A stretch of DNA of 64,000 bases, taken from the NCBI RefSeq assembly GCF_000325665.1, contig NC_019908.1, positions 744,001 to 808,000 of the forward strand. The letters are read 5' to 3'. The notes beneath the pieces were generated by a model, which was not told the origin of the DNA, made no database searches, and saw only the letters and a list, made by a program, of their open reading frames with translations. Position numbers and translations under genes: made by a program. Source of the DNA: Brachyspira pilosicoli P43/6/78. Its GTDB lineage: Bacteria > Spirochaetota > Brachyspiria > Brachyspirales > Brachyspiraceae. Positions 1-64,000 of the stretch are shown here, in pieces (the stretch's first letter is position 1; every line of letters starts with the position of its first letter).

Positions 1-15
1 AAATGGAGTTTAAAA

Positions 16-2142
16 GTGAAAAAGTTGCAATCTTTGTCGGTAAAAGTACCTTTATTTGTTACCGCAATTATAACAGTAATGACAACTATACTGGTTGCTA
101 TAATATTAAATATAGGTGCTCAAGGTATAAGGCAAGGGGCTATATTTGGTTTAGAATCATCTACTAAGATATATTCAAGAATGGTTAATGTGTGGTTAAA
201 ACAGGCTATGGTTTTAGCTGATTCAATATCTAAAAGTCATATAGAATTAACTGAATATTTAGCTTTAAACACTCCTGAAACTGCTATTGCGGCTCAAGAT
301 GTATTAAAAAAACTCGCTAACAATAATGACCAATTAAATGGATTAGCTTTATATGATGTTAACGGTAACATAGTATTAGACAGTGCTGATGGAAAAATCG
401 TAAATTCCCCTACTATGGTAAAATTAAATACTACAGATGCATGGGGGAAAGTAAGAGCCGGACAAACTGCTATGTATAAAACAGTAATACCTTCTTCTAT
501 TACTGACGGGCTATATTTAGTAGTAGTATTTAGTCCTATAAAAAACTCATTAGGAAATATAATAGGAAGTGTTGCTATATTAGTAGATTGGCTTGGATTT
601 ATAGATGATGAATTAGAGTTAGTTAAGTTTGGAAATACTGGACACCCTTTTGTTATAGATACAGATAGAAACGTTATAGCAGACCCTATTCCTGAACATG
701 TTAGAAATGAAACTCTTAAAAATGCTGATTATATTGTTTATGCTTCTGAAAATGAATCTGGTACTTATGAGTTCAAATCTCCATTTAATGGTGAAGATTC
801 TTTCTCAGCGTTCTATAGAGAGCCTATTTCTGGTTGGTCTATAGTAATGAGTGTAGCATCAAAAGAATTATTTGCTCATACTTATTCTATGAGACTTTAT
901 TCAAGAATTGGTACTGTAGTTATATTAATAATTACATGTTTTATAATATTCTTATATATAAGAAGTATTACTACTACATTGAAATTATTATCAAAAGACT
1001 TAACAAGACTATCTGAAGGAGATTTAAATTGGAATGTACCAGAACCTGTGCTTAATAGAAAAGACGAGTTTGCTATAATAGCTGGTGCTATAGCAAGTAC
1101 ATTAAATACTCTTAATGAAAAAGTAAAAACAGTATATTGCAGTGCTGATATAGTAAAAGCTTCTGCTCAGGAAGTAGCACAGCAAAATATTGAATTATCA
1201 AATAGAACAGAAAATCAGGCTTCTGGTCTTGAGGAAACTGCTTCTTCTATGGAAGAGATTGCCTCTACAATAAAAACTTCTGCAGAGCATACTGTTGAAG
1301 GAAACAACATGATGATTAACTCTCGTCATGCTATAGATGAAGCTGGAAGAATAATAGAAGAGACTACTAAAAATATTGAAGCTGTTTATGAATCAAGCTC
1401 AAAAATTAGTGCTATTACAAAAATAATTGAATCTATTGCTTTCCAAACTAACATACTTGCTTTGAATGCTGCTGTTGAGGCTGCTCGTGCTGGAGAACAA
1501 GGAAGAGGATTTGCGGTTGTTGCTTCTGAGGTTAGAAACTTAGCTCAAACTACTCAGGCTTCTGTTAAAGACATTACTACTTTAGTTTCTGATTCTGAAG
1601 AGAAAATTGCTACTGCTACAGAAACTGCTAGAGAATCAACAGAGATATTTAAAAACTTAAAAGAACAAATTGAAGAAACTGCTAAGATTATGCAGGATTT
1701 AAGCTCTACTGCTATGGAACAACAGGCTGGAGTTGATCAGGTTAATATAGCTATAGCTCAAATGGATATGGCTACTCAGCAAAATGCTGCTTTAGTAGAA
1801 CAAGCTAGTGCTTCTTCTGAAACTTTATTCTCTCAATCTAAAGAATTATTAAATGCTATGGCATTCTTTAAGTTGAGAAATGCAGATTGTAAAATACCAG
1901 TAAAACCAAACAATCAAGAAAAGAAAGAAGATACAAAAACTAATACTGCAGCAAAAAAAGAAGAGCCTAAAAAAGAGCATACTATATATAAAAAACCAGA
2001 ATTAAAAAGCCCATTAAAATCATCAGAACCTACTAAAAAACCTTATGAAGAAACTAGACCTTCTAGTGTTTCTTCTGATAAAGAATTTGGTTCTACTTTT
2101 AATGCACCTGCAAATGATGATGATGAGTTTGAATCATTCTAA
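16..2142 (+). CDS. Methyl-accepting chemotaxis protein (dCache-HAMP-MCP)
   Basis: Inner-membrane chemoreceptor that senses a periplasmic ligand and controls CheA/CheW. The 708-aa protein begins at a GTG with a GGAG eight bases upstream. TM1 is about residues 12-35, followed by a ~250-residue Cache-like sensor, TM2 about 299-316, a HAMP linker, and a long cytoplasmic coiled coil. The conserved hairpin tip ([20 protein letters not shown]) lies near residues 475-495, so the signalling domain is intact. The C-terminus is a Lys/Pro-rich linker ending in an acidic DDDEFESF tail, a possible docking tail for adaptation enzymes (inference). The ligand cannot be read from the sequence. A strong terminator follows. 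Confidence 0.95.
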
Positions 2143-2162
2143 TAAAAAATAGAATAAAAATA

Positions 2163-2195
2163 AAAAGGATTAGCCAAAAATGGTTAATCCTTTTT
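2163..2195. terminator. Bidirectional terminator between the chemoreceptor gene and mnmH
   Basis: Inverted repeat AAAGGATTA-GCC / GG-TTAATCCTTT with a short A-rich loop. It has a T run on its right and an A run on its left, so it can end both convergent transcripts. Confidence 0.8.
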
Positions 2196-2216
2196 TATGT
2201 ATAAAAAATAGTAAAA

Positions 2217-3242
2217 TTAAGATTTAAGTTTTGAAATTGAAGATACTATATCATCTATAGTTAAATTATTACATTCTATATTAATTATTTTATTTTCTTC
2301 TTGAATACTTAATCTATAAGCCTTATCATAATAGTATAATAAAACCAAAACACATTCATATATTTTACCTTCATCTAGTAAAGATAAAGCCTCTCTCATT
2401 CTCTCATCACCAAGACGTTTTTTTATTTTTATTATAGATTCTCTTAAATCATCAATGCTATATTTCCCATAAGTATCCGTTATATATTTAGCCCTATCTT
2501 CTATAGAAACATTTAAATATATAATATTCTCAGGACTTTTCATATTATCAAAAAGCCCCCTTGGTATAGCTCTTTTTCCAATTAATAAACTTTCATCTTC
2601 CACCCATAAAGAAGAACCATTATCATATTTAGATAGTTCTAAGCATAAATTATTCTCAAATTGTTCCTGACTAGGCTGCTCTCCTTCATTAATCCACCCA
2701 AAAGCAGAACCCTTATGTTTAGCAATACCCTCTAAATCTACAACATTGTATTCTAATTCTTTTAATTTATTGAGTATCAAAGTTTTTTTACTTCCTGTTC
2801 TTCCTGTAACCAAATTGATTTTATATTTCTTATTATTAAAAGACTCTAAAACATATCGTCTATAACTTTTATATCCGCCCTCAAGCACATAAACATCATA
2901 TTTATAATTAGAGCATAACCAAGCAACAGACTCACTTCTCATTCCTCCCCTAAAACAATGCATTAATATAACATTATTTTTAGATATTTTATCAACCTCT
3001 TTTAATATTGTAACCATTCTGCTTCCAACATATTCAAGCCCCTTTAATATAGCAGCCTCCCTGCCCTCTTCTTTATATATAGTTCCAACTACTTTTCTCT
3101 CTTCATCATCAAATAAATAAACATTTTTAGCATTAGGTATATGCCCATGATTAAACTCAGAAGGAGAACGCACATCTATAACAGGCAAGTTCTCTTCTCT
3201 CTCTAACCTTAAAAACTCTTCTATCTCTATTCTTTTTACCAT
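2217..3242 (-). CDS. mnmH: tRNA 2-selenouridine synthase MnmH (SelU)
   Basis: Replaces sulphur by selenium (via a geranylated intermediate) in 2-thiouridine at the wobble position of some tRNAs, using selenophosphate. The 341-aa protein has an N-terminal rhodanese domain (about residues 10-130, VIDVRSPSEF, catalytic Cys96 in the MHCFRGGMRSE loop) and a C-terminal P-loop domain. The P-loop reads GRTGSKKT (147-154); a Lys stands where the Walker A consensus GxxxxGK[ST] has its second Gly. It follows a methyltransferase gene by 21 bases and is probably cotranscribed with it; GGAG lies about ten bases before the ATG. It implies a selenophosphate supply (selD) elsewhere in the genome. Confidence 0.9.
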   Translation of the reverse strand: MVKRIEIEEFLRLEREENLPVIDVRSPSEFNHGHIPNAKNVYLFDDEERKVVGTIYKEEGREAAILKGLEYVGSRMVTILKEVDKISKNNVILMHCFRGGMRSESVAWLCSNYKYDVYVLEGGYKSYRRYVLESFNNKKYKINLVTGRTGSKKTLILNKLKELEYNVVDLEGIAKHKGSAFGWINEGEQPSQEQFENNLCLELSKYDNGSSLWVEDESLLIGKRAIPRGLFDNMKSPENIIYLNVSIEDRAKYITDTYGKYSIDDLRESIIKIKKRLGDERMREALSLLDEGKIYECVLVLLYYYDKAYRLSIQEENKIINIECNNLTIDDIVSSISKLKS

Positions 3243-3263
3243 ATCATTACAACTCCAAAATAA

Positions 3264-4046
3264 TTATATCATCTTTCCTATAGAACCCTGCTGACAATAA
3301 CTATTATACCTGCTATCTCTTATACGTTTTTCAATAACAATTAAACTCTCATAATAAGAAATAGAATAAGCACTATTAGTAAAATCATTCGCCTCTAAAC
3401 TGTCCCCTTCTATAGCAGAATATGCATTCAAATAATCTATCAAGTTTTTTGTATATTCTATAAACGAATTAGGATTTTTATATCCGCCATTACAATTAGT
3501 CCAATAAGAAGTATAAACATCTTCACATAAATAAATACCATCATCTTTAATATGTCCATACATCTCTTCAAAAGTAATTCTCTGGTCTTCCATTATATGA
3601 CTGCCATCATCAATAAGTATGTCCAATTTTGGTATTTCTTTTTTTACTTCTCTTAAAAAATCTCTGTCATTTTGAGAGCCTATATATATTTTAATATTAT
3701 CATCTTCAAAACGTTTGCATTTTTCTTTTTTATCAATGCCATAAATATTTACCTTAGCACCATTTATAGAGAAATAATTTTTCCACATCTTTAATGAACC
3801 GCCATATCCTACCCCTATCTCAAGCAAATTAATATCTTTTCCTCTAAACCTTGAAAAATATCTCTCATAAACATCAAAGTAAGATAAATGCTTATAAACA
3901 GCCTCTTCTCTATTTTCTATAAAATATTTGTGTAAATCTGATTTTTCTTTATTTTCATCATTAATTAAAATATCTCTTAAAACTTCTCTGTTATTATCAT
4001 TATCATCTCTTATACTAATAGTCTTTTTCTCAACTTTAAGTTTCAT
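3264..4046 (-). CDS. Class I SAM-dependent methyltransferase, CmcI/MycE-like
   Basis: A 260-aa soluble protein. A Rossmann SAM-binding loop LLEIGVGYGGS sits at residues 74-84, an acidic residue at the end of the next strand (YGIDKKE, Asp105), and an IDDGSH motif at 145-150 typical of methyltransferases related to cephalosporin hydroxylase CmcI and the macrolide/sugar O-methyltransferases MycE and ElmMIII. Those enzymes use this Asp-Asp pair for metal binding. The substrate is unknown; a sugar or small-molecule O-methylation is plausible by family. Probably the first gene of a two-gene unit with mnmH, though no functional link is evident. Confidence 0.75.
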   Translation of the reverse strand: MKLKVEKKTISIRDDNDNNREVLRDILINDENKEKSDLHKYFIENREEAVYKHLSYFDVYERYFSRFRGKDINLLEIGVGYGGSLKMWKNYFSINGAKVNIYGIDKKEKCKRFEDDNIKIYIGSQNDRDFLREVKKEIPKLDILIDDGSHIMEDQRITFEEMYGHIKDDGIYLCEDVYTSYWTNCNGGYKNPNSFIEYTKNLIDYLNAYSAIEGDSLEANDFTNSAYSISYYESLIVIEKRIRDSRYNSYCQQGSIGKMI

Positions 4047-4178
4047 TATACAGTTTATTTAACCCTCCATTTATTCCTTGTATTTTATTTTTTATATAAT
4101 AAATTGTCAATACAAATATAAATATTATTAAAAATAAATACGTATAAAAAGTTATATAGATATACACCCTTTTTTATA

Positions 4179-4205
4179 TTGACTTTTTAACATTTATATT
4201 ATAAA
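4179..4205 (+). promoter_or_regulatory. Possible sigma-70 promoter for groES
   Basis: TTGACT at 4179-4184 and TATAAA at 4200-4205, with a short 15-bp spacer. No CIRCE (HrcA) inverted repeat is visible between 4047 and 4272. Confidence 0.35.
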
Positions 4206-4272
4206 ATAAATAAAAATTTTTAATAATAAAAACCATTTATATAAAAACAATATTGAAAAAGGAGAATATTAT

Positions 4273-4539
4273 ATGTCATCTATTAAACCATTAGCAGATA
4301 GAGTTCTTTTACAAGTTTTAGAACAAGAAGAAAAAACTTCAAGCGGAATACTTCTTCCAGATACAGCTAAAGAAAAAACTCAAAAAGCAAAAGTAGTTGA
4401 AATAGGCTCTAGTAAAGATATACAAGTAAAAAAAGGTGATATAGTTATATACGATAAATATTCTGGAATACAAATAAAAGAAGATAATAAAGAATATTTA
4501 ATAGTAAAAAATGAAGAAATTGTTGCTATCATTAAATAA
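4273..4539 (+). CDS. groES: Co-chaperonin GroES
   Basis: Caps the GroEL folding chamber in the cytoplasm. The 88-aa protein has the usual N-terminus (IKPLADRVLLQVLEQEEKT), a mobile loop with SGILLP, and a C-terminal IVKNEEIVAII strand. The ATG is preceded by AAAGGAGA at good spacing. groEL does not follow: a strong terminator lies immediately downstream, so groES is a single-gene unit here. Any GroEL partner must be encoded elsewhere. Confidence 0.95.
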   Translation: MSSIKPLADRVLLQVLEQEEKTSSGILLPDTAKEKTQKAKVVEIGSSKDIQVKKGDIVIYDKYSGIQIKEDNKEYLIVKNEEIVAIIK

Positions 4540-4567
4540 TAATAAATTAATGTCTAAAACAAATTAT

Positions 4568-4606
4568 AAGAACACTTAAGTTTATGTAAACTTGGTGTTC
4601 TTTTTT
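4568..4606 (+). terminator. Rho-independent terminator of groES
   Basis: Long stem: AAGAACAC pairs with GTGTTCTT and TAAGTTTA with TAAACTT, TG loop, followed by six T. One of the clearest terminators in the window. Confidence 0.9.
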
Positions 4607-4634
4607 GATTAATTATTTGGGTAAGATTAGTAGT

Positions 4635-5783
4635 ATGTTTAAATATTTGTGTCTAGTTTTAATTATATTTCAAATTTCAATATTTGCCGAGGAAACAACA
4701 AATAAAGTCCCTGAATATAATTTTATATACGAAAAAGAAATTTCTTTCAATTTGGAAGAAACTAATAATATAAATGAAATATCAATTATGATAGAAAGAA
4801 GAGGTCTCCCATTAGTTAATAGACTTGTTAGATTTATTTCTTCAGACCCAGAGATATTTAATTTTGAAACAGAGACAATAAACACAAATAATGGTTTTGA
4901 AGAAGCAGAAACAACATACACAAATATTTTTGTAGTGCCTACAGATGAAAACGGAATAGCTAGTGCAAATGTCAATTTAAATAAGGCTGGCAAAGCTGTT
5001 GTAATTATGCATATATTGTATGTCGGCTCTACCGGAAACACAAATATATCATACGAAGAGTTTGCTAATGTCAATGTAAAAAATACTCCATCTATACCTT
5101 CAATCATTTTTAATAGTAAAGATGAAAACTTAAATGCCAAAACTTCAATTTTTTTAGAATTAACATTATACCCAGCACTTTTTTTAATATCAATAGCATT
5201 AATATTTATAAGCTATTTTAGACATATATATTATGAGTATAGAGCGTCAAAATCAAAGATAATAATGTATTCATTTTTTGGATTTAGTACAGTTCAAAAG
5301 AAATTTGTATATTTAATTATGGTTATTTTTATAGAATTAATTTTAATAGGAGTTTCTCTCATTATCAGCAGTTATGTTCTTCCTATAACATTCTTATCAT
5401 TTTTTATAGCTGGATTTATTGTAAAAAACAAAAAATTATATTCTATAGGATTTTTTATATTAGCTTCAATATCTATGATAGATTTATATCTTAAAGTATT
5501 TTTAAATTATTTTGCAATAGAATCTATAATTCAATCATCATTTATGACAAACCCATTCTTAGTATTTTTTATATTTCTTCTGCTAACAGCGTTATCTGGA
5601 GGAATATATATACCTTCTTCAATATTAATATTATATAAAACTGTATTCAATTTAGGAAATACTGGTTTAATAATTGCTTTAATAGGAATATTTATTTCTT
5701 CTTTGCTATATATTATAAAAGTAAAAAAAGATATACCTTTCCTTTATGAATTAGATTTATTAAAGATTAGAGATAATTATTAA
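4635..5783 (+). CDS. Exported Ig-like domain protein with multi-TM C-terminus, unknown function
   Basis: I choose the ATG at 4635, because the reading frame upstream only offers a TTG inside the groES terminator. The 382-aa protein starts with a signal-peptide-like stretch (FKYLCLVLIIFQISIFA), then about 150 residues outside the membrane. That part has a pattern like bacterial Ig-like (Big_1) domains: LPLVNRLVRFISSD then TDENGIASANVNLNKAGKA. After it come about five or six hydrophobic helices (residues ~175-370) and a short charged tail. I do not recognise the family. The layout suggests a membrane protein with an extracytoplasmic binding or structural domain. Confidence 0.7.
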   Translation: MFKYLCLVLIIFQISIFAEETTNKVPEYNFIYEKEISFNLEETNNINEISIMIERRGLPLVNRLVRFISSDPEIFNFETETINTNNGFEEAETTYTNIFVVPTDENGIASANVNLNKAGKAVVIMHILYVGSTGNTNISYEEFANVNVKNTPSIPSIIFNSKDENLNAKTSIFLELTLYPALFLISIALIFISYFRHIYYEYRASKSKIIMYSFFGFSTVQKKFVYLIMVIFIELILIGVSLIISSYVLPITFLSFFIAGFIVKNKKLYSIGFFILASISMIDLYLKVFLNYFAIESIIQSSFMTNPFLVFFIFLLLTALSGGIYIPSSILILYKTVFNLGNTGLIIALIGIFISSLLYIIKVKKDIPFLYELDLLKIRDNY

Positions 5784-5888
5784 TATAATATAAATCACGA
5801 AATTTTATAAATATTTTTTCATCAAATACGATATTATATATAATAACTTCTAAAAAGTAATTTAATATTTTTTAATTAAGGATTATTA

Positions 5889-6887
5889 ATGATAAAAGTT
5901 GATAATGTAGTAAAATACTATGGAGAACATTTAGCTCTAAAGGGTGTTTCATATACTATAAATAAAGGGGAAATAGTTGGATTTTTAGGACCAAACGGTG
6001 CTGGAAAATCTACTATGATGCGTATTATTACAGGGTATCTTCCTGCTACAAGCGGATATGTTTATTTAGATGATTATGAGGTTTATGATAATCCTATAGA
6101 ATTAAAAAAAAGAATAGGATATATGCCTGAAAATGTTTCATTATACACAGAGATGACTGTAACAGATTATCTTAAATTTTGTGCTAAGCTAAAAGGAGTT
6201 CCAAGCAAAAAAGTAAAATCTGCTGTAGAAAATACAATAGAAATTACAGGCTTAACAAAATATAAAGACAGAATAATAGGACATTTATCTAAAGGATACA
6301 GACAAAGAACAGGTATAGCACAGGCAATAATACATGACCCAGAAGTTTTAATACTAGATGAGCCTACAAGCGGACTTGACCCTAATCAATTAATAGAAGT
6401 AAGAGCATTAATAAAAAGTTTAGGCGGAACAAGAACTGTTATCCTTTCTACACATATATTAAGCGAAGTAGAAGATACTTGCGAGAGAGCTTTAATTATA
6501 GACAGCGGAGAGCTTATTGCTGAAGATACAATAGAAGGCTTAAAAATGGCTATGGACAGAGAAATACTTGGAGGAAATATTGAACTTAAAGTAGCTGACA
6601 GACAAAATGATGCTCTTTTATGTGTGAGAGAGGTTAATGGCGTTGTACAGGCTGAAACTGATAATTTTGGAACTATTATTATAGAATGCGAAAGAGGAAA
6701 TGATTCTCGTGCTGAAATAGTAAAACATTTGGTTAATAATAATTTCGATGTATTAGAAATAAAACCTAAAGAGAGAAGCTTAGAAGAGGTATTTATTTAC
6801 TTTACAGATAAAAAGAAAAATCAGGATTTTGATAAAAGTAAATATATAAAAGATGACAGTATAAAAAACAATACTGAAGAAGAGTAA
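5889..6887 (+). CDS. ABC exporter ATP-binding protein, GldA/CcmA type
   Basis: ATPase subunit of an ABC-2 type exporter. The 332-aa protein has Walker A GPNGAGKST near residue 37, a signature LSKGYRQR, Walker B ILDEPTSGLD and the switch His in STHILSE. The extended C-terminal ~100 residues match the GldA-like branch. It is followed by a matching permease after 37 bases (GAGGT ribosome site), so the two form a transporter. GldA/GldF names come from Bacteroidetes gliding motility; in spirochaetes the substrate is unknown and a gliding role should not be assumed. Confidence 0.88.
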   Translation: MIKVDNVVKYYGEHLALKGVSYTINKGEIVGFLGPNGAGKSTMMRIITGYLPATSGYVYLDDYEVYDNPIELKKRIGYMPENVSLYTEMTVTDYLKFCAKLKGVPSKKVKSAVENTIEITGLTKYKDRIIGHLSKGYRQRTGIAQAIIHDPEVLILDEPTSGLDPNQLIEVRALIKSLGGTRTVILSTHILSEVEDTCERALIIDSGELIAEDTIEGLKMAMDREILGGNIELKVADRQNDALLCVREVNGVVQAETDNFGTIIIECERGNDSRAEIVKHLVNNNFDVLEIKPKERSLEEVFIYFTDKKKNQDFDKSKYIKDDSIKNNTEEE

Positions 6888-6924
6888 TTAAACAAAAAAA
6901 CTAACTATTAAAAAAGAGGTAAAA

Positions 6925-7632
6925 ATGAGAAACATATATGTTGTATTTTCTAGAGAGATTCAATCTTTCTATGTATCTCCTTTATATTATATATTAGGAT
7001 TTATTTATTTAGCTTTAACAGGGTATTTTTTCACTATAGAAGTTTATTATAGCAGATTGGCAGTAATGGAAAACACTATGTATAATATTGGATTTTTTAC
7101 AATATTATTCTTATCTATTTTATGTATGAAACTAATAGCAGAAGAGAGAGCATCTGGTACATTCGAACTTATAATGACCTCCCCTATTACTTCACTTCAA
7201 TATGTTATTGGTAAATATTTATCTGTATTAGTTGTTTATGCTTCGCTTTTAATTATGACTTTTGTTTACCCTATACTTTTAATGATATTTGGAAAGCCAG
7301 ATATGGGTGTAATATTTAGCGGATATTTAGGATTATTTTTACTTGGTACTGCTATACTTGGACTTGGTTTAATAGCTACAAGTATATCAAAAAGTCAATT
7401 AGTAGCTGCTATTTTAGGTGTATCTATGGGAGTTTTTGCTTACATTATAAATTGGCTTAGTGAGATGTTTACTGGTGCTAGCAAATTATTAAATGCTATT
7501 TCTATAACTACATATTTTTCTGATTTTACTAAGGGGCTAATAGATATACAAAATGTAATATTCTTTCTTATTTGGGCTATTGCTTGTATATCAATATCTA
7601 CCATGCTTGTAGAGTCATATAAATGGCAATAA
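6925..7632 (+). CDS. ABC-2 type transporter permease, GldF-like
   Basis: A 235-aa integral membrane protein with six hydrophobic segments and the family hallmark EERASGTFELIMTSPIT after the second helix. It partners the ATPase gene just upstream. In GldA-GldF loci the third gene is usually a GldG-like auxiliary protein with a large periplasmic domain; here the next gene is an ankyrin protein, whose frame overlaps the end of this gene. Confidence 0.85.
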   Translation: MRNIYVVFSREIQSFYVSPLYYILGFIYLALTGYFFTIEVYYSRLAVMENTMYNIGFFTILFLSILCMKLIAEERASGTFELIMTSPITSLQYVIGKYLSVLVVYASLLIMTFVYPILLMIFGKPDMGVIFSGYLGLFLLGTAILGLGLIATSISKSQLVAAILGVSMGVFAYIINWLSEMFTGASKLLNAISITTYFSDFTKGLIDIQNVIFFLIWAIACISISTMLVESYKWQ

Positions 7633-7655
7633 TAATTAAAGGCTTAAAAAAATAT

Positions 7656-8231
7656 ATGTCTCAAATAGTTGAATATGTCAAAAACAATGATTTTGATAAT
7701 GTAAAAAAATTAATAGAAGCTGATAATTCATTGGTTGATGCTAGAGATGAAGAGTCAAGATTTACACTTTTAATGCTCTGTGCTAAAAAGGGTTATATTG
7801 ATATAGCAAAGCTTTTAGTAGAAGGCGGAGCTAATTTAAATGCTAGAAGCAAAACAGGAATAACAGCTTTAATGTTTGCCTGTGCTGAGAGACAAGCAGA
7901 AGTTGCTAAATATTTAATAGATTCTAGTGCTGATGTTAATTTAAGGGATAAGCCATTATTTTCTGCTTTACTTTATGCTTCACTTACAAAAGAACATGAT
8001 ATTATAAAGGCGTTAGTTGAAGCAGGGGCAGATGTAAATGCTAAAAATTTCAAATTGGTAACTCCTTTAATGTTTGCTTCTGGGATTAATGATATAGAGA
8101 CAATGAAGCTTTTAATAGAAAATGGTGCTGATATAGAACATAAAAACAAAGATGGTGAGAGAGCATTAGAGTTTGCTATTCGTAAAGAGCAAAAAGAAGC
8201 AGCAGACTATCTAAAAACTATTTCAAAATAA
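7656..8231 (+). CDS. Ankyrin repeat protein (cytoplasmic)
   Basis: About 191 aa of ankyrin repeats without a signal peptide; repeats are recognisable from SRFTLLMLCAKKGYIDIAKLLVEGGANLNARSK, TALMFACAERQAEVAKYLIDSSADVN, ALLYASLTKEHDIIKALVEAGADVNAK and TPLMFASGINDIETMKLLIENGADI. An in-frame ATG at 7623 overlaps the permease gene by ten bases and would add 11 residues; I prefer 7656 because ankyrin-like helices start right after it, but neither has a strong ribosome site. Ankyrin repeats bind proteins. Its tight linkage suggests a partner of the ABC exporter (inference). Confidence 0.8.
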   Translation: MSQIVEYVKNNDFDNVKKLIEADNSLVDARDEESRFTLLMLCAKKGYIDIAKLLVEGGANLNARSKTGITALMFACAERQAEVAKYLIDSSADVNLRDKPLFSALLYASLTKEHDIIKALVEAGADVNAKNFKLVTPLMFASGINDIETMKLLIENGADIEHKNKDGERALEFAIRKEQKEAADYLKTISK

Positions 8232-8289
8232 TTTTTTAAACATATTAAAATAAATATATAATCTTATTTAAATATATCTCCTAATTTCT

Positions 8290-8317
8290 TTGATTTTTTT
8301 TTAATATATATTATAAT
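8290..8317 (+). promoter_or_regulatory. Sigma-70-like promoter of the TM2 protein gene
   Basis: TTGATT at 8290-8295, 16-bp spacer, TATAAT at 8312-8317; the gene's ATG is 35 bases downstream of the -10. Confidence 0.6.
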
Positions 8318-8352
8318 CTCAAAATAATAATTTAATAATTAGGAGATTTATT

Positions 8353-8562
8353 ATGAATAGTGAAGTATCTGATAGAAGTTGGGTTGTAACTTTACTTTTA
8401 GCAATATTTTTGCCAGTGCATAGATTTTATGTTGGAAAAGTAGGTACTGGAATATTATATTGGCTCACTGTAGGCGGATTTGGAATATGGTATATAGTTG
8501 ATATAGTTTTAATATTGTTAGATATTTTTACAGATAAAGAAGGAAGAAAATTAAGAAAATAA
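8353..8562 (+). CDS. TM2 domain membrane protein
   Basis: A 69-aa protein with two transmembrane helices joined by a short turn (VTLLLAIFLPVHRFYVGK, ILYWLTVGGFGIWYIVDIVLILLD), the TM2 domain pattern. TM2 proteins usually have a DRF motif between the helices; here it reads HRF. Ribosome site AGGAG is excellent. Function in bacteria is not known. Confidence 0.85.
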   Translation: MNSEVSDRSWVVTLLLAIFLPVHRFYVGKVGTGILYWLTVGGFGIWYIVDIVLILLDIFTDKEGRKLRK

Positions 8563-8579
8563 ATCTTAATACGAAATAA

Positions 8580-8615
8580 AAAACCTCTAGCAAAACTAAT
8601 TACTAGAGGTTTTTA
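8580..8615. terminator. Bidirectional terminator between the TM2 gene and metQ
   Basis: AAACCTCTAG / CTAGAGGTTT stem with T run on the right and A run on the left; serves both convergent genes. Confidence 0.85.
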
Positions 8616-8634
8616 TTTTTATATAAAATTATTT

Positions 8635-9450
8635 TTATTTCCAAGTAGGTAAATAAGAACCTTTAAAATTCTCATTATAAACTTTCTCTACTATTTCAGA
8701 CTGATAAGCAGCAACAACCTTTTTATATAATTCATTATCTTTATCAGCAGTTCTAGCAGCAATTAAATTAACAAAAGATTTAGTGCTATATATTGCAGGG
8801 TCATCTTTGAAAATATAATCAGAACCAGGATTAAGACCAAAATCTATAGCATAGTTTCCGTTTATAACCGCACAAGCAACATCAGGAAGCAAACTATAAA
8901 TACTACCCGCATCAACTTCTACAATCTCTAAATTTAAAGGATTTTCTACTATATCAGCAACACTAGGAGAATCGCCTGCTTCTTCTCTTACTTTTATTAA
9001 ACCAGCAGCCTCTAAAACCTTTAAAGCTCTTCCTCCATTTGATGGGTCATTAGGTATAGCTACTTTATCACCTTTTTTAACTTCTTTTACATCTGTAATA
9101 TTTGTAGAATAAATATTCATAGCAGATATATAAGTGTCAGCAATAGCAGTTAAATCATAACCTTTATTAGATACCTCATCATTAAAATAAGCATAATGCT
9201 GAAAAGCGTTCAAATCAATCTCACCATCATTTAAAGCTTGATTTGGTATAGTGTAATCAGCAAAAGAAACTAATTCTACTTTAATGCCATCTTCTGCTAA
9301 CTTTTCTACTATTGGATTCCAAATTTGATAATCAGACTCTCCTGCAAATCCAACTTTTACTATATTGTTATTTGCACTAGATTTTCCGCCGCATGCACTA
9401 AAAGTGAAAATTAATGCTGCAAAAGCTGCAACTAATAAAATTTTCTTCAT
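8635..9450 (-). CDS. metQ: MetQ-type methionine-binding lipoprotein, copy 1
   Basis: Captures methionine outside the inner membrane and delivers it to MetNI. The 271-aa protein has a lipoprotein signal (FTFSAC, Cys at about 20) and the NlpA/MetQ fold motifs: VGFAGESDYQIW, FADYTIPNQALNDGEIDLNAFQH, VAIPNDPSNGGRALKVLEAAGL and AVINGNYAIDFGLNPG. It is the last gene of the metN-metI-dehydrogenase-metQ-metQ operon and clearly a paralogue of the neighbour upstream, with which it shares long identical stretches. Ligand could be D/L-methionine or a relative; the two copies may differ in specificity. Confidence 0.9.
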   Translation of the reverse strand: MKKILLVAAFAALIFTFSACGGKSSANNNIVKVGFAGESDYQIWNPIVEKLAEDGIKVELVSFADYTIPNQALNDGEIDLNAFQHYAYFNDEVSNKGYDLTAIADTYISAMNIYSTNITDVKEVKKGDKVAIPNDPSNGGRALKVLEAAGLIKVREEAGDSPSVADIVENPLNLEIVEVDAGSIYSLLPDVACAVINGNYAIDFGLNPGSDYIFKDDPAIYSTKSFVNLIAARTADKDNELYKKVVAAYQSEIVEKVYNENFKGSYLPTWK

Positions 9451-9498
9451 TTATTAACTCCTTATTAAAATTTTTAAAAATTTATTAAATAATTATTT

Positions 9499-10308
9499 TT
9501 ATTTCCAAGCAGGTATATAAGCTCCCTTAAAATCTTCAGCATAAACTTTTTCTACTTCAGCAGATTGATAAGCCTCTACTACCCTCTTATAAATCTCATT
9601 ATCCTTATCAGAAGCCCTTGAAGCTATTAAGTTTATATACATATTATTGTCATAATTTTTAGGGTCATCTCTAAATATATAATCAGCACCCGGATTAAGA
9701 CCAAAATCTAAAGCATAATTACAATTAATAACCGCACAAGCAACATCAGGAAGCAAACTATATAAACTGCCCGCATCAACCTCTATAATCTCTAAATTTA
9801 AAGGATTTTCTATATCATTAACTGTAGGATTGTCTGGAGCATTATCTTTTAACTTTATTAAACCAGCAGCCTCTAATACTTTTAAAGCCCTTCCGCCATT
9901 AGCAGGGTCATTAGGTATAGCAACTTTATCTCCATTTTTAACCTCATTAACATTTGTAATATTATGAGAATAAATATTCATAGCAGATATATAAGTAACA
10001 CCCAATATAGCTAAATCATAACCTTTAGTATTAACTTCATTGCTGTAATATGCATGGTGCTGAAAAGCATCTAAATCTATATCGCCGTCATTTAATGCCT
10101 GATTTGGTATAGTATAATCAGCAAAAGAAACTAATTCTACTTTAATGCCTTCGTTTAATAATTTCTCTTGTACAGGCTTCCATATAGTTCTGTCAGATTC
10201 ACCAACATGCCCTATCTTTACTGTGATTAAATCTTTTTTATTATCATTATTTCCGCCGCAAGAAGCTAAAAACAATGAAAAACATAATAATAATAAAACC
10301 TTTTTCAT
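9499..10308 (-). CDS. metQ: MetQ-type methionine-binding lipoprotein, copy 2
   Basis: A 269-aa paralogue of the downstream protein. Lipobox FLASC gives Cys17. It keeps FADYTIPNQALNDGDIDLDAFQHHAYY and IPNDPANGGRALKVLEAAGLIKL. One visible difference lies in the otherwise conserved AVINxNYA motif: Cys here, Gly in copy 1, at a place that lines the ligand cleft in MetQ proteins (family knowledge, not modelled). AAAGGGGA precedes the ATG; spacing to the dehydrogenase gene is 79 bases with no terminator, so it is in the same operon. Confidence 0.9.
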   Translation of the reverse strand: MKKVLLLLCFSLFLASCGGNNDNKKDLITVKIGHVGESDRTIWKPVQEKLLNEGIKVELVSFADYTIPNQALNDGDIDLDAFQHHAYYSNEVNTKGYDLAILGVTYISAMNIYSHNITNVNEVKNGDKVAIPNDPANGGRALKVLEAAGLIKLKDNAPDNPTVNDIENPLNLEIIEVDAGSLYSLLPDVACAVINCNYALDFGLNPGADYIFRDDPKNYDNNMYINLIASRASDKDNEIYKRVVEAYQSAEVEKVYAEDFKGAYIPAWK

Positions 10309-10387
10309 TATATATCATTCCCCTTTATAAATAATTTAATTTTTTAAACAATTTAAATATTTTAGACAATAAAATAAATATTTTTTA

Positions 10388-11338
10388 TCACATGGTAAGC
10401 GATAATTTATAATTTTTAGTCATAGTATCACAAGAAGCATCAAAAAGTTTTTTCTCTTCTTCATTCATTTTAAGTTCAATTATCTCTTCAATTCCATTAG
10501 CTCCGAGAACTGCAGGCACAGAAGCATAAACATCTTTTTGACCATACTCACCATTAAGATAAACTGAAACAGGCAAAACTCTATGCTCATCAGAAAGTAT
10601 AGCCCTAGCAACCTCAGCAAGTGAAGTTCCTATTCCAAACTCGGTAGAACCTTTACCTAGTAAAACGTCCCAACCGCCTCTTCTTCCTTTATCAGCTAAT
10701 TCATTTAAATCTAGTTTAGCATATTTATCCTTGCCTTCTTTCATAAGCTCAAACAAAGGCTTTCCTGCTATAGTTACACAAGACCAAGCAACCATTTGGC
10801 TTTCACCATGCTCGCCTAATGCATAAGCATATACAGATTTTTGATCAACATTTATAGCCTCAGATATAGCACGTCTTAATCTTGCAGAATCTAATGTTGT
10901 GCTTGTAGATATTATTCTTTTAGTGTCATAATTTAACTTATTTTGTAAATAATGAGTAATAACATCAGCAGGATTAGAAATATTAATTATAATTCCATTA
11001 AACTTAGTCTTTTTAATATTAGCTACTATATCTTTCATAACTTCTACAGTAGCTCCCAAAGTATCCATTCTAGTTTGATTTTCTTTAGGTAAAGGTCCGG
11101 CACATACAACCATCAAATCAGCATCATCAATATCGCTGTAATCTCCAGCTTTAACTTCAACTCTATGAGGAAGATAAACAGTAGAATCAAATATATCAAG
11201 AGCCTGAGCAAAAGCCTTTTTCTTGTCTATATCAATATAAACAATATTTTCAACCAATCCCTGAGCAGATAAAGCATATCCAACATGTGAACCTACATGA
11301 CCTGCACCTATAATAACTACTTTTCTATTTTTAATCAT
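10388..11338 (-). CDS. L-2-hydroxyacid dehydrogenase, lactate dehydrogenase family (HicDH-like)
   Basis: NAD-dependent reduction of a 2-oxoacid. The 316-aa protein has the NAD loop GAGHVGSHVG (11-20), substrate Arg90 (equivalent to LDH Arg109), Asn122, Asp150/Arg153 and the catalytic His177 in GEHGESQMVAW. The specificity position that is Gln102 in L-lactate dehydrogenases (AGxxQKPGETR) is Pro84 here (AGPLPKENQTR). That, and the SQxVAWS and GKGSTEFGIGTS motifs, resemble L-2-hydroxyisocaproate dehydrogenases. Database transfer would call it L-lactate dehydrogenase. It lies between metI and metQ with AAGGAT as ribosome site, so its substrate could be a branched or methionine-derived 2-oxoacid (inference). 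Confidence 0.85.
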   Translation of the reverse strand: MIKNRKVVIIGAGHVGSHVGYALSAQGLVENIVYIDIDKKKAFAQALDIFDSTVYLPHRVEVKAGDYSDIDDADLMVVCAGPLPKENQTRMDTLGATVEVMKDIVANIKKTKFNGIIINISNPADVITHYLQNKLNYDTKRIISTSTTLDSARLRRAISEAINVDQKSVYAYALGEHGESQMVAWSCVTIAGKPLFELMKEGKDKYAKLDLNELADKGRRGGWDVLLGKGSTEFGIGTSLAEVARAILSDEHRVLPVSVYLNGEYGQKDVYASVPAVLGANGIEEIIELKMNEEEKKLFDASCDTMTKNYKLSLTM

Positions 11339-11373
11339 AAAAAAATCCTTTATAAAATATAACTTTACAAAAA

Positions 11374-12054
11374 TTAATGGCTTGCTTTTTTTACTATAAA
11401 ATTACCAAGTGCCTGTATTAATCCAACAAGTATTACAAGAAGTATCACAGAAACATATATAATATCTAATTTATTTCTGTAGTATCCAGACTGTATAGCA
11501 TAAGTACCAAGCCCGCCAGCCCCAACAGCACCAGCCATAGCAGTAAGCCCTATTAAACTAATAGCAGTAATTGTAGTTCCTCTTGCTATAGGGGCAATAC
11601 TCTCTTTTAAATAAACTCTAAATATTATAGCTATAGGAGAAGAGCCCATAGATTGAGCAGCCTCTACTAAACCAGGATTTACCTCAGATAAAGCACTCTC
11701 CATCTGTCTAGCAAAAAAAGGAACTGTACCAAAAATTAAAGGTAATATAGCTCCCTTTACACCAATAGCAGTACCCATTATAAATCTAGTTAAAGGTACA
11801 AGCATAGCAAGAAGTATTATAAAAGGTATAGCTCTAAAAAAGTTAATAACCTTACTAAGCACTTCATATATTATAACATTTTGCATAATGCCGTATCTCT
11901 TAGTAACAATTAAAAGTATACCTAAAAATCCGCCCACAAAAAATGATATAACACCAGAATATAAAAGCATTATGAATGTTTGTATAATACTATCATAAAG
12001 TTTTGGTAAATCATTCATTACATTTGGTATTAATTTATTTAGAAACTCTAGCAT
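11374..12054 (-). CDS. metI: Methionine ABC transporter permease MetI
   Basis: A 226-aa inner-membrane permease with five to six helices and an EAA loop (EAAQSMGSSPIAIIFRVYLKES, about 145-165) that contacts the ATPase MetN. Its start codon lies inside the last codons of metN (20-bp overlap), which points to translational coupling. Length matches MetI. Confidence 0.93.
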   Translation of the reverse strand: MLEFLNKLIPNVMNDLPKLYDSIIQTFIMLLYSGVISFFVGGFLGILLIVTKRYGIMQNVIIYEVLSKVINFFRAIPFIILLAMLVPLTRFIMGTAIGVKGAILPLIFGTVPFFARQMESALSEVNPGLVEAAQSMGSSPIAIIFRVYLKESIAPIARGTTITAISLIGLTAMAGAVGAGGLGTYAIQSGYYRNKLDIIYVSVILLVILVGLIQALGNFIVKKASH

Positions 12055-13087
12055 CAGCTATTACCTCCACATCAACATTTTTTTCTTTAAGAAAATCTAT
12101 AGCTCTCTTTATTCCGTTATCTTCATTTTCATGCATTATAATGACAAGCCCTCCAAGTAAGCTCTCATCTATAAACTCAACATTTCCAAAAATAATATTA
12201 GCATCAACATTAAAAGCCCTAGATATATGAGAAATAAAAGCTTCTATTACTCCTCCCTTCTTATATCTAAGTCTTAATATACATTCATTTTCTTTTAATG
12301 ATGTAATAGCATTTTTCTCTTCTACCAAATCATATATTTTAGAAAGATTTGAAGTAGTGTCTATAAAATCTTGAGTTATTTTATTTTTTGGAGCAGAAAA
12401 TACATCAAAAATATTACCCTCTTCTATTAAATTACCAGCATTCATAACAGCAACCCTATGACATAATTCTTTAACAACATTCATCTCATGTGTTATTACA
12501 ACTATAGTAATTTTTAATTTCTCATTTAATTTTTTTAATAATTTAAGTATAGAGCCAGTAGTTTGAGGGTCTAATGCACTAGTAGCCTCATCGCAAAGAA
12601 GTATATTTGGTTCATTAGCCAAAGCCCTAGCAATAGCTACTCTCTGTTTCTGCCCGCCGCTTAATTGTGATGGATAAGCATAAGCCTTCTCTTTTATGTC
12701 CACAAGCTCAAGCAAAGACATAACTTTATCTTCAACTTCTTTTTTTGAAAGTCCCCTATATCTTAAAGGGTAAGCAACATTTTTAAATACATTTCTAGAG
12801 CCAAATAAATTAAACTGCTGAAATATCATTCCTATCTTTTTTCTTTTCTCTCTTAATTCTCTTTGAGATAAAGACATCATATCAACATTATCTATATAAA
12901 CCTTTCCAGAAGTAGGTCTTTCAAGTAAATTAATACATCTTACAAGAGTGGATTTTCCAGCACCAGAAAAACCTATTATTCCATATATCTCGCCGTCTTC
13001 TATTTTTATAGATACATTGTTTACAGCATTAAGCTGTTTATTATTTGCGGTTGTAAATACTTTGCTGACATTTTCTATTACTATCAT
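12035..13087 (-). CDS. metN: Methionine ABC transporter ATP-binding protein MetN
   Basis: ATPase of the methionine importer. The 350-aa protein has Walker A GFSGAGKST, Q-loop, signature LSGGQKQRVAIARAL, Walker B ILLCDEATSALD, switch His in ITHEM and the C-terminal NIL regulatory domain (about 260-350), which in known MetN proteins binds methionine and inhibits transport. First gene of a five-gene operon with a good promoter about 30 bases upstream. The leader is too short for a SAM riboswitch. Confidence 0.95.
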   Translation of the reverse strand: MIVIENVSKVFTTANNKQLNAVNNVSIKIEDGEIYGIIGFSGAGKSTLVRCINLLERPTSGKVYIDNVDMMSLSQRELREKRKKIGMIFQQFNLFGSRNVFKNVAYPLRYRGLSKKEVEDKVMSLLELVDIKEKAYAYPSQLSGGQKQRVAIARALANEPNILLCDEATSALDPQTTGSILKLLKKLNEKLKITIVVITHEMNVVKELCHRVAVMNAGNLIEEGNIFDVFSAPKNKITQDFIDTTSNLSKIYDLVEEKNAITSLKENECILRLRYKKGGVIEAFISHISRAFNVDANIIFGNVEFIDESLLGGLVIIMHENEDNGIKRAIDFLKEKNVDVEVIADARVSK

Positions 13088-13118
13088 TAACTATTCCAAT
13101 TAAAATTTTATTCTATAC

Positions 13119-13146
13119 ATTATATAATTATATATATTTCTGTCAA
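13119..13146 (-). promoter_or_regulatory. Promoter of the met transport operon
   Basis: On the minus strand, TTGACA (13146-13141), 16-bp spacer, TATAAT (13124-13119). Both hexamers are perfect. Predicted start about 25 bases before the metN ATG. Confidence 0.75.
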
Positions 13147-13185
13147 TAATAACTATGAAAACCATAATATAAAAACCGTTAAACT

Positions 13186-13225
13186 AATAAGCCTATAACT
13201 AGATTTCTCTAGCTATAGACTTATT
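13186..13225 (-). terminator. Hairpin after the giant coiled-coil gene
   Basis: On the minus strand AATAAG-T-CTATA-G-CTAGA, GAAA tetraloop, then the complementary arm with two G-U pairs: a near-perfect 17-18 bp stem about 37 bases past the stop codon. The T run (GGTTTTTATA) is some ten bases further on, so it may act as an mRNA 3'-end stabiliser as much as a terminator. Confidence 0.6.
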
Positions 13226-13261
13226 ATTTATATACTATATTTTACCAAATCTCTTATTTAA

Positions 13262-16200
13262 TTAATATCCTCTCGCTGATTCATCTTTCCATTTTTTAAT
13301 AACTCTCTCAACCTCATCTCTATCATAAGAAGTATTTTTTACTATCTCATCATATTTCCAACCCTGCTTATACATATTAATAATAATATTCTCTTTCTTA
13401 TCATTAATTTTTGTAGCAGTAGTTTTACTTCTCTTAGTTAAACTCTTACCAGCATCATTAACATACTTTTCAGCATTATCTAATAGAGTCTCTAAATAAC
13501 GAACAAAGTATTCAGCTCTCTCAAGATTTTTAACTATATTGTTATCATAATCCTCATACTGCTTCTTCATGTATTTTAAGTTTTCTCTCTGATTTTGTAT
13601 CTCTTCTATAATAACATTAAGCTCTTCCAACTTGCTAAAGAACTTTTGTACCTTCTCATCATTCTTATCTATCTTAGCCATTTCTCTATCTAAAGCAAAC
13701 ATCTTGTCAGAGAACTCTCTTCTAGTATCTTCTATATCAAGCATAGCAGATTTAATAGTATCTATTCTTTGTAATATATCATCAGATTCATTATCAGCGA
13801 TATTTACTTTTTCTAATATAGTATTAGCCTGCTCTTCTTTGTCATTGATAATAGCAAGTTTATTTTCTATCTGAGAAGCTATATCTATAACAACTTTTAT
13901 ACCCTCTTGAGTATTTTCTATCATAGAGTTGCTTTCAGCTATTTGTATAAACTTGTTTTGTACCTCTTCAGACATCTCTACAAGCATATTTACTTTCTCT
14001 TGAGTATCTTTTAAGCTTTCTTTCTCTTTTCTGATACTCTCAGCATAATCTAATATAGTGTTATGCATATTCTTAAGCTCTTCAAACTCAGACATAGTTT
14101 TATTCATATCATAAACTGTATTTTTAGTATCATTTACTAAAACGTCCAATTTAGCTACATCATCTTTAATAAAGTTAGCCATCTCTTCTGCTTTATCAAA
14201 CACTTTTACAGTATTCATATATTTATCTATATCTTTGCCTATTTTTTCTATTTGTATTTTTAATGTTTCATACTCGCTGTTTATATCATAAGTTTTATCA
14301 TCAAGCATTTTATCTATAGAGTTCACTACATCATTTAATTTTTCAGTTAAAGAATCTGTTCTTGAATCTAAATCTTTAAGTATAACATTAGTTTTATCTT
14401 CATACTTCAAATTAATATCTTCTAATCTAGCATCTATTTCACTAGAATATTTAGCTATATCATCTTCTAAAGCAGATATAATATTTTTCATGCCAGCTAA
14501 TCTCTCATCATAAACATCTAAATTCGAAGACTGAACCTTTAACATCTCTTCTTTAGCATTTTGTACATACTCTTTAGCATCATTCATGAGTAATGATAAA
14601 GTCTGTTCCATATTAGAATTAAGTCTGTCTATATATTTATCATACTTATCATTAGCAGATTCTTCTATATTAGTAATATTCTCTTCAATAATGCTATTAG
14701 CCTCTTTAATTTTCTCATTAACAGCATCAGATATAGATTCTCTTAATTCCAACAATGAAATAGAAATATCTTCATACTGAGTTCTCAATTCATCAAATTG
14801 ATTATTCTTATCTTCTAGAAGCTCATTTATTCTATTAGCAACATTATCAATGATAGAATCAAACTCTACAACTTTGCTGTCTAAAGAAGTTTTAGCATTA
14901 GAAGAAAGCTCTTCAAGTCTAGATTTAAACTTATTACCTTCTTCTTCTATATCTTTAGAATACAACTCTATTTTATTTTGTAACTCTAATGCCTTCTCTT
15001 CAACTATAGCTTGAAGTTTTTCTATAGAAGGAGAGAATTCATTTTGTAAATTATTCATCTTCTCTTCTACATCTTTTAATTTTTCTTTATTATCTTCTAA
15101 AGATTTATTAAACTCTTCTTTAGCATCAATAGCCTTCTCTAAATCATCTAAAAGATTATCAACTGAAGAATGCATACTCTCTTTTGTTGATTCTAACTCG
15201 CTATAGAGTGAATTAATTTTATCCTGCCATTCTTTATAAGTATTTTCAAATAAAGCTACAATATCTTCTTTACTTCTCTCTTGTCTGTCAGAATAATACT
15301 TTTCTGTTTCAAGATACATATCTTTTAATTTTGTAAGCTCTTCTTCATGCATAGCTTTTACTTCTTCTATGCTTCTCTCACTCTCTGAATTAACAGCATT
15401 TCTTAGTTCGCTTAAAAGCTCATCTTGATAAGAAGACATATTATCTCTTAATTCTTTAGCAGTATCATCTAATTTACTATTCATCAATTTGAAAGTATCA
15501 TCTATTTTATCATTAATAGTTAACTCTACCTCATCTATAGCCTGTTTAACATCATTGAATCTCTCAAACTTCTTCATCTCATTATTAACGAACTCATTTA
15601 CAATTTTCATTATATGAGGAGTTAAATCATTAGTCTCTTTTAATATACTCTCATTAAATGAAGCAAGTAAATTATTAACAGCCTCTTTAGATTTGTCTAA
15701 ATGCTCATTATTTTCATTAATAATTTTCTCTTCCATAGAAGCTATATATTCTTCAACTTCTTTTATCTTTCTATTAAACTCTAATTCCTTCTCAGCTATT
15801 CTCTCAGCAGCATTATCTGAAGCCTCAATAACAGCAGATGTTAAACTATCTATTTTATTATTTATATTAACATCGCTAGTTTTTACCATCTCAATTAAAG
15901 CTTCTCTCTCTTTGCGTACATTTTCTATGTCTTGAGATATTAATTTTTGAGACTGACTTAATAATCTTATCTCATTTTCCTGCTCTTTCAAATTAACCTT
16001 AATAGTATCAACTATAGCATCTATCTCACTTTGAGCATTATCTATTCTCTCTATTATAGATTTTACTTTTTCATTTTCTATATCATCTATATGTTTTTTT
16101 ACTTTTTCAACATTATCAGTAATATCTAATAATATATGAGAAGCACTCTCTTTAATATTATCAACTTCAGCCTCTATAGAATCTCTATAAAACTCTTTAA

Positions 16201-19200
16201 TTTTTTCAGGCTCTGAATAAGCATCTTCAAAATGCTCTATTCTAGCTTCTATACGTTTTCTGAAAGCTTCATTAGATTCCTCAAACACCTTGATAATATC
16301 ATCTCTCAACTCTTCTGTCATATATTTGAAATCAGCTTCTATAGAATCACCCTTAAAGTTTTCAAGAACATCTAATATCTCTTTCTTCTGTTCATCTATT
16401 AAAGAAATAGCATCATCTTTGCTTATTAAATCTAGAGAAACTTTCTTGTTTAGCTCATCTATATTATCAATAATGCTCATCTTCTCATTATTTAGAACCT
16501 TCATAGCTTCATCTTGTTCTCTTATAAGCTCTAATATAGTTTTTCTAAAATTAATAAACTCATTAATTAATTTGTTTCTATCGCTTTCTATAGTGTTTAT
16601 AGCATCATCAGAGTATAAAGTACCAGTTTCATACTTTAATCTAATATCCTCTACTTCTAAAGCAATTCTCTCTCTCTCTTGTAATAGACTATTAGCTAAT
16701 TCCTCTATAAATGAAAGCTTATTAGCAAATTCATCTCTAAAGTTAGAAATATCATTTGCCATATTATCTCTATAGCTATTAATATTACCAACTACTTCTT
16801 CTTGAAGCATAGCAAAATTATTTTTCATATCAAGCTTGTATTGCTCTTCTATGTTTTCGAAATGACCTTCTTCTGATATCTTAGATTCTATATCATCTCT
16901 AAATGAAGCAAACTCTTCTCTCAAAGACATTTTCTCTTCAACAAATATATTGCTTATATCTTCTAAAGTTGGAATATCTTTAAGTATTGATTCTTTTAAA
17001 CTTGATAATTTATTTTCAAAATCAACTTGTTCTTTTGATAAAATCTCAGCTATAACATCTGTAGGAGAATAGTTTTCTTCTAAGTCTTTTCTAAACTCCT
17101 CTATAGTTTTATTAATATTAGCTATCTCTTCATCAAATAATTTTGAAACATAAGCTTTATCTGCAATATTTGAAGATAATTTCTCTTTTGTATCATCTAT
17201 AGAATTATCAATATTGCCTTTATACTCTGACATAAGCTCTTCAAACTTATCTAAAGAAACAGAATTATCTTTTAAACTTTCAAACTCTTTTCTTATATCA
17301 TTTAAAGCATAATATAAATTAGCTTTTTCTTTATCAATTATCTCATTAAAGTTCTTTAAATATTCATTTTTGAAGGCGTCTATTTTATCAGAGTTAGACA
17401 TATATTCTACTCTAATAGCAGATTTGAAATTATCTAATTCTTCTATTAATTTATTTTTCTCTTCTTCAAACATATCAGCGAAGTTTTTATTGTTAGAAGT
17501 TAATATCTCATTTTTAAATCCTTCAAACTCATTAACTATATTGTTCTTCTCTGAAACAAATAAATCGCTAATATCTTCCATGCTAGGTATTGATTCTATA
17601 ATCTCAGTTTTAAACTTAGAAAACTCTTCATTCATCTGAGCATCTTTTCTCTCTATAGTCTCATAAACATCTTTCTTAAGTTCATGTATAGAATCGAGCA
17701 ACTCTTTTTTATCTTTAGCAAGTTCATTAGAAAGCTCTAAAGAAGATATTAAATTATGTTCTACATGTCCGCTTCCATTTGACAAACTATTTTTCAAATT
17801 ATTTATCTTAGTATCAATAGCTTCTTCATAATCATTCAATACTTTATCTAATCTATTTACATATTGAGTGATATCATTATTCAAATAATGCTGACTGTCT
17901 TCTACATCTTTTATTCTATCTTCAAATGCTTCCATTTTGTTTTCAAATGTAGAAAGTTTATCATCAATAAATAATTTTGATTTATCATTAGCCTCTTCAA
18001 TAGAAACAATTTTGTTTTCTAAATCAGATTTCAAATTATTTATAGTATTTGATATGCTTTCTAATCTTTCATTAGAAGTAAGATTTTCTTTATCTAAGCT
18101 TTCAATTATAGAGTTTATACTATCAGCAAAGTTCTTTTCAACATTATCTATTTTTAAATTAAACTCTTCAAATGAATCTTTAAACTTAACCTCTAAATCA
18201 GATTTGAAACTATCTGCCTTTTCAGCTATAAAATCAGAATATAATTCTTTTATTTTATCTCCGTCACCCCAAGAATCTTCAAAGAACTCTATACGTTTCT
18301 CTAATCTGCTTGTAAAGTTCAAGTTATTATCTTCAATATCTGATAAACTATCTACTATAGAAGATATTTTAGTTTTATATTCTTCAAGAGTACTAAAGAT
18401 ATCATTATTATTAGATTTAAATAACTCGAAACTCTCTTCTATTTTTTTCAACTCTTCAGATAATTCATCTTTACTGATTGTATTATCTTCATAAGAAGAG
18501 ATTTTATTTACCAATTCTAATTCTTTGCTATTTATAAAATCATTAATCTTACTCTCTGAACTTTCAAGAGCTTTAGATATAGCATTATTTATATTTTCAT
18601 TTAAATCACTTAATGAATCTGTTATGATATTATCTAAACTTTCCTTACTCTTCTCTATACTATCCATCTGCTCTTTTAATTTCGCATCTATCTTAGAAGA
18701 ATAATCATTTAAATATACATCAATATATCCTCTATTGGCATCTAATTTAGCTTTTTCTATTTCTAATTTCAAATTATTACAAAGCTCTTCTAATGATTTA
18801 GAATTATTCTCATAAGCTGTATTTAATAATTTTGCATAGCTTTCATAATTAGAAATAATATTTTTACCAACATCATCTATATCTTTCATTATAGAAGATG
18901 ATTCTTCCAATCTATAGCTTTCTATATTTTTTAGCTCATCTTCATATTTATCAATAGCATCAGTGATAATATTATTAAATCTATTAATATCAGAAGTTAA
19001 TTTACTTTCTAAATCACTAACCTTATCATTAATAGAGTCTATTCTAGATTCTAATGATTCGTTTAATTCATTTTCTCTATCTTCTATTTTCTCTCTAACA
19101 GCTTTTACTATATCATCTACAATAGATTCCTTTTTATCATTTGTACTATCTATAAATGATTCTATATTATTTTTTGCTTCTTTTAATTGTTCAAGCAAAT

Positions 19201-22200
19201 TATACAAGCTGTCATCTTTCCAAATAGATATGCCGTTTTCAACTTCATCAATTTGTTCTTTTAAATTTGATATTATCTCATTTTTCAAATTGTTTACTTC
19301 TGGTGTAATAGCATCTTCATAAAGCTTTAATATTTTACTTGGGTCTGATAAATTATCTTCAAAATAAGCAACTCTATTATTAATATTATCTCTAAACTCA
19401 TCATTGCTAGAATTTAATTCATCATATAAAGAATAAAGCTTCTCTTTCTCTTCATCAAAATATTCTTTAGAAACACTATTATCTTCTAAAGTATCTATTT
19501 TATATTCTAATGAATACTTAAACTCAGATATCTCTTCAAATAATCTATCAACATCAATTCTTAAATTACCATCAACACCTTCTAAATTATTTTTTAAGAA
19601 ATAAACTTCATTTTCTAACTCATCAAGCTTATTGAAATCTTCTTTTAATGAATTAAATGTATCTTCTAATTTTATTCTCTCCTCTTCTAACTCATTTAAA
19701 GTATCATTATTTTTCAAAGCTTCTAATTCAAATTTAAAATTATCTATTTTATCTAATATAGTATTTTTTTCATCTTCCATAGTATTTTTTATATTAGAAA
19801 TCATACTCTCAGAATCTGATACTCTATTAAATATCTCTTTAGTAAACATATCAAATGATTCTTCAAATTGACTTTTTAATTCCTCAAAAATACTTGGAAT
19901 ATCTGATTTTTTAGCTTCTAAAATAGTATCTTTGAAATTAGCAAACTCTTCTCTTAATGCTTCAACATGCTCATCGCTTAGTACTGCACTTTCTATACTT
20001 AAGAACTTATCTTCAAAAGATTTATTTAAAGCTTCATATCCTTCTTTAAGTTCTGATATTTTTGAATCAATATACTCATAGAATAATTTTTCTTTATCAT
20101 CTAATTTAGATATCTGTTCAGCATAATCATTTAATTTGCTCTCTACAATAGATATTCTTTCATTTTGATTAAGAGCATTTTCATTTATTTTATTTATAGT
20201 ATCATTCAAATTAGAATTAAGCTCATCAAAACTAGCTTTTATTATATTATCCAATTCTTCTTTTGCTTTGTTTAATATATCAAGCTTATCTTCTAATTTA
20301 GAATCAATATTATTTAAATATTCTTGTAAATACTCATCAATATAATTCTTTTGAGACTCTGCATTCTCTTCTTTAAGATTTTCTAATTCATCTTTTAAAT
20401 TATTAGAATACTCTTCTAAATATTCATTAATATAATTTTTATCTGCTTCTGTATTTTCTTCTTTAAGAGAATCTAGTTCATTTTTCAAGTTATTAGAATA
20501 CTCTTCTAATAGAGATACTGAATTATTATAAACTTCTTCTAAATCTTTTACATAATTCTCATAGCTATTTTTAACTTCTTCACTAATTTTGTTTAGAGTA
20601 TCGGCACTTAACTCTGCACTATTAGCTTCTATAGTGTTTATCTCTGCCTTATAATTATTAACAGCTTCGTTTAAACTATTATAAAAGTTCTCTAAATCTC
20701 TGCTTACCTCATTGCTTATCTTATCATCAAATACTGACAATTTATTTTCTATATCTTTAACTCTATCTTCTAATCTGTCATATATAACTTTTTCTTTTGA
20801 TTCTAACTCATTCATTATAGAAGATAATAGCTCTTCTTTTTTGCTGTCTGTATCTTTTATATAAGACTCAATACTATTTTTTGCCTCTTCCAACTCAGAC
20901 AATAATCTATTAATATCGCCTTCTTTGTAATTATCTACGCTTGATGACAAATTATCTACTTTAGCTCTTAACTCTTCTAAATAATTTTCAAACTCAAGCT
21001 CTCTTTCATATTTAATATTTTCTAACTCTTCTCTTAAGTCTGATGAATACAAGCTTCTTATTCTTGCACTGTCTGACCAAGTATCTTCAAAATACTCTAC
21101 TCTTCTCTCTAATCTGTCTCTAAACTCTTTATTGTCTTTCTCTAAATTATCAAATAAATCATTTAGTTTTGATAACTCTTCATTAAATAAATCTTTTACT
21201 TTGCTGTCATTACTTAATGAATTAATATTATTTTCTATACCAGATAACTTATCTTCTAAATCTTTTCTGTAATTTGAAATACTATTTTCTAACTCTAATG
21301 ATTTGTTAATAGCTTTATCAACATCTTCTTTGAAACTGCTTAATCTATTATCAAAATCATTTACATTTCCATTAACACTTTCAAAATTGTTATTCAATAC
21401 TTCAAAGTTAGATGATATTGTATCTAAATTAGCAGATACATTCTCATTATTCAATGATAATTCTTCAATGCTGCCATTTAATTTATCTATTTCTAAATGA
21501 ACATCATTATATTCTTTTTTAAGTTCATCTATTGATGCATTTATTGAAGATAATAATGAACCATCTAATTCTGATACGCTATCTCTCAATTCATTTAAAC
21601 TGCTTTCTAATTCATCAAACTTAGATAACTCTTCTCTTATACCATTGAAAGAATCTTCTAATGATAACTTATAATCTAATAACTCATTTAATCTTTCATC
21701 ATTATGAACATTCTCTACCTCTAAGCGAAGGGCATCTAATTCTTCTAATAAAAGATTCTTATCGCTTGATAACATATCTTTTATATAGTTTATATCGCTG
21801 TCTGTATCATTTAGTCTGTTTAATAACTCGCTGCTAAACTCTTCAAATCCTCTTTCTAATTTCTCTCTCTCTTCTTCAAATAAACTATATAACTCATTAT
21901 TATCACTAACTGATGATACATCGCCTTTTAATGATAAATAATCATCTCTAAGACTTTCCAATTGAGAGATTAATTCATCTTTTTCTTTGCTCTGTAAATC
22001 TATTACTTCATCTCTATCTAAAATACTTTTCTTAACTAAATCTAAAGCTTCCTCAAAATCTACACTCAACTCTTTATATTGACTGCGTACTGAAGATATA
22101 TCATTATCTAAACTGTTTCTTATATTAGATATCTCTTCTTCTAATTTGCTATTAATACTATTTATGCGTGAATCCAATTCTTCTACATAATCTTTATTAA

Positions 22201-25200
22201 ACAACTTGCCAAAATCTTCTTCTAGCTTGCTTAATTTCTCTACATTTGCAAGAAGCTTATCATTAATATCTTTCTCTATTGATATTAATTTCTCTTCTGC
22301 TAAGCTATTTACTTTAGATAATGATTCTTCTATGCGACTATTAAGATTTTCAAAAGAACTGTTTAAGATATTATCTAATTCTTTTTTGCTCTCTTCTAAT
22401 ACTAATAACTTCTCTTCTAATCTGCTGTCTAAATTATTTGAATACTCTTCTAAATATTCATTAATATAATTTTTATCTGCTTCTGTATTTTCTTCTTTAA
22501 GAGAATCTAGCTCATCTTTTAAGTTATTAGAATATTCTTCTAATAGAGATACTGAATTATTATAAACTTCTTCTAAGTCTTTTACATAATTCTCATAGCT
22601 ATTTTTAATTTCTTCACTTATTCTATTTATAGCATCTGTACTTAACTCTGCACTATTAGCTTCTATAGTGTTTATCTCTGCCTTATAATTATTAACAGCT
22701 TCGTTTAAACTATTATAGAAGTTCTCTAAGTCTCTGCTTACTTCATTGCTCACCTTATTATCGAGCATTGACAATTTGTTTTCTATATCTTTAACTCTAT
22801 CTTCTAATCTGTCATATATAGCTTTTTCTTTTGATTCTAGCTCATTCATCATAGAAGACAAGAACTCTTCTTTTTTGATATCAGCATCTTTTATATAGCT
22901 ATCAATATTAGATTTAGACTCTTCCAATCTGTCGTGTATAGCTTTTTCTTTTAATTCTAACTCATTCATTATAGAAGATAATAGCTCTTCTTTTTTGCTG
23001 TCTGTATCTTTTATATAAGACTCAATACTATTTTTTGCTTGTTCTAACTCAGACAATAGTCTATTAATATCGCCTTCTTTGTAATTATCTACGCTTGATG
23101 ACAAATTATCTACTTTAGCTCTTAACTCTTCTAAATAATTTTCAAACTCAAGTTCTCTTTCATATTTAATATTTTCTAACTCTTCTCTTAACTCTGCTGA
23201 ATACAAGCTTCTTATTCTTGAACTATCAGACCAAGTATCTTCAAAATATTCTACTCTTCTCTCTAATCTGTCCCTAAACTCTTTATTATCTTTCTCTAAA
23301 TTATCAAATAAATCATTTAGTTTTGATAACTCTTCATTAAATAAATCTTTCACACTGCTATCATTACTTAATGAATTAATATTATTTGTGATACCAGATA
23401 ATTTATCTTCTAAATCTTTTCTGTAATTTGATATACTATTTTCTAACTCTAATGATTTATTAATAGCTTTATCAATATCTTCTTTGAAACTGCTTAATCT
23501 ATTATTAAAATCATTTACATTGCCATTAACACTTTCAAAATTGTTATTCAATACTTCAAAGTTAGATGATATTGTATCTAGATTAGCAGATATATTTTCA
23601 TTATTTGATGTTATATCTTCTATGCTGTTTGATAATCTATTTATATCTGAGTTTAAATTATTTAAATTAACATTGTATCCTTCTAATTGTCTGCCTACAT
23701 TATCTTTTAACTCTTCTAAAGAATTATTAAATGAACCTTCTAATTCTGATACACTGTCTCTTAATTCATTTAAACTGCTTTCTAATTCATCAAACTTAGA
23801 TAACTCTTCTCTTATACCATTGAAAGAATCTTCTAATGATAACTTATAATCTAATAACTCATTTAATCTTTCATCATTATGAACATTCTCTACCTCTAAG
23901 CGAAGGGCATCTAATTCTTCTAATAAAAGATTCTTGTCACTTGATAACATATCTTTTATATAGTTTATATCGCTGTCTGTATCATTTAGTCTATTTAATA
24001 ACTCGCTGCTAAACTCTTCAAATCCTCTTTCTAATTTCTCTCTCTCTTCTTCAAATAAACTATATAACTCATTATTATCACTAACTGATGATACATCGCC
24101 TTTTAATGATAAATAATCATCTCTAAGACTTTCCAATTGAGAGATTAATTCATCTTTCTCTTTGCTCTGTAAATCTATTACTTCATCTCTGTCTAAAATA
24201 CTTTTCTTAACTAAATCTAAAGCTTCCTCAAAATCTACACTCAACTCTTTATATTGACTGCGTACTGAGGATATATCATTATCTAAACTGTTTCTTATAT
24301 TAGATATCTCTTCTTCTAATTTACTATTAATACTATTTATGCGTGAATCCAATTCTTCTACATAATCTTTATTAAACAACTTGCCAAAATCTTCTTCTAG
24401 CTTGCTTAATTTATCTACATTTGCAAGAAGCTTATCATTAATATCTTTCTCTATTGATATTAATTTCTCTTCTGCCAAGCTATTTACCTTAGATAATGAT
24501 TCTTCTATGCGGCTATTAAGATTTTCAAAAGAACTGTTTAAGATATTATCTAATTCTTTTTTGCTCTCTTCTAATACTAATAACTTCTCTTCTAATCTGC
24601 TGTCTAAATTATTTGAATACTCTTCTAAATATTCATTAATATAATTTTTTTCATTATTTAAAAGCTCAGTTTCAGATTCATCTTTAATATTTTCTATCTC
24701 TTTTTTAACATTATCAAGATGTTCATCTAAAGAAGAAACAGCTGTGTTATAAGCATTATCAAGCATTATAGAATACTCTTCATAATCTGCTCTTATGCTA
24801 TCTGACAATGATTTTAAATCTGATATAATAGCTTCTTTTTCATTGCTTCTATGATGTTCTATATTTTTTATCTCTTCGTTATATTTATTAGAAGCATCAT
24901 TTATCATTTTATAAATATTCTCTAAACTGCTTCCTATATCATCATTAATTTTCTTATCTATAGCAGATAATTTATTATCAACATCTATTATCTTTTCATC
25001 TATACGAGAGTAAATTTCTCCCTCTTTAGCTTCCAATTTTTTTAGTATATCAGAAAGCAATTCTTCTTTCTTACTATCTGTATCTTTTATATAAGACTCA
25101 ATACTATTTTTAGCATCATTTAATTGAGATAAAAGTTCATTAATATTTTCATTTTTCCAATCTTCTATACCGCTAGAAATTTCATCTATCTGTGATTTTA

Positions 25201-27628
25201 ACTCATTAATATAAACATCAAATTTTTCATCAGAATATGCTCTAAGATTATTAATCTCTTCTTTTATCTCATTAGCATACATACTTCTAATTTTAGTAGG
25301 GTCAGACCAAGAATCTTCAAAATATTCAATACGTTTCTCTATTCTATTTTTAAACTCTTCATTTCCAGATGATAATTCTTTTAATATATTTTCCATTCTG
25401 TTTTCTATATTATCAGTCTTATCAATTGAATTAGAAAGATTTCCCTTTATATCATACAATTCTTTATTAAGAGTCTCTAAATCTTCTAATAAAGAACTAG
25501 AATCATTAGATATTTTCTCTTCTAAATTATCTTTGAAATCTATCAATTTACTAGATAAAGAAGCAACATCATCTTTTATAGTAGAATCTATTCCTTCCAT
25601 TCTATCCTTTAATGAAATAAAATCTTTTTCTAAATTTTTCACTTTTTCTATATCAGATTTCAAATCATCTAAAGAAGTTTCTAATTGAAGCTTATCTTCA
25701 ACTAAAGCATCTACTCTATTATCAGTTTTTATATCTTCTAAATCTTTTTCTATTAATTCTATTTTTTCTATTAAATGATTTCTCTCTTCAGATAAAACAT
25801 CTTTAATATAGCTTAAATCGCTTTCATTATCAGATATTCTCATAAGAAGATTTTTTGAAAACTCATCAAATATATTTTCTATTCTCTCTCTCTCTTCTTC
25901 CAATAAAGCAGGTATTTCTACTTCATTACTCTTTAATATTTGAGATTTAAAAATTTCAAACTCTTCTTTCATATCATCTAATTGAACATTCAAAGCCTCT
26001 CTTTCAGACTCTTGAATATCATTTAACTCTTCTCTAGACATTATAGAAGATTTTATTTCATCTATAGTTCTATCGAATTCAGTATTTTTAAATGATACAT
26101 CAGATTTTAATTCTTCTAATTCATTATAAATATCATCTTTAAGACTATCTACTAAATTAGAAATATCATTAATGCGTTCAATTTTTTCATTGTATTCATT
26201 AAACATAGATAACATATTTTCATTATTAGAAATCATATTATCTATCTCTTCTTTTAATTTACTATCAAGACCATCTTTATAACTATTAAAACCATCTCTC
26301 AATAATTCTAATGCTTTAGAAAGTTCTAATGTTTGATTACTTACAGCAGAATCAGTATACTCTTTAGCCTTTTCTAATAATTCAGTAACACCATTATAAA
26401 GAGTATTGAAAGAATCATTTAAAGTAGTGTTTATATTATTAACTTTTTCATCTATCTCTAAAGATTTAGTTTTCAAATAATCATCTATATAATTAGCTTC
26501 ATTTTCTAAATGTATTTTTTCAGCATCTTCTCTGTGTTTTTCTATATCATTTTTTAACTCATTAGCATAATCATCAAGAGAAGTTTTTTTATTGTTGTAT
26601 ATTTCTTCTAATATTTTAGTATATTTTTTATAGTCTTTTCTTATATTAGCACCAATATTTTCAACATCAGCTATTATATTAGCATTCTCTTCCAATCTTA
26701 CGCTTTCTATCTCTTTTATTTCATCATTATATTTCTCTATAGCAGCTTCTATTATTTCATTAAGTTCATCTAATTTATTTGAAGCTTCCTCTTCTACACT
26801 ATTAAATGCCTCATCACATTTAGCATTTAAAAACTCTTTTCTCTCTTCAATATAAGATGAAACATTTTGCATTTCAGTATTAACTGCTTTTTTCAAACTA
26901 TCAATATTATCTTTTAAATCATTAACATAAGAATCAGCAGTTTCTAATCTATCATCTATATTATTTTTTAGAGCATCTATATAATAATTAGAATCCTTCT
27001 CTTTAGAATCTATATTAGATTTAAACTCATTAACATAAGAATCAACTGTTTCTAATCTGTCATCTACAACATCTTTCAAAGCACTCAAATATTCATCACT
27101 ATTTTTCTCTATATTATCAATATTCTCTCTCAACTCATTAACATAAGAATCTGTTATATCTAGCTTATCATCTATATTAGATTTTAATTCATCAACATAT
27201 TTATTAATATTCTCTTTCTTTGTTTCTATATCTTCGATTATACTATTTACAGAAGAAACAACTTCATTAGATTTAGCATCAACATTTTCTTTTACACTAT
27301 TAACATAATCAGTTATATCTTTAGTTTTATTTTCTATACTATCTTCCATGTTCTTAGAAGCAAATGCAAGCTCTTCCAACTTAGAAGATAAAGTATCCAT
27401 TTTTATTCTATATTCATCACTAATAATATCAGAATGTTCTTTTAATTGCTCATATTCATTTCTCAAATTATTATAATAATTTTCTAAAGAACCTTTATAT
27501 TCCTTAGTCATAGAATCTAAATCTGATTTACTTTCACTAAACAAATCATCTATTTTATCATTTAATGATTTATACTTATCTTCAATATTTGACAACAAAT
27601 TACTTTCTTTTTCAATTTGCAACATCAT
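13262..27628 (-). CDS. Giant coiled-coil protein, 4788 aa, with C-terminal HTH-like domain
   Basis: A 4788-residue, acidic, Leu/Glu/Lys/Asp/Asn/Ser-rich protein that is almost wholly predicted coiled coil, with no signal peptide or membrane helix. The chain is broken at intervals by a conserved non-coil signature around FED (Phe at residues 770, 1462, 2180, 2756, 3116, 3800). A block of about 720 residues is tandemly duplicated (about 995-1720 and 1721-2400). The last ~45 residues look like a helix-turn-helix (IIINMYKQGWKYDEIVKNTS), as at the end of some spirochaete/Firmicute coiled-coil families. From memory, databases label similar very long proteins SpiroCoCo. ATG overlaps the upstream gene by 17 bases. 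A structural, filament or scaffold role is inferred, not shown. Confidence 0.9.
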   Translation of the reverse strand: MMLQIEKESNLLSNIEDKYKSLNDKIDDLFSESKSDLDSMTKEYKGSLENYYNNLRNEYEQLKEHSDIISDEYRIKMDTLSSKLEELAFASKNMEDSIENKTKDITDYVNSVKENVDAKSNEVVSSVNSIIEDIETKKENINKYVDELKSNIDDKLDITDSYVNELRENIDNIEKNSDEYLSALKDVVDDRLETVDSYVNEFKSNIDSKEKDSNYYIDALKNNIDDRLETADSYVNDLKDNIDSLKKAVNTEMQNVSSYIEERKEFLNAKCDEAFNSVEEEASNKLDELNEIIEAAIEKYNDEIKEIESVRLEENANIIADVENIGANIRKDYKKYTKILEEIYNNKKTSLDDYANELKNDIEKHREDAEKIHLENEANYIDDYLKTKSLEIDEKVNNINTTLNDSFNTLYNGVTELLEKAKEYTDSAVSNQTLELSKALELLRDGFNSYKDGLDSKLKEEIDNMISNNENMLSMFNEYNEKIERINDISNLVDSLKDDIYNELEELKSDVSFKNTEFDRTIDEIKSSIMSREELNDIQESEREALNVQLDDMKEEFEIFKSQILKSNEVEIPALLEEERERIENIFDEFSKNLLMRISDNESDLSYIKDVLSEERNHLIEKIELIEKDLEDIKTDNRVDALVEDKLQLETSLDDLKSDIEKVKNLEKDFISLKDRMEGIDSTIKDDVASLSSKLIDFKDNLEEKISNDSSSLLEDLETLNKELYDIKGNLSNSIDKTDNIENRMENILKELSSGNEEFKNRIEKRIEYFEDSWSDPTKIRSMYANEIKEEINNLRAYSDEKFDVYINELKSQIDEISSGIEDWKNENINELLSQLNDAKNSIESYIKDTDSKKEELLSDILKKLEAKEGEIYSRIDEKIIDVDNKLSAIDKKINDDIGSSLENIYKMINDASNKYNEEIKNIEHHRSNEKEAIISDLKSLSDSIRADYEEYSIMLDNAYNTAVSSLDEHLDNVKKEIENIKDESETELLNNEKNYINEYLEEYSNNLDSRLEEKLLVLEESKKELDNILNSSFENLNSRIEESLSKVNSLAEEKLISIEKDINDKLLANVDKLSKLEEDFGKLFNKDYVEELDSRINSINSKLEEEISNIRNSLDNDISSVRSQYKELSVDFEEALDLVKKSILDRDEVIDLQSKEKDELISQLESLRDDYLSLKGDVSSVSDNNELYSLFEEEREKLERGFEEFSSELLNRLNDTDSDINYIKDMLSSDKNLLLEELDALRLEVENVHNDERLNELLDYKLSLEDSFNGIREELSKFDELESSLNELRDSVSELEGSFNNSLEELKDNVGRQLEGYNVNLNNLNSDINRLSNSIEDITSNNENISANLDTISSNFEVLNNNFESVNGNVNDFNNRLSSFKEDIDKAINKSLELENSISNYRKDLEDKLSGITNNINSLSNDSSVKDLFNEELSKLNDLFDNLEKDNKEFRDRLERRVEYFEDTWSDSSRIRSLYSAELREELENIKYERELEFENYLEELRAKVDNLSSSVDNYKEGDINRLLSELEQAKNSIESYIKDTDSKKEELLSSIMNELELKEKAIHDRLEESKSNIDSYIKDADIKKEEFLSSMMNELESKEKAIYDRLEDRVKDIENKLSMLDNKVSNEVSRDLENFYNSLNEAVNNYKAEINTIEANSAELSTDAINRISEEIKNSYENYVKDLEEVYNNSVSLLEEYSNNLKDELDSLKEENTEADKNYINEYLEEYSNNLDSRLEEKLLVLEESKKELDNILNSSFENLNSRIEESLSKVNSLAEEKLISIEKDINDKLLANVEKLSKLEEDFGKLFNKDYVEELDSRINSINSKLEEEISNIRNSLDNDISSVRSQYKELSVDFEEALDLVKKSILDRDEVIDLQSKEKDELISQLESLRDDYLSLKGDVSSVSDNNELYSLFEEEREKLERGFEEFSSELLNRLNDTDSDINYIKDMLSSDKNLLLEELDALRLEVENVHNDERLNELLDYKLSLEDSFNGIREELSKFDELESSLNELRDSVSELDGSLLSSINASIDELKKEYNDVHLEIDKLNGSIEELSLNNENVSANLDTISSNFEVLNNNFESVNGNVNDFDNRLSSFKEDVDKAINKSLELENSISNYRKDLEDKLSGIENNINSLSNDSKVKDLFNEELSKLNDLFDNLEKDNKEFRDRLERRVEYFEDTWSDSARIRSLYSSDLREELENIKYERELEFENYLEELRAKVDNLSSSVDNYKEGDINRLLSELEEAKNSIESYIKDTDSKKEELLSSIMNELESKEKVIYDRLEDRVKDIENKLSVFDDKISNEVSRDLENFYNSLNEAVNNYKAEINTIEANSAELSADTLNKISEEVKNSYENYVKDLEEVYNNSVSLLEEYSNNLKNELDSLKEENTEADKNYINEYLEEYSNNLKDELENLKEENAESQKNYIDEYLQEYLNNIDSKLEDKLDILNKAKEELDNIIKASFDELNSNLNDTINKINENALNQNERISIVESKLNDYAEQISKLDDKEKLFYEYIDSKISELKEGYEALNKSFEDKFLSIESAVLSDEHVEALREEFANFKDTILEAKKSDIPSIFEELKSQFEESFDMFTKEIFNRVSDSESMISNIKNTMEDEKNTILDKIDNFKFELEALKNNDTLNELEEERIKLEDTFNSLKEDFNKLDELENEVYFLKNNLEGVDGNLRIDVDRLFEEISEFKYSLEYKIDTLEDNSVSKEYFDEEKEKLYSLYDELNSSNDEFRDNINNRVAYFEDNLSDPSKILKLYEDAITPEVNNLKNEIISNLKEQIDEVENGISIWKDDSLYNLLEQLKEAKNNIESFIDSTNDKKESIVDDIVKAVREKIEDRENELNESLESRIDSINDKVSDLESKLTSDINRFNNIITDAIDKYEDELKNIESYRLEESSSIMKDIDDVGKNIISNYESYAKLLNTAYENNSKSLEELCNNLKLEIEKAKLDANRGYIDVYLNDYSSKIDAKLKEQMDSIEKSKESLDNIITDSLSDLNENINNAISKALESSESKINDFINSKELELVNKISSYEDNTISKDELSEELKKIEESFELFKSNNNDIFSTLEEYKTKISSIVDSLSDIEDNNLNFTSRLEKRIEFFEDSWGDGDKIKELYSDFIAEKADSFKSDLEVKFKDSFEEFNLKIDNVEKNFADSINSIIESLDKENLTSNERLESISNTINNLKSDLENKIVSIEEANDKSKLFIDDKLSTFENKMEAFEDRIKDVEDSQHYLNNDITQYVNRLDKVLNDYEEAIDTKINNLKNSLSNGSGHVEHNLISSLELSNELAKDKKELLDSIHELKKDVYETIERKDAQMNEEFSKFKTEIIESIPSMEDISDLFVSEKNNIVNEFEGFKNEILTSNNKNFADMFEEEKNKLIEELDNFKSAIRVEYMSNSDKIDAFKNEYLKNFNEIIDKEKANLYYALNDIRKEFESLKDNSVSLDKFEELMSEYKGNIDNSIDDTKEKLSSNIADKAYVSKLFDEEIANINKTIEEFRKDLEENYSPTDVIAEILSKEQVDFENKLSSLKESILKDIPTLEDISNIFVEEKMSLREEFASFRDDIESKISEEGHFENIEEQYKLDMKNNFAMLQEEVVGNINSYRDNMANDISNFRDEFANKLSFIEELANSLLQERERIALEVEDIRLKYETGTLYSDDAINTIESDRNKLINEFINFRKTILELIREQDEAMKVLNNEKMSIIDNIDELNKKVSLDLISKDDAISLIDEQKKEILDVLENFKGDSIEADFKYMTEELRDDIIKVFEESNEAFRKRIEARIEHFEDAYSEPEKIKEFYRDSIEAEVDNIKESASHILLDITDNVEKVKKHIDDIENEKVKSIIERIDNAQSEIDAIVDTIKVNLKEQENEIRLLSQSQKLISQDIENVRKEREALIEMVKTSDVNINNKIDSLTSAVIEASDNAAERIAEKELEFNRKIKEVEEYIASMEEKIINENNEHLDKSKEAVNNLLASFNESILKETNDLTPHIMKIVNEFVNNEMKKFERFNDVKQAIDEVELTINDKIDDTFKLMNSKLDDTAKELRDNMSSYQDELLSELRNAVNSESERSIEEVKAMHEEELTKLKDMYLETEKYYSDRQERSKEDIVALFENTYKEWQDKINSLYSELESTKESMHSSVDNLLDDLEKAIDAKEEFNKSLEDNKEKLKDVEEKMNNLQNEFSPSIEKLQAIVEEKALELQNKIELYSKDIEEEGNKFKSRLEELSSNAKTSLDSKVVEFDSIIDNVANRINELLEDKNNQFDELRTQYEDISISLLELRESISDAVNEKIKEANSIIEENITNIEESANDKYDKYIDRLNSNMEQTLSLLMNDAKEYVQNAKEEMLKVQSSNLDVYDERLAGMKNIISALEDDIAKYSSEIDARLEDINLKYEDKTNVILKDLDSRTDSLTEKLNDVVNSIDKMLDDKTYDINSEYETLKIQIEKIGKDIDKYMNTVKVFDKAEEMANFIKDDVAKLDVLVNDTKNTVYDMNKTMSEFEELKNMHNTILDYAESIRKEKESLKDTQEKVNMLVEMSEEVQNKFIQIAESNSMIENTQEGIKVVIDIASQIENKLAIINDKEEQANTILEKVNIADNESDDILQRIDTIKSAMLDIEDTRREFSDKMFALDREMAKIDKNDEKVQKFFSKLEELNVIIEEIQNQRENLKYMKKQYEDYDNNIVKNLERAEYFVRYLETLLDNAEKYVNDAGKSLTKRSKTTATKINDKKENIIINMYKQGWKYDEIVKNTSYDRDEVERVIKKWKDESARGY
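20430..22475 (-). repeat. Intragenic tandem duplication, copy 2
   Basis: Second copy of a ~2.1-2.2 kb unit within the giant coiled-coil gene, encoding from NYINEYLEEYSNNLDSRLEE to the next NYINEYLEEYSNN. The segment about 22465-21570 matches 24640-23745 at DNA level with only scattered differences. It lacks a ~38-aa internal segment present in copy 1. Boundaries are approximate. Confidence 0.85.
22476..24650 (-). repeat. Intragenic tandem duplication, copy 1
   Basis: First copy of the duplicated unit. Offset to copy 2 is exactly 2175 bases (725 codons) in the most conserved part. It contains an additional local duplication around 22840-22990 (EESKSNIDSYIKDADIKKEE versus IESYIKDTDSKKEELLSS). 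Near-identity includes third codon positions, so the duplication is recent or kept uniform by gene conversion. Confidence 0.85.
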
Positions 27629-29993
27629 ATACTCTATTTATAGTGTTTTCAAAATCTTCTCTTCCATTTTCAACTTTATTTAAAATATCTTCTATATCAT
27701 CTCTAACTTTGTTTATACCTTCTCTTTTTTCATTTAAAAGAGCATCAAATGAATTAGTTGCTTCAAGTAATTCAGTATTTAGCATATTAACTATTTTGTT
27801 TTTATTATCTTCAGCAAACTCTTTATTTTCATTTAATGAATAATCTATTTTATCCTTAAACTCTTTTAAAGAATCTTCCATATTTGAAACTATATCATTA
27901 TGTCTCTTATCACTTTCTTCTACTTGATGAACAAGACTATTTATGCTGTCGCTTATAGATTTCATACTAGTCTCTTCATAATTATCAAGAACTTCTTTTA
28001 ACTGACTTTTCAAACTATCTAAATAAGAGTTACCATATTCATACAAATTATTTCTAATCTCTTCTATGTTAGACTCAGCATTTTTTATACCAGTGTCCAA
28101 TTTCTCATTAGCACTATCAACTAAATCTTTTATCTCTGAAGAAGTTTTATCTAAAAGCTCTATACGTTTTTCTATATTTTCTTTTAAATTAATCTCTGTA
28201 TCTTTTAATAAATCTTGTATCTTATTGCTATCATTATCATACTGTTCTTTTAATACAGATAATTTTTCTGTAACATTATTTAAATCAGTATATGTATTTT
28301 TTATATAATTATCTACGCCAATTTCAAAATCTGATTTGATATTATTGAAATTATCTTCAAGTTCTTGTATCTTTTTATTAGCCTGCTCTTCTAAATCTTT
28401 ATACAAATATTCTTTTTCTAAACTTAAAGCATCTAATATCTCTTCTTGTTTGTTAGTTAATATAGAAGATATCTCAGAAGTTTGATAATGTATTTCATTC
28501 ATCTTGTCTTTTAGAATATTAGTTTCTGTTTCAACATCTGCTCTAAGTTCATTAATCTCAGCTATAAGAGAGCTTCTAGCATTATCTATAGAATATTCCA
28601 TATCATCTTGAGTTCTAGCTAATATATCATTTTTAAGTCTTTCTATATCATTAACTATCTCATCAAATTTACTCTCTGCCCTAAGCATAGTCTCTTCACT
28701 CATACCATCTATAGACACTATTAAATCAGAAAGCTCTTTAGTTTTGTTTCTATAAAGAGTGATAACACCATCATTTTCATTTTCAAGTATATCTCTTATA
28801 TTATTAGAGAATGCTTCTACTTCAGTTATTAAACGATTGCTAATATCATTTTTAAGAGTAGTAAACTCTGTTTCCAATTGAACAGTTTTATCTTCATAAT
28901 CTTTAGTTATTAATTCTGCTTTATCTTTGATGTCATCTATAGTTTTCTCTAAAGAATGTGCTTTATCTTCAACAGACTCTAAGAACTCTTCTTTTTCATT
29001 TCCTATTTTCTCTAATTCTTCTTTTAATGTGTTGTATAAGAACTCTTTAGTTTTTTCCATTTCACCTTTAAACTCTTCAACACTAGACTCTGTTATAGAG
29101 TTAAGTCTCTCCTGTATAGTATCTCTTAAGTTTATAAGTTCAACTTCAAGTCCTTCTTTAGACTGGCTCAAACTAGCATAACGCTCTTCTATATCTTTTG
29201 ATTTACTGTTAATCTCTTCAGCAAATAAAGAGTATTTATTTATAAGTTCATCTCTTCCCTTCTCAAATAACTCTGCTAATTGTTCTATGTTATTGCGTGC
29301 AGTTCTTTCAGCAAGCTGAGTAAGCTGATTTGTAAATAATTCTTCTTTCTTTGCAACATGAAGTTTAAACTCTTCTGTTAATGCTGATATCTTATCTTTC
29401 TCTTGTTCAGCCATATCTGTATAATGAGCATCACGAGCGAGCAAATTAGTAGTAAGAGCATCAAATCTCTTATACAATTCAGATTCAAAATCATTTAATT
29501 TAGCATTATAAGAAGCTATTAAATTATCTTGTATAGAAGAAACATTTTTTTCTAATTCTATCATTTTTGTTTTCACATCAGATATTCTTTTATATGTTTT
29601 TTCTATAGTGTTACGTTCTTTTAATACAGTATCAACTTTATTAAGTATGTCTAAATATGCCTCTTCGAGTGAATCTACTTGTTCCTGATATTGAGATACA
29701 GCAGCTTTATAATCTTTATATGATTCTATTTTATTATTAAGCTTAGCCAAATCTTCTTCCATAGACTTGCTTATAAAACCAGCTTTTTTTACAGCAATCT
29801 CCAAATCTATGGCATTATCCCTAACTTCTGATATTTTCTCTTCTATAATACCTTCTAATGCCGCTTTTTCTTCAGCAAAAATATCATCATAATTTGAGTT
29901 ATTATTGTTTTTTTTTCTATCGATAATTTTAGAAATACCGACAACTATAATAGGAATAATTAGCATTAACGCGAAATTCAATATAGGGAACAT
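27612..29993 (-). CDS. Membrane-anchored coiled-coil protein upstream of the giant
   Basis: I start at the ATG at 29993 (793 aa) because GGAGA stands seven bases before it; an in-frame start 39 bases upstream lacks this. Residues about 3-22 form one transmembrane helix (NFALMLIIPIIVVGISKII) followed by Arg/Lys, i.e. a signal anchor with the bulk predicted cytoplasmic by the positive-inside rule. The rest is continuous coiled coil of the same composition as the giant protein. Its stop codon lies 17 bases inside the next gene, indicating coupled translation. It could tether the giant protein to the inner membrane (inference). No enzymatic motif is visible. Confidence 0.85.
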   Translation of the reverse strand: MFPILNFALMLIIPIIVVGISKIIDRKKNNNNSNYDDIFAEEKAALEGIIEEKISEVRDNAIDLEIAVKKAGFISKSMEEDLAKLNNKIESYKDYKAAVSQYQEQVDSLEEAYLDILNKVDTVLKERNTIEKTYKRISDVKTKMIELEKNVSSIQDNLIASYNAKLNDFESELYKRFDALTTNLLARDAHYTDMAEQEKDKISALTEEFKLHVAKKEELFTNQLTQLAERTARNNIEQLAELFEKGRDELINKYSLFAEEINSKSKDIEERYASLSQSKEGLEVELINLRDTIQERLNSITESSVEEFKGEMEKTKEFLYNTLKEELEKIGNEKEEFLESVEDKAHSLEKTIDDIKDKAELITKDYEDKTVQLETEFTTLKNDISNRLITEVEAFSNNIRDILENENDGVITLYRNKTKELSDLIVSIDGMSEETMLRAESKFDEIVNDIERLKNDILARTQDDMEYSIDNARSSLIAEINELRADVETETNILKDKMNEIHYQTSEISSILTNKQEEILDALSLEKEYLYKDLEEQANKKIQELEDNFNNIKSDFEIGVDNYIKNTYTDLNNVTEKLSVLKEQYDNDSNKIQDLLKDTEINLKENIEKRIELLDKTSSEIKDLVDSANEKLDTGIKNAESNIEEIRNNLYEYGNSYLDSLKSQLKEVLDNYEETSMKSISDSINSLVHQVEESDKRHNDIVSNMEDSLKEFKDKIDYSLNENKEFAEDNKNKIVNMLNTELLEATNSFDALLNEKREGINKVRDDIEDILNKVENGREDFENTINRVYDVAN

Positions 29994-30024
29994 AATTATC
30001 TCCAGTGGACAAAAAATATAGTAT

Positions 30025-30051
30025 ATTAACATAATAATATATTATGTTAAT
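30025..30051. promoter_or_regulatory. Perfect 12-bp inverted repeat over the coiled-coil operon promoter (operator candidate)
   Basis: ATTAACATAATA, 3-base spacer, TATTATGTTAAT. The palindrome covers the -10 region and predicted start site of the minus-strand promoter, a classic repressor position. Confidence 0.6.
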
Positions 30052-30062
30052 GTATAAGTCAA
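30034..30062 (-). promoter_or_regulatory. Promoter of the coiled-coil operon
   Basis: Minus strand TTGACT (30062-30057), 17-bp spacer, TATTAT (30039-30034). The ATG of the first gene follows about 40 bases downstream. Confidence 0.7.
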
Positions 30063-30142
30063 TAGTTTTTTACAATTTTATTACAATAAGACATATAGAA
30101 TTTAATCTTTTAATAAAAATATTATATAAAATTAGTTTTTAA

Positions 30143-30898
30143 CTAGTTCCATATATTTAAAAAGTCATGCATATACTTAGATATATCAGCATCATACAAT
30201 TTATCAATTAAATTAATATCAAAATCTCTAACTAAACCATAATAATATAATGAAGAATCTTTTAATATTAGTATTTTATTTGCAAAATATAAAGCACTAT
30301 TTAAATCATGAAGCACAGCAACAATACATCTGTTTTCATTTTCTAATACCCATTGTTTTAAGTCATTTATTAAATCTAATTGTATATTCAAATCCAAATG
30401 ATTAGTAGGCTCATCTAAAATTATAATATCAGGCTCTTTTGCAAAAATACGTGCCAAAAATACCCTCTGAAGCTCCCCTCCAGAAATCTCGGTTATAAGT
30501 TTATCTTTTAAATGTAATATTTTTAGTTTCTCTAAACAATGCAAAACAAAATCTTTATCCTCTTTGCTGGGTAAGGACAAAAGCCTATCTTTGAAATTAA
30601 GATATCTCCCCATCATCACAGTATCATAAACAGTGTATCCAAAATATATATTATACACCTGACTCATCATAGCTATTTTTTTATATAACTCATTATAATT
30701 TTTTTGATTATTTATAAGTATATCACCTTTAAAATCTACTAAATTACATAAAGCATTTAATAAACTACTCTTCCCAGAGCCATTTGCTCCTATTATGCAT
30801 AAAATATCATTGCTAAAAACTTCAAAACTAATATCTTTTAATATGTTTATATTATTGTAAGAAATATAAAGATTTTTCACTTCTATAATTTTTTTCAT
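30143..30898 (-). CDS. Iron-siderophore/haem/cobalamin ABC transporter ATP-binding protein (FecE/BtuD type)
   Basis: ATPase of a type II importer. 251 aa with Walker A GANGSGKSS, signature ISGGELQRVFLARIFA, Walker B IIILDEPTNHLD and switch His in VLHDLN. The DEPTNHLD Walker B is typical of the FecCD-family ATPases. Last gene of a three-gene operon (binding protein, permease, ATPase), 9 bases after the permease. Confidence 0.9.
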   Translation of the reverse strand: MKKIIEVKNLYISYNNINILKDISFEVFSNDILCIIGANGSGKSSLLNALCNLVDFKGDILINNQKNYNELYKKIAMMSQVYNIYFGYTVYDTVMMGRYLNFKDRLLSLPSKEDKDFVLHCLEKLKILHLKDKLITEISGGELQRVFLARIFAKEPDIIILDEPTNHLDLNIQLDLINDLKQWVLENENRCIVAVLHDLNSALYFANKILILKDSSLYYYGLVRDFDINLIDKLYDADISKYMHDFLNIWN

Positions 30899-30907
30899 AA
30901 ATAAACC

Positions 30908-31897
30908 CTAATTTTTAATAAAAACATACAAAAAGAAAGGAGCTCCTATAATAGCCGTAACTATACCTATTGGAATATTAGCACCAGAAATAATAATTCT
31001 TGAAAATATATCAGCAATATTTAAAATCAAAGCCCCAATTAAAGCACTCATAGGAATCACTATAATATGCTTAGCACCAAAAAGACGCCTTGCAATATGA
31101 GGCGATATTAAATCTACAAATCCAATCACCCCCACAAAAGCAACTAAAACACCAGTAATCAAAGAAGATAATAATACAAATAGTATTCTAGCCTTTTTAG
31201 GGTTAACTCCAAGAAGAAAAGTCTCTTTATCACCAAAAGTAATAATGTCTAAAATATTAGCATTTTTTATTAATACAATAAGAAATATTATAGTTAATAA
31301 TATTATAATAAAAATATCAAAATAATTCCTAACAAATAAATTACCCAACTGCCAAAATATTATCTGATTAGAATATTTAGGAAAAGCATAGGCAAAAAAA
31401 CTCATAATAGAGCTAAAAAATAATGATATAACAACTCCCGCAAGTATTATAGAATTACTGCTTATATCTTTATCTATTTTTCTTGAAATAAAAAGTATAA
31501 ATAATATAGTAATAAAACCAAAAAGAACAGAAGAAATTATAAAAAAGTAATAGTTAAAATATATACCGCTAATTATAATTAAACTCACCCCAAAACCAGC
31601 CCCAGAAGATATACCCAAATTATATACAGAAGCTAAACTGTTCTTTAATATAGACTGCATAACAATGCCTGTCATAGATAAAGAAGCACCAACAAATAAT
31701 GATAAAATAATATGCGGAAGTCTTATATTAAAAACTATATTTATTTTATTTATATTTTCAACAAAGCCCAAATTAAATAATTTATATAATATAATAGACA
31801 CTACTTCTTTAGGTGAAATAAAAACACTTCCTATACATATTGATGTTATAATAGATAATATAAGTAAAATAAAGATTATTATTATTTTTTTTATCAT
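30908..31897 (-). CDS. FecCD/BtuC-family ABC transporter permease
   Basis: A 329-aa membrane protein with about nine to ten helices. Family motifs are visible: RLPHIILSLFVGASLSMTGIVMQ near the N-terminus and GFVDLISPHIARRLFGAKH in the coupling region. One polypeptide of this family forms a homodimer, so a second permease is not needed. It starts five bases after the binding-protein stop. Confidence 0.9.
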   Translation of the reverse strand: MIKKIIIIFILLILSIITSICIGSVFISPKEVVSIILYKLFNLGFVENINKINIVFNIRLPHIILSLFVGASLSMTGIVMQSILKNSLASVYNLGISSGAGFGVSLIIISGIYFNYYFFIISSVLFGFITILFILFISRKIDKDISSNSIILAGVVISLFFSSIMSFFAYAFPKYSNQIIFWQLGNLFVRNYFDIFIIILLTIIFLIVLIKNANILDIITFGDKETFLLGVNPKKARILFVLLSSLITGVLVAFVGVIGFVDLISPHIARRLFGAKHIIVIPMSALIGALILNIADIFSRIIISGANIPIGIVTAIIGAPFFLYVFIKN

Positions 31898-31902
31898 AAT
31901 AT

Positions 31903-32790
31903 TTATTTAATATCCTTATATTCTTCTGGGTAAATATATTTAGCCATTAATATTATAGAAGAGACTATATTATGCGTTGGAAGAGATGTACCTTCTACAA
32001 AAAATACTTTACTTGTTTTTACAGCATTAATATCTTTCCAAGCAGCCCTATTTGTTATTTCTGCTACTGGGTTATTTACATAATCAACACTAGTAAAAAT
32101 TATATCAGGATTTAAATATACAACATCTTCTTCAGATATACTTATCCATTCATTTCTATTAGAAAAAATATTCTTAGCACCTATAATATTAATAATATCA
32201 TCTAAATAAACATTAGAACCAAAACTATATAAATTAGGAAGAGCAGATATTTCAAAATAAACAGTTTTTTTGTTTGTGATAGTATCTCCTATATCTTTTA
32301 TTTCTTTTATTTTTGTACGCATATTAGAAACAACTTCTTTAGCCCTATCATCAGCATTTAATACTTTTCCCAAAAAATATATATCATCTTCTATACCCTT
32401 TAGTGTTTCACTGTTTGTAATTGTTATAATTGTAGGATTAGACAATGAAAGAAGAGAGTTTTTAGTATAAAATGCTGTGAGATTGTTTATAAATATAATA
32501 TCAGAGTCAAGTGAAATAATTTTTTCTGCATCAGGGTTTAACATATCAAAAACATTAGAAACATTCATATTATTTTTTTCGAGAATGTCTTTAGAAAAAG
32601 TGTCAGCAGCTATTATTTTATTGGCCATATTCAAATCAATTAATATATCAGTAACTCCAGGAGAGAGAGAGATTATTTTTTCTATTTTTTTATTTTGTAT
32701 TATATTATTTTTATCACTATTGTTAATCTCATTTTTGGAACATGAGCATATTGATAAAATAAAAATAATAAAGAAAAAAAACTTATACAT
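31903..32790 (-). CDS. Substrate-binding lipoprotein, FhuD/BtuF family
   Basis: A 295-aa lipoprotein (signal MYKFFFFIIFILSICSC, lipobox LSIC or CSC at residues 14-17). Fold motifs: IEKIISLSPGVTDILIDLNMANKIIA at the start of the first lobe, NPDIIFTSVDYV near the hinge. Ligand may be a siderophore, haem or cobalamin; the sequence does not decide. The promoter just upstream shows no recognisable cobalamin riboswitch or Fur box, and the leader is too short for a riboswitch. Confidence 0.85.
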   Translation of the reverse strand: MYKFFFFIIFILSICSCSKNEINNSDKNNIIQNKKIEKIISLSPGVTDILIDLNMANKIIAADTFSKDILEKNNMNVSNVFDMLNPDAEKIISLDSDIIFINNLTAFYTKNSLLSLSNPTIITITNSETLKGIEDDIYFLGKVLNADDRAKEVVSNMRTKIKEIKDIGDTITNKKTVYFEISALPNLYSFGSNVYLDDIINIIGAKNIFSNRNEWISISEEDVVYLNPDIIFTSVDYVNNPVAEITNRAAWKDINAVKTSKVFFVEGTSLPTHNIVSSIILMAKYIYPEEYKDIK

Positions 32791-32804
32791 AAATACAATA
32801 ATTA

Positions 32805-32833
32805 ATATTATGATATAAGCAATTATTTGTCAA
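32805..32833 (-). promoter_or_regulatory. Promoter of the FecB/C/E-like operon
   Basis: Minus strand TTGACA (32833-32828), 17-bp spacer, TAATAT (32810-32805). Start site close to the ATG, so a very short leader. Confidence 0.65.
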
Positions 32834-32851
32834 TTTATATTTGATGATAAT

Positions 32852-32898
32852 AAAAAAAATAATTCTAAAACCATAATAATACTTATGATTTTAGAATT
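32852..32898 (-). terminator. Terminator of rpsA
   Basis: AATTCTAAAA / TTTTAGAATT stem extended by ATAA/TTAT, followed on the minus strand by a run of eight T. Confidence 0.85.
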
Positions 32899-32911
32899 AT
32901 AATTATATAAA

Positions 32912-34582
32912 TTAATTTTTAATATTATCGAAAGGATTATAAGTTAAAGAAGTAGGCTCTTCTTTAGAAATATAGCTTTGAGTTTCTTTTTTGTTTTCAG
33001 CTTCCATATACTCTCTTCTAGAAAGAGATATTCTTCTTTTTACCTGATTAACTTCTCTTACAACAAAAGGATAACTCTCTCCAACTTTAAGTACACTTTC
33101 TAAAGTTTCTCCTTTAGGTAAATCTATTTGAGAAATATGCATATATCCTTCTAAATCATTTTCTAAAGATACTATAACACCAGAATCTATAATAGCCTTA
33201 ACAGTACCATTAACTATAGAGCCATGAGGATGAGCCTTGTCAAATACTCTCCAAGGACTTTCTTTAGTATGTTTATAGCTAAGCTTAATTCTCTGCTTAT
33301 CTCTATCTATAGACATAATAACCATTTCAACTTCTTCATTTTCTTTTATATAGTCTTTAATATTAACAGTATTGTTCATCCAATCAAAATCGCTAATATC
33401 ACATATACCCTCAAGACCATTAGGAAGTTCAAATACAGCAAAGTCTTTGAATATTCTTTTTACTTTACATTTTACAGAACTCTTAACAGGGAAATCTCTC
33501 TCAGCACTGTCCCAAGGATTATCTTTAACTTGTTTTAAGCCTAAAGTTAATTTTCTCTCAGGTACATTCATATCAAGAATTTTACATTCTAAATAAGCAC
33601 CAACTTTAACAAAATCATTAGGATTATTAACATGAGAGTTCCAGCTCAAATCAGAAACATGTATAAGACCTTCAACGCCTTCATATACATTTACAAAAGC
33701 ACCAAACTTTTTAACAGTAGTAACTTCACCTTTGATTATATCTCCAACATGATACTCTTCAACAAACTTATACCAAGTGTCACCTTCAAGCTGTTTAATA
33801 CCTAAATCAACTTTTCTTTTTTCTTTATCAACAGATAAAACTTGGAATTTTCTTTCTTCGCCTTTAGTGATAATGTTTTTAGGGTTAATAATCTTAGCCC
33901 AAGACATATTTGGTATAGCAAGGAAACCGTCTAAACCTTCAGTTAATTGTATGAAAGCACCGAATTTCTCTATGTTTTTAACTTTTCCTTCTACTATATC
34001 ACCTTCTTTTAAATTTGATAAATATTCTTCTATTACTTTATTTTGAGTCTCTTCTTGTAAAACTCTTCTAGAAACAACAATATCTTTATTTCCTTTTCTG
34101 TCTATAATCTTAAATTGAAACTCTTTGCCTATATAATCAGCTTCTTTAATTCCTCTAGAAATATCAATTTGAGAAAAAGGACAAAAAGCACTGTGTCCCA
34201 TTATAGAAACAGTAAATCCGCCTTTAATAGCCTCTTTAACAACACCATTAATTGGAGTAGCATTTTTCACAGCATCTTCTATTAAATCTTGAGCCTTTCT
34301 CTTATCAATCTCTCTCTTAGATAAAATAACATAACCTTTATTATTATCTTGTCCTTTTATTACAGCCTCAATCTCTTCACCTTTAACAGGCTCTTTATCA
34401 AACTCGTTTCTATTTATTTTACCTTCAACCTTATAATTAAAATCTATAAAAACATCAGTGTCATCGAATTGAACTATTTTTCCGCTAACAACACTTCCAA
34501 GTTTAAAGTGCGTTTTATTGTCACTCTCCTCTAATGCCTTAAGAAATTCATTTTGTTGTTCTGATAAATTATTATCTTCCAT
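32912..34582 (-). CDS. rpsA: 30S ribosomal protein S1
   Basis: Binds mRNA leaders and helps recruit them to the 30S subunit. 556 aa with six S1/OB-fold repeats at about 20-85, 105-170, 190-260, 280-345, 365-430 and 450-520; repeats 3 and 4 have the strongest consensus (GxVKxxxxFGAFVxL..GxxGLIHVSxxSW). Six repeats match full-length S1. The ribosome site GGAGGGAGAGGG is unusually strong. It follows cmk, the widespread cmk-rpsA arrangement. Confidence 0.93.
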   Translation of the reverse strand: MEDNNLSEQQNEFLKALEESDNKTHFKLGSVVSGKIVQFDDTDVFIDFNYKVEGKINRNEFDKEPVKGEEIEAVIKGQDNNKGYVILSKREIDKRKAQDLIEDAVKNATPINGVVKEAIKGGFTVSIMGHSAFCPFSQIDISRGIKEADYIGKEFQFKIIDRKGNKDIVVSRRVLQEETQNKVIEEYLSNLKEGDIVEGKVKNIEKFGAFIQLTEGLDGFLAIPNMSWAKIINPKNIITKGEERKFQVLSVDKEKRKVDLGIKQLEGDTWYKFVEEYHVGDIIKGEVTTVKKFGAFVNVYEGVEGLIHVSDLSWNSHVNNPNDFVKVGAYLECKILDMNVPERKLTLGLKQVKDNPWDSAERDFPVKSSVKCKVKRIFKDFAVFELPNGLEGICDISDFDWMNNTVNIKDYIKENEEVEMVIMSIDRDKQRIKLSYKHTKESPWRVFDKAHPHGSIVNGTVKAIIDSGVIVSLENDLEGYMHISQIDLPKGETLESVLKVGESYPFVVREVNQVKRRISLSRREYMEAENKKETQSYISKEEPTSLTYNPFDNIKN

Positions 34583-34627
34583 ATTCGTCCCTCTCCCTCC
34601 TGAACTTAAAATCAGGTTAATATCTAA

Positions 34628-35307
<680 letters not shown>

Positions 35308-35417
35308 CTATAACCTTTATTCAAAAACTTTAATACTAATAATATATCATAAATAATTATAATTGACAAATATTTAAAAGAAAAATAAAATAATTAATTG
35401 TTAAAAAAATTAAATAT

Positions 35418-35894
35418 TTAGGAAATGTAAAAATTAAAACCAATATACATATGTGTGTCAAAATTAAATTTATTATATGATATAGAAAGGTTTCGAATCA
35501 TGTTGTCATAATAATTTTGCATTGTGCTTGAATATTGATAAAACACAGAGATTTTTCTATTTTTAGAAACAAAGATTTCTATTTCTTTTAAAGTTCTATA
35601 AAATGCTAGATAATAAACTTTGGTATTGATATTTGGAGAATATGCTAATATATTATACAATTCAAAAACAACATCTAGTAAAAATATTTTATTAAACCAT
35701 ACAGCCTTACTAGTCATAGGAAAGTCTAATATTTTTAAACTCTGAGAATAATCTACATAATCTATATCTTCTATGTTAACGATAGATTTATTAAATTTAA
35801 TATATTCCTTAGGATAGAAACTATATTCTAATGAATAGGTTTTGGATACAACAAACACCAAAAATATAATACAAACTCTTAATAACAATTTCAT
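35418..35894 (-). CDS. Exported protein, unknown
   Basis: 158 aa with a clear signal peptide (LLLRVCIIFLVFVVSKTYS, cleavage near 20). The mature part is rich in Tyr, Phe and Asn, alternates polar and hydrophobic residues, and ends in a beta-like stretch (MYIGFNFYIS). I do not recognise the family; it could be a small outer-membrane or periplasmic protein. Divergent from the next gene. Confidence 0.65.
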   Translation of the reverse strand: MKLLLRVCIIFLVFVVSKTYSLEYSFYPKEYIKFNKSIVNIEDIDYVDYSQSLKILDFPMTSKAVWFNKIFLLDVVFELYNILAYSPNINTKVYYLAFYRTLKEIEIFVSKNRKISVFYQYSSTMQNYYDNMIRNLSISYNKFNFDTHMYIGFNFYIS

Positions 35895-36018
35895 AATTTA
35901 TTTTAACCTCATATATTATATATAATAATATAAAAATTTAAAGCTTTTTATTTTATTCTATTGACAAAAATATTTTATAATCTAAAATGAACAATGTTCA
36001 ATGAAAGAGGAGATTTTT

Positions 36019-37008
36019 ATGAAACACACTATTATAATACTATTTATTTTAAGCATACATATATATGCCCAAGAAACTAATTCAATAAAATTTAAAATGG
36101 ACACATACGAAACAAATACAAAATTAAAATGGAATTATAATCCTTTTAAAAATTATGACACAGACAGATATTTTTCTTCTTGGGCTGACCCAAACGCTTA
36201 TAACAGCAGTTTTTTATTAGGAACAATCTTTAATATAAAAGAGATGTACAAAAACCCTAATTTTAACTTTGACAATATTGATTTCTTTTATCACCCTACT
36301 CTTGCTACTGAAGTAACACCTATATCATTTAAATATATGGATATACATAGATTCAAAATTGGAGTTGGATTTTTAACACACTTCTTCTTGTCTAAATATA
36401 AAAATGGTACTAGTCAATATTATGGACAAAGTTTGATGTATGGTACTTATATGCAGGTAGAAACTTTTTTTGACTATATATACAATGATACTTTAAGATT
36501 TAGATTTAGCCCTTTAAGACATATATGTGCACATATTTCTGGAGATATACTTGGAGATGAAACTCTATATAATAGAGAAACAGAAGAGTTTAGAGACAGC
36601 GGTTTTGAGCAAATGCAGTTTTCTTTGCATTACAAATATTCTTGGTTTACATTTTATGGCGGAAGTTATTTTGCTATTACTGGATTTAAAAAATCAAATT
36701 TTGTTAATTTATTTGGTATATTTTCTGGTATTGATTTTAGAGTTCCTATATGGGGAGAGATTAGTTTTATAAGCAGCATATATTTAGCAGCCAATTTAGA
36801 TGAAATAAATACTGTAAAAAGAGGATATAATAGCTACACTATATTAGACTCTTATAATGAATGGACTCCAAGTATAGCTATAGGCATTGGTTTTGAGATA
36901 TATAGAATAACTGTAGGGGTAAAATACGAATATGCACGTTCAAAACAATTATATGCCTACAGAAACATGGAAAACAAAATAGGAATAGAAGCAAGTTTAT
37001 ACTTATAA
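36019..37008 (+). CDS. Outer-membrane beta-barrel-like protein, DUF1207-like
   Basis: The ATG at 36019 is preceded by GAGGAGA and opens a signal peptide (KHTIIILFILSIHIYA); an earlier in-frame ATG at 36001 lacks this. The 329-aa protein has alternating amphipathic strands rich in Tyr/Phe/Gly and ends in a strand (IGIEASLYL), features of an outer-membrane barrel. The run SPLRHICAHISGDILGDE and the SWADPNAYNSSF segment resemble DUF1207-type proteins (recognition from memory, moderate). No enzyme motif is seen. Confidence 0.7.
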   Translation: MKHTIIILFILSIHIYAQETNSIKFKMDTYETNTKLKWNYNPFKNYDTDRYFSSWADPNAYNSSFLLGTIFNIKEMYKNPNFNFDNIDFFYHPTLATEVTPISFKYMDIHRFKIGVGFLTHFFLSKYKNGTSQYYGQSLMYGTYMQVETFFDYIYNDTLRFRFSPLRHICAHISGDILGDETLYNRETEEFRDSGFEQMQFSLHYKYSWFTFYGGSYFAITGFKKSNFVNLFGIFSGIDFRVPIWGEISFISSIYLAANLDEINTVKRGYNSYTILDSYNEWTPSIAIGIGFEIYRITVGVKYEYARSKQLYAYRNMENKIGIEASLYL

Positions 37009-37081
37009 CCTTGACAATTTTTAAAAATCTTTTATTCTATATATATTAAATTTTTATATTCTTTTGATAGGAAATATACAC

Positions 37082-38008
37082 TTGAAAAAAGATATTAACG
37101 AAGAATACAAAGGTCCTGTAAGCGTATACCTAAAACAAATAGGTGAAATACGCAGACTCACAAAGGAAGAAGAATTAGAATTATGGCAGCGTCTTGAAGT
37201 TTGCCGAGAGAATAAAAATAAATTAATAGATGAGGACGAAGAAAAGTATTCTAAAGAAATTGAAGAGATTGATAAAGAAATAGATTCTATTCAGCATAAA
37301 TTAGTAAAGTCCAATTTAAGGCTAGTTATAAGTATTGCAAAGAGATATTATAATAGCGGTGTTCCTTTTATTGATATTATAGATGAAGGAAATATTGGTT
37401 TAATAGAAGCAGTAAAAAGGTTTGAATATAGAAAAGGATTTAAATTCTCTACTTATGGAGTGTGGTGGATAAAGCAAAGTATTGTTAAAGAAATATCAAG
37501 CAAAAGACATATCATAAGATTCCCAATGCATATAGCAAGATTAATAAAAAAAAGTATACAAATATCTAAAAACCTCACTCAGCAGCTTGGAAGAGAGCCT
37601 TCAATAGATGAAATAGCTAAAGAAATGAAAATAGACAGAAAAACTCTCTCTTCTATAATAGTATTCACACAAGAAACTGCTAGTGTAGACTCTTTCTTTA
37701 AAAACTCTGATAATAATGATATGACTTCTTTTATTGAAGATAAAAACTTCCCTTCACCTCATCAAGATGCTTTTATGGAAAGTTTAAGAGATACTTTAAC
37801 AGAAGCATTAAAAGCCCTAGACGAAAAAGAAAGAACTGTAATTATAGAAAGATTCGGACTCTACGGAAAAGAGCCTAAAACATTGGAAGATACAGGAAAA
37901 GAATTAAATATCACAAGAGAGAGAGTAAGACAAATACAAATAAAAGCATTAAAAAAACTATCTGGTCTTAACCTATCAAAAGAATTAAAAAGCTTCCTTT
38001 GGGATTAA
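37082..38008 (+). CDS. Alternative sigma-70 family RNA polymerase sigma factor (group 2-like)
   Basis: About 308 aa; I start at the TTG at 37082 because AGGA lies nine bases before it. Region 1.2 (VSVYLKQIGEIRRLTKEEE), region 2 with LRLVISIAKRYYNSG and the -10 recognition helix FSTYGVWWIKQSI, region 3 (LGREPSIDEIAKEM) and region 4 with the -35 helix TLEDTGKELNITRERVRQIQ are all complete. The large region 1.1 and non-conserved domain of RpoD are absent, so it is RpoS/SigA-like rather than the main factor. The regulon is unknown. TTGACA stands at 37011-37016, but a convincing -10 at the right distance is lacking. Confidence 0.88.
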   Translation: MKKDINEEYKGPVSVYLKQIGEIRRLTKEEELELWQRLEVCRENKNKLIDEDEEKYSKEIEEIDKEIDSIQHKLVKSNLRLVISIAKRYYNSGVPFIDIIDEGNIGLIEAVKRFEYRKGFKFSTYGVWWIKQSIVKEISSKRHIIRFPMHIARLIKKSIQISKNLTQQLGREPSIDEIAKEMKIDRKTLSSIIVFTQETASVDSFFKNSDNNDMTSFIEDKNFPSPHQDAFMESLRDTLTEALKALDEKERTVIIERFGLYGKEPKTLEDTGKELNITRERVRQIQIKALKKLSGLNLSKELKSFLWD

Positions 38009-38110
38009 CATATTGTGCGATTAATATACTTTTAATTATTTTTTTATAAAACATTTTTATTATTATCCGAATTAATTAACATATAATTTTAAAAAACGGA
38101 AGTAATAATT

Positions 38111-38959
38111 ATGCCTAATGAAATCAAAACTAAATTAAAACCAGTGATAATAATTCTTTTAATATTAATAGTAGCAGTTGCTGGATTTTTTATTGTAAGA
38201 AGTATATTAAATAGCAAAGGAATGCCAAATCTAGATTTCCCAGAAACAAATACAACAGAAACAACAGATACTACAATAGATGATATATTTGGTGAAGATA
38301 TTACTCAAGAAGAAAAAGATTTCTTATCTACAAATCAAACTATTGACCCTACTACAACAGAAACTAATATAAATACAAATAATAATGGTATAGCATTAAC
38401 AGATGATGGTTTATATGAAGCTAATAATAATAACAATATACCAGATATAGCACCAGAGCCTACTAAAAAACCTTCTTCTGGTAGTTCAGCATATATTTAT
38501 GATACAACAGGAACTGTAGTTGTAGAGCCTAATATGGGAAATAATCAAACATTTAATAATAATCAAGCTGTTAATATAAGCTCTTTTATTATAAATTATA
38601 ATGACAGATTTGTTGCTTCAAGAAGTGAGCCATTATTAATAACTTTGGCTGTAAAAACACCTCCTCAAGGTAAATTTGCTAGAATAAGATTTTATGCTAG
38701 AAGAATAGATGATAATTATAATATTTTAAGCAGAGATTTAATATTCTATCTTCCAAAAATATATGTTATAGAAGGACAAGCACAAACTCAATTCTATTTT
38801 GCAGGAAGAAAATCTCCATTAAGCGGCGGACAATATTTACCTAAAGGAAGATATTTATTATACGCTGAAGCTGAAATAACAGATTCTAATGGAATGCCTG
38901 TTGGAAAAACTGGAAGATACCCACAGCCTCAATGGAATTATGTTATAACATTAAAATAA
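38111..38959 (+). CDS. Single-pass membrane protein with Thr/Asn-rich linker, unknown
   Basis: 282 aa. A short cytoplasmic N-terminus, one transmembrane helix (about 12-32, VIIILLILIVAVAGFFIV), a low-complexity Thr/Asn/Asp linker (about 45-145), then a compact C-terminal ~130-residue domain predicted mostly beta (SSFIINYNDRFVASRSEPL, ARIRFYARRIDD, GGQYLPKGRYLLYAEAEI). The last domain resembles extracellular Ig-like folds. I do not recognise it. It has CGGAAG as a ribosome site and its own terminator. Confidence 0.7.
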   Translation: MPNEIKTKLKPVIIILLILIVAVAGFFIVRSILNSKGMPNLDFPETNTTETTDTTIDDIFGEDITQEEKDFLSTNQTIDPTTTETNINTNNNGIALTDDGLYEANNNNNIPDIAPEPTKKPSSGSSAYIYDTTGTVVVEPNMGNNQTFNNNQAVNISSFIINYNDRFVASRSEPLLITLAVKTPPQGKFARIRFYARRIDDNYNILSRDLIFYLPKIYVIEGQAQTQFYFAGRKSPLSGGQYLPKGRYLLYAEAEITDSNGMPVGKTGRYPQPQWNYVITLK

Positions 38960-38981
38960 AAAATAAATTTAAACAAAAATT

Positions 38982-39017
38982 AAGCTCTGGAAAAAACATC
39001 ATTCCAGAGCTTTTTAT
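38982..39017. terminator. Bidirectional terminator
   Basis: AAGCTCTGGAA / TTCCAGAGCTT stem with T run to the right and A-rich left flank, between convergent genes. Confidence 0.88.
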
Positions 39018-39037
39018 TTTTTAAACATAAACAAAAA

Positions 39038-40126
39038 TTATAATGCTTTTTTTATATTATACTCTTCAAGCTCTAGCATAGCATTAATTATCATATCTTT
39101 AGTAATAGGATAAGGAGAAACCTCCAAATCTTTTGAAACATATGCCCCTTCTAAAACTTTTGATAACTCTTCATTTTCTAAACTTATATCTTTTATACCT
39201 ATTGCCTTTATTGAAGTTGGAAGAGATAAAGATTTATTAAAATTAAAAACTTTTTCAAGTTCATCAAATTTTTTATCCATAGTTAAAAGCAAAAGTATAC
39301 CATAAGCGACAAGCTCTCCATGAAAATACTTCTCCCCTATCTCCTTTATTCTTGTAAGTCCATTATACACAGCATGAGGCAATGATATATGATAATCATC
39401 TCTCATAGTAACAGATGTAAGTCCTGTAGTATACACTATATGCAAAACTACTCTATTAAAATCATCAGTAGGCTTTTTGTTTTTAAAATCATTAAAAGCT
39501 TTTAAAGAATATTTTATTATATCATTAGAACATTCTTTTATTATTTCATAGCCTAAAAAATTTTTATAATCAAAAACTTCATTTCTTGTAGAAAATAAAG
39601 TTTCATATTGCTTAGATAAAGCATCTCCCATGCCTGCAATAAAATATCTCTCAGGAGAGTTTAATATAATATCAGTATTAATAAAAGTGTGAATAGCAGG
39701 TCTTTTTTGAGTATATAAGTTCTTATAAGAATCATCGCTATTATACATAACAGACAAACTTGTAACAGCTGCACAATTAGAAGCTAATGTAGGAAATGTA
39801 AATAAAGGCTTATTTATCATATCGCAAAGTGTTTTTACTGTATCAACACAGCGACCGCCTCCAACAGCAAAAACCATATCCGCTTCTTTTATCTCTTTAA
39901 TATTTTTGAGCATCTCAACATTCTCATAACTAGCAACACCGCCATAATAAATTTCAGCAGTTACATTTATATTTTTTAAGCTCTTTAATAAAATATCTCT
40001 TGAAGCATTTAAAGATTTTTTTCCAGAAATAATAACAGCATTAGAGCCATAATTTTTACATATATCATCTATATAATTATATGCATCACTTCCAATAGTA
40101 TAATTTGGTAAAAATAAACTTTCCAT
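39038..40126 (-). CDS. Iron-containing alcohol dehydrogenase, glycerol dehydrogenase-like
   Basis: NAD-dependent oxidation of glycerol or a similar polyol. 362 aa with the dinucleotide motif FAVGGGRCVDTVK and metal ligands in GMGDALSKQYE (Asp), HAVYNGLTRI (His) and YFHGELVAYG (His), the GldA pattern. Length matches GldA. It follows a diguanylate cyclase gene by 20 bases and is probably cotranscribed. Substrate (glycerol, 1,2-propanediol or sn-glycerol-1-phosphate-like) is not fixed by sequence. Confidence 0.85.
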   Translation of the reverse strand: MESLFLPNYTIGSDAYNYIDDICKNYGSNAVIISGKKSLNASRDILLKSLKNINVTAEIYYGGVASYENVEMLKNIKEIKEADMVFAVGGGRCVDTVKTLCDMINKPLFTFPTLASNCAAVTSLSVMYNSDDSYKNLYTQKRPAIHTFINTDIILNSPERYFIAGMGDALSKQYETLFSTRNEVFDYKNFLGYEIIKECSNDIIKYSLKAFNDFKNKKPTDDFNRVVLHIVYTTGLTSVTMRDDYHISLPHAVYNGLTRIKEIGEKYFHGELVAYGILLLLTMDKKFDELEKVFNFNKSLSLPTSIKAIGIKDISLENEELSKVLEGAYVSKDLEVSPYPITKDMIINAMLELEEYNIKKAL

Positions 40127-40146
40127 AAATATATCCTTATAATATA

Positions 40147-41187
40147 CTACCTTCTTTCAGACATTCTCTCGTCATATATAATTACTTTATTTCGGCCTTG
40201 ATGTTTAGCCTCATACATAGCCATGTCTGATTCTTTTACACTTTGAAATATTGATGTTTTTGAATTATGCCTATATTCAGATATGCCTATGCTTATAGTA
40301 ATTTTTATATCTTGAGATTCATAATTAAAAACTTTATTTTCAACAGTTCTTCTAATTCTCTCTCCAACAGTAAATGCTTCATCTTTATTAGTATTAGGAC
40401 AAATAATAATAAACTCTTCGCCTCCGTATCTAAAAGAAATATCACTTCTTCTTAGTATGTTATCAGATGATGAAGTTAATAAACGTCCTATTTCATGCAA
40501 AACCAAATTACCGCAATCATGACCATATATATCATTTACATTTTTAAAATGATCTAAATCCATAAATATAAGAGATATAGTATATTTATAACGCTTAGCC
40601 CTCTCAGCTTCCTCTTCTATAACTTTGTAAAAATATCTTATATTGTATAAATTAGTAATATGGTCAATAATTGATTGTTCATTTAATATATCTATTTCTT
40701 TTTTTAACTCTTTGATAAATCTATCTTTTTCTATAGATGATTCTAGTTCTATATTATCTACACTAAGCCTTATATTTCTTATTTTTAATTTAAGGATTAT
40801 ATCATATAAAGTATATATATCCACTATTCCTATAGGAAAATCTTTATCATCAACAACAATAGCATAATCTAGTTTTTTATCTATCATCATATTAAACACA
40901 TCATTAGTATCTGTATTAAATGGAACTTTTATATAATTTTTAGTAACTAGTTTTGATATATCTTGATTAGCAAGACAGCCTATATTCTTTTTTTTCATTT
41001 GTTTTGCTAAAACGGCGAACAAATCATTATATGTAACAACGCCAAAAATTTTCTTATTTACATTTGTGATGATAAATAGTTTTGGAGGATTTTTTGATGA
41101 TATAGCAACTAAATCTTGAAAAGTAGTATTTTTATATATTATTTTGACATTATCAGCCTTAATGTAATTTATTATATCAACATGCAT
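40147..41187 (-). CDS. Diguanylate cyclase with N-terminal CBS pair
   Basis: Makes c-di-GMP. 346 aa: two CBS-like modules (about 10-130, each with the ITN/VVDxxxxPIGIVxxxD pattern), a short coiled linker (about 145-170), and a GGDEF domain whose active site reads GGEEF. An inhibitory I-site RxxD (RRSD) stands five residues before it, so feedback control by c-di-GMP is likely. CBS pairs usually bind adenine nucleotides, which suggests an energy-state input (family knowledge plus inference). No membrane segment. Confidence 0.88.
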   Translation of the reverse strand: MHVDIINYIKADNVKIIYKNTTFQDLVAISSKNPPKLFIITNVNKKIFGVVTYNDLFAVLAKQMKKKNIGCLANQDISKLVTKNYIKVPFNTDTNDVFNMMIDKKLDYAIVVDDKDFPIGIVDIYTLYDIILKLKIRNIRLSVDNIELESSIEKDRFIKELKKEIDILNEQSIIDHITNLYNIRYFYKVIEEEAERAKRYKYTISLIFMDLDHFKNVNDIYGHDCGNLVLHEIGRLLTSSSDNILRRSDISFRYGGEEFIIICPNTNKDEAFTVGERIRRTVENKVFNYESQDIKITISIGISEYRHNSKTSIFQSVKESDMAMYEAKHQGRNKVIIYDERMSERR

Positions 41188-41259
41188 ATAACGAGCCTTT
41201 AATCAAAAAAAATATTAACAATACCAAATTAATTTTAACATAAAGTCATATTTTTTCAA

Positions 41260-42225
41260 TTATTTTTTTAGCTTATTTTGAAGCTGCATAGTGTTTCTCT
41301 CCCAGAATATATTATCAGTGTAGCCCTGTATTTCTTTGTTTTGCAAAGCAGATTCTATTCTTTTTTCTGCCCAAGCACAGTATGCTGGGTTTTGCTCTAT
41401 GCCTGAGTAGTTTCTTCCTAATTTCTTAGCTACAACAGAAGTAGTACCGCTTCCCAAAAATGGGTCAAATACAAAATCATTTTCATTAGAGCTAGCTAAT
41501 ATTAACTTTGCTATTAACTTTTCTGGCTTTTGTGTAGGGTGTGCTGTATTTTCTGGCATTGACCAATAAGGAATAGATATATCGTCCCAAAAATTAGACG
41601 GGCAAGTATCTCTAAAATTTCCATCTTCTGTCTCTATCCAATCTTTTGGTTTTCCTTCTATTTTGTATGGAGCTATTACTTTTCTTCTTATCTTTACTTT
41701 ATCTATATTAAAAGTGTATTTATTTGAAAGAGTAGCAAACCATATGTCTTCCATTCCATTTTTCCAATTATTTTTTGCTCCTCTCCCCTTCTCTCTCTGC
41801 CAAGTAATCCTGTTTTGTATTTTAAAATATTTTTCTAACACATTTCCTATAACGAGGCTTGACTTCCAATCGCAGCATACATATATTGTAGCATTTTCTT
41901 TTAATATAGGAATAATACTTTCTACCCATAGATGAGTATATTTATCATAGCTTAAATTATCTCTGTCTTTAAACTTATATCCATGATAGTTTTTTGATAT
42001 ATTATAAGGAGGATCAACTATCATTAAATCAGTTATATTTTTTTCTATTTTTTTTAATACATCAAAGGTATCACCATTTATAGTTTTATTTATAATATCT
42101 TTTTTTTTGTATTCTTTTAAAGCATCATTATCTATAATACATTTATTTAAATATGCTTTACCTTCTTTAGTATTTATATCAAAATCAATAGTTTTATTTT
42201 TTACCGATTTAACTTTTGCATCCAT
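41260..42225 (-). CDS. DNA adenine N6-methyltransferase, beta class, orphan
   Basis: 321 aa. Catalytic motif IV is DPPYNISKNY near residue 73, and the SAM motif FDPFLGSGTTSVVAKKLGR is near the C-terminus; this order (IV before I) is the beta class. HPTQKPEKL is also typical. The target sequence cannot be read off. No restriction endonuclease is beside it. It starts nine bases after guaA and is probably cotranscribed with it, which suggests a regulatory or housekeeping methylase rather than part of a restriction-modification pair. Confidence 0.88.
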   Translation of the reverse strand: MDAKVKSVKNKTIDFDINTKEGKAYLNKCIIDNDALKEYKKKDIINKTINGDTFDVLKKIEKNITDLMIVDPPYNISKNYHGYKFKDRDNLSYDKYTHLWVESIIPILKENATIYVCCDWKSSLVIGNVLEKYFKIQNRITWQREKGRGAKNNWKNGMEDIWFATLSNKYTFNIDKVKIRRKVIAPYKIEGKPKDWIETEDGNFRDTCPSNFWDDISIPYWSMPENTAHPTQKPEKLIAKLILASSNENDFVFDPFLGSGTTSVVAKKLGRNYSGIEQNPAYCAWAEKRIESALQNKEIQGYTDNIFWERNTMQLQNKLKK

Positions 42226-42234
42226 GCTATTATA

Positions 42235-43779
42235 TTATTCCCATTCTATAGTAGCAGGCGGTTTTGAAGATATATCATAAACAACGCGATTAATACCTTT
42301 AACTTCATTTATTATTCTGTTTGATATTATACCTAAAACATTATAATCAATCTTAGCCCAATCAGCTGTCATAGCATCAACACTCTCAACACATCTTACA
42401 GCACAAACCTGCTCATAAGTACGACCGTCTCCCATAACACCAACACTTTTTACAGGAAGAAGTATAGCAAAAGACTGCCATAATTTTCTGTAAAGTCCAG
42501 CCTTTTTTATCTCGCTTACAACTATATCATCAGCCTCTTGAAGTATTTTTACTCTCTCTTCTGTGATGTCTCCAAGTATTCTAACTGCTAACCCAGGACC
42601 AGGGAAAGGCTGCCTGTAAACTATATCTTCTGGAAGCTTTAATTCTAAGCCAATCTCTCTTACTTCATCTTTAAATAATTCTCTAAACGGCTCTAAAAGT
42701 TCAAATTTCATGTCCTTTGGAAGTCCGCCTACATTATGATGGCTCTTTATAACTGCAGAACTTCCTCTTAAAGATACACTCTCTATTACATCAGGATAAA
42801 GCGTACCTTGTGCTAAAAATCCTACATTCTCTATCTTTTTAGCTTCATCATTAAATACGCTTACAAATTCATGACCTATTATTTTTCTCTTTTGCTCAGG
42901 GTCAGTAACTCCTGCTAATTTATCTAAAAATCTCTTTGAAGCATCAACATAAATTAAATCAATATTGAAATTATCTCTAAATACTTCAACAACCTTTTTA
43001 TCTTCATCTTTTCTTAATAGTCCGTTATTAACAAATATACATTTTAACTGCTTTCCTATAGCTTTTTCTATGAGCACTGCAGCAACAGAAGAATCCACCC
43101 CGCCAGAAAGCCCAAGTATTACATTTTTATCGCCTACAGTTTCTTTTATTCTTTTTATTTCATATTCTATAAAAGAACCCATATTCCAATTTCTTTCACA
43201 TTTACAAATATTAAATAAGAAATTTTCTATTATCTTTATTCCGTTTTCAGTGTGAACTACTTCAGGGTGAAACTGTATAGCATAAATATTTTTTTGTTTA
43301 TTTTCTATAGCAGCAAGTTCAGTATTAGGTGTTTTTGCTATAAGTTCAAAACCTTCAGGAATAGATTTAATACTGTCGCCATGACTCATCCACACAATAT
43401 TGTTTTTACCAAATGATTTAAATATGCTTTCATGATTAGTAATTTCAATTTCAGCTTTCCCATATTCTCTTTTATCCGCACTTTCAACTTTTCCGCCCAT
43501 AGAATAAACTATTATTTGCATACCATAACATATTCCTAGTATTGGTATACCAAGTTCAAATAACTTCTTATCAACTTTAGGAGCATCTTCTTCATATACG
43601 CTTGAAGGGCCTCCTGAAAGTATTATTGCCTTTGGATTAAACTCTTTTATAAAATCTATTGAAACATGAAATGGGTGAATTTCTGAATACACATTCAATT
43701 CTCTTATTCTTCTTGTAATAAGTTGTGTAAACTGAGAGCCGAAATCTAGTATTAAAACTTTATCAATATTGTTTTGCAT
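42235..43779 (-). CDS. guaA: GMP synthase (glutamine-hydrolysing)
   Basis: Converts XMP to GMP with glutamine and ATP. Start taken at 43779, where GAGGA precedes the ATG; an in-frame ATG 30 bases upstream lacks a ribosome site. 514 aa. N-terminal class I amidotransferase: [16 protein letters not shown], nucleophile Cys in GICYGMQ, His/Glu in QFHPEV. ATP pyrophosphatase P-loop [12 protein letters not shown], then the dimerisation domain with [15 protein letters not shown] and the terminal KPPATIEWE. Full length, all catalytic residues present. Confidence 0.96.
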
Positions 43780-43902
43780 ATTTTTCCTCTTTTTTAAAAA
43801 TAAAAACATGATTTATGATTTTTATTAAGATTAATTAGACAATATTATATTAAAACAATAAAATTTCAATTAATAGTTATCATAATATATAGATTTTTAA
43901 AT

Positions 43903-43984
43903 ACGCACGGTAAGCAGATTTTTTGTTTAATAAAAATTATTTTATTTGTAACGTATTTATTTTTATAGTAAATTAAGCGTGCGT
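43903..43984. repeat. Inverted repeat ACGCACG...CGTGCGT
   Basis: Seven-base perfect arms at 43903-43909 and 43978-43984, 68 bases apart, notable because CG-rich words are rare in this genome. It lies upstream of guaA; significance unknown. Confidence 0.4.
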
Positions 43985-44090
43985 TAATTATATTTTAAAT
44001 TAAAAAAACACTAGGGTGGGCTCTATAATTTATATAAAAATAATAAATATAATTAAAACTATAAATTCAAAATTAAGCATTGAATATTGA

Positions 44091-44138
44091 GGGTGGGGAG
44101 TGTAAATAAAATTTAAAATCTATTTACATTCCCCGCCC
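44091..44138. repeat. 18-bp G+C-rich hairpin
   Basis: GGGTGGGGAGTGTAAATA (44091-44108) and TATTTACATTCCCCGCCC (44121-44138): complementary at 16 positions, with two G-U pairs in one RNA sense, 12-base loop. Its right arm begins the 116-bp repeat. It could be a terminator or an element end. Confidence 0.65.
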
Positions 44139-44228
44139 TTTATTCTTTGTTGATTATATTTGAATTTTTTATTTTGTTTATCTTTTATACTCACACAGAA
44201 AAATCACACCCGCCCAAGCTTTTTTAAA
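44113..44228 (+). repeat. 116-bp direct repeat, copy 1
   Basis: From TTAAAATCTATTTACATTCC to AAGCTTTTTTAAA. It matches 45239-45354 at all but about eight to ten positions without gaps. The two copies bracket one outer-membrane protein gene. Confidence 0.85.
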
Positions 44229-44242
44229 TTTATAGTCTTTAT

Positions 44243-44282
44243 AAAAAAAGATACCTGCCATTTAAAAACAAGTACCTTTTTT
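44243..44282 (-). terminator. Probable terminator of the outer-membrane protein gene
   Basis: Imperfect stem AAAGGTAC-TTG / CAGGTATCTTT with flanking A and T runs, 19 bases past the stop codon on the minus strand. Confidence 0.5.
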
Positions 44283-44300
44283 ATAGTATTATCTACAATA

Positions 44301-45170
44301 TTAATTTCCGAATTTTATACCTAAATTGAAAGCTATTTCAAAACTAGAAAAACCATATTTTTTTATATTATAATTATCATAGTAAGCAATAGCACCGCCT
44401 CCAATACTTGGATATCCTTCATATATTTTTTGATAATCTTCATAAGACATATTAGCTATATCATAAAATATATCAAAATTATATATTAAGCTTATTCCAA
44501 ATAAAAATGCTACCTTTTCATTAAAATAAAAATAATCATCAATTTGAAGTTTTATATATGGTATAAACGGATAATCAAATTTTCTTTTTATATCTTTGAA
44601 TGAATATTTTTCGACTAAATGACTTTTATAATTTTCATCAGCATCATTATTCATTGTATTATAATATTCACCAGCCAATGCTATTTTCATTCCAAAACCT
44701 ATACCTATATTAAGCTCCATTTTACCATCATAGTTTGAATTAAAATCTTTAATTAAAGAAGTAAGATTAACAGCATATTTAGGCATTAATCCTATATTGA
44801 GTGTATGAAAAACTAAATTCTGACTTGCATCATATATTTTGTTGTTTTCATTATTGTTATCAGTCTTAGCTTTAAATGTAGAAGCAAAATCAAGTCTTGA
44901 ATATCCTATTTCAGTTAATATACTTATAGCATTATTTTCATTCATATCGAATCTATACCCAAAATTTCCAGTAACCCCAATATTAAAACTCATATCTTGT
45001 TTAGTTGTATCTATATAAATATTTCTTACAAAGTTCCATTTAGGATCAACTATATTAGGAAATGTGGAAGTAATACCTATAGGTACATATATACTAGCTT
45101 CAAATTCTGTAAATGCTGATTTAGTAAATAGTGAAATAAAAATTAATATATATAACACTAGCTTTTTCAT
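44301..45170 (-). CDS. Outer-membrane beta-barrel-like protein, unknown
   Basis: 289 aa with signal peptide (KLVLYILIFISLFTKSAFT). The mature chain has alternating strands (FGYRFDMNENNAISILTEIGYS, IGIGFGMKIALAGEYY, FPFIPYIKLQIDDYFYF-like) and ends in a strand SFEIAFNLGIKFGN, as in small outer-membrane barrels. Not recognised beyond this. Flanked by a 116-bp direct repeat on both sides, which sets it apart from its neighbours and might reflect cassette-like gain or exchange. Confidence 0.7.
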   Translation of the reverse strand: MKKLVLYILIFISLFTKSAFTEFEASIYVPIGITSTFPNIVDPKWNFVRNIYIDTTKQDMSFNIGVTGNFGYRFDMNENNAISILTEIGYSRLDFASTFKAKTDNNNENNKIYDASQNLVFHTLNIGLMPKYAVNLTSLIKDFNSNYDGKMELNIGIGFGMKIALAGEYYNTMNNDADENYKSHLVEKYSFKDIKRKFDYPFIPYIKLQIDDYFYFNEKVAFLFGISLIYNFDIFYDIANMSYEDYQKIYEGYPSIGGGAIAYYDNYNIKKYGFSSFEIAFNLGIKFGN

Positions 45171-45238
45171 TTAAGACCCCTAAGATTATTAATTTATCAA
45201 AAATATTACTATATAAAAAATAAAAAAACAACTAAATA

Positions 45239-45354
45239 TTAAAATCTATTTACATTCCCCACCCTTTATACTTTTTTGATTATATTTGAATTTTTTATTT
45301 TGTTTATCTTTTATATTCACACAGAAAAAGCATACCCACCCAAGCTTTTTTAAA
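45239..45354 (+). repeat. 116-bp direct repeat, copy 2
   Basis: Second copy, 1126 bases from the first. It lacks the left arm of the hairpin found at copy 1. The rest of the 45171-45477 intergenic stretch holds only the promoter of the next gene. Confidence 0.85.
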
Positions 45355-45419
45355 CTTAAAAACTTATATAAAAACAATATATGCATAAAGCAATTCATAT
45401 CATACCAACTACAAATCTA

Positions 45420-45448
45420 TTGACTTTTTTAATCAAAAAATATATATT
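45420..45448 (+). promoter_or_regulatory. Sigma-70-like promoter of the small outer-membrane protein gene
   Basis: TTGACT (45420-45425), 17-bp spacer, TATATT (45443-45448). GGAG follows at 45467-45470 and ATG at 45478. Confidence 0.7.
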
Positions 45449-45477
45449 GAAATTATACTAATAAATGGAGATGTATT

Positions 45478-46044
45478 ATGTTAAGAAGAATTGTGTTATC
45501 TGTTATTCTTGCTTTAGCATTAATAACAACTGTTCCTACCCAAGCACAAGCTGCATATGCTGATGGTGCTGCTATCGGTGCTGCATTTATGGGTGGTTTT
45601 CCTGCTCAAGCTTCTTTAGGTTTAACAGGACAATTTAATGGTGTTCCTTTAATGTTTGGATTAACAGGAAGAATATTATTTACTGATAATTATCAGCATT
45701 TTGGTATCGGATTTACTATGGATTGGTGGGGATTAAAAATTCCTTTGTTACAAGATTCAGTTGGTATTCACTTCTATTTAGGACCTGGTTTGGGTTTAAG
45801 TGCTGACTTTGGAAGCAAGTATTGGAATATTAATGCTGCATTAAGAGTACCTATAGGATTCTCTTTTATATTTGCTAAAAACTGGGAAGTATTTGTGGAA
45901 TTAGCTCCTAGTATCAATGCTCTTAGTGTTGGAAGCGGCGGATTTAGATTATTGGGTATATATATAGGTGATGGCGGAAGCGGTTGGGCTTTTGATTCAT
46001 TCTTCGGATTCGCTGGTCAATTAGGATTCAGATACTGGTTCTAA
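45478..46044 (+). CDS. Small outer-membrane beta-barrel protein
   Basis: 188 aa with a textbook signal peptide (RRIVLSVILALALITTVPTQAQA, cleavage after AQA). The mature part has Gly-rich alternating strands and ends LGFRYWF, the aromatic C-terminal residue used for outer-membrane insertion. It resembles the spirochaete BAPKO_0422-type small barrels (from memory). Good promoter, good ribosome site, own terminator and codons of abundant type suggest strong expression. Confidence 0.82.
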   Translation: MLRRIVLSVILALALITTVPTQAQAAYADGAAIGAAFMGGFPAQASLGLTGQFNGVPLMFGLTGRILFTDNYQHFGIGFTMDWWGLKIPLLQDSVGIHFYLGPGLGLSADFGSKYWNINAALRVPIGFSFIFAKNWEVFVELAPSINALSVGSGGFRLLGIYIGDGGSGWAFDSFFGFAGQLGFRYWF

Positions 46045-46067
46045 TATTTTAGTTCTTCTAAAATAAT

Positions 46068-46102
46068 GGCTTAATCTTATTTATTTAAGATTAAGCCTTT
46101 TT
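46068..46102 (+). terminator. Terminator of the small outer-membrane protein gene
   Basis: GGCTTAATCTTA / TAAGATTAAGCC, 12-bp perfect stem, followed by TTTTT. Confidence 0.88.
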
Positions 46103-46132
46103 AGTATTAAAAGTTTATTTATCTATAAAATC

Positions 46133-47329
46133 TCACTCTTTTATAAACTCAAATATATCTATTAATTTTTTTCCTTCGTTTATAGTATTTCTATTTTTTA
46201 TAAATAATATTGCTGTTTTTATTAATGCTCTCTCCATAATAAGTTTTTTATCAGATAATTCTAAAGATGATATCTCAGCTACCTTAGAGTCTCCTACAGT
46301 TCTTCTTATCATTTCTGTGCCTGCATATCCTATAGAATCTGATAATATAGAACTCAAATAATATTCTTTAAAACTCTCATTTTTATAAAGACTAAATGTA
46401 ACTATATCATCATACTTTTTTCTTAAAGAAATATTTATTTTATCAAATGTATCTATTATTGTTTTCTTTATCCATTTAACAAAATCTTTATTATTAGAAA
46501 AATAAGTTTTATTAGCCAAAGAGAAAAATAAGTTTCCTATAACATTACCAATATCGTATCCTATAGGTCCATAAAAAGCAAACTCTGGATCTATTATCTT
46601 TACGCCTTTTTGATTTATAAATATAGAGCCTGTATGCAAATCCCCATGTATAAGTGCCTGAGAATAATTCATAAACCTATCTCTCAATTTGCATATTTCA
46701 AACTTTAAGCTTTCATCATTATACAAAAACTTCTCTACAAAATCTTCTTGTCCTTTAGATATTATATTTCTATTTTTATAATTATAATAAGGCTCTGTTA
46801 AAACTAAATCTTCTGTGATATCGCATAATTCTTTATTTATAAAAAGCTTCACATTATCTTTTTTTTCTGCCCTATCCATTACCAAATCAGTTGTAGGAAG
46901 CAAAACATTAGATAAAAAGTCAGCAATCTCATCAGAAAAATTATCAAACTGTTTTTCTTCTAATAACTCTTTACGCATGTTTTTATAATCAGATATATCT
47001 TCCATAGCCAAAGCATGCATATTCTCATCATAAGAATAAACTTTAGGTATATGATTAGGCGACAAAGAATACTCTATTTTTAATATTTCTGCCTCTATTT
47101 TACTTCTGTAAACATCTAAAGCTCTGCCAGAAGAACGTAAAAACTCATCAGCCTGTTTTATTATAATAGATTTATCTTTACTAAAAACCTTAAACACATA
47201 ATTTATATTACCGTCCCCTATTTCAATAGCCTCAATTTCTTCATCTTCATTAAAATATTTTAAGACTTTTTTACAATATTCCTTTACATCTTCCGTACTC
47301 ATCAAGAAATGCTTATCAAATTTACACAT
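46133..47329 (-). CDS. mtnK: S-methyl-5-thioribose kinase
   Basis: Phosphorylates methylthioribose in the methionine salvage pathway. 398 aa of the choline/aminoglycoside kinase fold: N-lobe loop IGDGNINYVFKVF, catalytic ALIHGDLHTGSIF, metal site IDPEFAFYGPIGYDIGN, which is the MtnK-specific form. AAGGAT precedes the ATG. No other salvage gene (mtnA etc.) is adjacent, but a methionine importer lies elsewhere in this window. Confidence 0.9.
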   Translation of the reverse strand: MCKFDKHFLMSTEDVKEYCKKVLKYFNEDEEIEAIEIGDGNINYVFKVFSKDKSIIIKQADEFLRSSGRALDVYRSKIEAEILKIEYSLSPNHIPKVYSYDENMHALAMEDISDYKNMRKELLEEKQFDNFSDEIADFLSNVLLPTTDLVMDRAEKKDNVKLFINKELCDITEDLVLTEPYYNYKNRNIISKGQEDFVEKFLYNDESLKFEICKLRDRFMNYSQALIHGDLHTGSIFINQKGVKIIDPEFAFYGPIGYDIGNVIGNLFFSLANKTYFSNNKDFVKWIKKTIIDTFDKINISLRKKYDDIVTFSLYKNESFKEYYLSSILSDSIGYAGTEMIRRTVGDSKVAEISSLELSDKKLIMERALIKTAILFIKNRNTINEGKKLIDIFEFIKE

Positions 47330-47483
47330 TGTTTATATCCTTAAACTAGTATTATGCTTAATATTATATTAATAAAACGCAAAAAATACCACTAAAATAC
47401 AATTATACAATATAAAAATTACATTTAATAAGTAATACTTTATAAAAAAATATAAATATTAAATTTGATATAATATCATTATA

Positions 47484-48008
47484 ATGGTATACTTTCTAAT
47501 AAAGCTATTACAGGGTTGTTTTGAAGTGGAAAAGTATATACTAGATAATGATTTAGATAATATAAGCAAACTCATAGAAAATATATGTCTAAGAATAGAT
47601 AAATACATAATAGATACTGACCTCTTTTCATCAGCATTATATGAAGTAATAATCAATGCTATAGAACATGGCAATCTCAATATATTGTATGAACAAAAAA
47701 AAGAGTGGCTTCAAAAAAATATATATAATAAAAAACTAAACGAATTACTAAAAAGCGAACTTGCTCAAAATACCAATATAGAATTAACTTTAGACATAAA
47801 TGAAAATGATAGAACTATCACAATCACAGTAAAAGATAGCGGAGAAGGCTTTAATATAAACAAAGCATTAAAAACAATTAAAGATGATGGTTTTGCAAGA
47901 GAAAGCGGAAGAGGAATTATAATAATAAAATCATATTTTGATGAAGTAAAACATAATAAAAAAGGCAATGTTATTACTCTCATTAAAAAATTCAATAAAA
48001 ATACATAA
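47484..48008 (+). CDS. RsbW-like ATP-binding (HATPase) regulatory protein
   Basis: 174 aa from the ATG at 47484; a GTG at 47526 behind AGGG gives 160 aa and may be the real start, because a TATAAT-like box almost touches the first ATG. The GHKL ATPase motifs are complete: N-box ALYEVIINAIEHGN, G1 VKDSGEGFN, G2 SGRGIIIIKSYFDEV. There is no phospho-acceptor His or membrane segment, so it resembles anti-sigma kinases (RsbW/SpoIIAB) and the stand-alone HATPase_c_2 proteins. Partners (STAS protein, sigma factor) are not adjacent. Followed by a Nudix-histidine kinase fusion. Confidence 0.82.
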   Translation: MVYFLIKLLQGCFEVEKYILDNDLDNISKLIENICLRIDKYIIDTDLFSSALYEVIINAIEHGNLNILYEQKKEWLQKNIYNKKLNELLKSELAQNTNIELTLDINENDRTITITVKDSGEGFNINKALKTIKDDGFARESGRGIIIIKSYFDEVKHNKKGNVITLIKKFNKNT

Positions 48009-48086
48009 AAAAGAGAACACTATTATGGCTAAATAAAAAAAAAGTCCAAAGATACTAAATTTTTTCATAAATCTCCTGAAATAAAA

Positions 48087-49571
48087 TTGGATACTGGTTT
48101 TGTTACATTAGAAAGATTTATAGCTATAAATGAATATGATGACGGAAGTTTTTCAAAAGAATATAATTGCGATATCATTAACAGAAAAGGCTCTGATGCA
48201 GTTATAATAGTTCCATATGCTTATATAGATAATCAAATGCATGTGCTTATGATTAAAAATTTCAGACCAGTAGTATACTATAAAGAAAAAGTATTAAATA
48301 ATAAAAGTGCTGGCGAAATAGATGAAAATATTATGTCATTTTTAGAGTTTCCAGCTGGTATGCTCGAAGAAGATGAACTTAACATGAAAGACAGTAATAT
48401 GGGTATAAGAAAATGTGCTCAAAGAGAATTGGAAGAAGAGACAGGATATAGTGTCAATATAAAGAATATTAAAGTTTTAGGACATCAATATTACAGCTCT
48501 TCTGGTATTATTACAGAGAGAATAAATATTGCCACATGCGATATAACAGGATTAAAACCTAAAAAAGTAAAAACTGACGGTTCTGTTATGGAAGAAAATA
48601 TTGATTCTTTTTTTGTGGAGTTTACTGAGGCTATAAAATGGTGCAAAGAAGGAATAATAAAAAATGCTGGTACAGAAATAGGCTTAAACAGACTTTATTT
48701 TTCAATACTATATGAACAGCAAAAAAAACATACTGATATATTACAAAAAAGATTAGTTTCTTTATTTAATGAAATAAACTCTTTGAAAAAAAGTGTTAAT
48801 TATTATAATAAGCTTATAAGAGAGTTTAAAGCTACTATCACTCATGAGCTTAGACACCCATTTACAGAGATAATGGGGTATATTAATTTATTAAAAAGAA
48901 AAACATTAGCTGAAGATAAAAAAGAAGAGGCTATTAATGTTATATCTAGAAGTATAAAAAAACTATATGATAATAATAATAATTTAATACAGATTGCCAT
49001 TAAAGATGATGAAAGCTATAGTTATACTTCTGAATTTAATGTTGAAGATGAATTAAACTCAATAATAGAAGGATATAAAATTTTATACCCAAAAGATATT
49101 AATACAGAAATAAATATAGAAGAAAATTGTAAGACTCTAATAGGATATAAAGAGAGATTTAGATTGATAATGGAAGGTATAGTCTCTAATGCCTTTAAAT
49201 TTACAAAGTCCGGCACAATATCTATAAACGTTAGAATGCTTGATACTATTGAAACTAAAGTTATAGATTTATCACCAGACTTATTTAATTATCATTCTAT
49301 GCAAAACATCATACCAAATGAAATAGAAATTACGGTAAAAGATACAGGCAAAGGAATAAAGCAAAGCAAATTAAAGAAAATCTTTATACCATTCTATCAA
49401 AGCGATTCAAGGTTTGAAAGAGAATATGGCGGAATAGGAATAGGTTTATCTGTAGTCAAAGATCTTCTTGATACTATGCAAGGTGCAATTACAATAGATA
49501 GCTCTGAAGGTGCAGGTACTATAGTAAAATTAAGAATACCTTTTGGAGTTGTAAACACTTCCAAAAATTAA
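48087..49571 (+). CDS. Nudix hydrolase-histidine kinase fusion
   Basis: Two domains in one soluble chain of at least 494 aa. Residues about 1-210 are a Nudix domain of the ADP-ribose pyrophosphatase type, with FPAGMLEEDE and the catalytic CAQRELEEETGY helix. Residues about 245-490 are a histidine kinase: H-box ITHELRHPFTEIMGY, N-box IMEGIVSNAFKFTKSG, G1 VKDTGKGI, F-box FIPFYQSD, G2 GGIGIGLSVVKDLLDTM. No receiver or membrane segment. The first possible standard start in frame is the TTG at 48087, with no ribosome site; the frame is open back to 48033. A well-placed ATG at 48025 is out of frame and stops after three codons. Confidence 0.85.
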   Translation: MDTGFVTLERFIAINEYDDGSFSKEYNCDIINRKGSDAVIIVPYAYIDNQMHVLMIKNFRPVVYYKEKVLNNKSAGEIDENIMSFLEFPAGMLEEDELNMKDSNMGIRKCAQRELEEETGYSVNIKNIKVLGHQYYSSSGIITERINIATCDITGLKPKKVKTDGSVMEENIDSFFVEFTEAIKWCKEGIIKNAGTEIGLNRLYFSILYEQQKKHTDILQKRLVSLFNEINSLKKSVNYYNKLIREFKATITHELRHPFTEIMGYINLLKRKTLAEDKKEEAINVISRSIKKLYDNNNNLIQIAIKDDESYSYTSEFNVEDELNSIIEGYKILYPKDINTEINIEENCKTLIGYKERFRLIMEGIVSNAFKFTKSGTISINVRMLDTIETKVIDLSPDLFNYHSMQNIIPNEIEITVKDTGKGIKQSKLKKIFIPFYQSDSRFEREYGGIGIGLSVVKDLLDTMQGAITIDSSEGAGTIVKLRIPFGVVNTSKN

Positions 49572-49573
49572 TT

Positions 49574-50044
49574 TTATTCCATATAAGCCATATAAGCAGA
49601 TAATACTGTTATGCTGTCTTCTTCAGTGCTTTGATTTTCTTCGGCATAATCAAAGTATGTAGATAAAAGTGCATAATCACTGTAGCCATCTTCGCTATAT
49701 ACATTCTCTTCTTGTTCTTGAGAAACAGATGTTGAAGCTACTATTGGAGCAGATGCTGTATTATTATTATTGTTAATAACTACACCTATTCCAACAAATA
49801 TCAATAACATAGCTGCTATAGAAGCAATATAAGGTACGAATTTAAATTTCTTTTTTGTGTTATTTACTTCTATGGGCATCTTCCCAGTTAAAATAGATGA
49901 CATAGCAAAAATTTCTTCTTTAAACTTTCTACATTCAGCACATTCATGCAAATGTTTTTCCATTTCTGCTATTTCTTCATCATTTAAATCATTATCTTTA
50001 TATCTGCTAATAAGCATTTCATAATACTCATGTGTGTTGTTCAT
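49574..50044 (-). CDS. Zinc-finger anti-sigma factor, membrane-anchored
   Basis: 156 aa. N-terminal ZAS domain with HLHECAECRKF (HxxxCxxC), which in this family binds the ECF sigma on the cytoplasmic side; one transmembrane helix at about 70-90 (VPYIASIAAMLLIFVGIGVVI); an Asn/Ser-rich extracytoplasmic tail of ~65 residues. Its start overlaps the sigma gene stop by four bases, the usual arrangement for a sigma/anti-sigma pair. Release probably follows a signal at the envelope. Confidence 0.88.
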   Translation of the reverse strand: MNNTHEYYEMLISRYKDNDLNDEEIAEMEKHLHECAECRKFKEEIFAMSSILTGKMPIEVNNTKKKFKFVPYIASIAAMLLIFVGIGVVINNNNNTASAPIVASTSVSQEQEENVYSEDGYSDYALLSTYFDYAEENQSTEEDSITVLSAYMAYME

Positions 50045-50595
50045 AAAGTTACCCCCATTTTTTTTATTATTTCTAATAATTTCTTTCTTGCCCTAAATAT
50101 CCTTGTTCTTACGGTATTAACAGGCAAGTCCAATTTCTCAGATATCTCAGTATAAGAATAATTCTCATATTCTGCCATCATAAGAGGTATTCTAAAATCA
50201 TCTTCCAATTTAGATAAACTCTCTGCTATAATGATTTTATTTATACTGTCATTATCATGAGCTTCCTGCATTTGGGCATTTCTGTATTCTTTAAGTCTGT
50301 ATCTTTTTTCTCTCTCTTTTTTTCTTATATGGTCAACTGCCCTATTGAAAGAAACCCTATAAAGCCAAGTATAAATCTTAGACCTTCCTTCAAAGCTCTC
50401 CCTCTTTATATAAAAACTTACAAAAACATCTTGTACAATCTCTTCTGCCTCATCATAATTAGAAATAAGAGAATATACAAGATTAATTAAAGGTTTTTTG
50501 TAAGCCTCCATAAGCTCTTTGAAAGCCTCTTCATCTCCTTTTTTAAAGGCTTCTAAAAAATTATTTTCATCAAACGCCATCTCTACACCACTCAT
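50041..50595 (-). CDS. ECF RNA polymerase sigma factor (SigE/RpoE type)
   Basis: 184 aa with only regions 2 and 4. Region 2: YDEAEEIVQDVFVSFY and the -10 recognition helix SKIYTWLYRVSFNRAVDHIRKK. Region 4: FRIPLMMAEYENYSYTEISEKLDLPVNTVRTRIFRARKKL. Nine bases separate it from the Spy-like gene upstream and it overlaps the anti-sigma gene. The operon promoter has the sigma-E consensus, so it very probably drives its own synthesis. Confidence 0.93.
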   Translation of the reverse strand: MSGVEMAFDENNFLEAFKKGDEEAFKELMEAYKKPLINLVYSLISNYDEAEEIVQDVFVSFYIKRESFEGRSKIYTWLYRVSFNRAVDHIRKKEREKRYRLKEYRNAQMQEAHDNDSINKIIIAESLSKLEDDFRIPLMMAEYENYSYTEISEKLDLPVNTVRTRIFRARKKLLEIIKKMGVTL

Positions 50596-50604
50596 AAAAA
50601 ATAA

Positions 50605-51054
50605 TTACCTCATTTTGCAATTGTGAAGCTGAGATCTTTGCTGAGGTGTTAATACATTTATTATATCTAAATCTCGAACCATTTTCAAATAATCTCTCTC
50701 TGCTTCATAATCTTTTTTAGACTTAATAAGATTCTTTAGCATATTTCTGTTTGGATTATCTTTAATAAGTTCTTCTCTTATACTATAATCTATCTTTTCT
50801 ATTTCTAGTCTAATGCTTTCTTCTTCTTGTACAAATTTAATAGCTATATCATAAACTTTCTTTGTTTGCTCTTCTGTTAATACTATGCCAGCCATTTGTA
50901 AAAAACGTAAAGCATCTGGACCCAATTTATCAGTTCCTCTATGCATTCCCCTGCCGCCGCCTCTCATTCCTCTGCCATGTCCTGGTCCATAAGGCTGAGC
51001 AATAAGAAGTGATGAAAATAATAATACAAATAATAATATAAGCCTTTTTTTCAT
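50605..51054 (-). CDS. Periplasmic Spy/CpxP-like LTxxQ protein
   Basis: 149 aa with signal peptide (RLILLFVLLFSSLLIAQ). A Gly/Arg/His-rich stretch (GHGRGMRGGGRGMHRG, about 25-42) could bind metal. The rest is helical with an LTEEQ near the start and LTPQQR near the end, the LTxxQ signature of CpxP/Spy/ZraP proteins, which act as periplasmic chaperones or stress sensors. First gene of an operon with the ECF sigma and anti-sigma genes, so it is likely a target and perhaps a modulator of the same stress response. Confidence 0.85.
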   Translation of the reverse strand: MKKRLILLFVLLFSSLLIAQPYGPGHGRGMRGGGRGMHRGTDKLGPDALRFLQMAGIVLTEEQTKKVYDIAIKFVQEEESIRLEIEKIDYSIREELIKDNPNRNMLKNLIKSKKDYEAERDYLKMVRDLDIINVLTPQQRSQLHNCKMR

Positions 51055-51102
51055 GTACTAACTAAACCTCTCTAATCAAATATATCTCTTTATTACAAAA
51101 TA

Positions 51103-51131
51103 TTAGACGTATATATATCGAAAAAAGTTCC
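51103..51131 (-). promoter_or_regulatory. Sigma-E-type promoter of the Spy-sigma-anti-sigma operon
   Basis: Minus strand GGAACTT (51131-51125), 16-bp spacer, GTCTAA (51108-51103). This equals the E. coli sigma-E consensus as I know it. It lies about 50 bases before the ATG of the first gene. Confidence 0.8.
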
Positions 51132-51258
51132 CTGTTTTTATATATATTTTATATTATTTACAAAGTATTTTAATGAAAATTAGATAAACAACCTATTTCA
51201 ATTAATACTATTTTTATATATAATAAAACATATAATTAAAATATTAGGGTTATCATAT

Positions 51259-52290
51259 ATGTATAAAATACTATCTCTTGATAATAATAATAAAATAATA
51301 AATATATCCAATAATTCAAAAGAAATTGATAAAAACATATTATATAAATTAGCAAAGCATATTAAAGAAAAAAATAACAATAAAGCAAATATTACAGAAG
51401 AAGATGATAAAATAATAATAACTAATGATAATTTTCAATATGAACTATTTTTTGATAACAATATAAATATAAAAATAATTAAACATCAAGATAAATTAGC
51501 ATTTAATAATATTACATATTTAGAAAAAGAATTTTATAACTATATTAATAGCATAAATATTATAGAAGCAAAAAAAACATTAAAAAAAATTAATGAGTCA
51601 ATTAAAGATAATATGTGGTTAGATTTTATGATTAATGATTATAAAACAGACTTGCATATTGTAGGAAGTAATGATTTATCTTGCTATCATGATATAGAAA
51701 TAATATTTAAAAATGTAATACATATAGAATGTGACACACATTTTAATGCTTGCCCATCAGAATATGATGTTTTTAGAGCAGATGAAAATTATAAAGATTC
51801 TAATATAAAAATAAATATACATACAGATACTAAAACATTTTATATAATATGTGAAGATATAGATTATAACAATAAAATGGTAAGATATGATTATAACTAC
51901 AACTCTCTATACTCTGCCGATAAGGAAAACATAATCAAAAAATATGAATTAATAAAAGAAAATGATAAATGGTATCAAGAGAAAGAAAACTCTCATAAAG
52001 CATTAATTTTTACAGATAAGTTTTTTAATACTAATGATACTATTGGAATAATATTTAGAATATATAAATTATGCTTTGCTAAAGTAAAATATTTTAGAAC
52101 ATTTTATTATAAGTTTGAATATTATAAATATGATTATAAAAAAGGATTTGTAGAAACAGAGTTATGGGACGTGGAGTTTTTTAAGCATATAGATTCTGGT
52201 TTAATGATAGATTTAAGATATTTGCAGTCTATCACCGTTTATGAAGACTTTGTTAAGTTTTGTAATGAACTTGATAATTATTCTAAATAA
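51259..52290 (+). CDS. Hypothetical protein, 343 aa
   Basis: Not recognised. No signal peptide or membrane helix; very rich in Asn, Lys, Ile, Asp and Tyr. The N-terminal ~90 residues form a repetitive polar stretch; the centre has YHDIEIIFKNVIHIECDTHFNACPSEYDVF, which looks like a globular beta domain. The ribosome site is weak (TAGGGTTATCAT). Separate transcription unit facing the stress operon. Confidence 0.7.
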   Translation: MYKILSLDNNNKIINISNNSKEIDKNILYKLAKHIKEKNNNKANITEEDDKIIITNDNFQYELFFDNNINIKIIKHQDKLAFNNITYLEKEFYNYINSINIIEAKKTLKKINESIKDNMWLDFMINDYKTDLHIVGSNDLSCYHDIEIIFKNVIHIECDTHFNACPSEYDVFRADENYKDSNIKINIHTDTKTFYIICEDIDYNNKMVRYDYNYNSLYSADKENIIKKYELIKENDKWYQEKENSHKALIFTDKFFNTNDTIGIIFRIYKLCFAKVKYFRTFYYKFEYYKYDYKKGFVETELWDVEFFKHIDSGLMIDLRYLQSITVYEDFVKFCNELDNYSK

Positions 52291-52351
52291 TATTGAAAAC
52301 ATAAGAAAGATAATATATAATAATTCAAAATCTAAAAAATTGGGAATCTAA

Positions 52352-53074
52352 ATGAAAGCTATAATAATAATACCTACTTACAATGAGAGCGACAATATAG
52401 AGAAAATGCTTAATACCGTATTAGCACTTCCAGAATATATAGAAATACTAGTAGTTGATGATAATAGTCCAGACGGCACAGCAAGTATTGTTGAGAAATA
52501 TTTAGATAATAATAGAGTTCATTTATTAAAGAGAGAAAAAAAAGAGGGACTTGGACCTGCTTATATAGCTGGGTTTAAACATTCTTTTCAGTATAATCCT
52601 GATTATGTTATAGAGATGGATGCAGATTTTTCTCATGACCCTAATTTTGTTGTTAATTTTGTTAATAGAATGGAAAAAGAGAATTTGGATTTAGTTATAG
52701 GTTCAAGATATTGTAATGGTATTAGTGTAGTTAATTGGCCTTTAAGAAGATTATTTTTATCATACTATGGAAATAGATACGCTTCATTTATATTAGGTTC
52801 AAAGATAATGGATATTACTGGCGGATTTAAATGCTTTAGAGTATCTGTATTAAAAACTATGAACTTTGACAATATTTTATCAGCTGGATATTCTTTCCAG
52901 ATAGAGATGAATTATTCTTTTGAAAGCAATGGTAAAAAGATAGCAGAAGAGCCTATTATATTTTATGAAAGAAGAAGCGGACAATCCAAAATGTCTAAAA
53001 ATATAATAGCTGAAGCATTATTTAGAGTTGTTCGTTTAAGATTTAGAGATAAATCAAAATATTTTAATAAATAA
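52352..53074 (+). CDS. Polyprenol-phosphate mannosyltransferase-like family 2 glycosyltransferase
   Basis: 240 aa, soluble GT-A fold. IIIPTYNESDNIEKML, VVDDNSPDGTASIVE, EGLGPAYIAGFKHS and the DxD-containing EMDADFSHDP are those of dolichol-phosphate mannose synthases (Dpm1). The single-domain form without C-terminal helices is expected. It would transfer a hexose from a nucleotide sugar to a lipid phosphate at the inner face of the membrane for glycan assembly. Confidence 0.88.
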   Translation: MKAIIIIPTYNESDNIEKMLNTVLALPEYIEILVVDDNSPDGTASIVEKYLDNNRVHLLKREKKEGLGPAYIAGFKHSFQYNPDYVIEMDADFSHDPNFVVNFVNRMEKENLDLVIGSRYCNGISVVNWPLRRLFLSYYGNRYASFILGSKIMDITGGFKCFRVSVLKTMNFDNILSAGYSFQIEMNYSFESNGKKIAEEPIIFYERRSGQSKMSKNIIAEALFRVVRLRFRDKSKYFNK

Positions 53075-53081
53075 TAATATA

Positions 53082-54350
53082 TTAATCTATTTTAGCACCT
53101 ATACTTTTGAACTGTTCCAAAAAGTTAAAAGAAGATTTATTAATAGACTCAGCATCATCTATAATAATATCATTATTGGATATAGTAGAAGCAACGCTTA
53201 ATGCCATAGCTATACGATGGTCATTATGGGAAGTAGTATTTCCGCCTTCTAATTTTTCAACACCCTCTATATATATTTCATCATCTGTTACTTCTATTTT
53301 TGCTCCTATTTTAGTGAAACTATCTTTTAAGTCATTAATTCTATCGCTTTCTTTATATCTTAAACGGCTTGCATTATATAGTTTTGTAGTTCCTTTAGCA
53401 GTAGAAGCTAATGCTGTAATTATTGGAGCTAAATCTGGTATATCTGATACATCTATATCCATAGCATGAAGTCTTCCCATTTTTTTAACTGTAATAGAAC
53501 CATCTTCATTGCAATTAATAGAAGCTCCCATAAACTTTAATATATTTAGTATCTCTTTATCACCCTGTATAGAATATTTATTTAATCCGTAAAGAGTAAC
53601 CTCTCCTCCCAAAGCACCAGCAGCAGCAAAAAAAGCAGCATGCGACCAATCAGATTCTATTTCATAGTTAAGTGCAGAATATTCTTGAGAGCCATATATT
53701 TCTATAAGTGAGTTTTCCATGTTTTTTGATATTTCTATCTTTGCTTCTTTTAATGTTTTTAATGTCATAAATACATAAGGAGATGATTCTAATTCGCCTT
53801 CAATTATAATCTTAGAATTACCCTCAAGTAAAGGAGCAGCAAATAATAAACCGCTTATAAACTGACTGCTGATATTACCTTTTATTGTAAAATCTCCGCT
53901 TTTTAATTGACCTTTTATTGTAAGAGAATCTTCTTTTTTATCAAAAAATAAACCCTGTGCTTGCCATATCTGTTCATATACCGATATAGGTCTAGAAAAT
54001 AGTTTTTTAGAGCCAATAAATGTTGTATTAATATTAAGTGCAGACATTATAGGAATAAGAAGCCTTAAACTAGTGCCAGACTCTTTAACGTCCACTACTA
54101 TATCATTAATAGAATTATCTTTTTTAGGAATTACCCTCAAATAATCTAATTCTGGAACTAAGTCAGCAAAATTAGAAACAGCATTCTTTGTTACTTCTAT
54201 ATCATTACCTACATTTTTCATCCAAGGTTTTAATATGCTTATATCTTTAGAAAGAGCAGCAGATATTAAAGCCCTATGAGCATCACTTTTACTTATTTGT
54301 ATATATACAGAACCATAAATATCATAAGAAGGTTTTATTACTAAAGACAT
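53082..54350 (-). CDS. aroA: 3-phosphoshikimate 1-carboxyvinyltransferase (EPSP synthase)
   Basis: Sixth step of the shikimate pathway. The ATG at 54350 has GGAG six bases upstream; an in-frame TTG at 54362 lies at that ribosome site and is unlikely. 422 aa with ISKSDAHRALISAAL (substrate Lys/Ser/Asp/Arg), ESGTSLRLLIPI, SSQFISGLLFAAPLL, SDIPDLAPIITALA, RLRYKESDRI and HNDHRIAMAL. All catalytic segments are present. It follows ftsY with a 17-base gap. Confidence 0.93.
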   Translation of the reverse strand: MSLVIKPSYDIYGSVYIQISKSDAHRALISAALSKDISILKPWMKNVGNDIEVTKNAVSNFADLVPELDYLRVIPKKDNSINDIVVDVKESGTSLRLLIPIMSALNINTTFIGSKKLFSRPISVYEQIWQAQGLFFDKKEDSLTIKGQLKSGDFTIKGNISSQFISGLLFAAPLLEGNSKIIIEGELESSPYVFMTLKTLKEAKIEISKNMENSLIEIYGSQEYSALNYEIESDWSHAAFFAAAGALGGEVTLYGLNKYSIQGDKEILNILKFMGASINCNEDGSITVKKMGRLHAMDIDVSDIPDLAPIITALASTAKGTTKLYNASRLRYKESDRINDLKDSFTKIGAKIEVTDDEIYIEGVEKLEGGNTTSHNDHRIAMALSVASTISNNDIIIDDAESINKSSFNFLEQFKSIGAKID

Positions 54351-54367
54351 ACGAATCTCCAAAACAA

Positions 54368-55327
54368 TTATTGTAAAATAGAATCAATAAACTCTTCAGC
54401 ATTAAACTCTCTAAAATCTTCTACCTTCTCTCCAAATCCTCCATAATATATAGGAAGTGATAAATAATGAGCCACACTTATAGCAACTCCGCCCTTAGCA
54501 GAACTATCTAATTTTGAAACAATAGCTCCTTGTATATTTAAGGCATTAGTAAATACTTTAGCCTGCTCTATACCATTATGCCCAACATTAGCATCTAATA
54601 CAAGTATAGGCACAAAATTAAATTCACTAAATCTCTCTGTAGCTATTTTTTTCATCTTTTCTAATTGCTTAACTAAATTATCCTGATTGTGAAATCTGCC
54701 AGCCGTATCAACTATTACTATATCAGCATTTGTTGCTTTTGCCTTATCTAAAGCAGAGAACAATACACTAGCTGGGTCTCCTGCTTGCTGACCTTTAACT
54801 ATAGTTACAGATAATCTATTAGCCCATTCTTCAAGCTGTTCTATAGCGGCTGCTCTAAATGTATCTGATGCTGCTAAAATTATTTTATGATTTTGTTTTA
54901 ATATATTTGCTAGTTTTGCAATTGAAGTAGTTTTACCTACTCCATTTACACCTACTATAAATAATATATTCTTTTCTTTTAATTCTATTTTTTTATTTAT
55001 GAACTTAGATATTAAAATCTCTCTTAAATGCTTTTTTACTTCTGATGAATCTTTTATATTTTCTTTTTCTACAATATCTCTTAATTTTGAAATAATATCT
55101 TTTGTAGTTTCAACTCCTGCATCTGCTGTTATAAGCATATTCTCTAAACTTGCAAAAAACTCATCATTAATTGATGATTTATTAAATAATGAGGATAGAG
55201 AAAATTTTGATTTTGAAGTTGTTAAAGATACTTGAGGTTTTTTCGACTTATTTTTTAATACCAATAATATTATTAAAGCCAAAATAACAACAATGGCTAT
55301 TATTATATATAATAAATAATTTTGCAT
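54368..55327 (-). CDS. ftsY: Signal recognition particle receptor FtsY
   Basis: GTPase that docks SRP-bound ribosomes at the membrane. 319 aa. NG domain: P-loop GVNGVGKTTSIAKLA, DTFRAAAIEQLEEW, DTAGRFHNQDNL, SKLDSSAKGGVAI. Unlike the E. coli protein with a long acidic A domain, the N-terminus is a real transmembrane helix (LLYIIIAIVVILALIILLVL, residues 4-23) followed by a short basic linker, so it is an integral membrane protein. GTGGAGA precedes the ATG. Confidence 0.95.
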   Translation of the reverse strand: MQNYLLYIIIAIVVILALIILLVLKNKSKKPQVSLTTSKSKFSLSSLFNKSSINDEFFASLENMLITADAGVETTKDIISKLRDIVEKENIKDSSEVKKHLREILISKFINKKIELKEKNILFIVGVNGVGKTTSIAKLANILKQNHKIILAASDTFRAAAIEQLEEWANRLSVTIVKGQQAGDPASVLFSALDKAKATNADIVIVDTAGRFHNQDNLVKQLEKMKKIATERFSEFNFVPILVLDANVGHNGIEQAKVFTNALNIQGAIVSKLDSSAKGGVAISVAHYLSLPIYYGGFGEKVEDFREFNAEEFIDSILQ

Positions 55328-55504
55328 CTATTTGTTCTCCACTAAAAAATTATTAGAGATATTATATAAAGTATTAATATTTTTTCAAGTTATGTAATTT
55401 TCTAATATACTGTATTTTACTAAAATAAAATGCAAAAGTTTTAGTTTACATAATAAAATTATAATTTATAATAGTATAATAATTTATAATAATGGAAAAT
55501 AATA

Positions 55505-56785
55505 ATGATAAAAAAACTGATAATACTATATATCTTAATAATAAACATATCATACGCACTAACAGAAAATGAAAATAAAATGATTAATGCTGTAAAAATA
55601 GGCGACATAAAAACTATACAAAATATGCTAAGCCAAAATGTTAATCCAAATATAAAAGATGAGAGAGGATACTCTTTAATACATATAGCAGCAGAAAACA
55701 ACCAAACCAATTCTATAAAAACATTAAAAAACTCTCCATATTTAGATTTAAATAAATTATTAGATAAAAATACAAAGATTATAAAAAGCAATGAAACTAT
55801 AGATGCTTCATATTTTTCTGCTATGGATATTGCTGCAATATACAACAATTTTGAAACATTAAAACTATTAATAGATTATGGAGCTAATATTAACTTTAAG
55901 ATGATAGAAAAACCAAGAAGTGAATTTGTAGCTTCAAGATATTCTAACTCAAAAATATTAAAAGTATATTTGGATAAAAACATATACTTACTTATGAATA
56001 GTGAAGATGTTATATCAATAATGAAAGCTGCTATTTTTGGTGATAATGTAGAAAATATAAATTATTTAGTAAGAGTGCTTGGTATAGATGTAGACACTAA
56101 AGATACAAATACAATGCTTCATTATGCTTCTGGTGTTGGAGCTATAGAATCTATGAAGACTCTTATTTCTCTTGGTGCTAATATAGACAATACTAATTCA
56201 TATTTTCAAACAAGCTTGCATTATATTTTAGATATTAATGCAAATAAAAAAACAGAAAGCGTAAAAATACTTTTAGAAAATAATGCTAATATTAATTTAC
56301 AAGAAACTAACGGAAACACACCTTTGCATTTAGCATTAATTAATGCAAGCAAATCTAAAGACTACAGCAAAGTAATAGACATGCTTTTAGCAAAAAATGT
56401 AAATGTTAATATTACAAATAAAAATAATGAAACAGCATTAAATATAGCAGTAAAAAATAATGATTATAATAATTCTCTAAAACTTATAAACAAAGGCTCT
56501 GATTTAAACCATATAGATAAATATTATAGCCCATTGCATATGTCAATAAAAAATAATAATACAGAATTAGCAAAAGCTTTAATAGATAATGGTGCTAATA
56601 TAAGTTTGAGAGATAAAAATAAAAATTACAGTCCATTAAATATTGCAATAGAAGTTGGAAACTTTGATATATGCAAACTTCTTGTAAGAAATGGTGCTGC
56701 CGTGGATAATGTTTCAATAGAATTAGCAAAAAAATCTAAAAATGAAAATATTAGAAACTTCTTTGAAAGCAGCCGTATGAATTAA
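55505..56785 (+). CDS. Exported ankyrin repeat protein
   Basis: 426 aa with signal peptide (KKLIILYILIINISYA) and about ten ankyrin repeats through the whole mature chain, e.g. YSLIHIAAENNQ, LLIDYGANINFK, TPLHLALINASKSK, SPLHMSIKNNNTELAKALIDNGANI. Predicted periplasmic. Ankyrin proteins in the periplasm usually bind other proteins; the partner is unknown. Its last four bases overlap the hisS stop on the other strand. Confidence 0.85.
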   Translation: MIKKLIILYILIINISYALTENENKMINAVKIGDIKTIQNMLSQNVNPNIKDERGYSLIHIAAENNQTNSIKTLKNSPYLDLNKLLDKNTKIIKSNETIDASYFSAMDIAAIYNNFETLKLLIDYGANINFKMIEKPRSEFVASRYSNSKILKVYLDKNIYLLMNSEDVISIMKAAIFGDNVENINYLVRVLGIDVDTKDTNTMLHYASGVGAIESMKTLISLGANIDNTNSYFQTSLHYILDINANKKTESVKILLENNANINLQETNGNTPLHLALINASKSKDYSKVIDMLLAKNVNVNITNKNNETALNIAVKNNDYNNSLKLINKGSDLNHIDKYYSPLHMSIKNNNTELAKALIDNGANISLRDKNKNYSPLNIAIEVGNFDICKLLVRNGAAVDNVSIELAKKSKNENIRNFFESSRMN

Positions 56786-58029
56786 TTAATAAATTTAGCT
56801 ATATCAGATAAAGCAACATCTCTCTCTTCACTAGTATCCATATTCTTTAGCTTAAACTTATTATTTTTTAATTCTTCTTCACCTACTATTAAGGCATATT
56901 TAGCATTTCTTTTATTAGCAGATTTAAACTGATTTTTAATAGATTTAATATTATAATCAAAATCACAAGAAATATTTTTAGCCCTAAGAAGCTGCATAAT
57001 ATTCAATACTTCATTTTGAGTCTCTTTAAAAGCTATAACAAAAACATCTAATCTGTCATTTATAATATTGTTATTGTTTTCAAGCACTATAAGAAGTCTC
57101 TCAAGCCCCATAGCACTTCCAACAGCAGGAACATCTTTATTAGAATTAAAAAGCCCTATCAAATTGTCGTATCTGCCGCCTCCAAGTATGGCACTCTGTG
57201 AACCTAATGCATTAGTTTGAACTTCAAAAGCGGTTTTAGTATAATAATCAAGCCCGCGTACAAGCATATTGTCTATAGTGAAGTTTTGATTAATTTTAGT
57301 AAGCTCATTACATAAAGAATCAAAATGCTCTTTACATTCATCGCATACATAATCATAAAACTTTGGTATATCTTTTAATATTTCTTTGCACTTTTCATTT
57401 TTACAATCTAATATTCTTAAAATATTATTTTCATATCTATTTTGGCAAGTTTCGCAAAGCTCGTTTTTTCTCTCTCCAATAGCTTCTCTAAGAGCCTTAT
57501 TATAATTGGGTTTACAATTACTGCATCCAACAGTATTAATTAGCAAATTAACATTATCTATGCCAAACTCTTTTAATATGTTGATATTTAAAGCTATAAC
57601 TTCAGCATCTATTACAGGAGAAGTTCCTCCGATACATTCTATGCCAAATTGATTAAACTCTCTATATCTGCCCTTTTGAGGTCTCTCAGCCCTATACATA
57701 GTGCCCAAATAAAAGAGCTTATTAATAGCATATTCATTTTGCAAAGAATTCTCAACATAAGCACGAGCAACCGAAGCAGTACCCTCAGGTCTTAAAGTAA
57801 GAGAACGTCCTCCCCTATCTTCGAAAGTAAACATCTCCTTTCCAACTATATCAGTACCCTCTCCAATACCTCTAGTAAAAAGGTCAGTATACTCAAATAA
57901 AGGCGTTCTTATCCTTTTATAACCGTATAATCTTACTATCTCTTTTATTTTATTTTCTATAAACTCTAGCCTCTCGGAAGAATCATAAAAAAAGTCATTT
58001 GTACCTCTAGGTTTTTTTATATTAAGCAT
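56782..58029 (-). CDS. hisS: Histidyl-tRNA synthetase
   Basis: Class II synthetase, 415 aa from the second of two adjacent ATGs (GGAG at 5-base spacing). Motifs: RPEGTASVARAYVEN (motif 2 start), RAERPQKGRYREFNQFGIE, the HisRS signature GLDYYTKTAFEV and GGGRYDNL, and the C-terminal anticodon-binding domain. The insertion domain carries several CxxC pairs (CSNC, CETC, CDEC), common in bacterial HisRS. Complete. Confidence 0.95.
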   Translation of the reverse strand: MLNIKKPRGTNDFFYDSSERLEFIENKIKEIVRLYGYKRIRTPLFEYTDLFTRGIGEGTDIVGKEMFTFEDRGGRSLTLRPEGTASVARAYVENSLQNEYAINKLFYLGTMYRAERPQKGRYREFNQFGIECIGGTSPVIDAEVIALNINILKEFGIDNVNLLINTVGCSNCKPNYNKALREAIGERKNELCETCQNRYENNILRILDCKNEKCKEILKDIPKFYDYVCDECKEHFDSLCNELTKINQNFTIDNMLVRGLDYYTKTAFEVQTNALGSQSAILGGGRYDNLIGLFNSNKDVPAVGSAMGLERLLIVLENNNNIINDRLDVFVIAFKETQNEVLNIMQLLRAKNISCDFDYNIKSIKNQFKSANKRNAKYALIVGEEELKNNKFKLKNMDTSEERDVALSDIAKFIN

Positions 58030-58070
58030 CATATCTCCAATTATTAATTATTTAAACAATGCTTAAATAC

Positions 58071-59351
58071 CTATTGATTATTCATATTATTAACTAATTT
58101 ACCCTCTTTCACTTCTATATAGAGCAAATTATAATAACCCTTAGTTACTTTTACTTTATTATTATACATCTTATTAGCTACATAAATCTGTACATCATAT
58201 TCACCTTCAGGCAAATCAATTGTAAAACTATTATTAGAAATATTATATTCTTTTCCAGCAATATTTATTCTAACATTATCATAGGTATTAACTTTATCTA
58301 CAACCACATTCAAAGTATAAGTTTCTACATTAGAGAAAGTTTCTATAGTATTATTAGTCATCATATCATTAGTAACCATCTCATTAGTAATAAAGTCATT
58401 TGTAACAATATCATTAGTATTTATCATTTCATTTGTAACTACAGTATTTGTAAATATATCATCTGTAATAATATCATTAGTTACAGTTTCATTTGTTTCA
58501 ATATAAAACTTTTCAGTGAATATTTTCTCTAAAACTTCTCTCTCTTCTATAAGTCTTCTTCTATTATCGCCTGGGTCTGGTACTCTGCTTGCAGGAGGAT
58601 ATTCTTCAAAAGAAGGAGAAACCTGTACGCCATATGTAGGCAAAACTTTATCTTCTGGTATAATAGGCACAGAATCGCTAACTAAAGTATATATATTCAT
58701 ACCATTTTGTGTCCATTGATAAGTATTAGGTTTTACATCTTTAGGAGCAGGTATTTTAGCTAACATTTCTGGAATACTTTTATAAGTAGCTGTAGCATAA
58801 TCATATATTATAGCCACAGGATAAACTTGAGTTTCTTGAAGTGAAACCAATCTATTATAATAAGTATTATATGTTTCTTTATCAAGATAATTTAAATACA
58901 ATGCCCAATATACTGAAGTAGGATAATCAGGGTCAAATGGGCTAGTATTTGCTATATAATAATTAAATATTCTAGCAGGCAATTCTTTATCTCCCGGTAT
59001 AGTAGCAAGAAGTCCTCCTAAATATAACATAGCTCTATTGTTAAAATAAAATACATTATCATTAGGTATTTCTAAAGCTTGTCTAAAATCACTTGCAGCT
59101 CTATTAGCATCATCTATAGTGCCTTTATATCTAGCATATTTATGATATCTGCTTATACCTCTATAAAAAGCAAATATACGTTTATCCACACCATAAGCAT
59201 CAGAATATCCATTTTCTTCAAACCATTGTATAGCCTTTTTAGGTACATCTCTTTGAAGTCTTTCCATATATTCTGGAAAAGTATAGTTATTTTGAGCCAT
59301 TAAAGGTGATAAGATAGATATCATTAAAATTATAGAAATTATCTTTTTCAT
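58071..59351 (-). CDS. Exported protein with helical N-domain, TND repeats and PEGA-like C-domain
   Basis: 426 aa with signal peptide (KKIISIILMISILSPLMAQ). Residues ~20-200 are helical and TPR-like in pattern. Residues ~284-335 are a low-complexity tandem repeat of 5-residue units (VTNDI, VTNEM, FTNTV and variants). The last ~90 residues (LNVVVDKVNTYDNVRINIAG ... LPEGEYDVQIYV) fit a PEGA-like beta domain found at surfaces and near peptidoglycan. The whole is not recognised. It lies after hisS on the far side with 41 bases between and may be cotranscribed with it. Confidence 0.72.
   Translation of the reverse strand: MKKIISIILMISILSPLMAQNNYTFPEYMERLQRDVPKKAIQWFEENGYSDAYGVDKRIFAFYRGISRYHKYARYKGTIDDANRAASDFRQALEIPNDNVFYFNNRAMLYLGGLLATIPGDKELPARIFNYYIANTSPFDPDYPTSVYWALYLNYLDKETYNTYYNRLVSLQETQVYPVAIIYDYATATYKSIPEMLAKIPAPKDVKPNTYQWTQNGMNIYTLVSDSVPIIPEDKVLPTYGVQVSPSFEEYPPASRVPDPGDNRRRLIEEREVLEKIFTEKFYIETNETVTNDIITDDIFTNTVVTNEMINTNDIVTNDFITNEMVTNDMMTNNTIETFSNVETYTLNVVVDKVNTYDNVRINIAGKEYNISNNSFTIDLPEGEYDVQIYVANKMYNNKVKVTKGYYNLLYIEVKEGKLVNNMNNQ
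58353..58500 (-). repeat. Degenerate 15-bp tandem repeats inside an exported protein gene
   Basis: About ten units, each encoding [V/I/F/M]TN[D/E]x; one unit has an extra codon (INTNDI). Unit length is a multiple of three, so gain or loss would keep the frame. Confidence 0.8.
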
Positions 59352-59552
59352 TATTTTATTTCCTCAATAGTTACATATATTATTATTCATTATCGTCATA
59401 AAAAACATAAAAATAATAGCATATGCAAAAAACTAGAATTATAATACAAATTTATATCATAATAAATATTTTTCAAGTGCAAATTATAATTACCTCAATA
59501 GTTTATATATAAATACCGAGACTAATAAATAAATTTTTATTTTGTAGGATTT

Positions 59553-61367
59553 ATGAAAAAACAAATATTATTTCTCACAATATTATTATCAATTATCTTA
59601 TCATGTCAAAGTATAGAATATAAAGATGATAAAATCATTAATAAAATGCTTTTAGAAAGTATAGATGAAGACAGAAGCCAAAACCCTATGTATAGAGAGT
59701 TTAGAGCAGCTTGGTTTTCAACAGTTGCAAATATTGACTGGCCTATCATGGGAGGAAGCGAATCAAAACAAAAGGCTTTAATAATAAAATATTTAGATAC
59801 ACTTTATAACAATAATTTTAATGCTGTATTTGTTCAAGTTAAGCCAGATGCCGGAGTTATATTTAAATCAAAAATCAACCCTACTACCAGATATTTTTTT
59901 GGTATTAATCCTGAAGATGAAAGAGATGATTATCCATTTAAAACAGATATGCTTGAGTTTATAATAAATGAAGCTCATAAAAGAAATATAGAAGTTCATG
60001 CATGGTTTAACCCATACAGAATATCATTAAAATACGATACAAATAAAAGCTATGAAGAGCAATTTTCCAAAAAAAACTTTATTCACACATATGTATCAAA
60101 CGGACTTAAGCCTGTTCATTGGTATGATAATAGACTATATTTAGACCCAGGTGAGCCTATAAGTTCAAAATATGTAATGGATTCTATTATAGAAGTAGTT
60201 GAAAACTATGATATAGACGGCATTCATTTTGATGACTATTTTTATCAAAACTCATTAAACGGAAAAACATATAGAGATTGGCCTGATAGTGTAAGCTCTT
60301 CAAAATATGCAAGCAATTTAGGTTATGACCCTAATAATACTTCTTATGATGATTATGGAGTTGATGGATTATATGCTTGGAGAAGAAATAATATTAATAA
60401 TTTAGTAAGCAGCATATATAAAGAAATAAAATCAAGAAAGCCTTATGTAAAATGGACTATATCTCCTGCTGGAGTTTGGAGAAATAAAGAGCCTTTAAGC
60501 GAATATAAGGGCGATATTAATGGAAGCGACAGTAAATCATATAATCCGAACTTTGATGCTTTGCATGCTGATGTTTTACTTTGGATGCTAAATGGAGAGC
60601 AAACTACAACACTTAGTAATGCCACAGAAAAAGACGGATTAAACAAGATGTATATTGATGCTATTATTCCGCAAATTTATTGGAGTTCTTCGCATCAAAC
60701 AGTACCTTTCGATAAAATGGTTAATTGGTGGATAGATGAAGCAAGCAAATCTACAAATAAAGAAAACATCGCTGACATATATATAGGGCATGCTTTATAC
60801 AAAATGGGAAGAGAAGATAAATATGAACCTTGGAAAGATGTATGGGTAATGTCTAAGCAAGTTGATTATATAAGATATGTTGGTAAAGGTTATATAAAAG
60901 GCTCCTCATTTTTTACTATGCATAATATGTATTTAAATGATGTAGGCACTGGAGATTATGGATATAAGGCTATTGAAAATATTAAGAAAAATAACTATAT
61001 ATTCAAAGCGGTAGTTCCAACGATGAACACTATGAAAGATATTAATACTCCTCCGCTAAAATTAGAAAATCCAAGCCTTAAAAAATCTTTTGGTGTAAAT
61101 GTAATTAGTTTTACAGACCCTAATGAATATAAGCTTGATAAATACTCTCATGTTTTAAATGGCGTTTCAGTTTATTATGTTATATATAGAAAAAAACTAA
61201 ATGACGGCAAACTAGAGATTATAGATAAAATAAGAAGAGAAGATTTTAATACTAATTGTAAGATAGTTTATAGAGATGAAAAAGCAGATAAAAATATTAA
61301 ATATATATATTATGTTACTGCTTTAGACAGAATACATAATGAAAGTGAATATCTTGTAATACAATAA
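59553..61367 (+). CDS. Glycosyl hydrolase-like 10 (GHL10) lipoprotein
   Basis: 604 aa. Lipoprotein signal with ILSC (Cys18). The GHL10 (DUF187) TIM-barrel domain covers about 45-420: EFRAAWFSTVANIDWP, NNFNAVFVQVKPDAGVIFKS, IEVHAWFNPYRIS, DGIHFDDYFY and DAIIPQIYWSS, with the conserved acidic residues in place. The C-terminal ~100 residues look like a fibronectin-type III domain (YYVIYRKKLNDGKLEIIDK). Members probably act on envelope glycans; the exact substrate is not known. The next gene encodes a SpoIID-domain protein, another cell-wall enzyme family. Confidence 0.88.
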   Translation: MKKQILFLTILLSIILSCQSIEYKDDKIINKMLLESIDEDRSQNPMYREFRAAWFSTVANIDWPIMGGSESKQKALIIKYLDTLYNNNFNAVFVQVKPDAGVIFKSKINPTTRYFFGINPEDERDDYPFKTDMLEFIINEAHKRNIEVHAWFNPYRISLKYDTNKSYEEQFSKKNFIHTYVSNGLKPVHWYDNRLYLDPGEPISSKYVMDSIIEVVENYDIDGIHFDDYFYQNSLNGKTYRDWPDSVSSSKYASNLGYDPNNTSYDDYGVDGLYAWRRNNINNLVSSIYKEIKSRKPYVKWTISPAGVWRNKEPLSEYKGDINGSDSKSYNPNFDALHADVLLWMLNGEQTTTLSNATEKDGLNKMYIDAIIPQIYWSSSHQTVPFDKMVNWWIDEASKSTNKENIADIYIGHALYKMGREDKYEPWKDVWVMSKQVDYIRYVGKGYIKGSSFFTMHNMYLNDVGTGDYGYKAIENIKKNNYIFKAVVPTMNTMKDINTPPLKLENPSLKKSFGVNVISFTDPNEYKLDKYSHVLNGVSVYYVIYRKKLNDGKLEIIDKIRREDFNTNCKIVYRDEKADKNIKYIYYVTALDRIHNESEYLVIQ

Positions 61368-61449
61368 ATATATCAAGTACTTTTATTAACTTCCGATATT
61401 AATTTACGATAAAAAATTTACATAAAACCTTTGGAGGAGAAACATATTT

Positions 61450-62595
61450 ATGAAATTAAATAGATTTTTATTTCTAATATTAGTCTTATTTATAATTAAT
61501 TCTATTTTTGCATTCGCTCAAATTAATAATATTAAAGTATATTTAACTGATGTAAAAGCTCCATATACAATAAATATAAAAGGTCCATACAAAGCATACA
61601 ATTATAAATATGAAAGTGAAATAATATCAGGCTTAACAAATGAAACAGTAAAAGTTGTAGAAAACAGATTAGGCTTAAAAGTTAATGATGTCGGAGTTTA
61701 TAAAGAGGGAATAGTTTTTGAAACTAAAGACGGTTTTACATTAAATGGCAAAGAATATTATGGTTCATTAAAGTTTATACCTTACAACAACACTATGATA
61801 GTAATTAATGAACTAGATATTGAAGATTATGTTAAAGGGGTTTTACCTCATGAAATGTCTCCTTCTTGGCCTATGGAAGCATTAAAAGCACAAGCTGTTG
61901 CAGCACGTACTTATGCTATATTTCATATATTAAAAAACAATGAGCAAAAACCGTTTGATGTTGACAACACTACAAAATATCAAGTATATAACGGCAGAGA
62001 AAAAATTAATTGGAACACAGAACAGGCAGTAGACAGAACAAAATCTGAAATAGCTGTATATAATAATAAAGTAATAGCTACATATTTTAGTGCTTTATGC
62101 GGAGGATATACTGACAGTGCTAAAAATGTGTTTGGTGCTAATGTACCTTATTTAGAAGGAATTGAATGTCCTTATTGTAATGCTCAAATAAAACCTTGGA
62201 CTAATGCTTTAAGTTATAAGGAATTAAATAATGATTTTGCTTTAGAAGCTAATGAAAACTCTTCTATAAAAGTAAATAAAGACCCTAAATCTGGAAAGGC
62301 TTTAAATATAAAAATAGATGAAAAAGATATACCTTCAAGAGATTTCAGAAATAAATTATCTCCTGCAATAGTGCCTTCTTTACAGTTTAATATAGAGAAA
62401 GTTGATAATGGAATAATAATCACTGGTAAAGGAAGCGGACATGGTGTTGGTATGTGTCAGTGGGGAGCATTTGGTATGGCTCAAGTAAAAAAAGACTATA
62501 AAGAAATTTTGAAATTCTACTACAAAGGAATAGAAATAGTTGATTACAATAAAGTAAATATAAAACTTGAACCAGATATATGGATTGAAAATTAA
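61450..62595 (+). CDS. SpoIID/LytB domain protein (peptidoglycan-active)
   Basis: 381 aa with signal peptide (LNRFLFLILVLFIINSIFAFAQ). The SpoIID domain is complete: LDIEDYVKGVLPHEMSPSWPMEALKAQAVAARTYA, TYFSALCGGYTDSAKNVFG and GKGSGHGVGMCQWGAFGMA. In sporulating bacteria SpoIID is a lytic transglycosylase on denuded glycan; the catalytic Glu equivalent sits in PHEM. In a non-spore-former it is probably a wall-remodelling factor. GGAGGAG precedes the ATG. Confidence 0.9.
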   Translation: MKLNRFLFLILVLFIINSIFAFAQINNIKVYLTDVKAPYTINIKGPYKAYNYKYESEIISGLTNETVKVVENRLGLKVNDVGVYKEGIVFETKDGFTLNGKEYYGSLKFIPYNNTMIVINELDIEDYVKGVLPHEMSPSWPMEALKAQAVAARTYAIFHILKNNEQKPFDVDNTTKYQVYNGREKINWNTEQAVDRTKSEIAVYNNKVIATYFSALCGGYTDSAKNVFGANVPYLEGIECPYCNAQIKPWTNALSYKELNNDFALEANENSSIKVNKDPKSGKALNIKIDEKDIPSRDFRNKLSPAIVPSLQFNIEKVDNGIIITGKGSGHGVGMCQWGAFGMAQVKKDYKEILKFYYKGIEIVDYNKVNIKLEPDIWIEN

Positions 62596-62619
62596 TTTAT
62601 TTTTTAATAATTAAATATA

Positions 62620-62648
62620 AACGCTCTTTTATTAAAGGGCGTTTTTTA
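62620..62648. terminator. Terminator after the SpoIID gene, possibly bidirectional
   Basis: AACGCTCTTT / AAAGGGCGTT stem with one G-U pair, 4-base loop, then six T on the plus strand; the minus-strand tail is weaker. Confidence 0.82.
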
Positions 62649-62654
62649 TTTATA

Positions 62655-62973
62655 AAATTTATTTCAAAAGTAAATTAATAAATATTTTAACGAATTTTAA
62701 AATCAAAAAGATATATAGAAAGCGGTACAAGGCTTTATTTTTATTGCAAACTAAAATACAAGCAGGATAGAAACTATTTGAGTGATAGTTTTTCACACTT
62801 GTACCGCATTTCAAGCTTATTAAATTAAAAGAACTATTACATTTTATTTTCTTCTGAGTATACAACTCTTTAGAAGATAGTATTATACCTCTATCGTCTT
62901 TCATTTTCTACCCTTTAATGCTTCAAAAGTTTCTCAGGCTTTTGTTCTTGATGCATTTTTATTTTAGTTTGCA
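62655..62973 (-). ncRNA. Candidate structured RNA with pseudoknot topology (or short decayed ORF)
   Basis: Behind a minus-strand promoter the transcript would contain a 14-base element (62973-62960) complementary to 62758-62745 and a 10-base element (62807-62798) complementary to 62731-62722. The order A-B-A'-B' makes a pseudoknot. Local hairpins add to it: 62956-62918 (GCAT/ATGC reading, with CAAAAG/CTTTTG), 62877-62850 (UCUUCU-GAGU/ACUC-AGAAGA), 62895-62876, 62791-62771. The alternative is a weak 81-aa ORF (62659-62904) with AAAGGG before its ATG, whose sequence resembles nothing I know. I recognise no named RNA family. Confidence 0.3.
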
Positions 62974-62979
62974 TTAACT

Positions 62980-63007
62980 ACTATACACAAAATAATTTTA
63001 AAGTCAA
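62980..63007 (-). promoter_or_regulatory. Promoter of the candidate RNA
   Basis: Minus strand TTGACT (63007-63002), 16-bp spacer, TATAGT (62985-62980). Confidence 0.5.
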
Positions 63008-63305
63008 GAAAAAGATATATTTTTTTAAAAATTTAAAATACGGCTATAAACGGCGATTTTTGAAATGATATATGTAAATGTATACCGAAGTAAAAAAGTC
63101 CCTAAAATAAGGCTCTACGCTTCAAATAAAGGCATTGTAATAAATATTCTATCAGCAAAATTATATTATATTATCGCAATAGCATTAAAATATTTTTTTG
63201 CTTTAGCTTTTATTCAAAAAATAAAAAATCTGCATAAGTTAGTTAGTTTAGTCTTTAATAAGTCATTAAGTTAATATTTAAAAGTCTTTAAATAATCTTT
63301 AAACT
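63008..63305. other. Intergenic, nothing convincing
   Basis: About 300 AT-rich bases. A 69-codon plus-strand frame (63065-63274) has no ribosome site and reads like random AT-rich sequence. No RNA or repeat was recognised. Confidence 0.5.
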
Positions 63306-63443
63306 CATACTCCATTTTGTTGACTGATCATACTCCATTTTGTTGACTGATCATACTCCATTTTGCTGACTAGGCACACTCCATTTTGCTGACTAGGCAC
63401 ACTCCATTTTGTTGACTAGGCACACTCCATTTTGTTGACTGGT
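63306..63443 (+). repeat. Six tandem 23-bp repeats
   Basis: Units start at 63306, 63329, 63352, 63375, 63398 and 63421; consensus CAYACTCCATTTTGYTGACT plus three bases (GAT, AGG or GGT). They follow each other head to tail without spacers. Units 1-2 are identical, and units 3-6 differ from each other by one to three bases. Confidence 0.95.
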
Positions 63444-63458
63444 AACTCAACAAAATGG
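63426..63458. repeat. Inverted end of the 23-bp repeat array
   Basis: The last unit (CCATTTTGTTGA) is followed after 8 bases by its exact complement TCAACAAAATGG: a 12-bp stem. It lies about 30 bases past the recombinase stop codon and may serve as its terminator or as a recombination site. Confidence 0.75.
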
Positions 63459-63488
63459 TGGTTTAACTTATATATATATGCAATTTTT

Positions 63489-64000
63489 TTAAGCCTTTTT
63501 TAAATCTGTTTCTCTGGGCAGATGATTTATAATATCATTCATTTTTTGAGATAAATCTTTCCACTCATCAAGCATATTTTTTATTGATTCAGCTTCAGCA
63601 CTTTTTATATTTTTATCTGAATTAGCACAGTCTTGTTTCGTACTATTTTGCTTTTCTCTATCTTTGGCAAATGGATGATTTTGCATAGCCTCTTTTATTA
63701 TGCTAGCCATAACATAAATATATCTTGATACTGTTGTATTAATATTTTGATGCCCAAGCATTTTTGATATTACATAAATGTCTGTTCCGCTTTCTGCCAT
63801 ATCAGTTGCAAAGCCTCTTCGTAGAGAATGACAGGTAACTTTTATATTTGTCTTTTTAGAGATGATATCCATTATTGTGCTTATAGTATTTATATTCAAA
63901 GGCTCACTATTTTTTTTAATGAATAACATGTTATGCTTTTTATTTTTACGATTTAATCTTTCTTCTCTTAATTTTAAGTATTCAATTAATTTAGATTTTA
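63489..64000 (-). CDS. Tyrosine recombinase/integrase, C-terminal part (runs off the window)
   Basis: The reading frame stays open to the window edge, so the gene begins beyond 64000; the first internal ATG is at 63929. The catalytic half is visible: HSLRRGFATDMAESGTDIYV (His-x-x-Arg), MLGHQNINTTVSRYIYV (His and the nucleophilic Tyr). After the Tyr a ~70-residue charged tail follows, longer than in XerC/XerD. The array of 23-bp repeats is directly downstream. Such enzymes move phages, genomic islands, integrative elements or cassettes; which one cannot be told from this half. Confidence 0.85.
   Translation of the reverse strand, partial: KSKLIEYLKLREERLNRKNKKHNMLFIKKNSEPLNINTISTIMDIISKKTNIKVTCHSLRRGFATDMAESGTDIYVISKMLGHQNINTTVSRYIYVMASIIKEAMQNHPFAKDREKQNSTKQDCANSDKNIKSAEAESIKNMLDEWKDLSQKMNDIINHLPRETDLKKA

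Follow-up and report, generated by a model that had tools for sequence, protein, structure and literature searches.

The 64,000-nucleotide stretch of Brachyspira pilosicoli P43/6/78 analysed here (the window) carries on its minus strand a single gene of the SpiroCoCo family (NCBIfam), which the deposited sequence splits into two frames. Its product seems to be a cable of the inner membrane that displays, at a long distance from its anchor, a docking module for flagellar assembly; on the sequence evidence, a rough probability of 0.55 is given to this reading. One N-terminal helix would fix a single cytoplasmic polypeptide in the inner membrane, and a near-straight α-helical cable would lead through a flexible linker to a three-helix helix-turn-helix (HTH) module at the end. 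This module might dock a partner in flagellar assembly (FlhF, the basal body or the export apparatus) away from the membrane anchor and so help to arrange the periplasmic flagellar motors in their subterminal row. Duplication of tandem modules would alter how far the cable extends. In spirochaetes, several flagellar motors sit at defined positions close to each cell end, and how they are placed there is not settled; the link of the HTH to the TM+HTH/FipA type, together with the loss of the HTH in a flagella-less family (f42), makes SpiroCoCo a specific and testable candidate for this placement. The features are as follows.

30034..30062, minus strand: promoter-like site TTGACT-17-TATTAT upstream of the gene (10/12 matches; chance sites are common in AT-rich DNA)
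13262..29993, minus strand: single SpiroCoCo-family gene, split by a frame change into a first frame (27612-29993) and a second frame (13262-27628)
27612..27628, minus strand: frame-break site, the 17-base overlap of both frames, continuous in relatives
29913..29993, minus strand: N-terminal membrane anchor, residues 1-27 (hydropathy; followed by the basic flank KIIDRKK)
29313..29969, minus strand: SpiroCoCo_N domain (NF047514; 145.6 bits, cut-off 75, E 1.6e-42)
14285..29312, minus strand: near-straight α-helical rod, hydrophobic period 3.64 (peak power 8-10 at 3.64 vs 3-4 at 3.50)
22703..24859, minus strand: tandem rod module copy 1, about 720 aa, residues 924-1642 of the 4788-aa frame
20549..22684, minus strand: tandem rod module copy 2, residues 1649-2360 of the 4788-aa frame
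13298..14284, minus strand: SpiroCoCo_C domain (NF047515; 217.7 bits, cut-off 125, E 2.1e-64), with the HTH at its end
13274..13402, minus strand: C-terminal HTH module, residues 4743-4785 (AF2, profile comparisons, alignments)

Membership of the intact gene in the SpiroCoCo family is firm. The N and C domains lie on separate frames in P43/6/78 and on one frame in relatives. The family is found almost throughout the spirochaetes and is almost universal in the flagellate ones, reaching 9,113 aa in Brachyspira; SpiroCoCo_C is present in 267 of 269 genomes outside f42. No paper naming or describing the family was found in the library searched. Literature on BB0512, TP0408 and LA3659, the presumed SpiroCoCo locus names, gave nothing relevant, and the phage records searched gave no match.

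The initial annotation had proposed a membrane-anchored first protein, and an N-terminal membrane helix is indeed indicated by hydropathy (KD 2.58 for residues 1-27, in the near-identical protein of genome G016). Modelled with AF2, the first 240 aa show a helix at residues 3-29, with low confidence there. Because the basic flank KIIDRKK follows this helix, the rest of the protein is predicted to be cytoplasmic. A single N-terminal TM also occurs in the SpiroCoCos of genome G063 and the Borrelia-like G175. A PDB sequence search with the SpiroCoCo_N domain gave zero matches. The start at 29993, giving 793 aa for the first frame, holds as annotated: GGAG lies about 5-8 nt upstream, and the Met is conserved in relatives.

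The C-terminal module was overlooked by the initial annotation, which stated that no motif proves any role; proof is still not at hand, yet this HTH is informative. In the AF2 model it consists of three helices with pLDDT of 72-87. By profile comparison, the SpiroCoCo HTH is homologous, across the phylum, to the small flagellar TM+HTH proteins (DUF6115/DUF2802, FipA/SwrB type), a relationship that is new here. The SpiroCoCo HTH profile matches TM+HTH proteins at P 98.0 (E 1.7e-13), and the Brachyspira HTH profile matches the rest of SpiroCoCo at P 95.8 and TM+HTH proteins at P 93.3. Of 14 SpiroCoCo C-termini, 13 match DUF6115 and 10 match DUF2802. The DUF6115 model (Pfam PF19610; gathering score 27) also matches SpiroCoCo C-termini directly, with up to 45.7 bits; many SpiroCoCos pass, but the window HTH, at 16.0 bits and E 0.017, stays below. 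No DUF2802 match was found in the window HTH, and the best of the family reaches 29 bits against a gathering score of 33.5.

In VpFipA, G110, E126 and L129 are conserved, and two of them are needed for FlhF binding (PMC11620751). The alignment shows the same G/E/L positions at identical spacing in SpiroCoCo. In the window HTH, G4756 and E4772 match these positions, whereas residue 4775 is Arg; Leu is found there in 13 of 15 other aligned SpiroCoCos. The Brachyspira module has diverged. The flagellar reading is supported by the HTH homology and by the loss of the HTH in f42, and weakened by the score of the window HTH below the DUF6115 cut-off and by Arg where FipA needs Leu.

DNA binding is conceivable, since generic HTH folds match the module weakly, including those of DNA-binding resolvase and LuxR-type domains. 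In this case the cable would connect the inner membrane or the pole of long thin cells with the chromosome. The recognition-helix region of Brachyspira, which has more basic residues than that of other SpiroCoCos, is consistent with such a tether. However, the third helix is acidic and hydrophobic in most members (GEVELILEL), the closest profiles are DUF6115 and DUF2802 rather than DNA-binding families, and the module is missing exactly where flagella are missing, although those cells also have a chromosome. A nucleoid tether, and with it the initially suggested chromosome organisation, is considered unlikely, though conceivable. The PDB fold matches of the model were generic HTHs only, and a PDB sequence search with the HTH profile returned generic HTHs and designed proteins.

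The flagella-less family f42 probably represents the non-spiral Sphaerochaetaceae. SpiroCoCo_C was detected at E < 1e-5 in none of its 26 genomes, FliF is absent from the f42 genomes, and flagellin is absent in all 11 tested. Short syntenic SpiroCoCo orthologues are found there, which keep the N-domain and lack the HTH. Two FliF-negative, SpiroCoCo-positive genomes (G067 and G257) were considered as counter-examples and set aside: both have flagellin, and the lack of FliF is probably an assembly gap. It should be mentioned that the HTH loss in f42 is a single evolutionary event coinciding with the loss of spiral shape, which weakens the flagellar reading. The positioning of periplasmic flagella, one of the roles suggested initially, gains indirect support from the homology of the C-terminal module and its loss in f42.

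The rod has a helical, Pro/Gly-poor composition, as expected of the coiled-coil protein first proposed, but it is not an ordinary heptad coil. Its hydrophobic period is 3.64, where the power is 2-3 times that at the classical 3.50; the maximum in shuffled sequences was 1.2-2.0. The same period is seen in the SpiroCoCos of G063 and G175. Matches to SMC/Rad50 and ZorA are driven by the coil, to which they are confined, and lie below curated cut-offs, and Pfam Apolipoprotein and Baculo_PEP_C pass their cut-offs only through the repeated amphipathic helix; none of these memberships was accepted. Tandem modules of about 620-730 aa are specific to Brachyspira. The two copies listed above, found by an ungapped diagonal scan, are up to 100% identical over 120-aa windows. 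The AF2 rod model is of low confidence (mean pLDDT 55). The continuity of the helix is putative, as is the oligomeric state of the rod. Provided that the helix is unbroken, the earlier length estimate, with a rise of about 0.15 nm per residue, is sound and gives about 0.8 µm for P43/6/78. Under the same condition, the intact B. pilosicoli form would measure about 0.83 µm and the cables across the genus about 0.6-1.4 µm.

Such a rod might instead serve cell shape or length, with the HTH as a mere terminal contact and no specifically flagellar task. The extreme length of the Brachyspira rod and its growth by modules would suit this role, as would the much shortened orthologues, retaining the N-domain, in the probably non-spiral f42. 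The HTH, however, is a family-wide feature, whereas rod length ranges from about 690 to more than 9,000 aa, and this explanation seems slightly less likely even than the nucleoid tether.

Within the docking reading, the cable might also be length-tunable: a FipA-like HTH would hold FlhF or nascent basal bodies, and the number of modules would set the reach, and hence how many motors stand in the subterminal row, or how far apart. One module of about 700 aa would then add about 0.1 µm. B. pilosicoli, with shorter SpiroCoCo forms, bears 4-6 flagella at each end (PMC2897892). Longer forms occur in B. suanatina (7,860 aa), whose cells carry 14-16 flagella (PMC4603578), and in B. intermedia (at least 7,877 aa), with 24-28 per cell. 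This extension is more doubtful than either alternative above.

The initial annotation described two overlapping genes. Both open reading frames (13262-27628, 4788 aa, and 27612-30032, both on the minus strand) and their 17-base overlap exist, and they are not chance, because stop-free frames in 20 shuffled copies of the window reached at most 147 aa. Comparison with relatives indicates that they are one gene broken by a one-base frame difference in a single genome sequence. The contigs picked by name came from Brachyspira and one Brachyspira-like MAG. In all other Brachyspira genomes with an unbroken contig there, other B. pilosicoli included, one stop-free frame of 3,898-9,113 aa spans both halves, even at 96-98% identity. 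The one-base length difference falls exactly at the overlap. The P43/6/78 assembly rests on 454 reads, Sanger sequencing having served only to close gaps (PMC3587939), and cmk, about 7 kb off in the same window, is likewise frame-broken at a T8 run. A 454 sequencing error is the most likely cause, and a real mutation is possible. That P43/6/78 makes two proteins on purpose, by a true two-gene operon or a programmed frameshift, is very improbable: the deposited sequence does offer two frames, the overlap and an ATG, but relatives are in frame, the overlap showed no slippery motif, no clear Shine-Dalgarno precedes 27628, and the assembly is 454-based with a second broken housekeeping gene nearby. 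The misleading two-gene reading, a product of the frame break, is thereby corrected. Of the "anchor plus rope" picture, the anchor and the rope are retained, in one polypeptide.

The neighbours in the window (ABC transporters, lactate/malate dehydrogenase, NlpA lipoproteins, an S1-domain protein and cmk) gave no functional lead. No flagellar operon was found around the gene in the window, and this location also weakens the flagellar reading.

Among known systems, SMC/Rad50, ZorA and apolipoprotein-type helices share a long amphipathic or coiled helix, and hence profile matches, with SpiroCoCo. Unlike SMC/Rad50 and ZorA, SpiroCoCo has no ATPase head, and it has one TM helix without a motor domain. 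The TM+HTH protein (DUF6115; SwrB-type) shows the same layout of TM, coil and C-terminal GEVELIL HTH; it is about 170-290 aa long and encoded by a separate gene, whereas SpiroCoCo lies at another locus and is 4-50 times longer. SwrB of B. subtilis presumably carries DUF6115. In the flagellar superoperon, the "TM + HTH" protein adjoins FlgV (PMC11607428). FipA (DUF2802), the FlhF-recruiting polar factor of gammaproteobacteria, was reported by its authors to have no counterpart in spirochaetes (PMC11620751). Like SpiroCoCo, it has a single TM, a cytoplasmic coil and a C-terminal module with equal G, E, L spacing; at 163 aa it is much smaller, the Brachyspira module is without the Leu, and FlhF binding by SpiroCoCo is putative. 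Within the SpiroCoCo family itself (NF047514/NF047515; LA_3659 family NF047516), the TM, helical rod and C-terminal HTH are common across spirochaetes. The Brachyspira members differ in being far longer than the approximately 700-3,400 aa of most other lineages, and in their own tandem modules and diverged HTH, the P43/6/78 copy being frame-split in addition.

Both open frames that the initial annotation described are present in the window:

13262-27628, minus strand: open frame of 4788 aa
27612-30032, minus strand: open frame overlapping the former by 17 bases

The start at 29993 is favoured for the second frame, with GGAG just upstream and the Met at 29993 kept in relatives; the longer-ORF start at 30032 adjoins a promoter-like hexamer. 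In 20 shuffles of the window the longest stop-free frame was 147 aa, so the two frames are not due to chance. The 5' frame matched SpiroCoCo_N with 145.6 bits (NCBIfam cut-off 75) and the 3' frame matched SpiroCoCo_C with 217.7 bits (cut-off 125). The assignment of the frames to two genes was not borne out: in a genus search, the 806-aa segment sits within far longer stop-free frames of other genomes.

Full-length single frames of SpiroCoCo, obtained by joining contiguous pieces and counted from the conserved Met
G001: 3,898 aa
G011 (B. pilosicoli PC5538III-hc, draft assembly): 4,873 aa
G016: 5,572 aa
G004-G006 (G006, B. hampsonii): 7,077-7,127 aa
G010 (B. murdochii): 7,659 aa
G008 (B. innocens): 7,756 aa
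G007: 7,832 aa
G025 (B. suanatina): 7,860 aa
G014: 9,113 aa

At the overlap, there is a one-base length difference between the window and four relatives (96-98% protein identity). In comparison with the syntenic region of G016 (~43 kb), this is the sole clearly uncompensated frame-changing indel within a listed ORF, small compensated gaps close to ORF ends being discounted by eye. In addition, the cytidylate kinase gene (cmk; 34628-35420, minus strand) is in two frames, broken at a T8 run, and the listed ORFs include only its C-terminal half (34628-35017); in G016 it is one 226-aa frame. This split, too, is likely to be a 454 error. For the P43/6/78 genome, 454 data of ~38-fold coverage were used, and Sanger sequencing served to fill gaps (PMC3587939). 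Because of the one-base indel, the break of cmk at T8 and the 454 data, sequencing error is the likeliest cause of the frame break at the overlap, though the run there is short; a real mutation is possible. Frame breaks of SpiroCoCo are also found in other deposited copies, namely those of G009 (presumably B. intermedia), G013 and G019.

It should be mentioned that a small flagellar-type gene for a protein with a membrane helix and a helix-turn-helix (TM+HTH) is also frame-broken in P43/6/78 (locus L159, G000:C1:491500-495000, minus strand 1408-2231), with 189 + 90 aa versus 277 aa in B. pilosicoli T010. FlhF-like matches at G000:C1:862070-863734 are spread over at least two frames (606 and 64 aa) and correspond to one 681-aa frame in G014; this is possibly another frame break. 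In the window, 8635-13087 (minus strand) carries a MetNI-type ABC transporter (NIL domain), a permease and two NlpA lipoprotein genes with a lactate/malate dehydrogenase gene between them.

SpiroCoCo is spread spirochaete-wide (295 genomes), and none of 14 control genomes of other phyla had SpiroCoCo_N or SpiroCoCo_C above cut-off. The name was found in no paper of the literature searched. One genome has a tandem pair of SpiroCoCo genes (G026:C28:21315-26213; frames of 2786 and 1304 aa). The proteins of Brachyspira, of G063, which we take to be Treponema pallidum, and of the Borrelia-like G175 each have a single membrane helix at the N-terminus, flanked by basic residues on the cytoplasmic side. 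The rod contains little Pro and Gly (1.3-2%) and no Cys; it is strongly acidic, with a net charge of -555 in the 4788-aa frame. In each of the 14 proteins tested, the hydrophobic period of the rod was 3.63-3.64 instead of the 3.5 of a heptad, which suggests an almost straight helix. Brachyspira rods are built with modules of ~620-730 aa, and in some of these an R(I/V)E(Y/F)FED anchor recurs every 680-725 aa; residues 924-1642 and 1649-2360 of the 4788-aa frame share as much as 100% identity in stretches of 120 aa. The G011 protein is 699 aa shorter than that of G016, one module's worth; since G011 is a draft, a repeat may have been collapsed in its assembly. With 0.15 nm for each residue, the computed cable length across the genus is ~0.6-1.4 µm.

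In the AF2 model, the C-terminus has three helices (pLDDT 72-87) preceded by a disordered linker. The fold is an HTH whose matches in the PDB, to domains of resolvase and LuxR type, are weak, and SpiroCoCo may tether DNA. Pfam DUF6115 and DUF2802 match the C-termini in 13/14 and 10/14 cases, with E-values better than those of generic HTHs. Scanned across genomes, the DUF6115 model picks up SpiroCoCo C-termini directly (maximum 45.7 bits), together with small ORFs (~170-290 aa) having a TM, a coil and an HTH; those of Borrelia, near 280-286 kb, lie in the flhF region. These ORFs appear to correspond to the 'TM + HTH' protein of the flagellar superoperon named in the FlgV paper (PMC11607428). 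Profile comparison of the SpiroCoCo HTH with the small proteins gave P 98.0 (E 1.7e-13); the Brachyspira HTH gave P 95.8 against the rest of SpiroCoCo and P 93.3 against the small proteins. In the deep lineages, every C-terminus is a recognisable version of the HTH, divergent in some.

Outside family f42, a spirochaete family without flagella, 267 of 269 genomes had a SpiroCoCo_C match; none of the 26 f42 genomes had one reaching E 1e-5. FliF was listed for none of these 26, and flagellin was absent in all 11 tested. The family is probably Sphaerochaetaceae, because it includes G222, which we assume to be Parasphaerochaeta coccoides. Sphaerochaeta is described as flagella-less and non-spiral (PMC6052044). 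The f42 gene order Der GTPase - HAD hydrolase - SpiroCoCo, with names assigned by recognised sequence motifs, resembles that of Borrelia, which has one gene between Der and HAD. The f42 orthologues (376 aa in G222, 638 aa in G267) retain the TM and N-domain; the HTH is replaced by an acidic tail, for example GDEEEILLDDDQE. The short orthologues at loci L104, L107, L108, L110, L113, L127 and L128 have in common an acidic motif at the C-terminus (like EEEI.LDD), which might be a different docking tail. Since the loss of the HTH in f42 is one evolutionary event, its correlation is with flagella and shape jointly. The f42 genomes G202 and G222 retain FlhF-like proteins of full length (397-416 aa) at G202:C74:11234-12055 and G222:C1:744895-745698, with 151 and 139 bits, under the FlhF cut-off of 174.

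The role of SpiroCoCo may be purely structural. The most economical model is a tethered cable with a predicted flagellar-assembly docking module: the membrane-tethered cable would present this putative module. In Brachyspira, the flagella are inserted 'on a line subterminally' (PMC4603578); their number per end is 4-6 in B. pilosicoli and 7-14 in B. hyodysenteriae (PMC2897892). This subterminal line and the species difference invite the idea that cable length is linked to motor layout, and are no proof of it.

The putative docking module can be compared with FipA (DUF2802), in which G110, E126 and L129 do not vary and FlhF binding is lost with the changes G110A and L129A (PMC11620751). The window protein has G4756 and E4772, yet Arg replaces Leu at 4775, so FlhF binding is less certain in Brachyspira. 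Across SpiroCoCo, the G at 0 and the E at +16 are present throughout, and the L at +19 is present in 13 of the 15 sequences in the C-terminal alignment.

Follow-up and report, generated by a model that had tools for sequence, protein, structure and literature searches.

The Brachyspirales possess a genuine Nudix-histidine kinase fusion that is conserved throughout the order, is under strong constraint and, as a class, represents a novel type of sensor kinase. It was identified in a 64-kb stretch of DNA (hereafter the window, to which coordinates without a prefix refer) of Brachyspira pilosicoli P43/6/78, whose genome is a single contig of 2,555,556 bases. On balance, and judging from its sequence, we favor the interpretation that this is a soluble dimeric kinase that would sense an ADP-ribose-like nucleotide through a probably active Nudix domain and signal to an unlinked receiver.

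Conservation of the Nudix-histidine kinase fusion

We searched for the fusion in 31 Brachyspirales genomes from five genera, which are all of the class that was sampled and of which 26 belong to Brachyspira, and in 361 other Spirochaetota. The Nudix-histidine kinase was recovered as one open reading frame (ORF) in 31/31 Brachyspirales genomes, with identities of 41-99%, whereas the Nudix half was found in 0/361 of the other sampled Spirochaetota at E<=1e-12. The recurrence of the same architecture in all genomes of the order places the fusion far beyond chance, and the dN/dS values obtained for both the Nudix half and the kinase half (0.01-0.06) establish that both are under strong purifying selection. 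A sequence-only reading of this locus had named separate genes in relatives as the sign of an assembly error; the single gene present in every one of the 31 genomes shows that the fusion is not such an error.

Plasmids contained no convincing full-length relative, the matches being weak and to kinase-type proteins; the part comprising the Nudix domain and linker was not found in phages; and a scan of genome contigs, which reaches close relatives only, returned no full-length relative beyond Brachyspira and its close relatives. No Nudix-histidine kinase fusion was found in the open-access literature either, subscription papers and domain-architecture databases lying outside that search. The collections searched likewise gave no described Nudix histidine kinase; the earlier reading, too, had matched the module to no described system.

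Domain architecture

The frame spanning positions 48033-49571 on the forward strand runs for 512 codons without a stop and presents Pfam matches to NUDIX (E 5e-6), HisKA (E 5e-8) and HATPase_c (E 2e-20), all above gathering scores. Pfam, NCBIfam and the motifs agree that, as had been read from the sequence, an intact Nudix box and a histidine kinase with H, N, G1, F and G2 boxes lie on one ORF. The gene, its parts and the gene directly upstream are listed below, with residue numbers of the Nudix-kinase counted from TTG 48087.

48087..49571 (+): Nudix-histidine kinase, 494 aa counted from the TTG (ORF search, Pfam, NCBIfam), recovered as one ORF from 31/31 Brachyspirales genomes
48087..48701 (+): Nudix domain of the AdpP / ADP-ribose pyrophosphatase - NDP-sugar hydrolase family, including the N-terminal strands (TIGR00052, PDB profile matches, AF2 domain model)
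48357..48449 (+): Nudix box G..E..RELEEETGY, with an 8-residue insertion ahead of REL
48576..48596 (+): DGSVMEE loop, at the position of loop L9, on which ADPRases bear their catalytic base (alignment)
48699..48836 (+): predicted uninterrupted helix / coiled coil that links the last Nudix helix to the DHp helix (AF2 model, spacing, heptads)
48813..48995 (+): HisKA/DHp domain (Pfam), with the codon of the phospho-acceptor His253 at 48843-48845 (HELRHP)
49149..49544 (+): HATPase_c domain, with N (N368), G1 (DTGKGI), F (IFIPFYQ) and G2 (GGIGIGL) boxes
49272..49295 (+): SPDLFNYH insertion between the N and G1 boxes (alignment)
47484..48008 (+): RsbW/SpoIIAB-like GHKL ATPase, directly upstream of the Nudix-kinase (Pfam HATPase_c_2)

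Examination of the whole protein revealed no transmembrane segment and no receiver domain, in line with the earlier claim that it lacks both. The second GHKL ATPase that had been proposed upstream is also present, the product of 47484-48008 matching HATPase_c_2 with an E value of 1e-13.

The Nudix half resembles ADP-ribose pyrophosphatases

The NCBIfam model TIGR00052 (YffH/AdpP Nudix) matched residues 19-220 of the open frame over nearly its whole length (E 1e-18), with scores that remain below its curated cut-off of 79.55 bits (best 69 bits, 0/31 Brachyspirales genomes above). Profile matches in the PDB (1viu, NudK and 1g0s) were to structures of ADP-ribose pyrophosphatases and a GDP-mannose hydrolase. 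An AF2 model of the Nudix domain, built from the close relative L081, in which the N-terminus is complete (pLDDT 79), matched 1viq in Foldseek (4e-13) and 5c7t with a VIA Z of 17.5. The structures matched were the Bdellovibrio NDP-sugar hydrolase, the Klebsiella and E. coli ADP-ribose pyrophosphatases and NudK, N-terminal strands included, with VIA Z of 17-17.5 and 176-198 residues aligned at rmsd 5.2-6.5 along nearly the entire length. Sequence and predicted fold support the assignment of the domain to the ADP-ribose pyrophosphatase/NDP-sugar hydrolase family, the members of which form domain-swapped homodimers (PMC4629899). With respect to the substrate markers of this family, the D-x-K of NDP-sugar hydrolases and the ADPRase Pro (PMC4629899), the D-x-K expected at the N-terminus of helix 3 is absent (KNAGTE is found where RDGKT is expected), and the ADPRase-diagnostic Pro, located about 15 residues past the Nudix Gly, is Ser in Brachyspira (SSSG) and Pro in the other genera (SSPG/TAPG).

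The Nudix box reads FPAGMLEEDE..RELEEETGY and holds every residue of the Nudix signature G x5 E x7 RE U xEE x G U, with a spacing before RE of x15, not x7. In an alignment of ten diverse members, R113, E114, E117, E118 and G120 of the box are invariant, as are D164, G165, S166, M168, E169 and E170 of the DGSVMEE loop; the motif RE[LI]xEExG[YF] is present in the Nudix-kinases of 31/31 Brachyspirales, and the first Glu of the signature is substituted in some distant members. The alignment register places E. coli ADPRase E162, which we take to be the catalytic base, on M168, and E164 on E170. E162 is thus aligned with an invariant Met that has two invariant Glu directly after it, and hydrolysis by the Nudix-kinase is consequently predicted as likely but not certain.

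The same register bears on the foremost alternative to an active sensor, which we regard as a credible but distinctly less probable reading: that the Nudix domain binds a nucleotide without hydrolyzing it, as in NrtR and AraR, and that the kinase is a pure receptor. The invariant Met at the E162 position and the observation that non-catalytic Nudix domains typically occur within multidomain proteins (PMC5389931) speak for it, but the metal-binding RE-x2-EE-x-G, which is impaired in NrtR/AraR, is invariant here over identities of 41-99%, and either of the invariant E169 and E170 could act as the base.

A fixed-length linker joins the Nudix domain to a complete kinase

In 30/31 members, 57 residues separate the Nudix TE motif from the phospho-acceptor His, against 58 in the other one, and the hydrophobic residues of the linker follow a heptad pattern (p 0.0015-0.05 against shuffled sequences, six members). 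A full-length AF2 model of middling quality (pLDDT 69, pTM 0.38), for which the kinase half alone is represented among the best 50 Foldseek matches, predicts with moderate confidence one helix running from the Nudix domain to DHp (residues 194-269). This layout suggests a dimeric input mounted on a dimeric coiled coil of fixed phase, the usual arrangement in sensor kinases. The boxes of the kinase are conserved among the members, acceptor His included, and the protein combines this His with the N, G1, F and G2 boxes that define a HisKA/HATPase_c sensor kinase. Within the insert between the N and G1 boxes, PDLFNYH is found in 31/31 members.

Among the relatives of the kinase half seen outside the Brachyspirales, the nearest is a histidine kinase from another spirochaete family (genome G070, L120:523-2355), which is 34% identical to it and has a related N-G1 insert, through which the two align with few gaps. 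This membrane kinase has a long hydrophobic N-terminal part in place of a Nudix domain. The presence of a different, hydrophobic N-terminus in the nearest outside relative indicates that the Nudix domain occupies the input position, and fits a sensor exchange in the lineage ancestral to the Brachyspirales. The L120 kinase gene is flanked by plsC-like and tyrS genes.

These features also weigh on the direction of signaling. The Nudix-kinase is the sole AdpP-type Nudix detected in 30/31 Brachyspirales genomes, with one weak extra match in G029, and the outgroup spirochaete genomes G052 and G062 encode a free-standing AdpP-type Nudix above the TIGR00052 curated cut-off. Since an AdpP-type enzyme may serve housekeeping, this pattern could be explained by a reverse flow in which the kinase half controls the Nudix domain, making the protein an ADP-ribose-type pyrophosphatase that is regulated by phosphorylation and is the order's sole enzyme of this type. 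We consider this improbable: domain order and fixed coiled coil are of the sensor-kinase input type, conservation extends to every kinase box and to the acceptor His, and the related kinase half found elsewhere carries another N-terminal part.

Neighboring genes and candidate partners

The RsbW-like gene lies directly upstream of the Nudix-kinase in 28/31 genomes, corresponding to 25/26 Brachyspira, 3/3 other Brachyspiraceae and 0/2 members of a second family, and the gap between both genes is only 4-40 bases in several genomes. It is not upstream in Brachyspira genome G019 or in either second-family genome, and the Nudix-kinase can therefore do without it. The encoded protein conserves the residues of the ATP site and belongs to the HATPase_c_2 family, but scores 25 bits against curated RsbW/SpoIIAB cut-offs of 135-155, and can hence be termed only RsbW-like. 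In genome G007, a second RsbW-like gene is found just 3' of the Nudix-kinase (L083:10522-10953, reverse strand) and resembles the paralog at L114:2109-2492. In the second family, related lipoprotein-like genes (L088:1111-1515 and L089:10041-10517), for which no Pfam match was obtained, overlap the start of the Nudix-kinase in the place of the RsbW-like gene.

The absence of the RsbW-like gene upstream in 3/31 genomes is compatible with a fusion of two unrelated functions that serves co-expression only, with the RsbW-like gene as a bystander. Against this account, to which we assign a very low probability, the 57-residue linker kept down to about 41% identity and its heptads point to mechanical coupling.

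The following genes flank the two ATPase genes in the window.

49574-51054 (-): anti-sigma (zf-HC2), ECF sigma factor and Spy/CpxP-like (Metal_resist) genes, downstream of and convergent with the Nudix-kinase
46133-47329 (-): gene for S-methyl-5-thioribose kinase, matching TIGR01767 at E 9e-112 and divergent from the RsbW-like gene

The ECF sigma/anti-sigma pair was discarded as a fixed partner, the ECF gene adjoining the Nudix-kinase in 9/31 genomes only, and an S-methyl-5-thioribose kinase gene beside the RsbW-like gene was not seen in the other loci read.

None of the genes adjacent to the Nudix-kinase encodes a receiver. Receiver domains that exceed the cut-off number 14 in the P43/6/78 genome (15 matches), and three of the receivers are orphan single-domain proteins. 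The genome also encodes three SpoIIE phosphatases, one of them fused to a receiver, five STAS proteins and two proteins with a HATPase_c_2 match above cut-off. The orphan receiver-SpoIIE phosphatase (L110:774-1937, reverse strand; G000:C1 about 1358273-1359436) adjoins a rodA/ftsW-like gene. As the only REC-SpoIIE protein found in the genome, it is a plausible candidate bridge from the histidine kinase to partner switching.

Another receiver fusion, REC-LpxC, joins a receiver to a lipid A deacetylase (G000:C1:2505560-2506837, reverse strand; L102:1061-2338, L116; Pfam E 1e-32 and 1e-69, respectively). It is full-length in 30/31 Brachyspirales and ends at a contig end in the remaining genome. 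REC-LpxC was rejected as an obligate partner, because in addition to 31/31 Brachyspirales it occurs in three further sampled spirochaetes, G040, G052 and G062, in which the search recovered no Nudix-kinase, so that its co-occurrence lends the pairing no support. The matches listed for the rest of the phylum cover LpxC or a receiver alone.

An apparently disturbed 5' end in strain P43/6/78

The gene had been read as starting at 48033; the codon there is ATA, directly behind a stop, and not a start codon. The first usual in-frame start codon is TTG 48087. ATG 48025, which corresponds to the start used in relatives, encounters a stop three codons on and is out of register with the Nudix-kinase frame (window 48025-48087), so that only TTG 48087 or a non-standard codon could open this frame, and roughly the first 18 residues of relatives fall upstream of the TTG. 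The close relatives examined have intact 5' ends, and the disturbance in P43/6/78 may be a true property of the strain or stem from a sequencing error at a run of A. A test for RNA structure in this 5' region gave no signal above shuffles. Although this disturbed end might suggest that two genes were joined wrongly in assembly or annotation, the recurrence of the single ORF in 31 independent genomes from five genera makes such an artifact almost inconceivable.

Proposed mechanism and significance

In the active-sensor interpretation that we favor, the Nudix-kinase would be a cytoplasmic, homodimeric sensor histidine kinase, the Nudix domain of which would bind ADP-ribose or a similar nucleotide, or another nucleoside-diphosphate-linked metabolite, at a Mg-dependent site. 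The last Nudix helix would continue into a fixed-length coiled coil that forms the first DHp helix, and ligand occupancy would thereby switch autokinase and phosphatase activity at His253. If the site is still hydrolytic, the sensor would destroy its own signal and reset, so that one Brachyspirales protein may both read and destroy a nucleotide signal. The phosphoryl group would then pass to an unlinked orphan receiver protein, and the co-encoded RsbW-like kinase would probably act in a partner-switching branch. A chain from the kinase through REC-SpoIIE and STAS to the RsbW-like protein would be the simplest one joining both co-encoded ATPases. The most specific form of this proposal, a self-terminating sensor of ADP-ribose/NAD-turnover state that hydrolyzes its own ligand and feeds a partner-switching (RsbW-like) circuit nearly universal in the Brachyspiraceae, is put forward tentatively and may well not hold as a whole.

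No description of histidine kinases with an enzyme-type, signature-intact Nudix input was found in the open-access literature searched. If the Nudix domain gates the kinase, the protein would define a two-component system that responds to an ADP-ribose-like signal inside the cell. This would also explain why, throughout this order of gut spirochaetes, the only AdpP-type Nudix has remained linked to a kinase. Being soluble and about 500 residues long, the Nudix-kinase is directly amenable to in vitro work.

Comparison with known systems

In the dimeric transcription regulators NrtR and AraR, a helix connects the output domain with an N-terminal Nudix-fold ligand sensor, the Nudix box of which is impaired (PMC6800001, PMC4666351). 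The analogy with NrtR that had been drawn for this locus holds for the layout, since the Nudix-kinase has an N-terminal Nudix domain and is predicted to share the dimeric arrangement and the helix to the output, but it fails for the box. NrtR and AraR combine an impaired box with a C-terminal wHTH output, neither of which the Nudix-kinase has; it presents instead an intact box, a kinase output and an AdpP-type domain with N-terminal swap strands. With the NudF/AdpP ADP-ribose pyrophosphatases and the NudK/Bd3179 NDP-sugar hydrolases it shares the Nudix family, the predicted fold, the N-terminal strands and RE-x2-EE-x-G, and it departs from them in the fusion to a kinase, the insertion in the Nudix box and the apparent Met at the base position. 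It further differs from NDP-sugar hydrolases in the missing D-x-K, and from TIGR00052 in its score under the cut-off.

Sensor kinases of the PhoR/WalK/PnpS type share HisKA and HATPase_c with all boxes, whereas the Nudix-kinase lacks a membrane part, has a Nudix input and carries the conserved SPDLFNYH insert between N and G1. The neighboring RsbW-like protein, in turn, has the HATPase_c_2 family and the ATP-site residues in common with the RsbW/SpoIIAB anti-sigma kinases, but falls far below their curated cut-offs, which for RsbW are 145-155, and presents an insertion after the N box.
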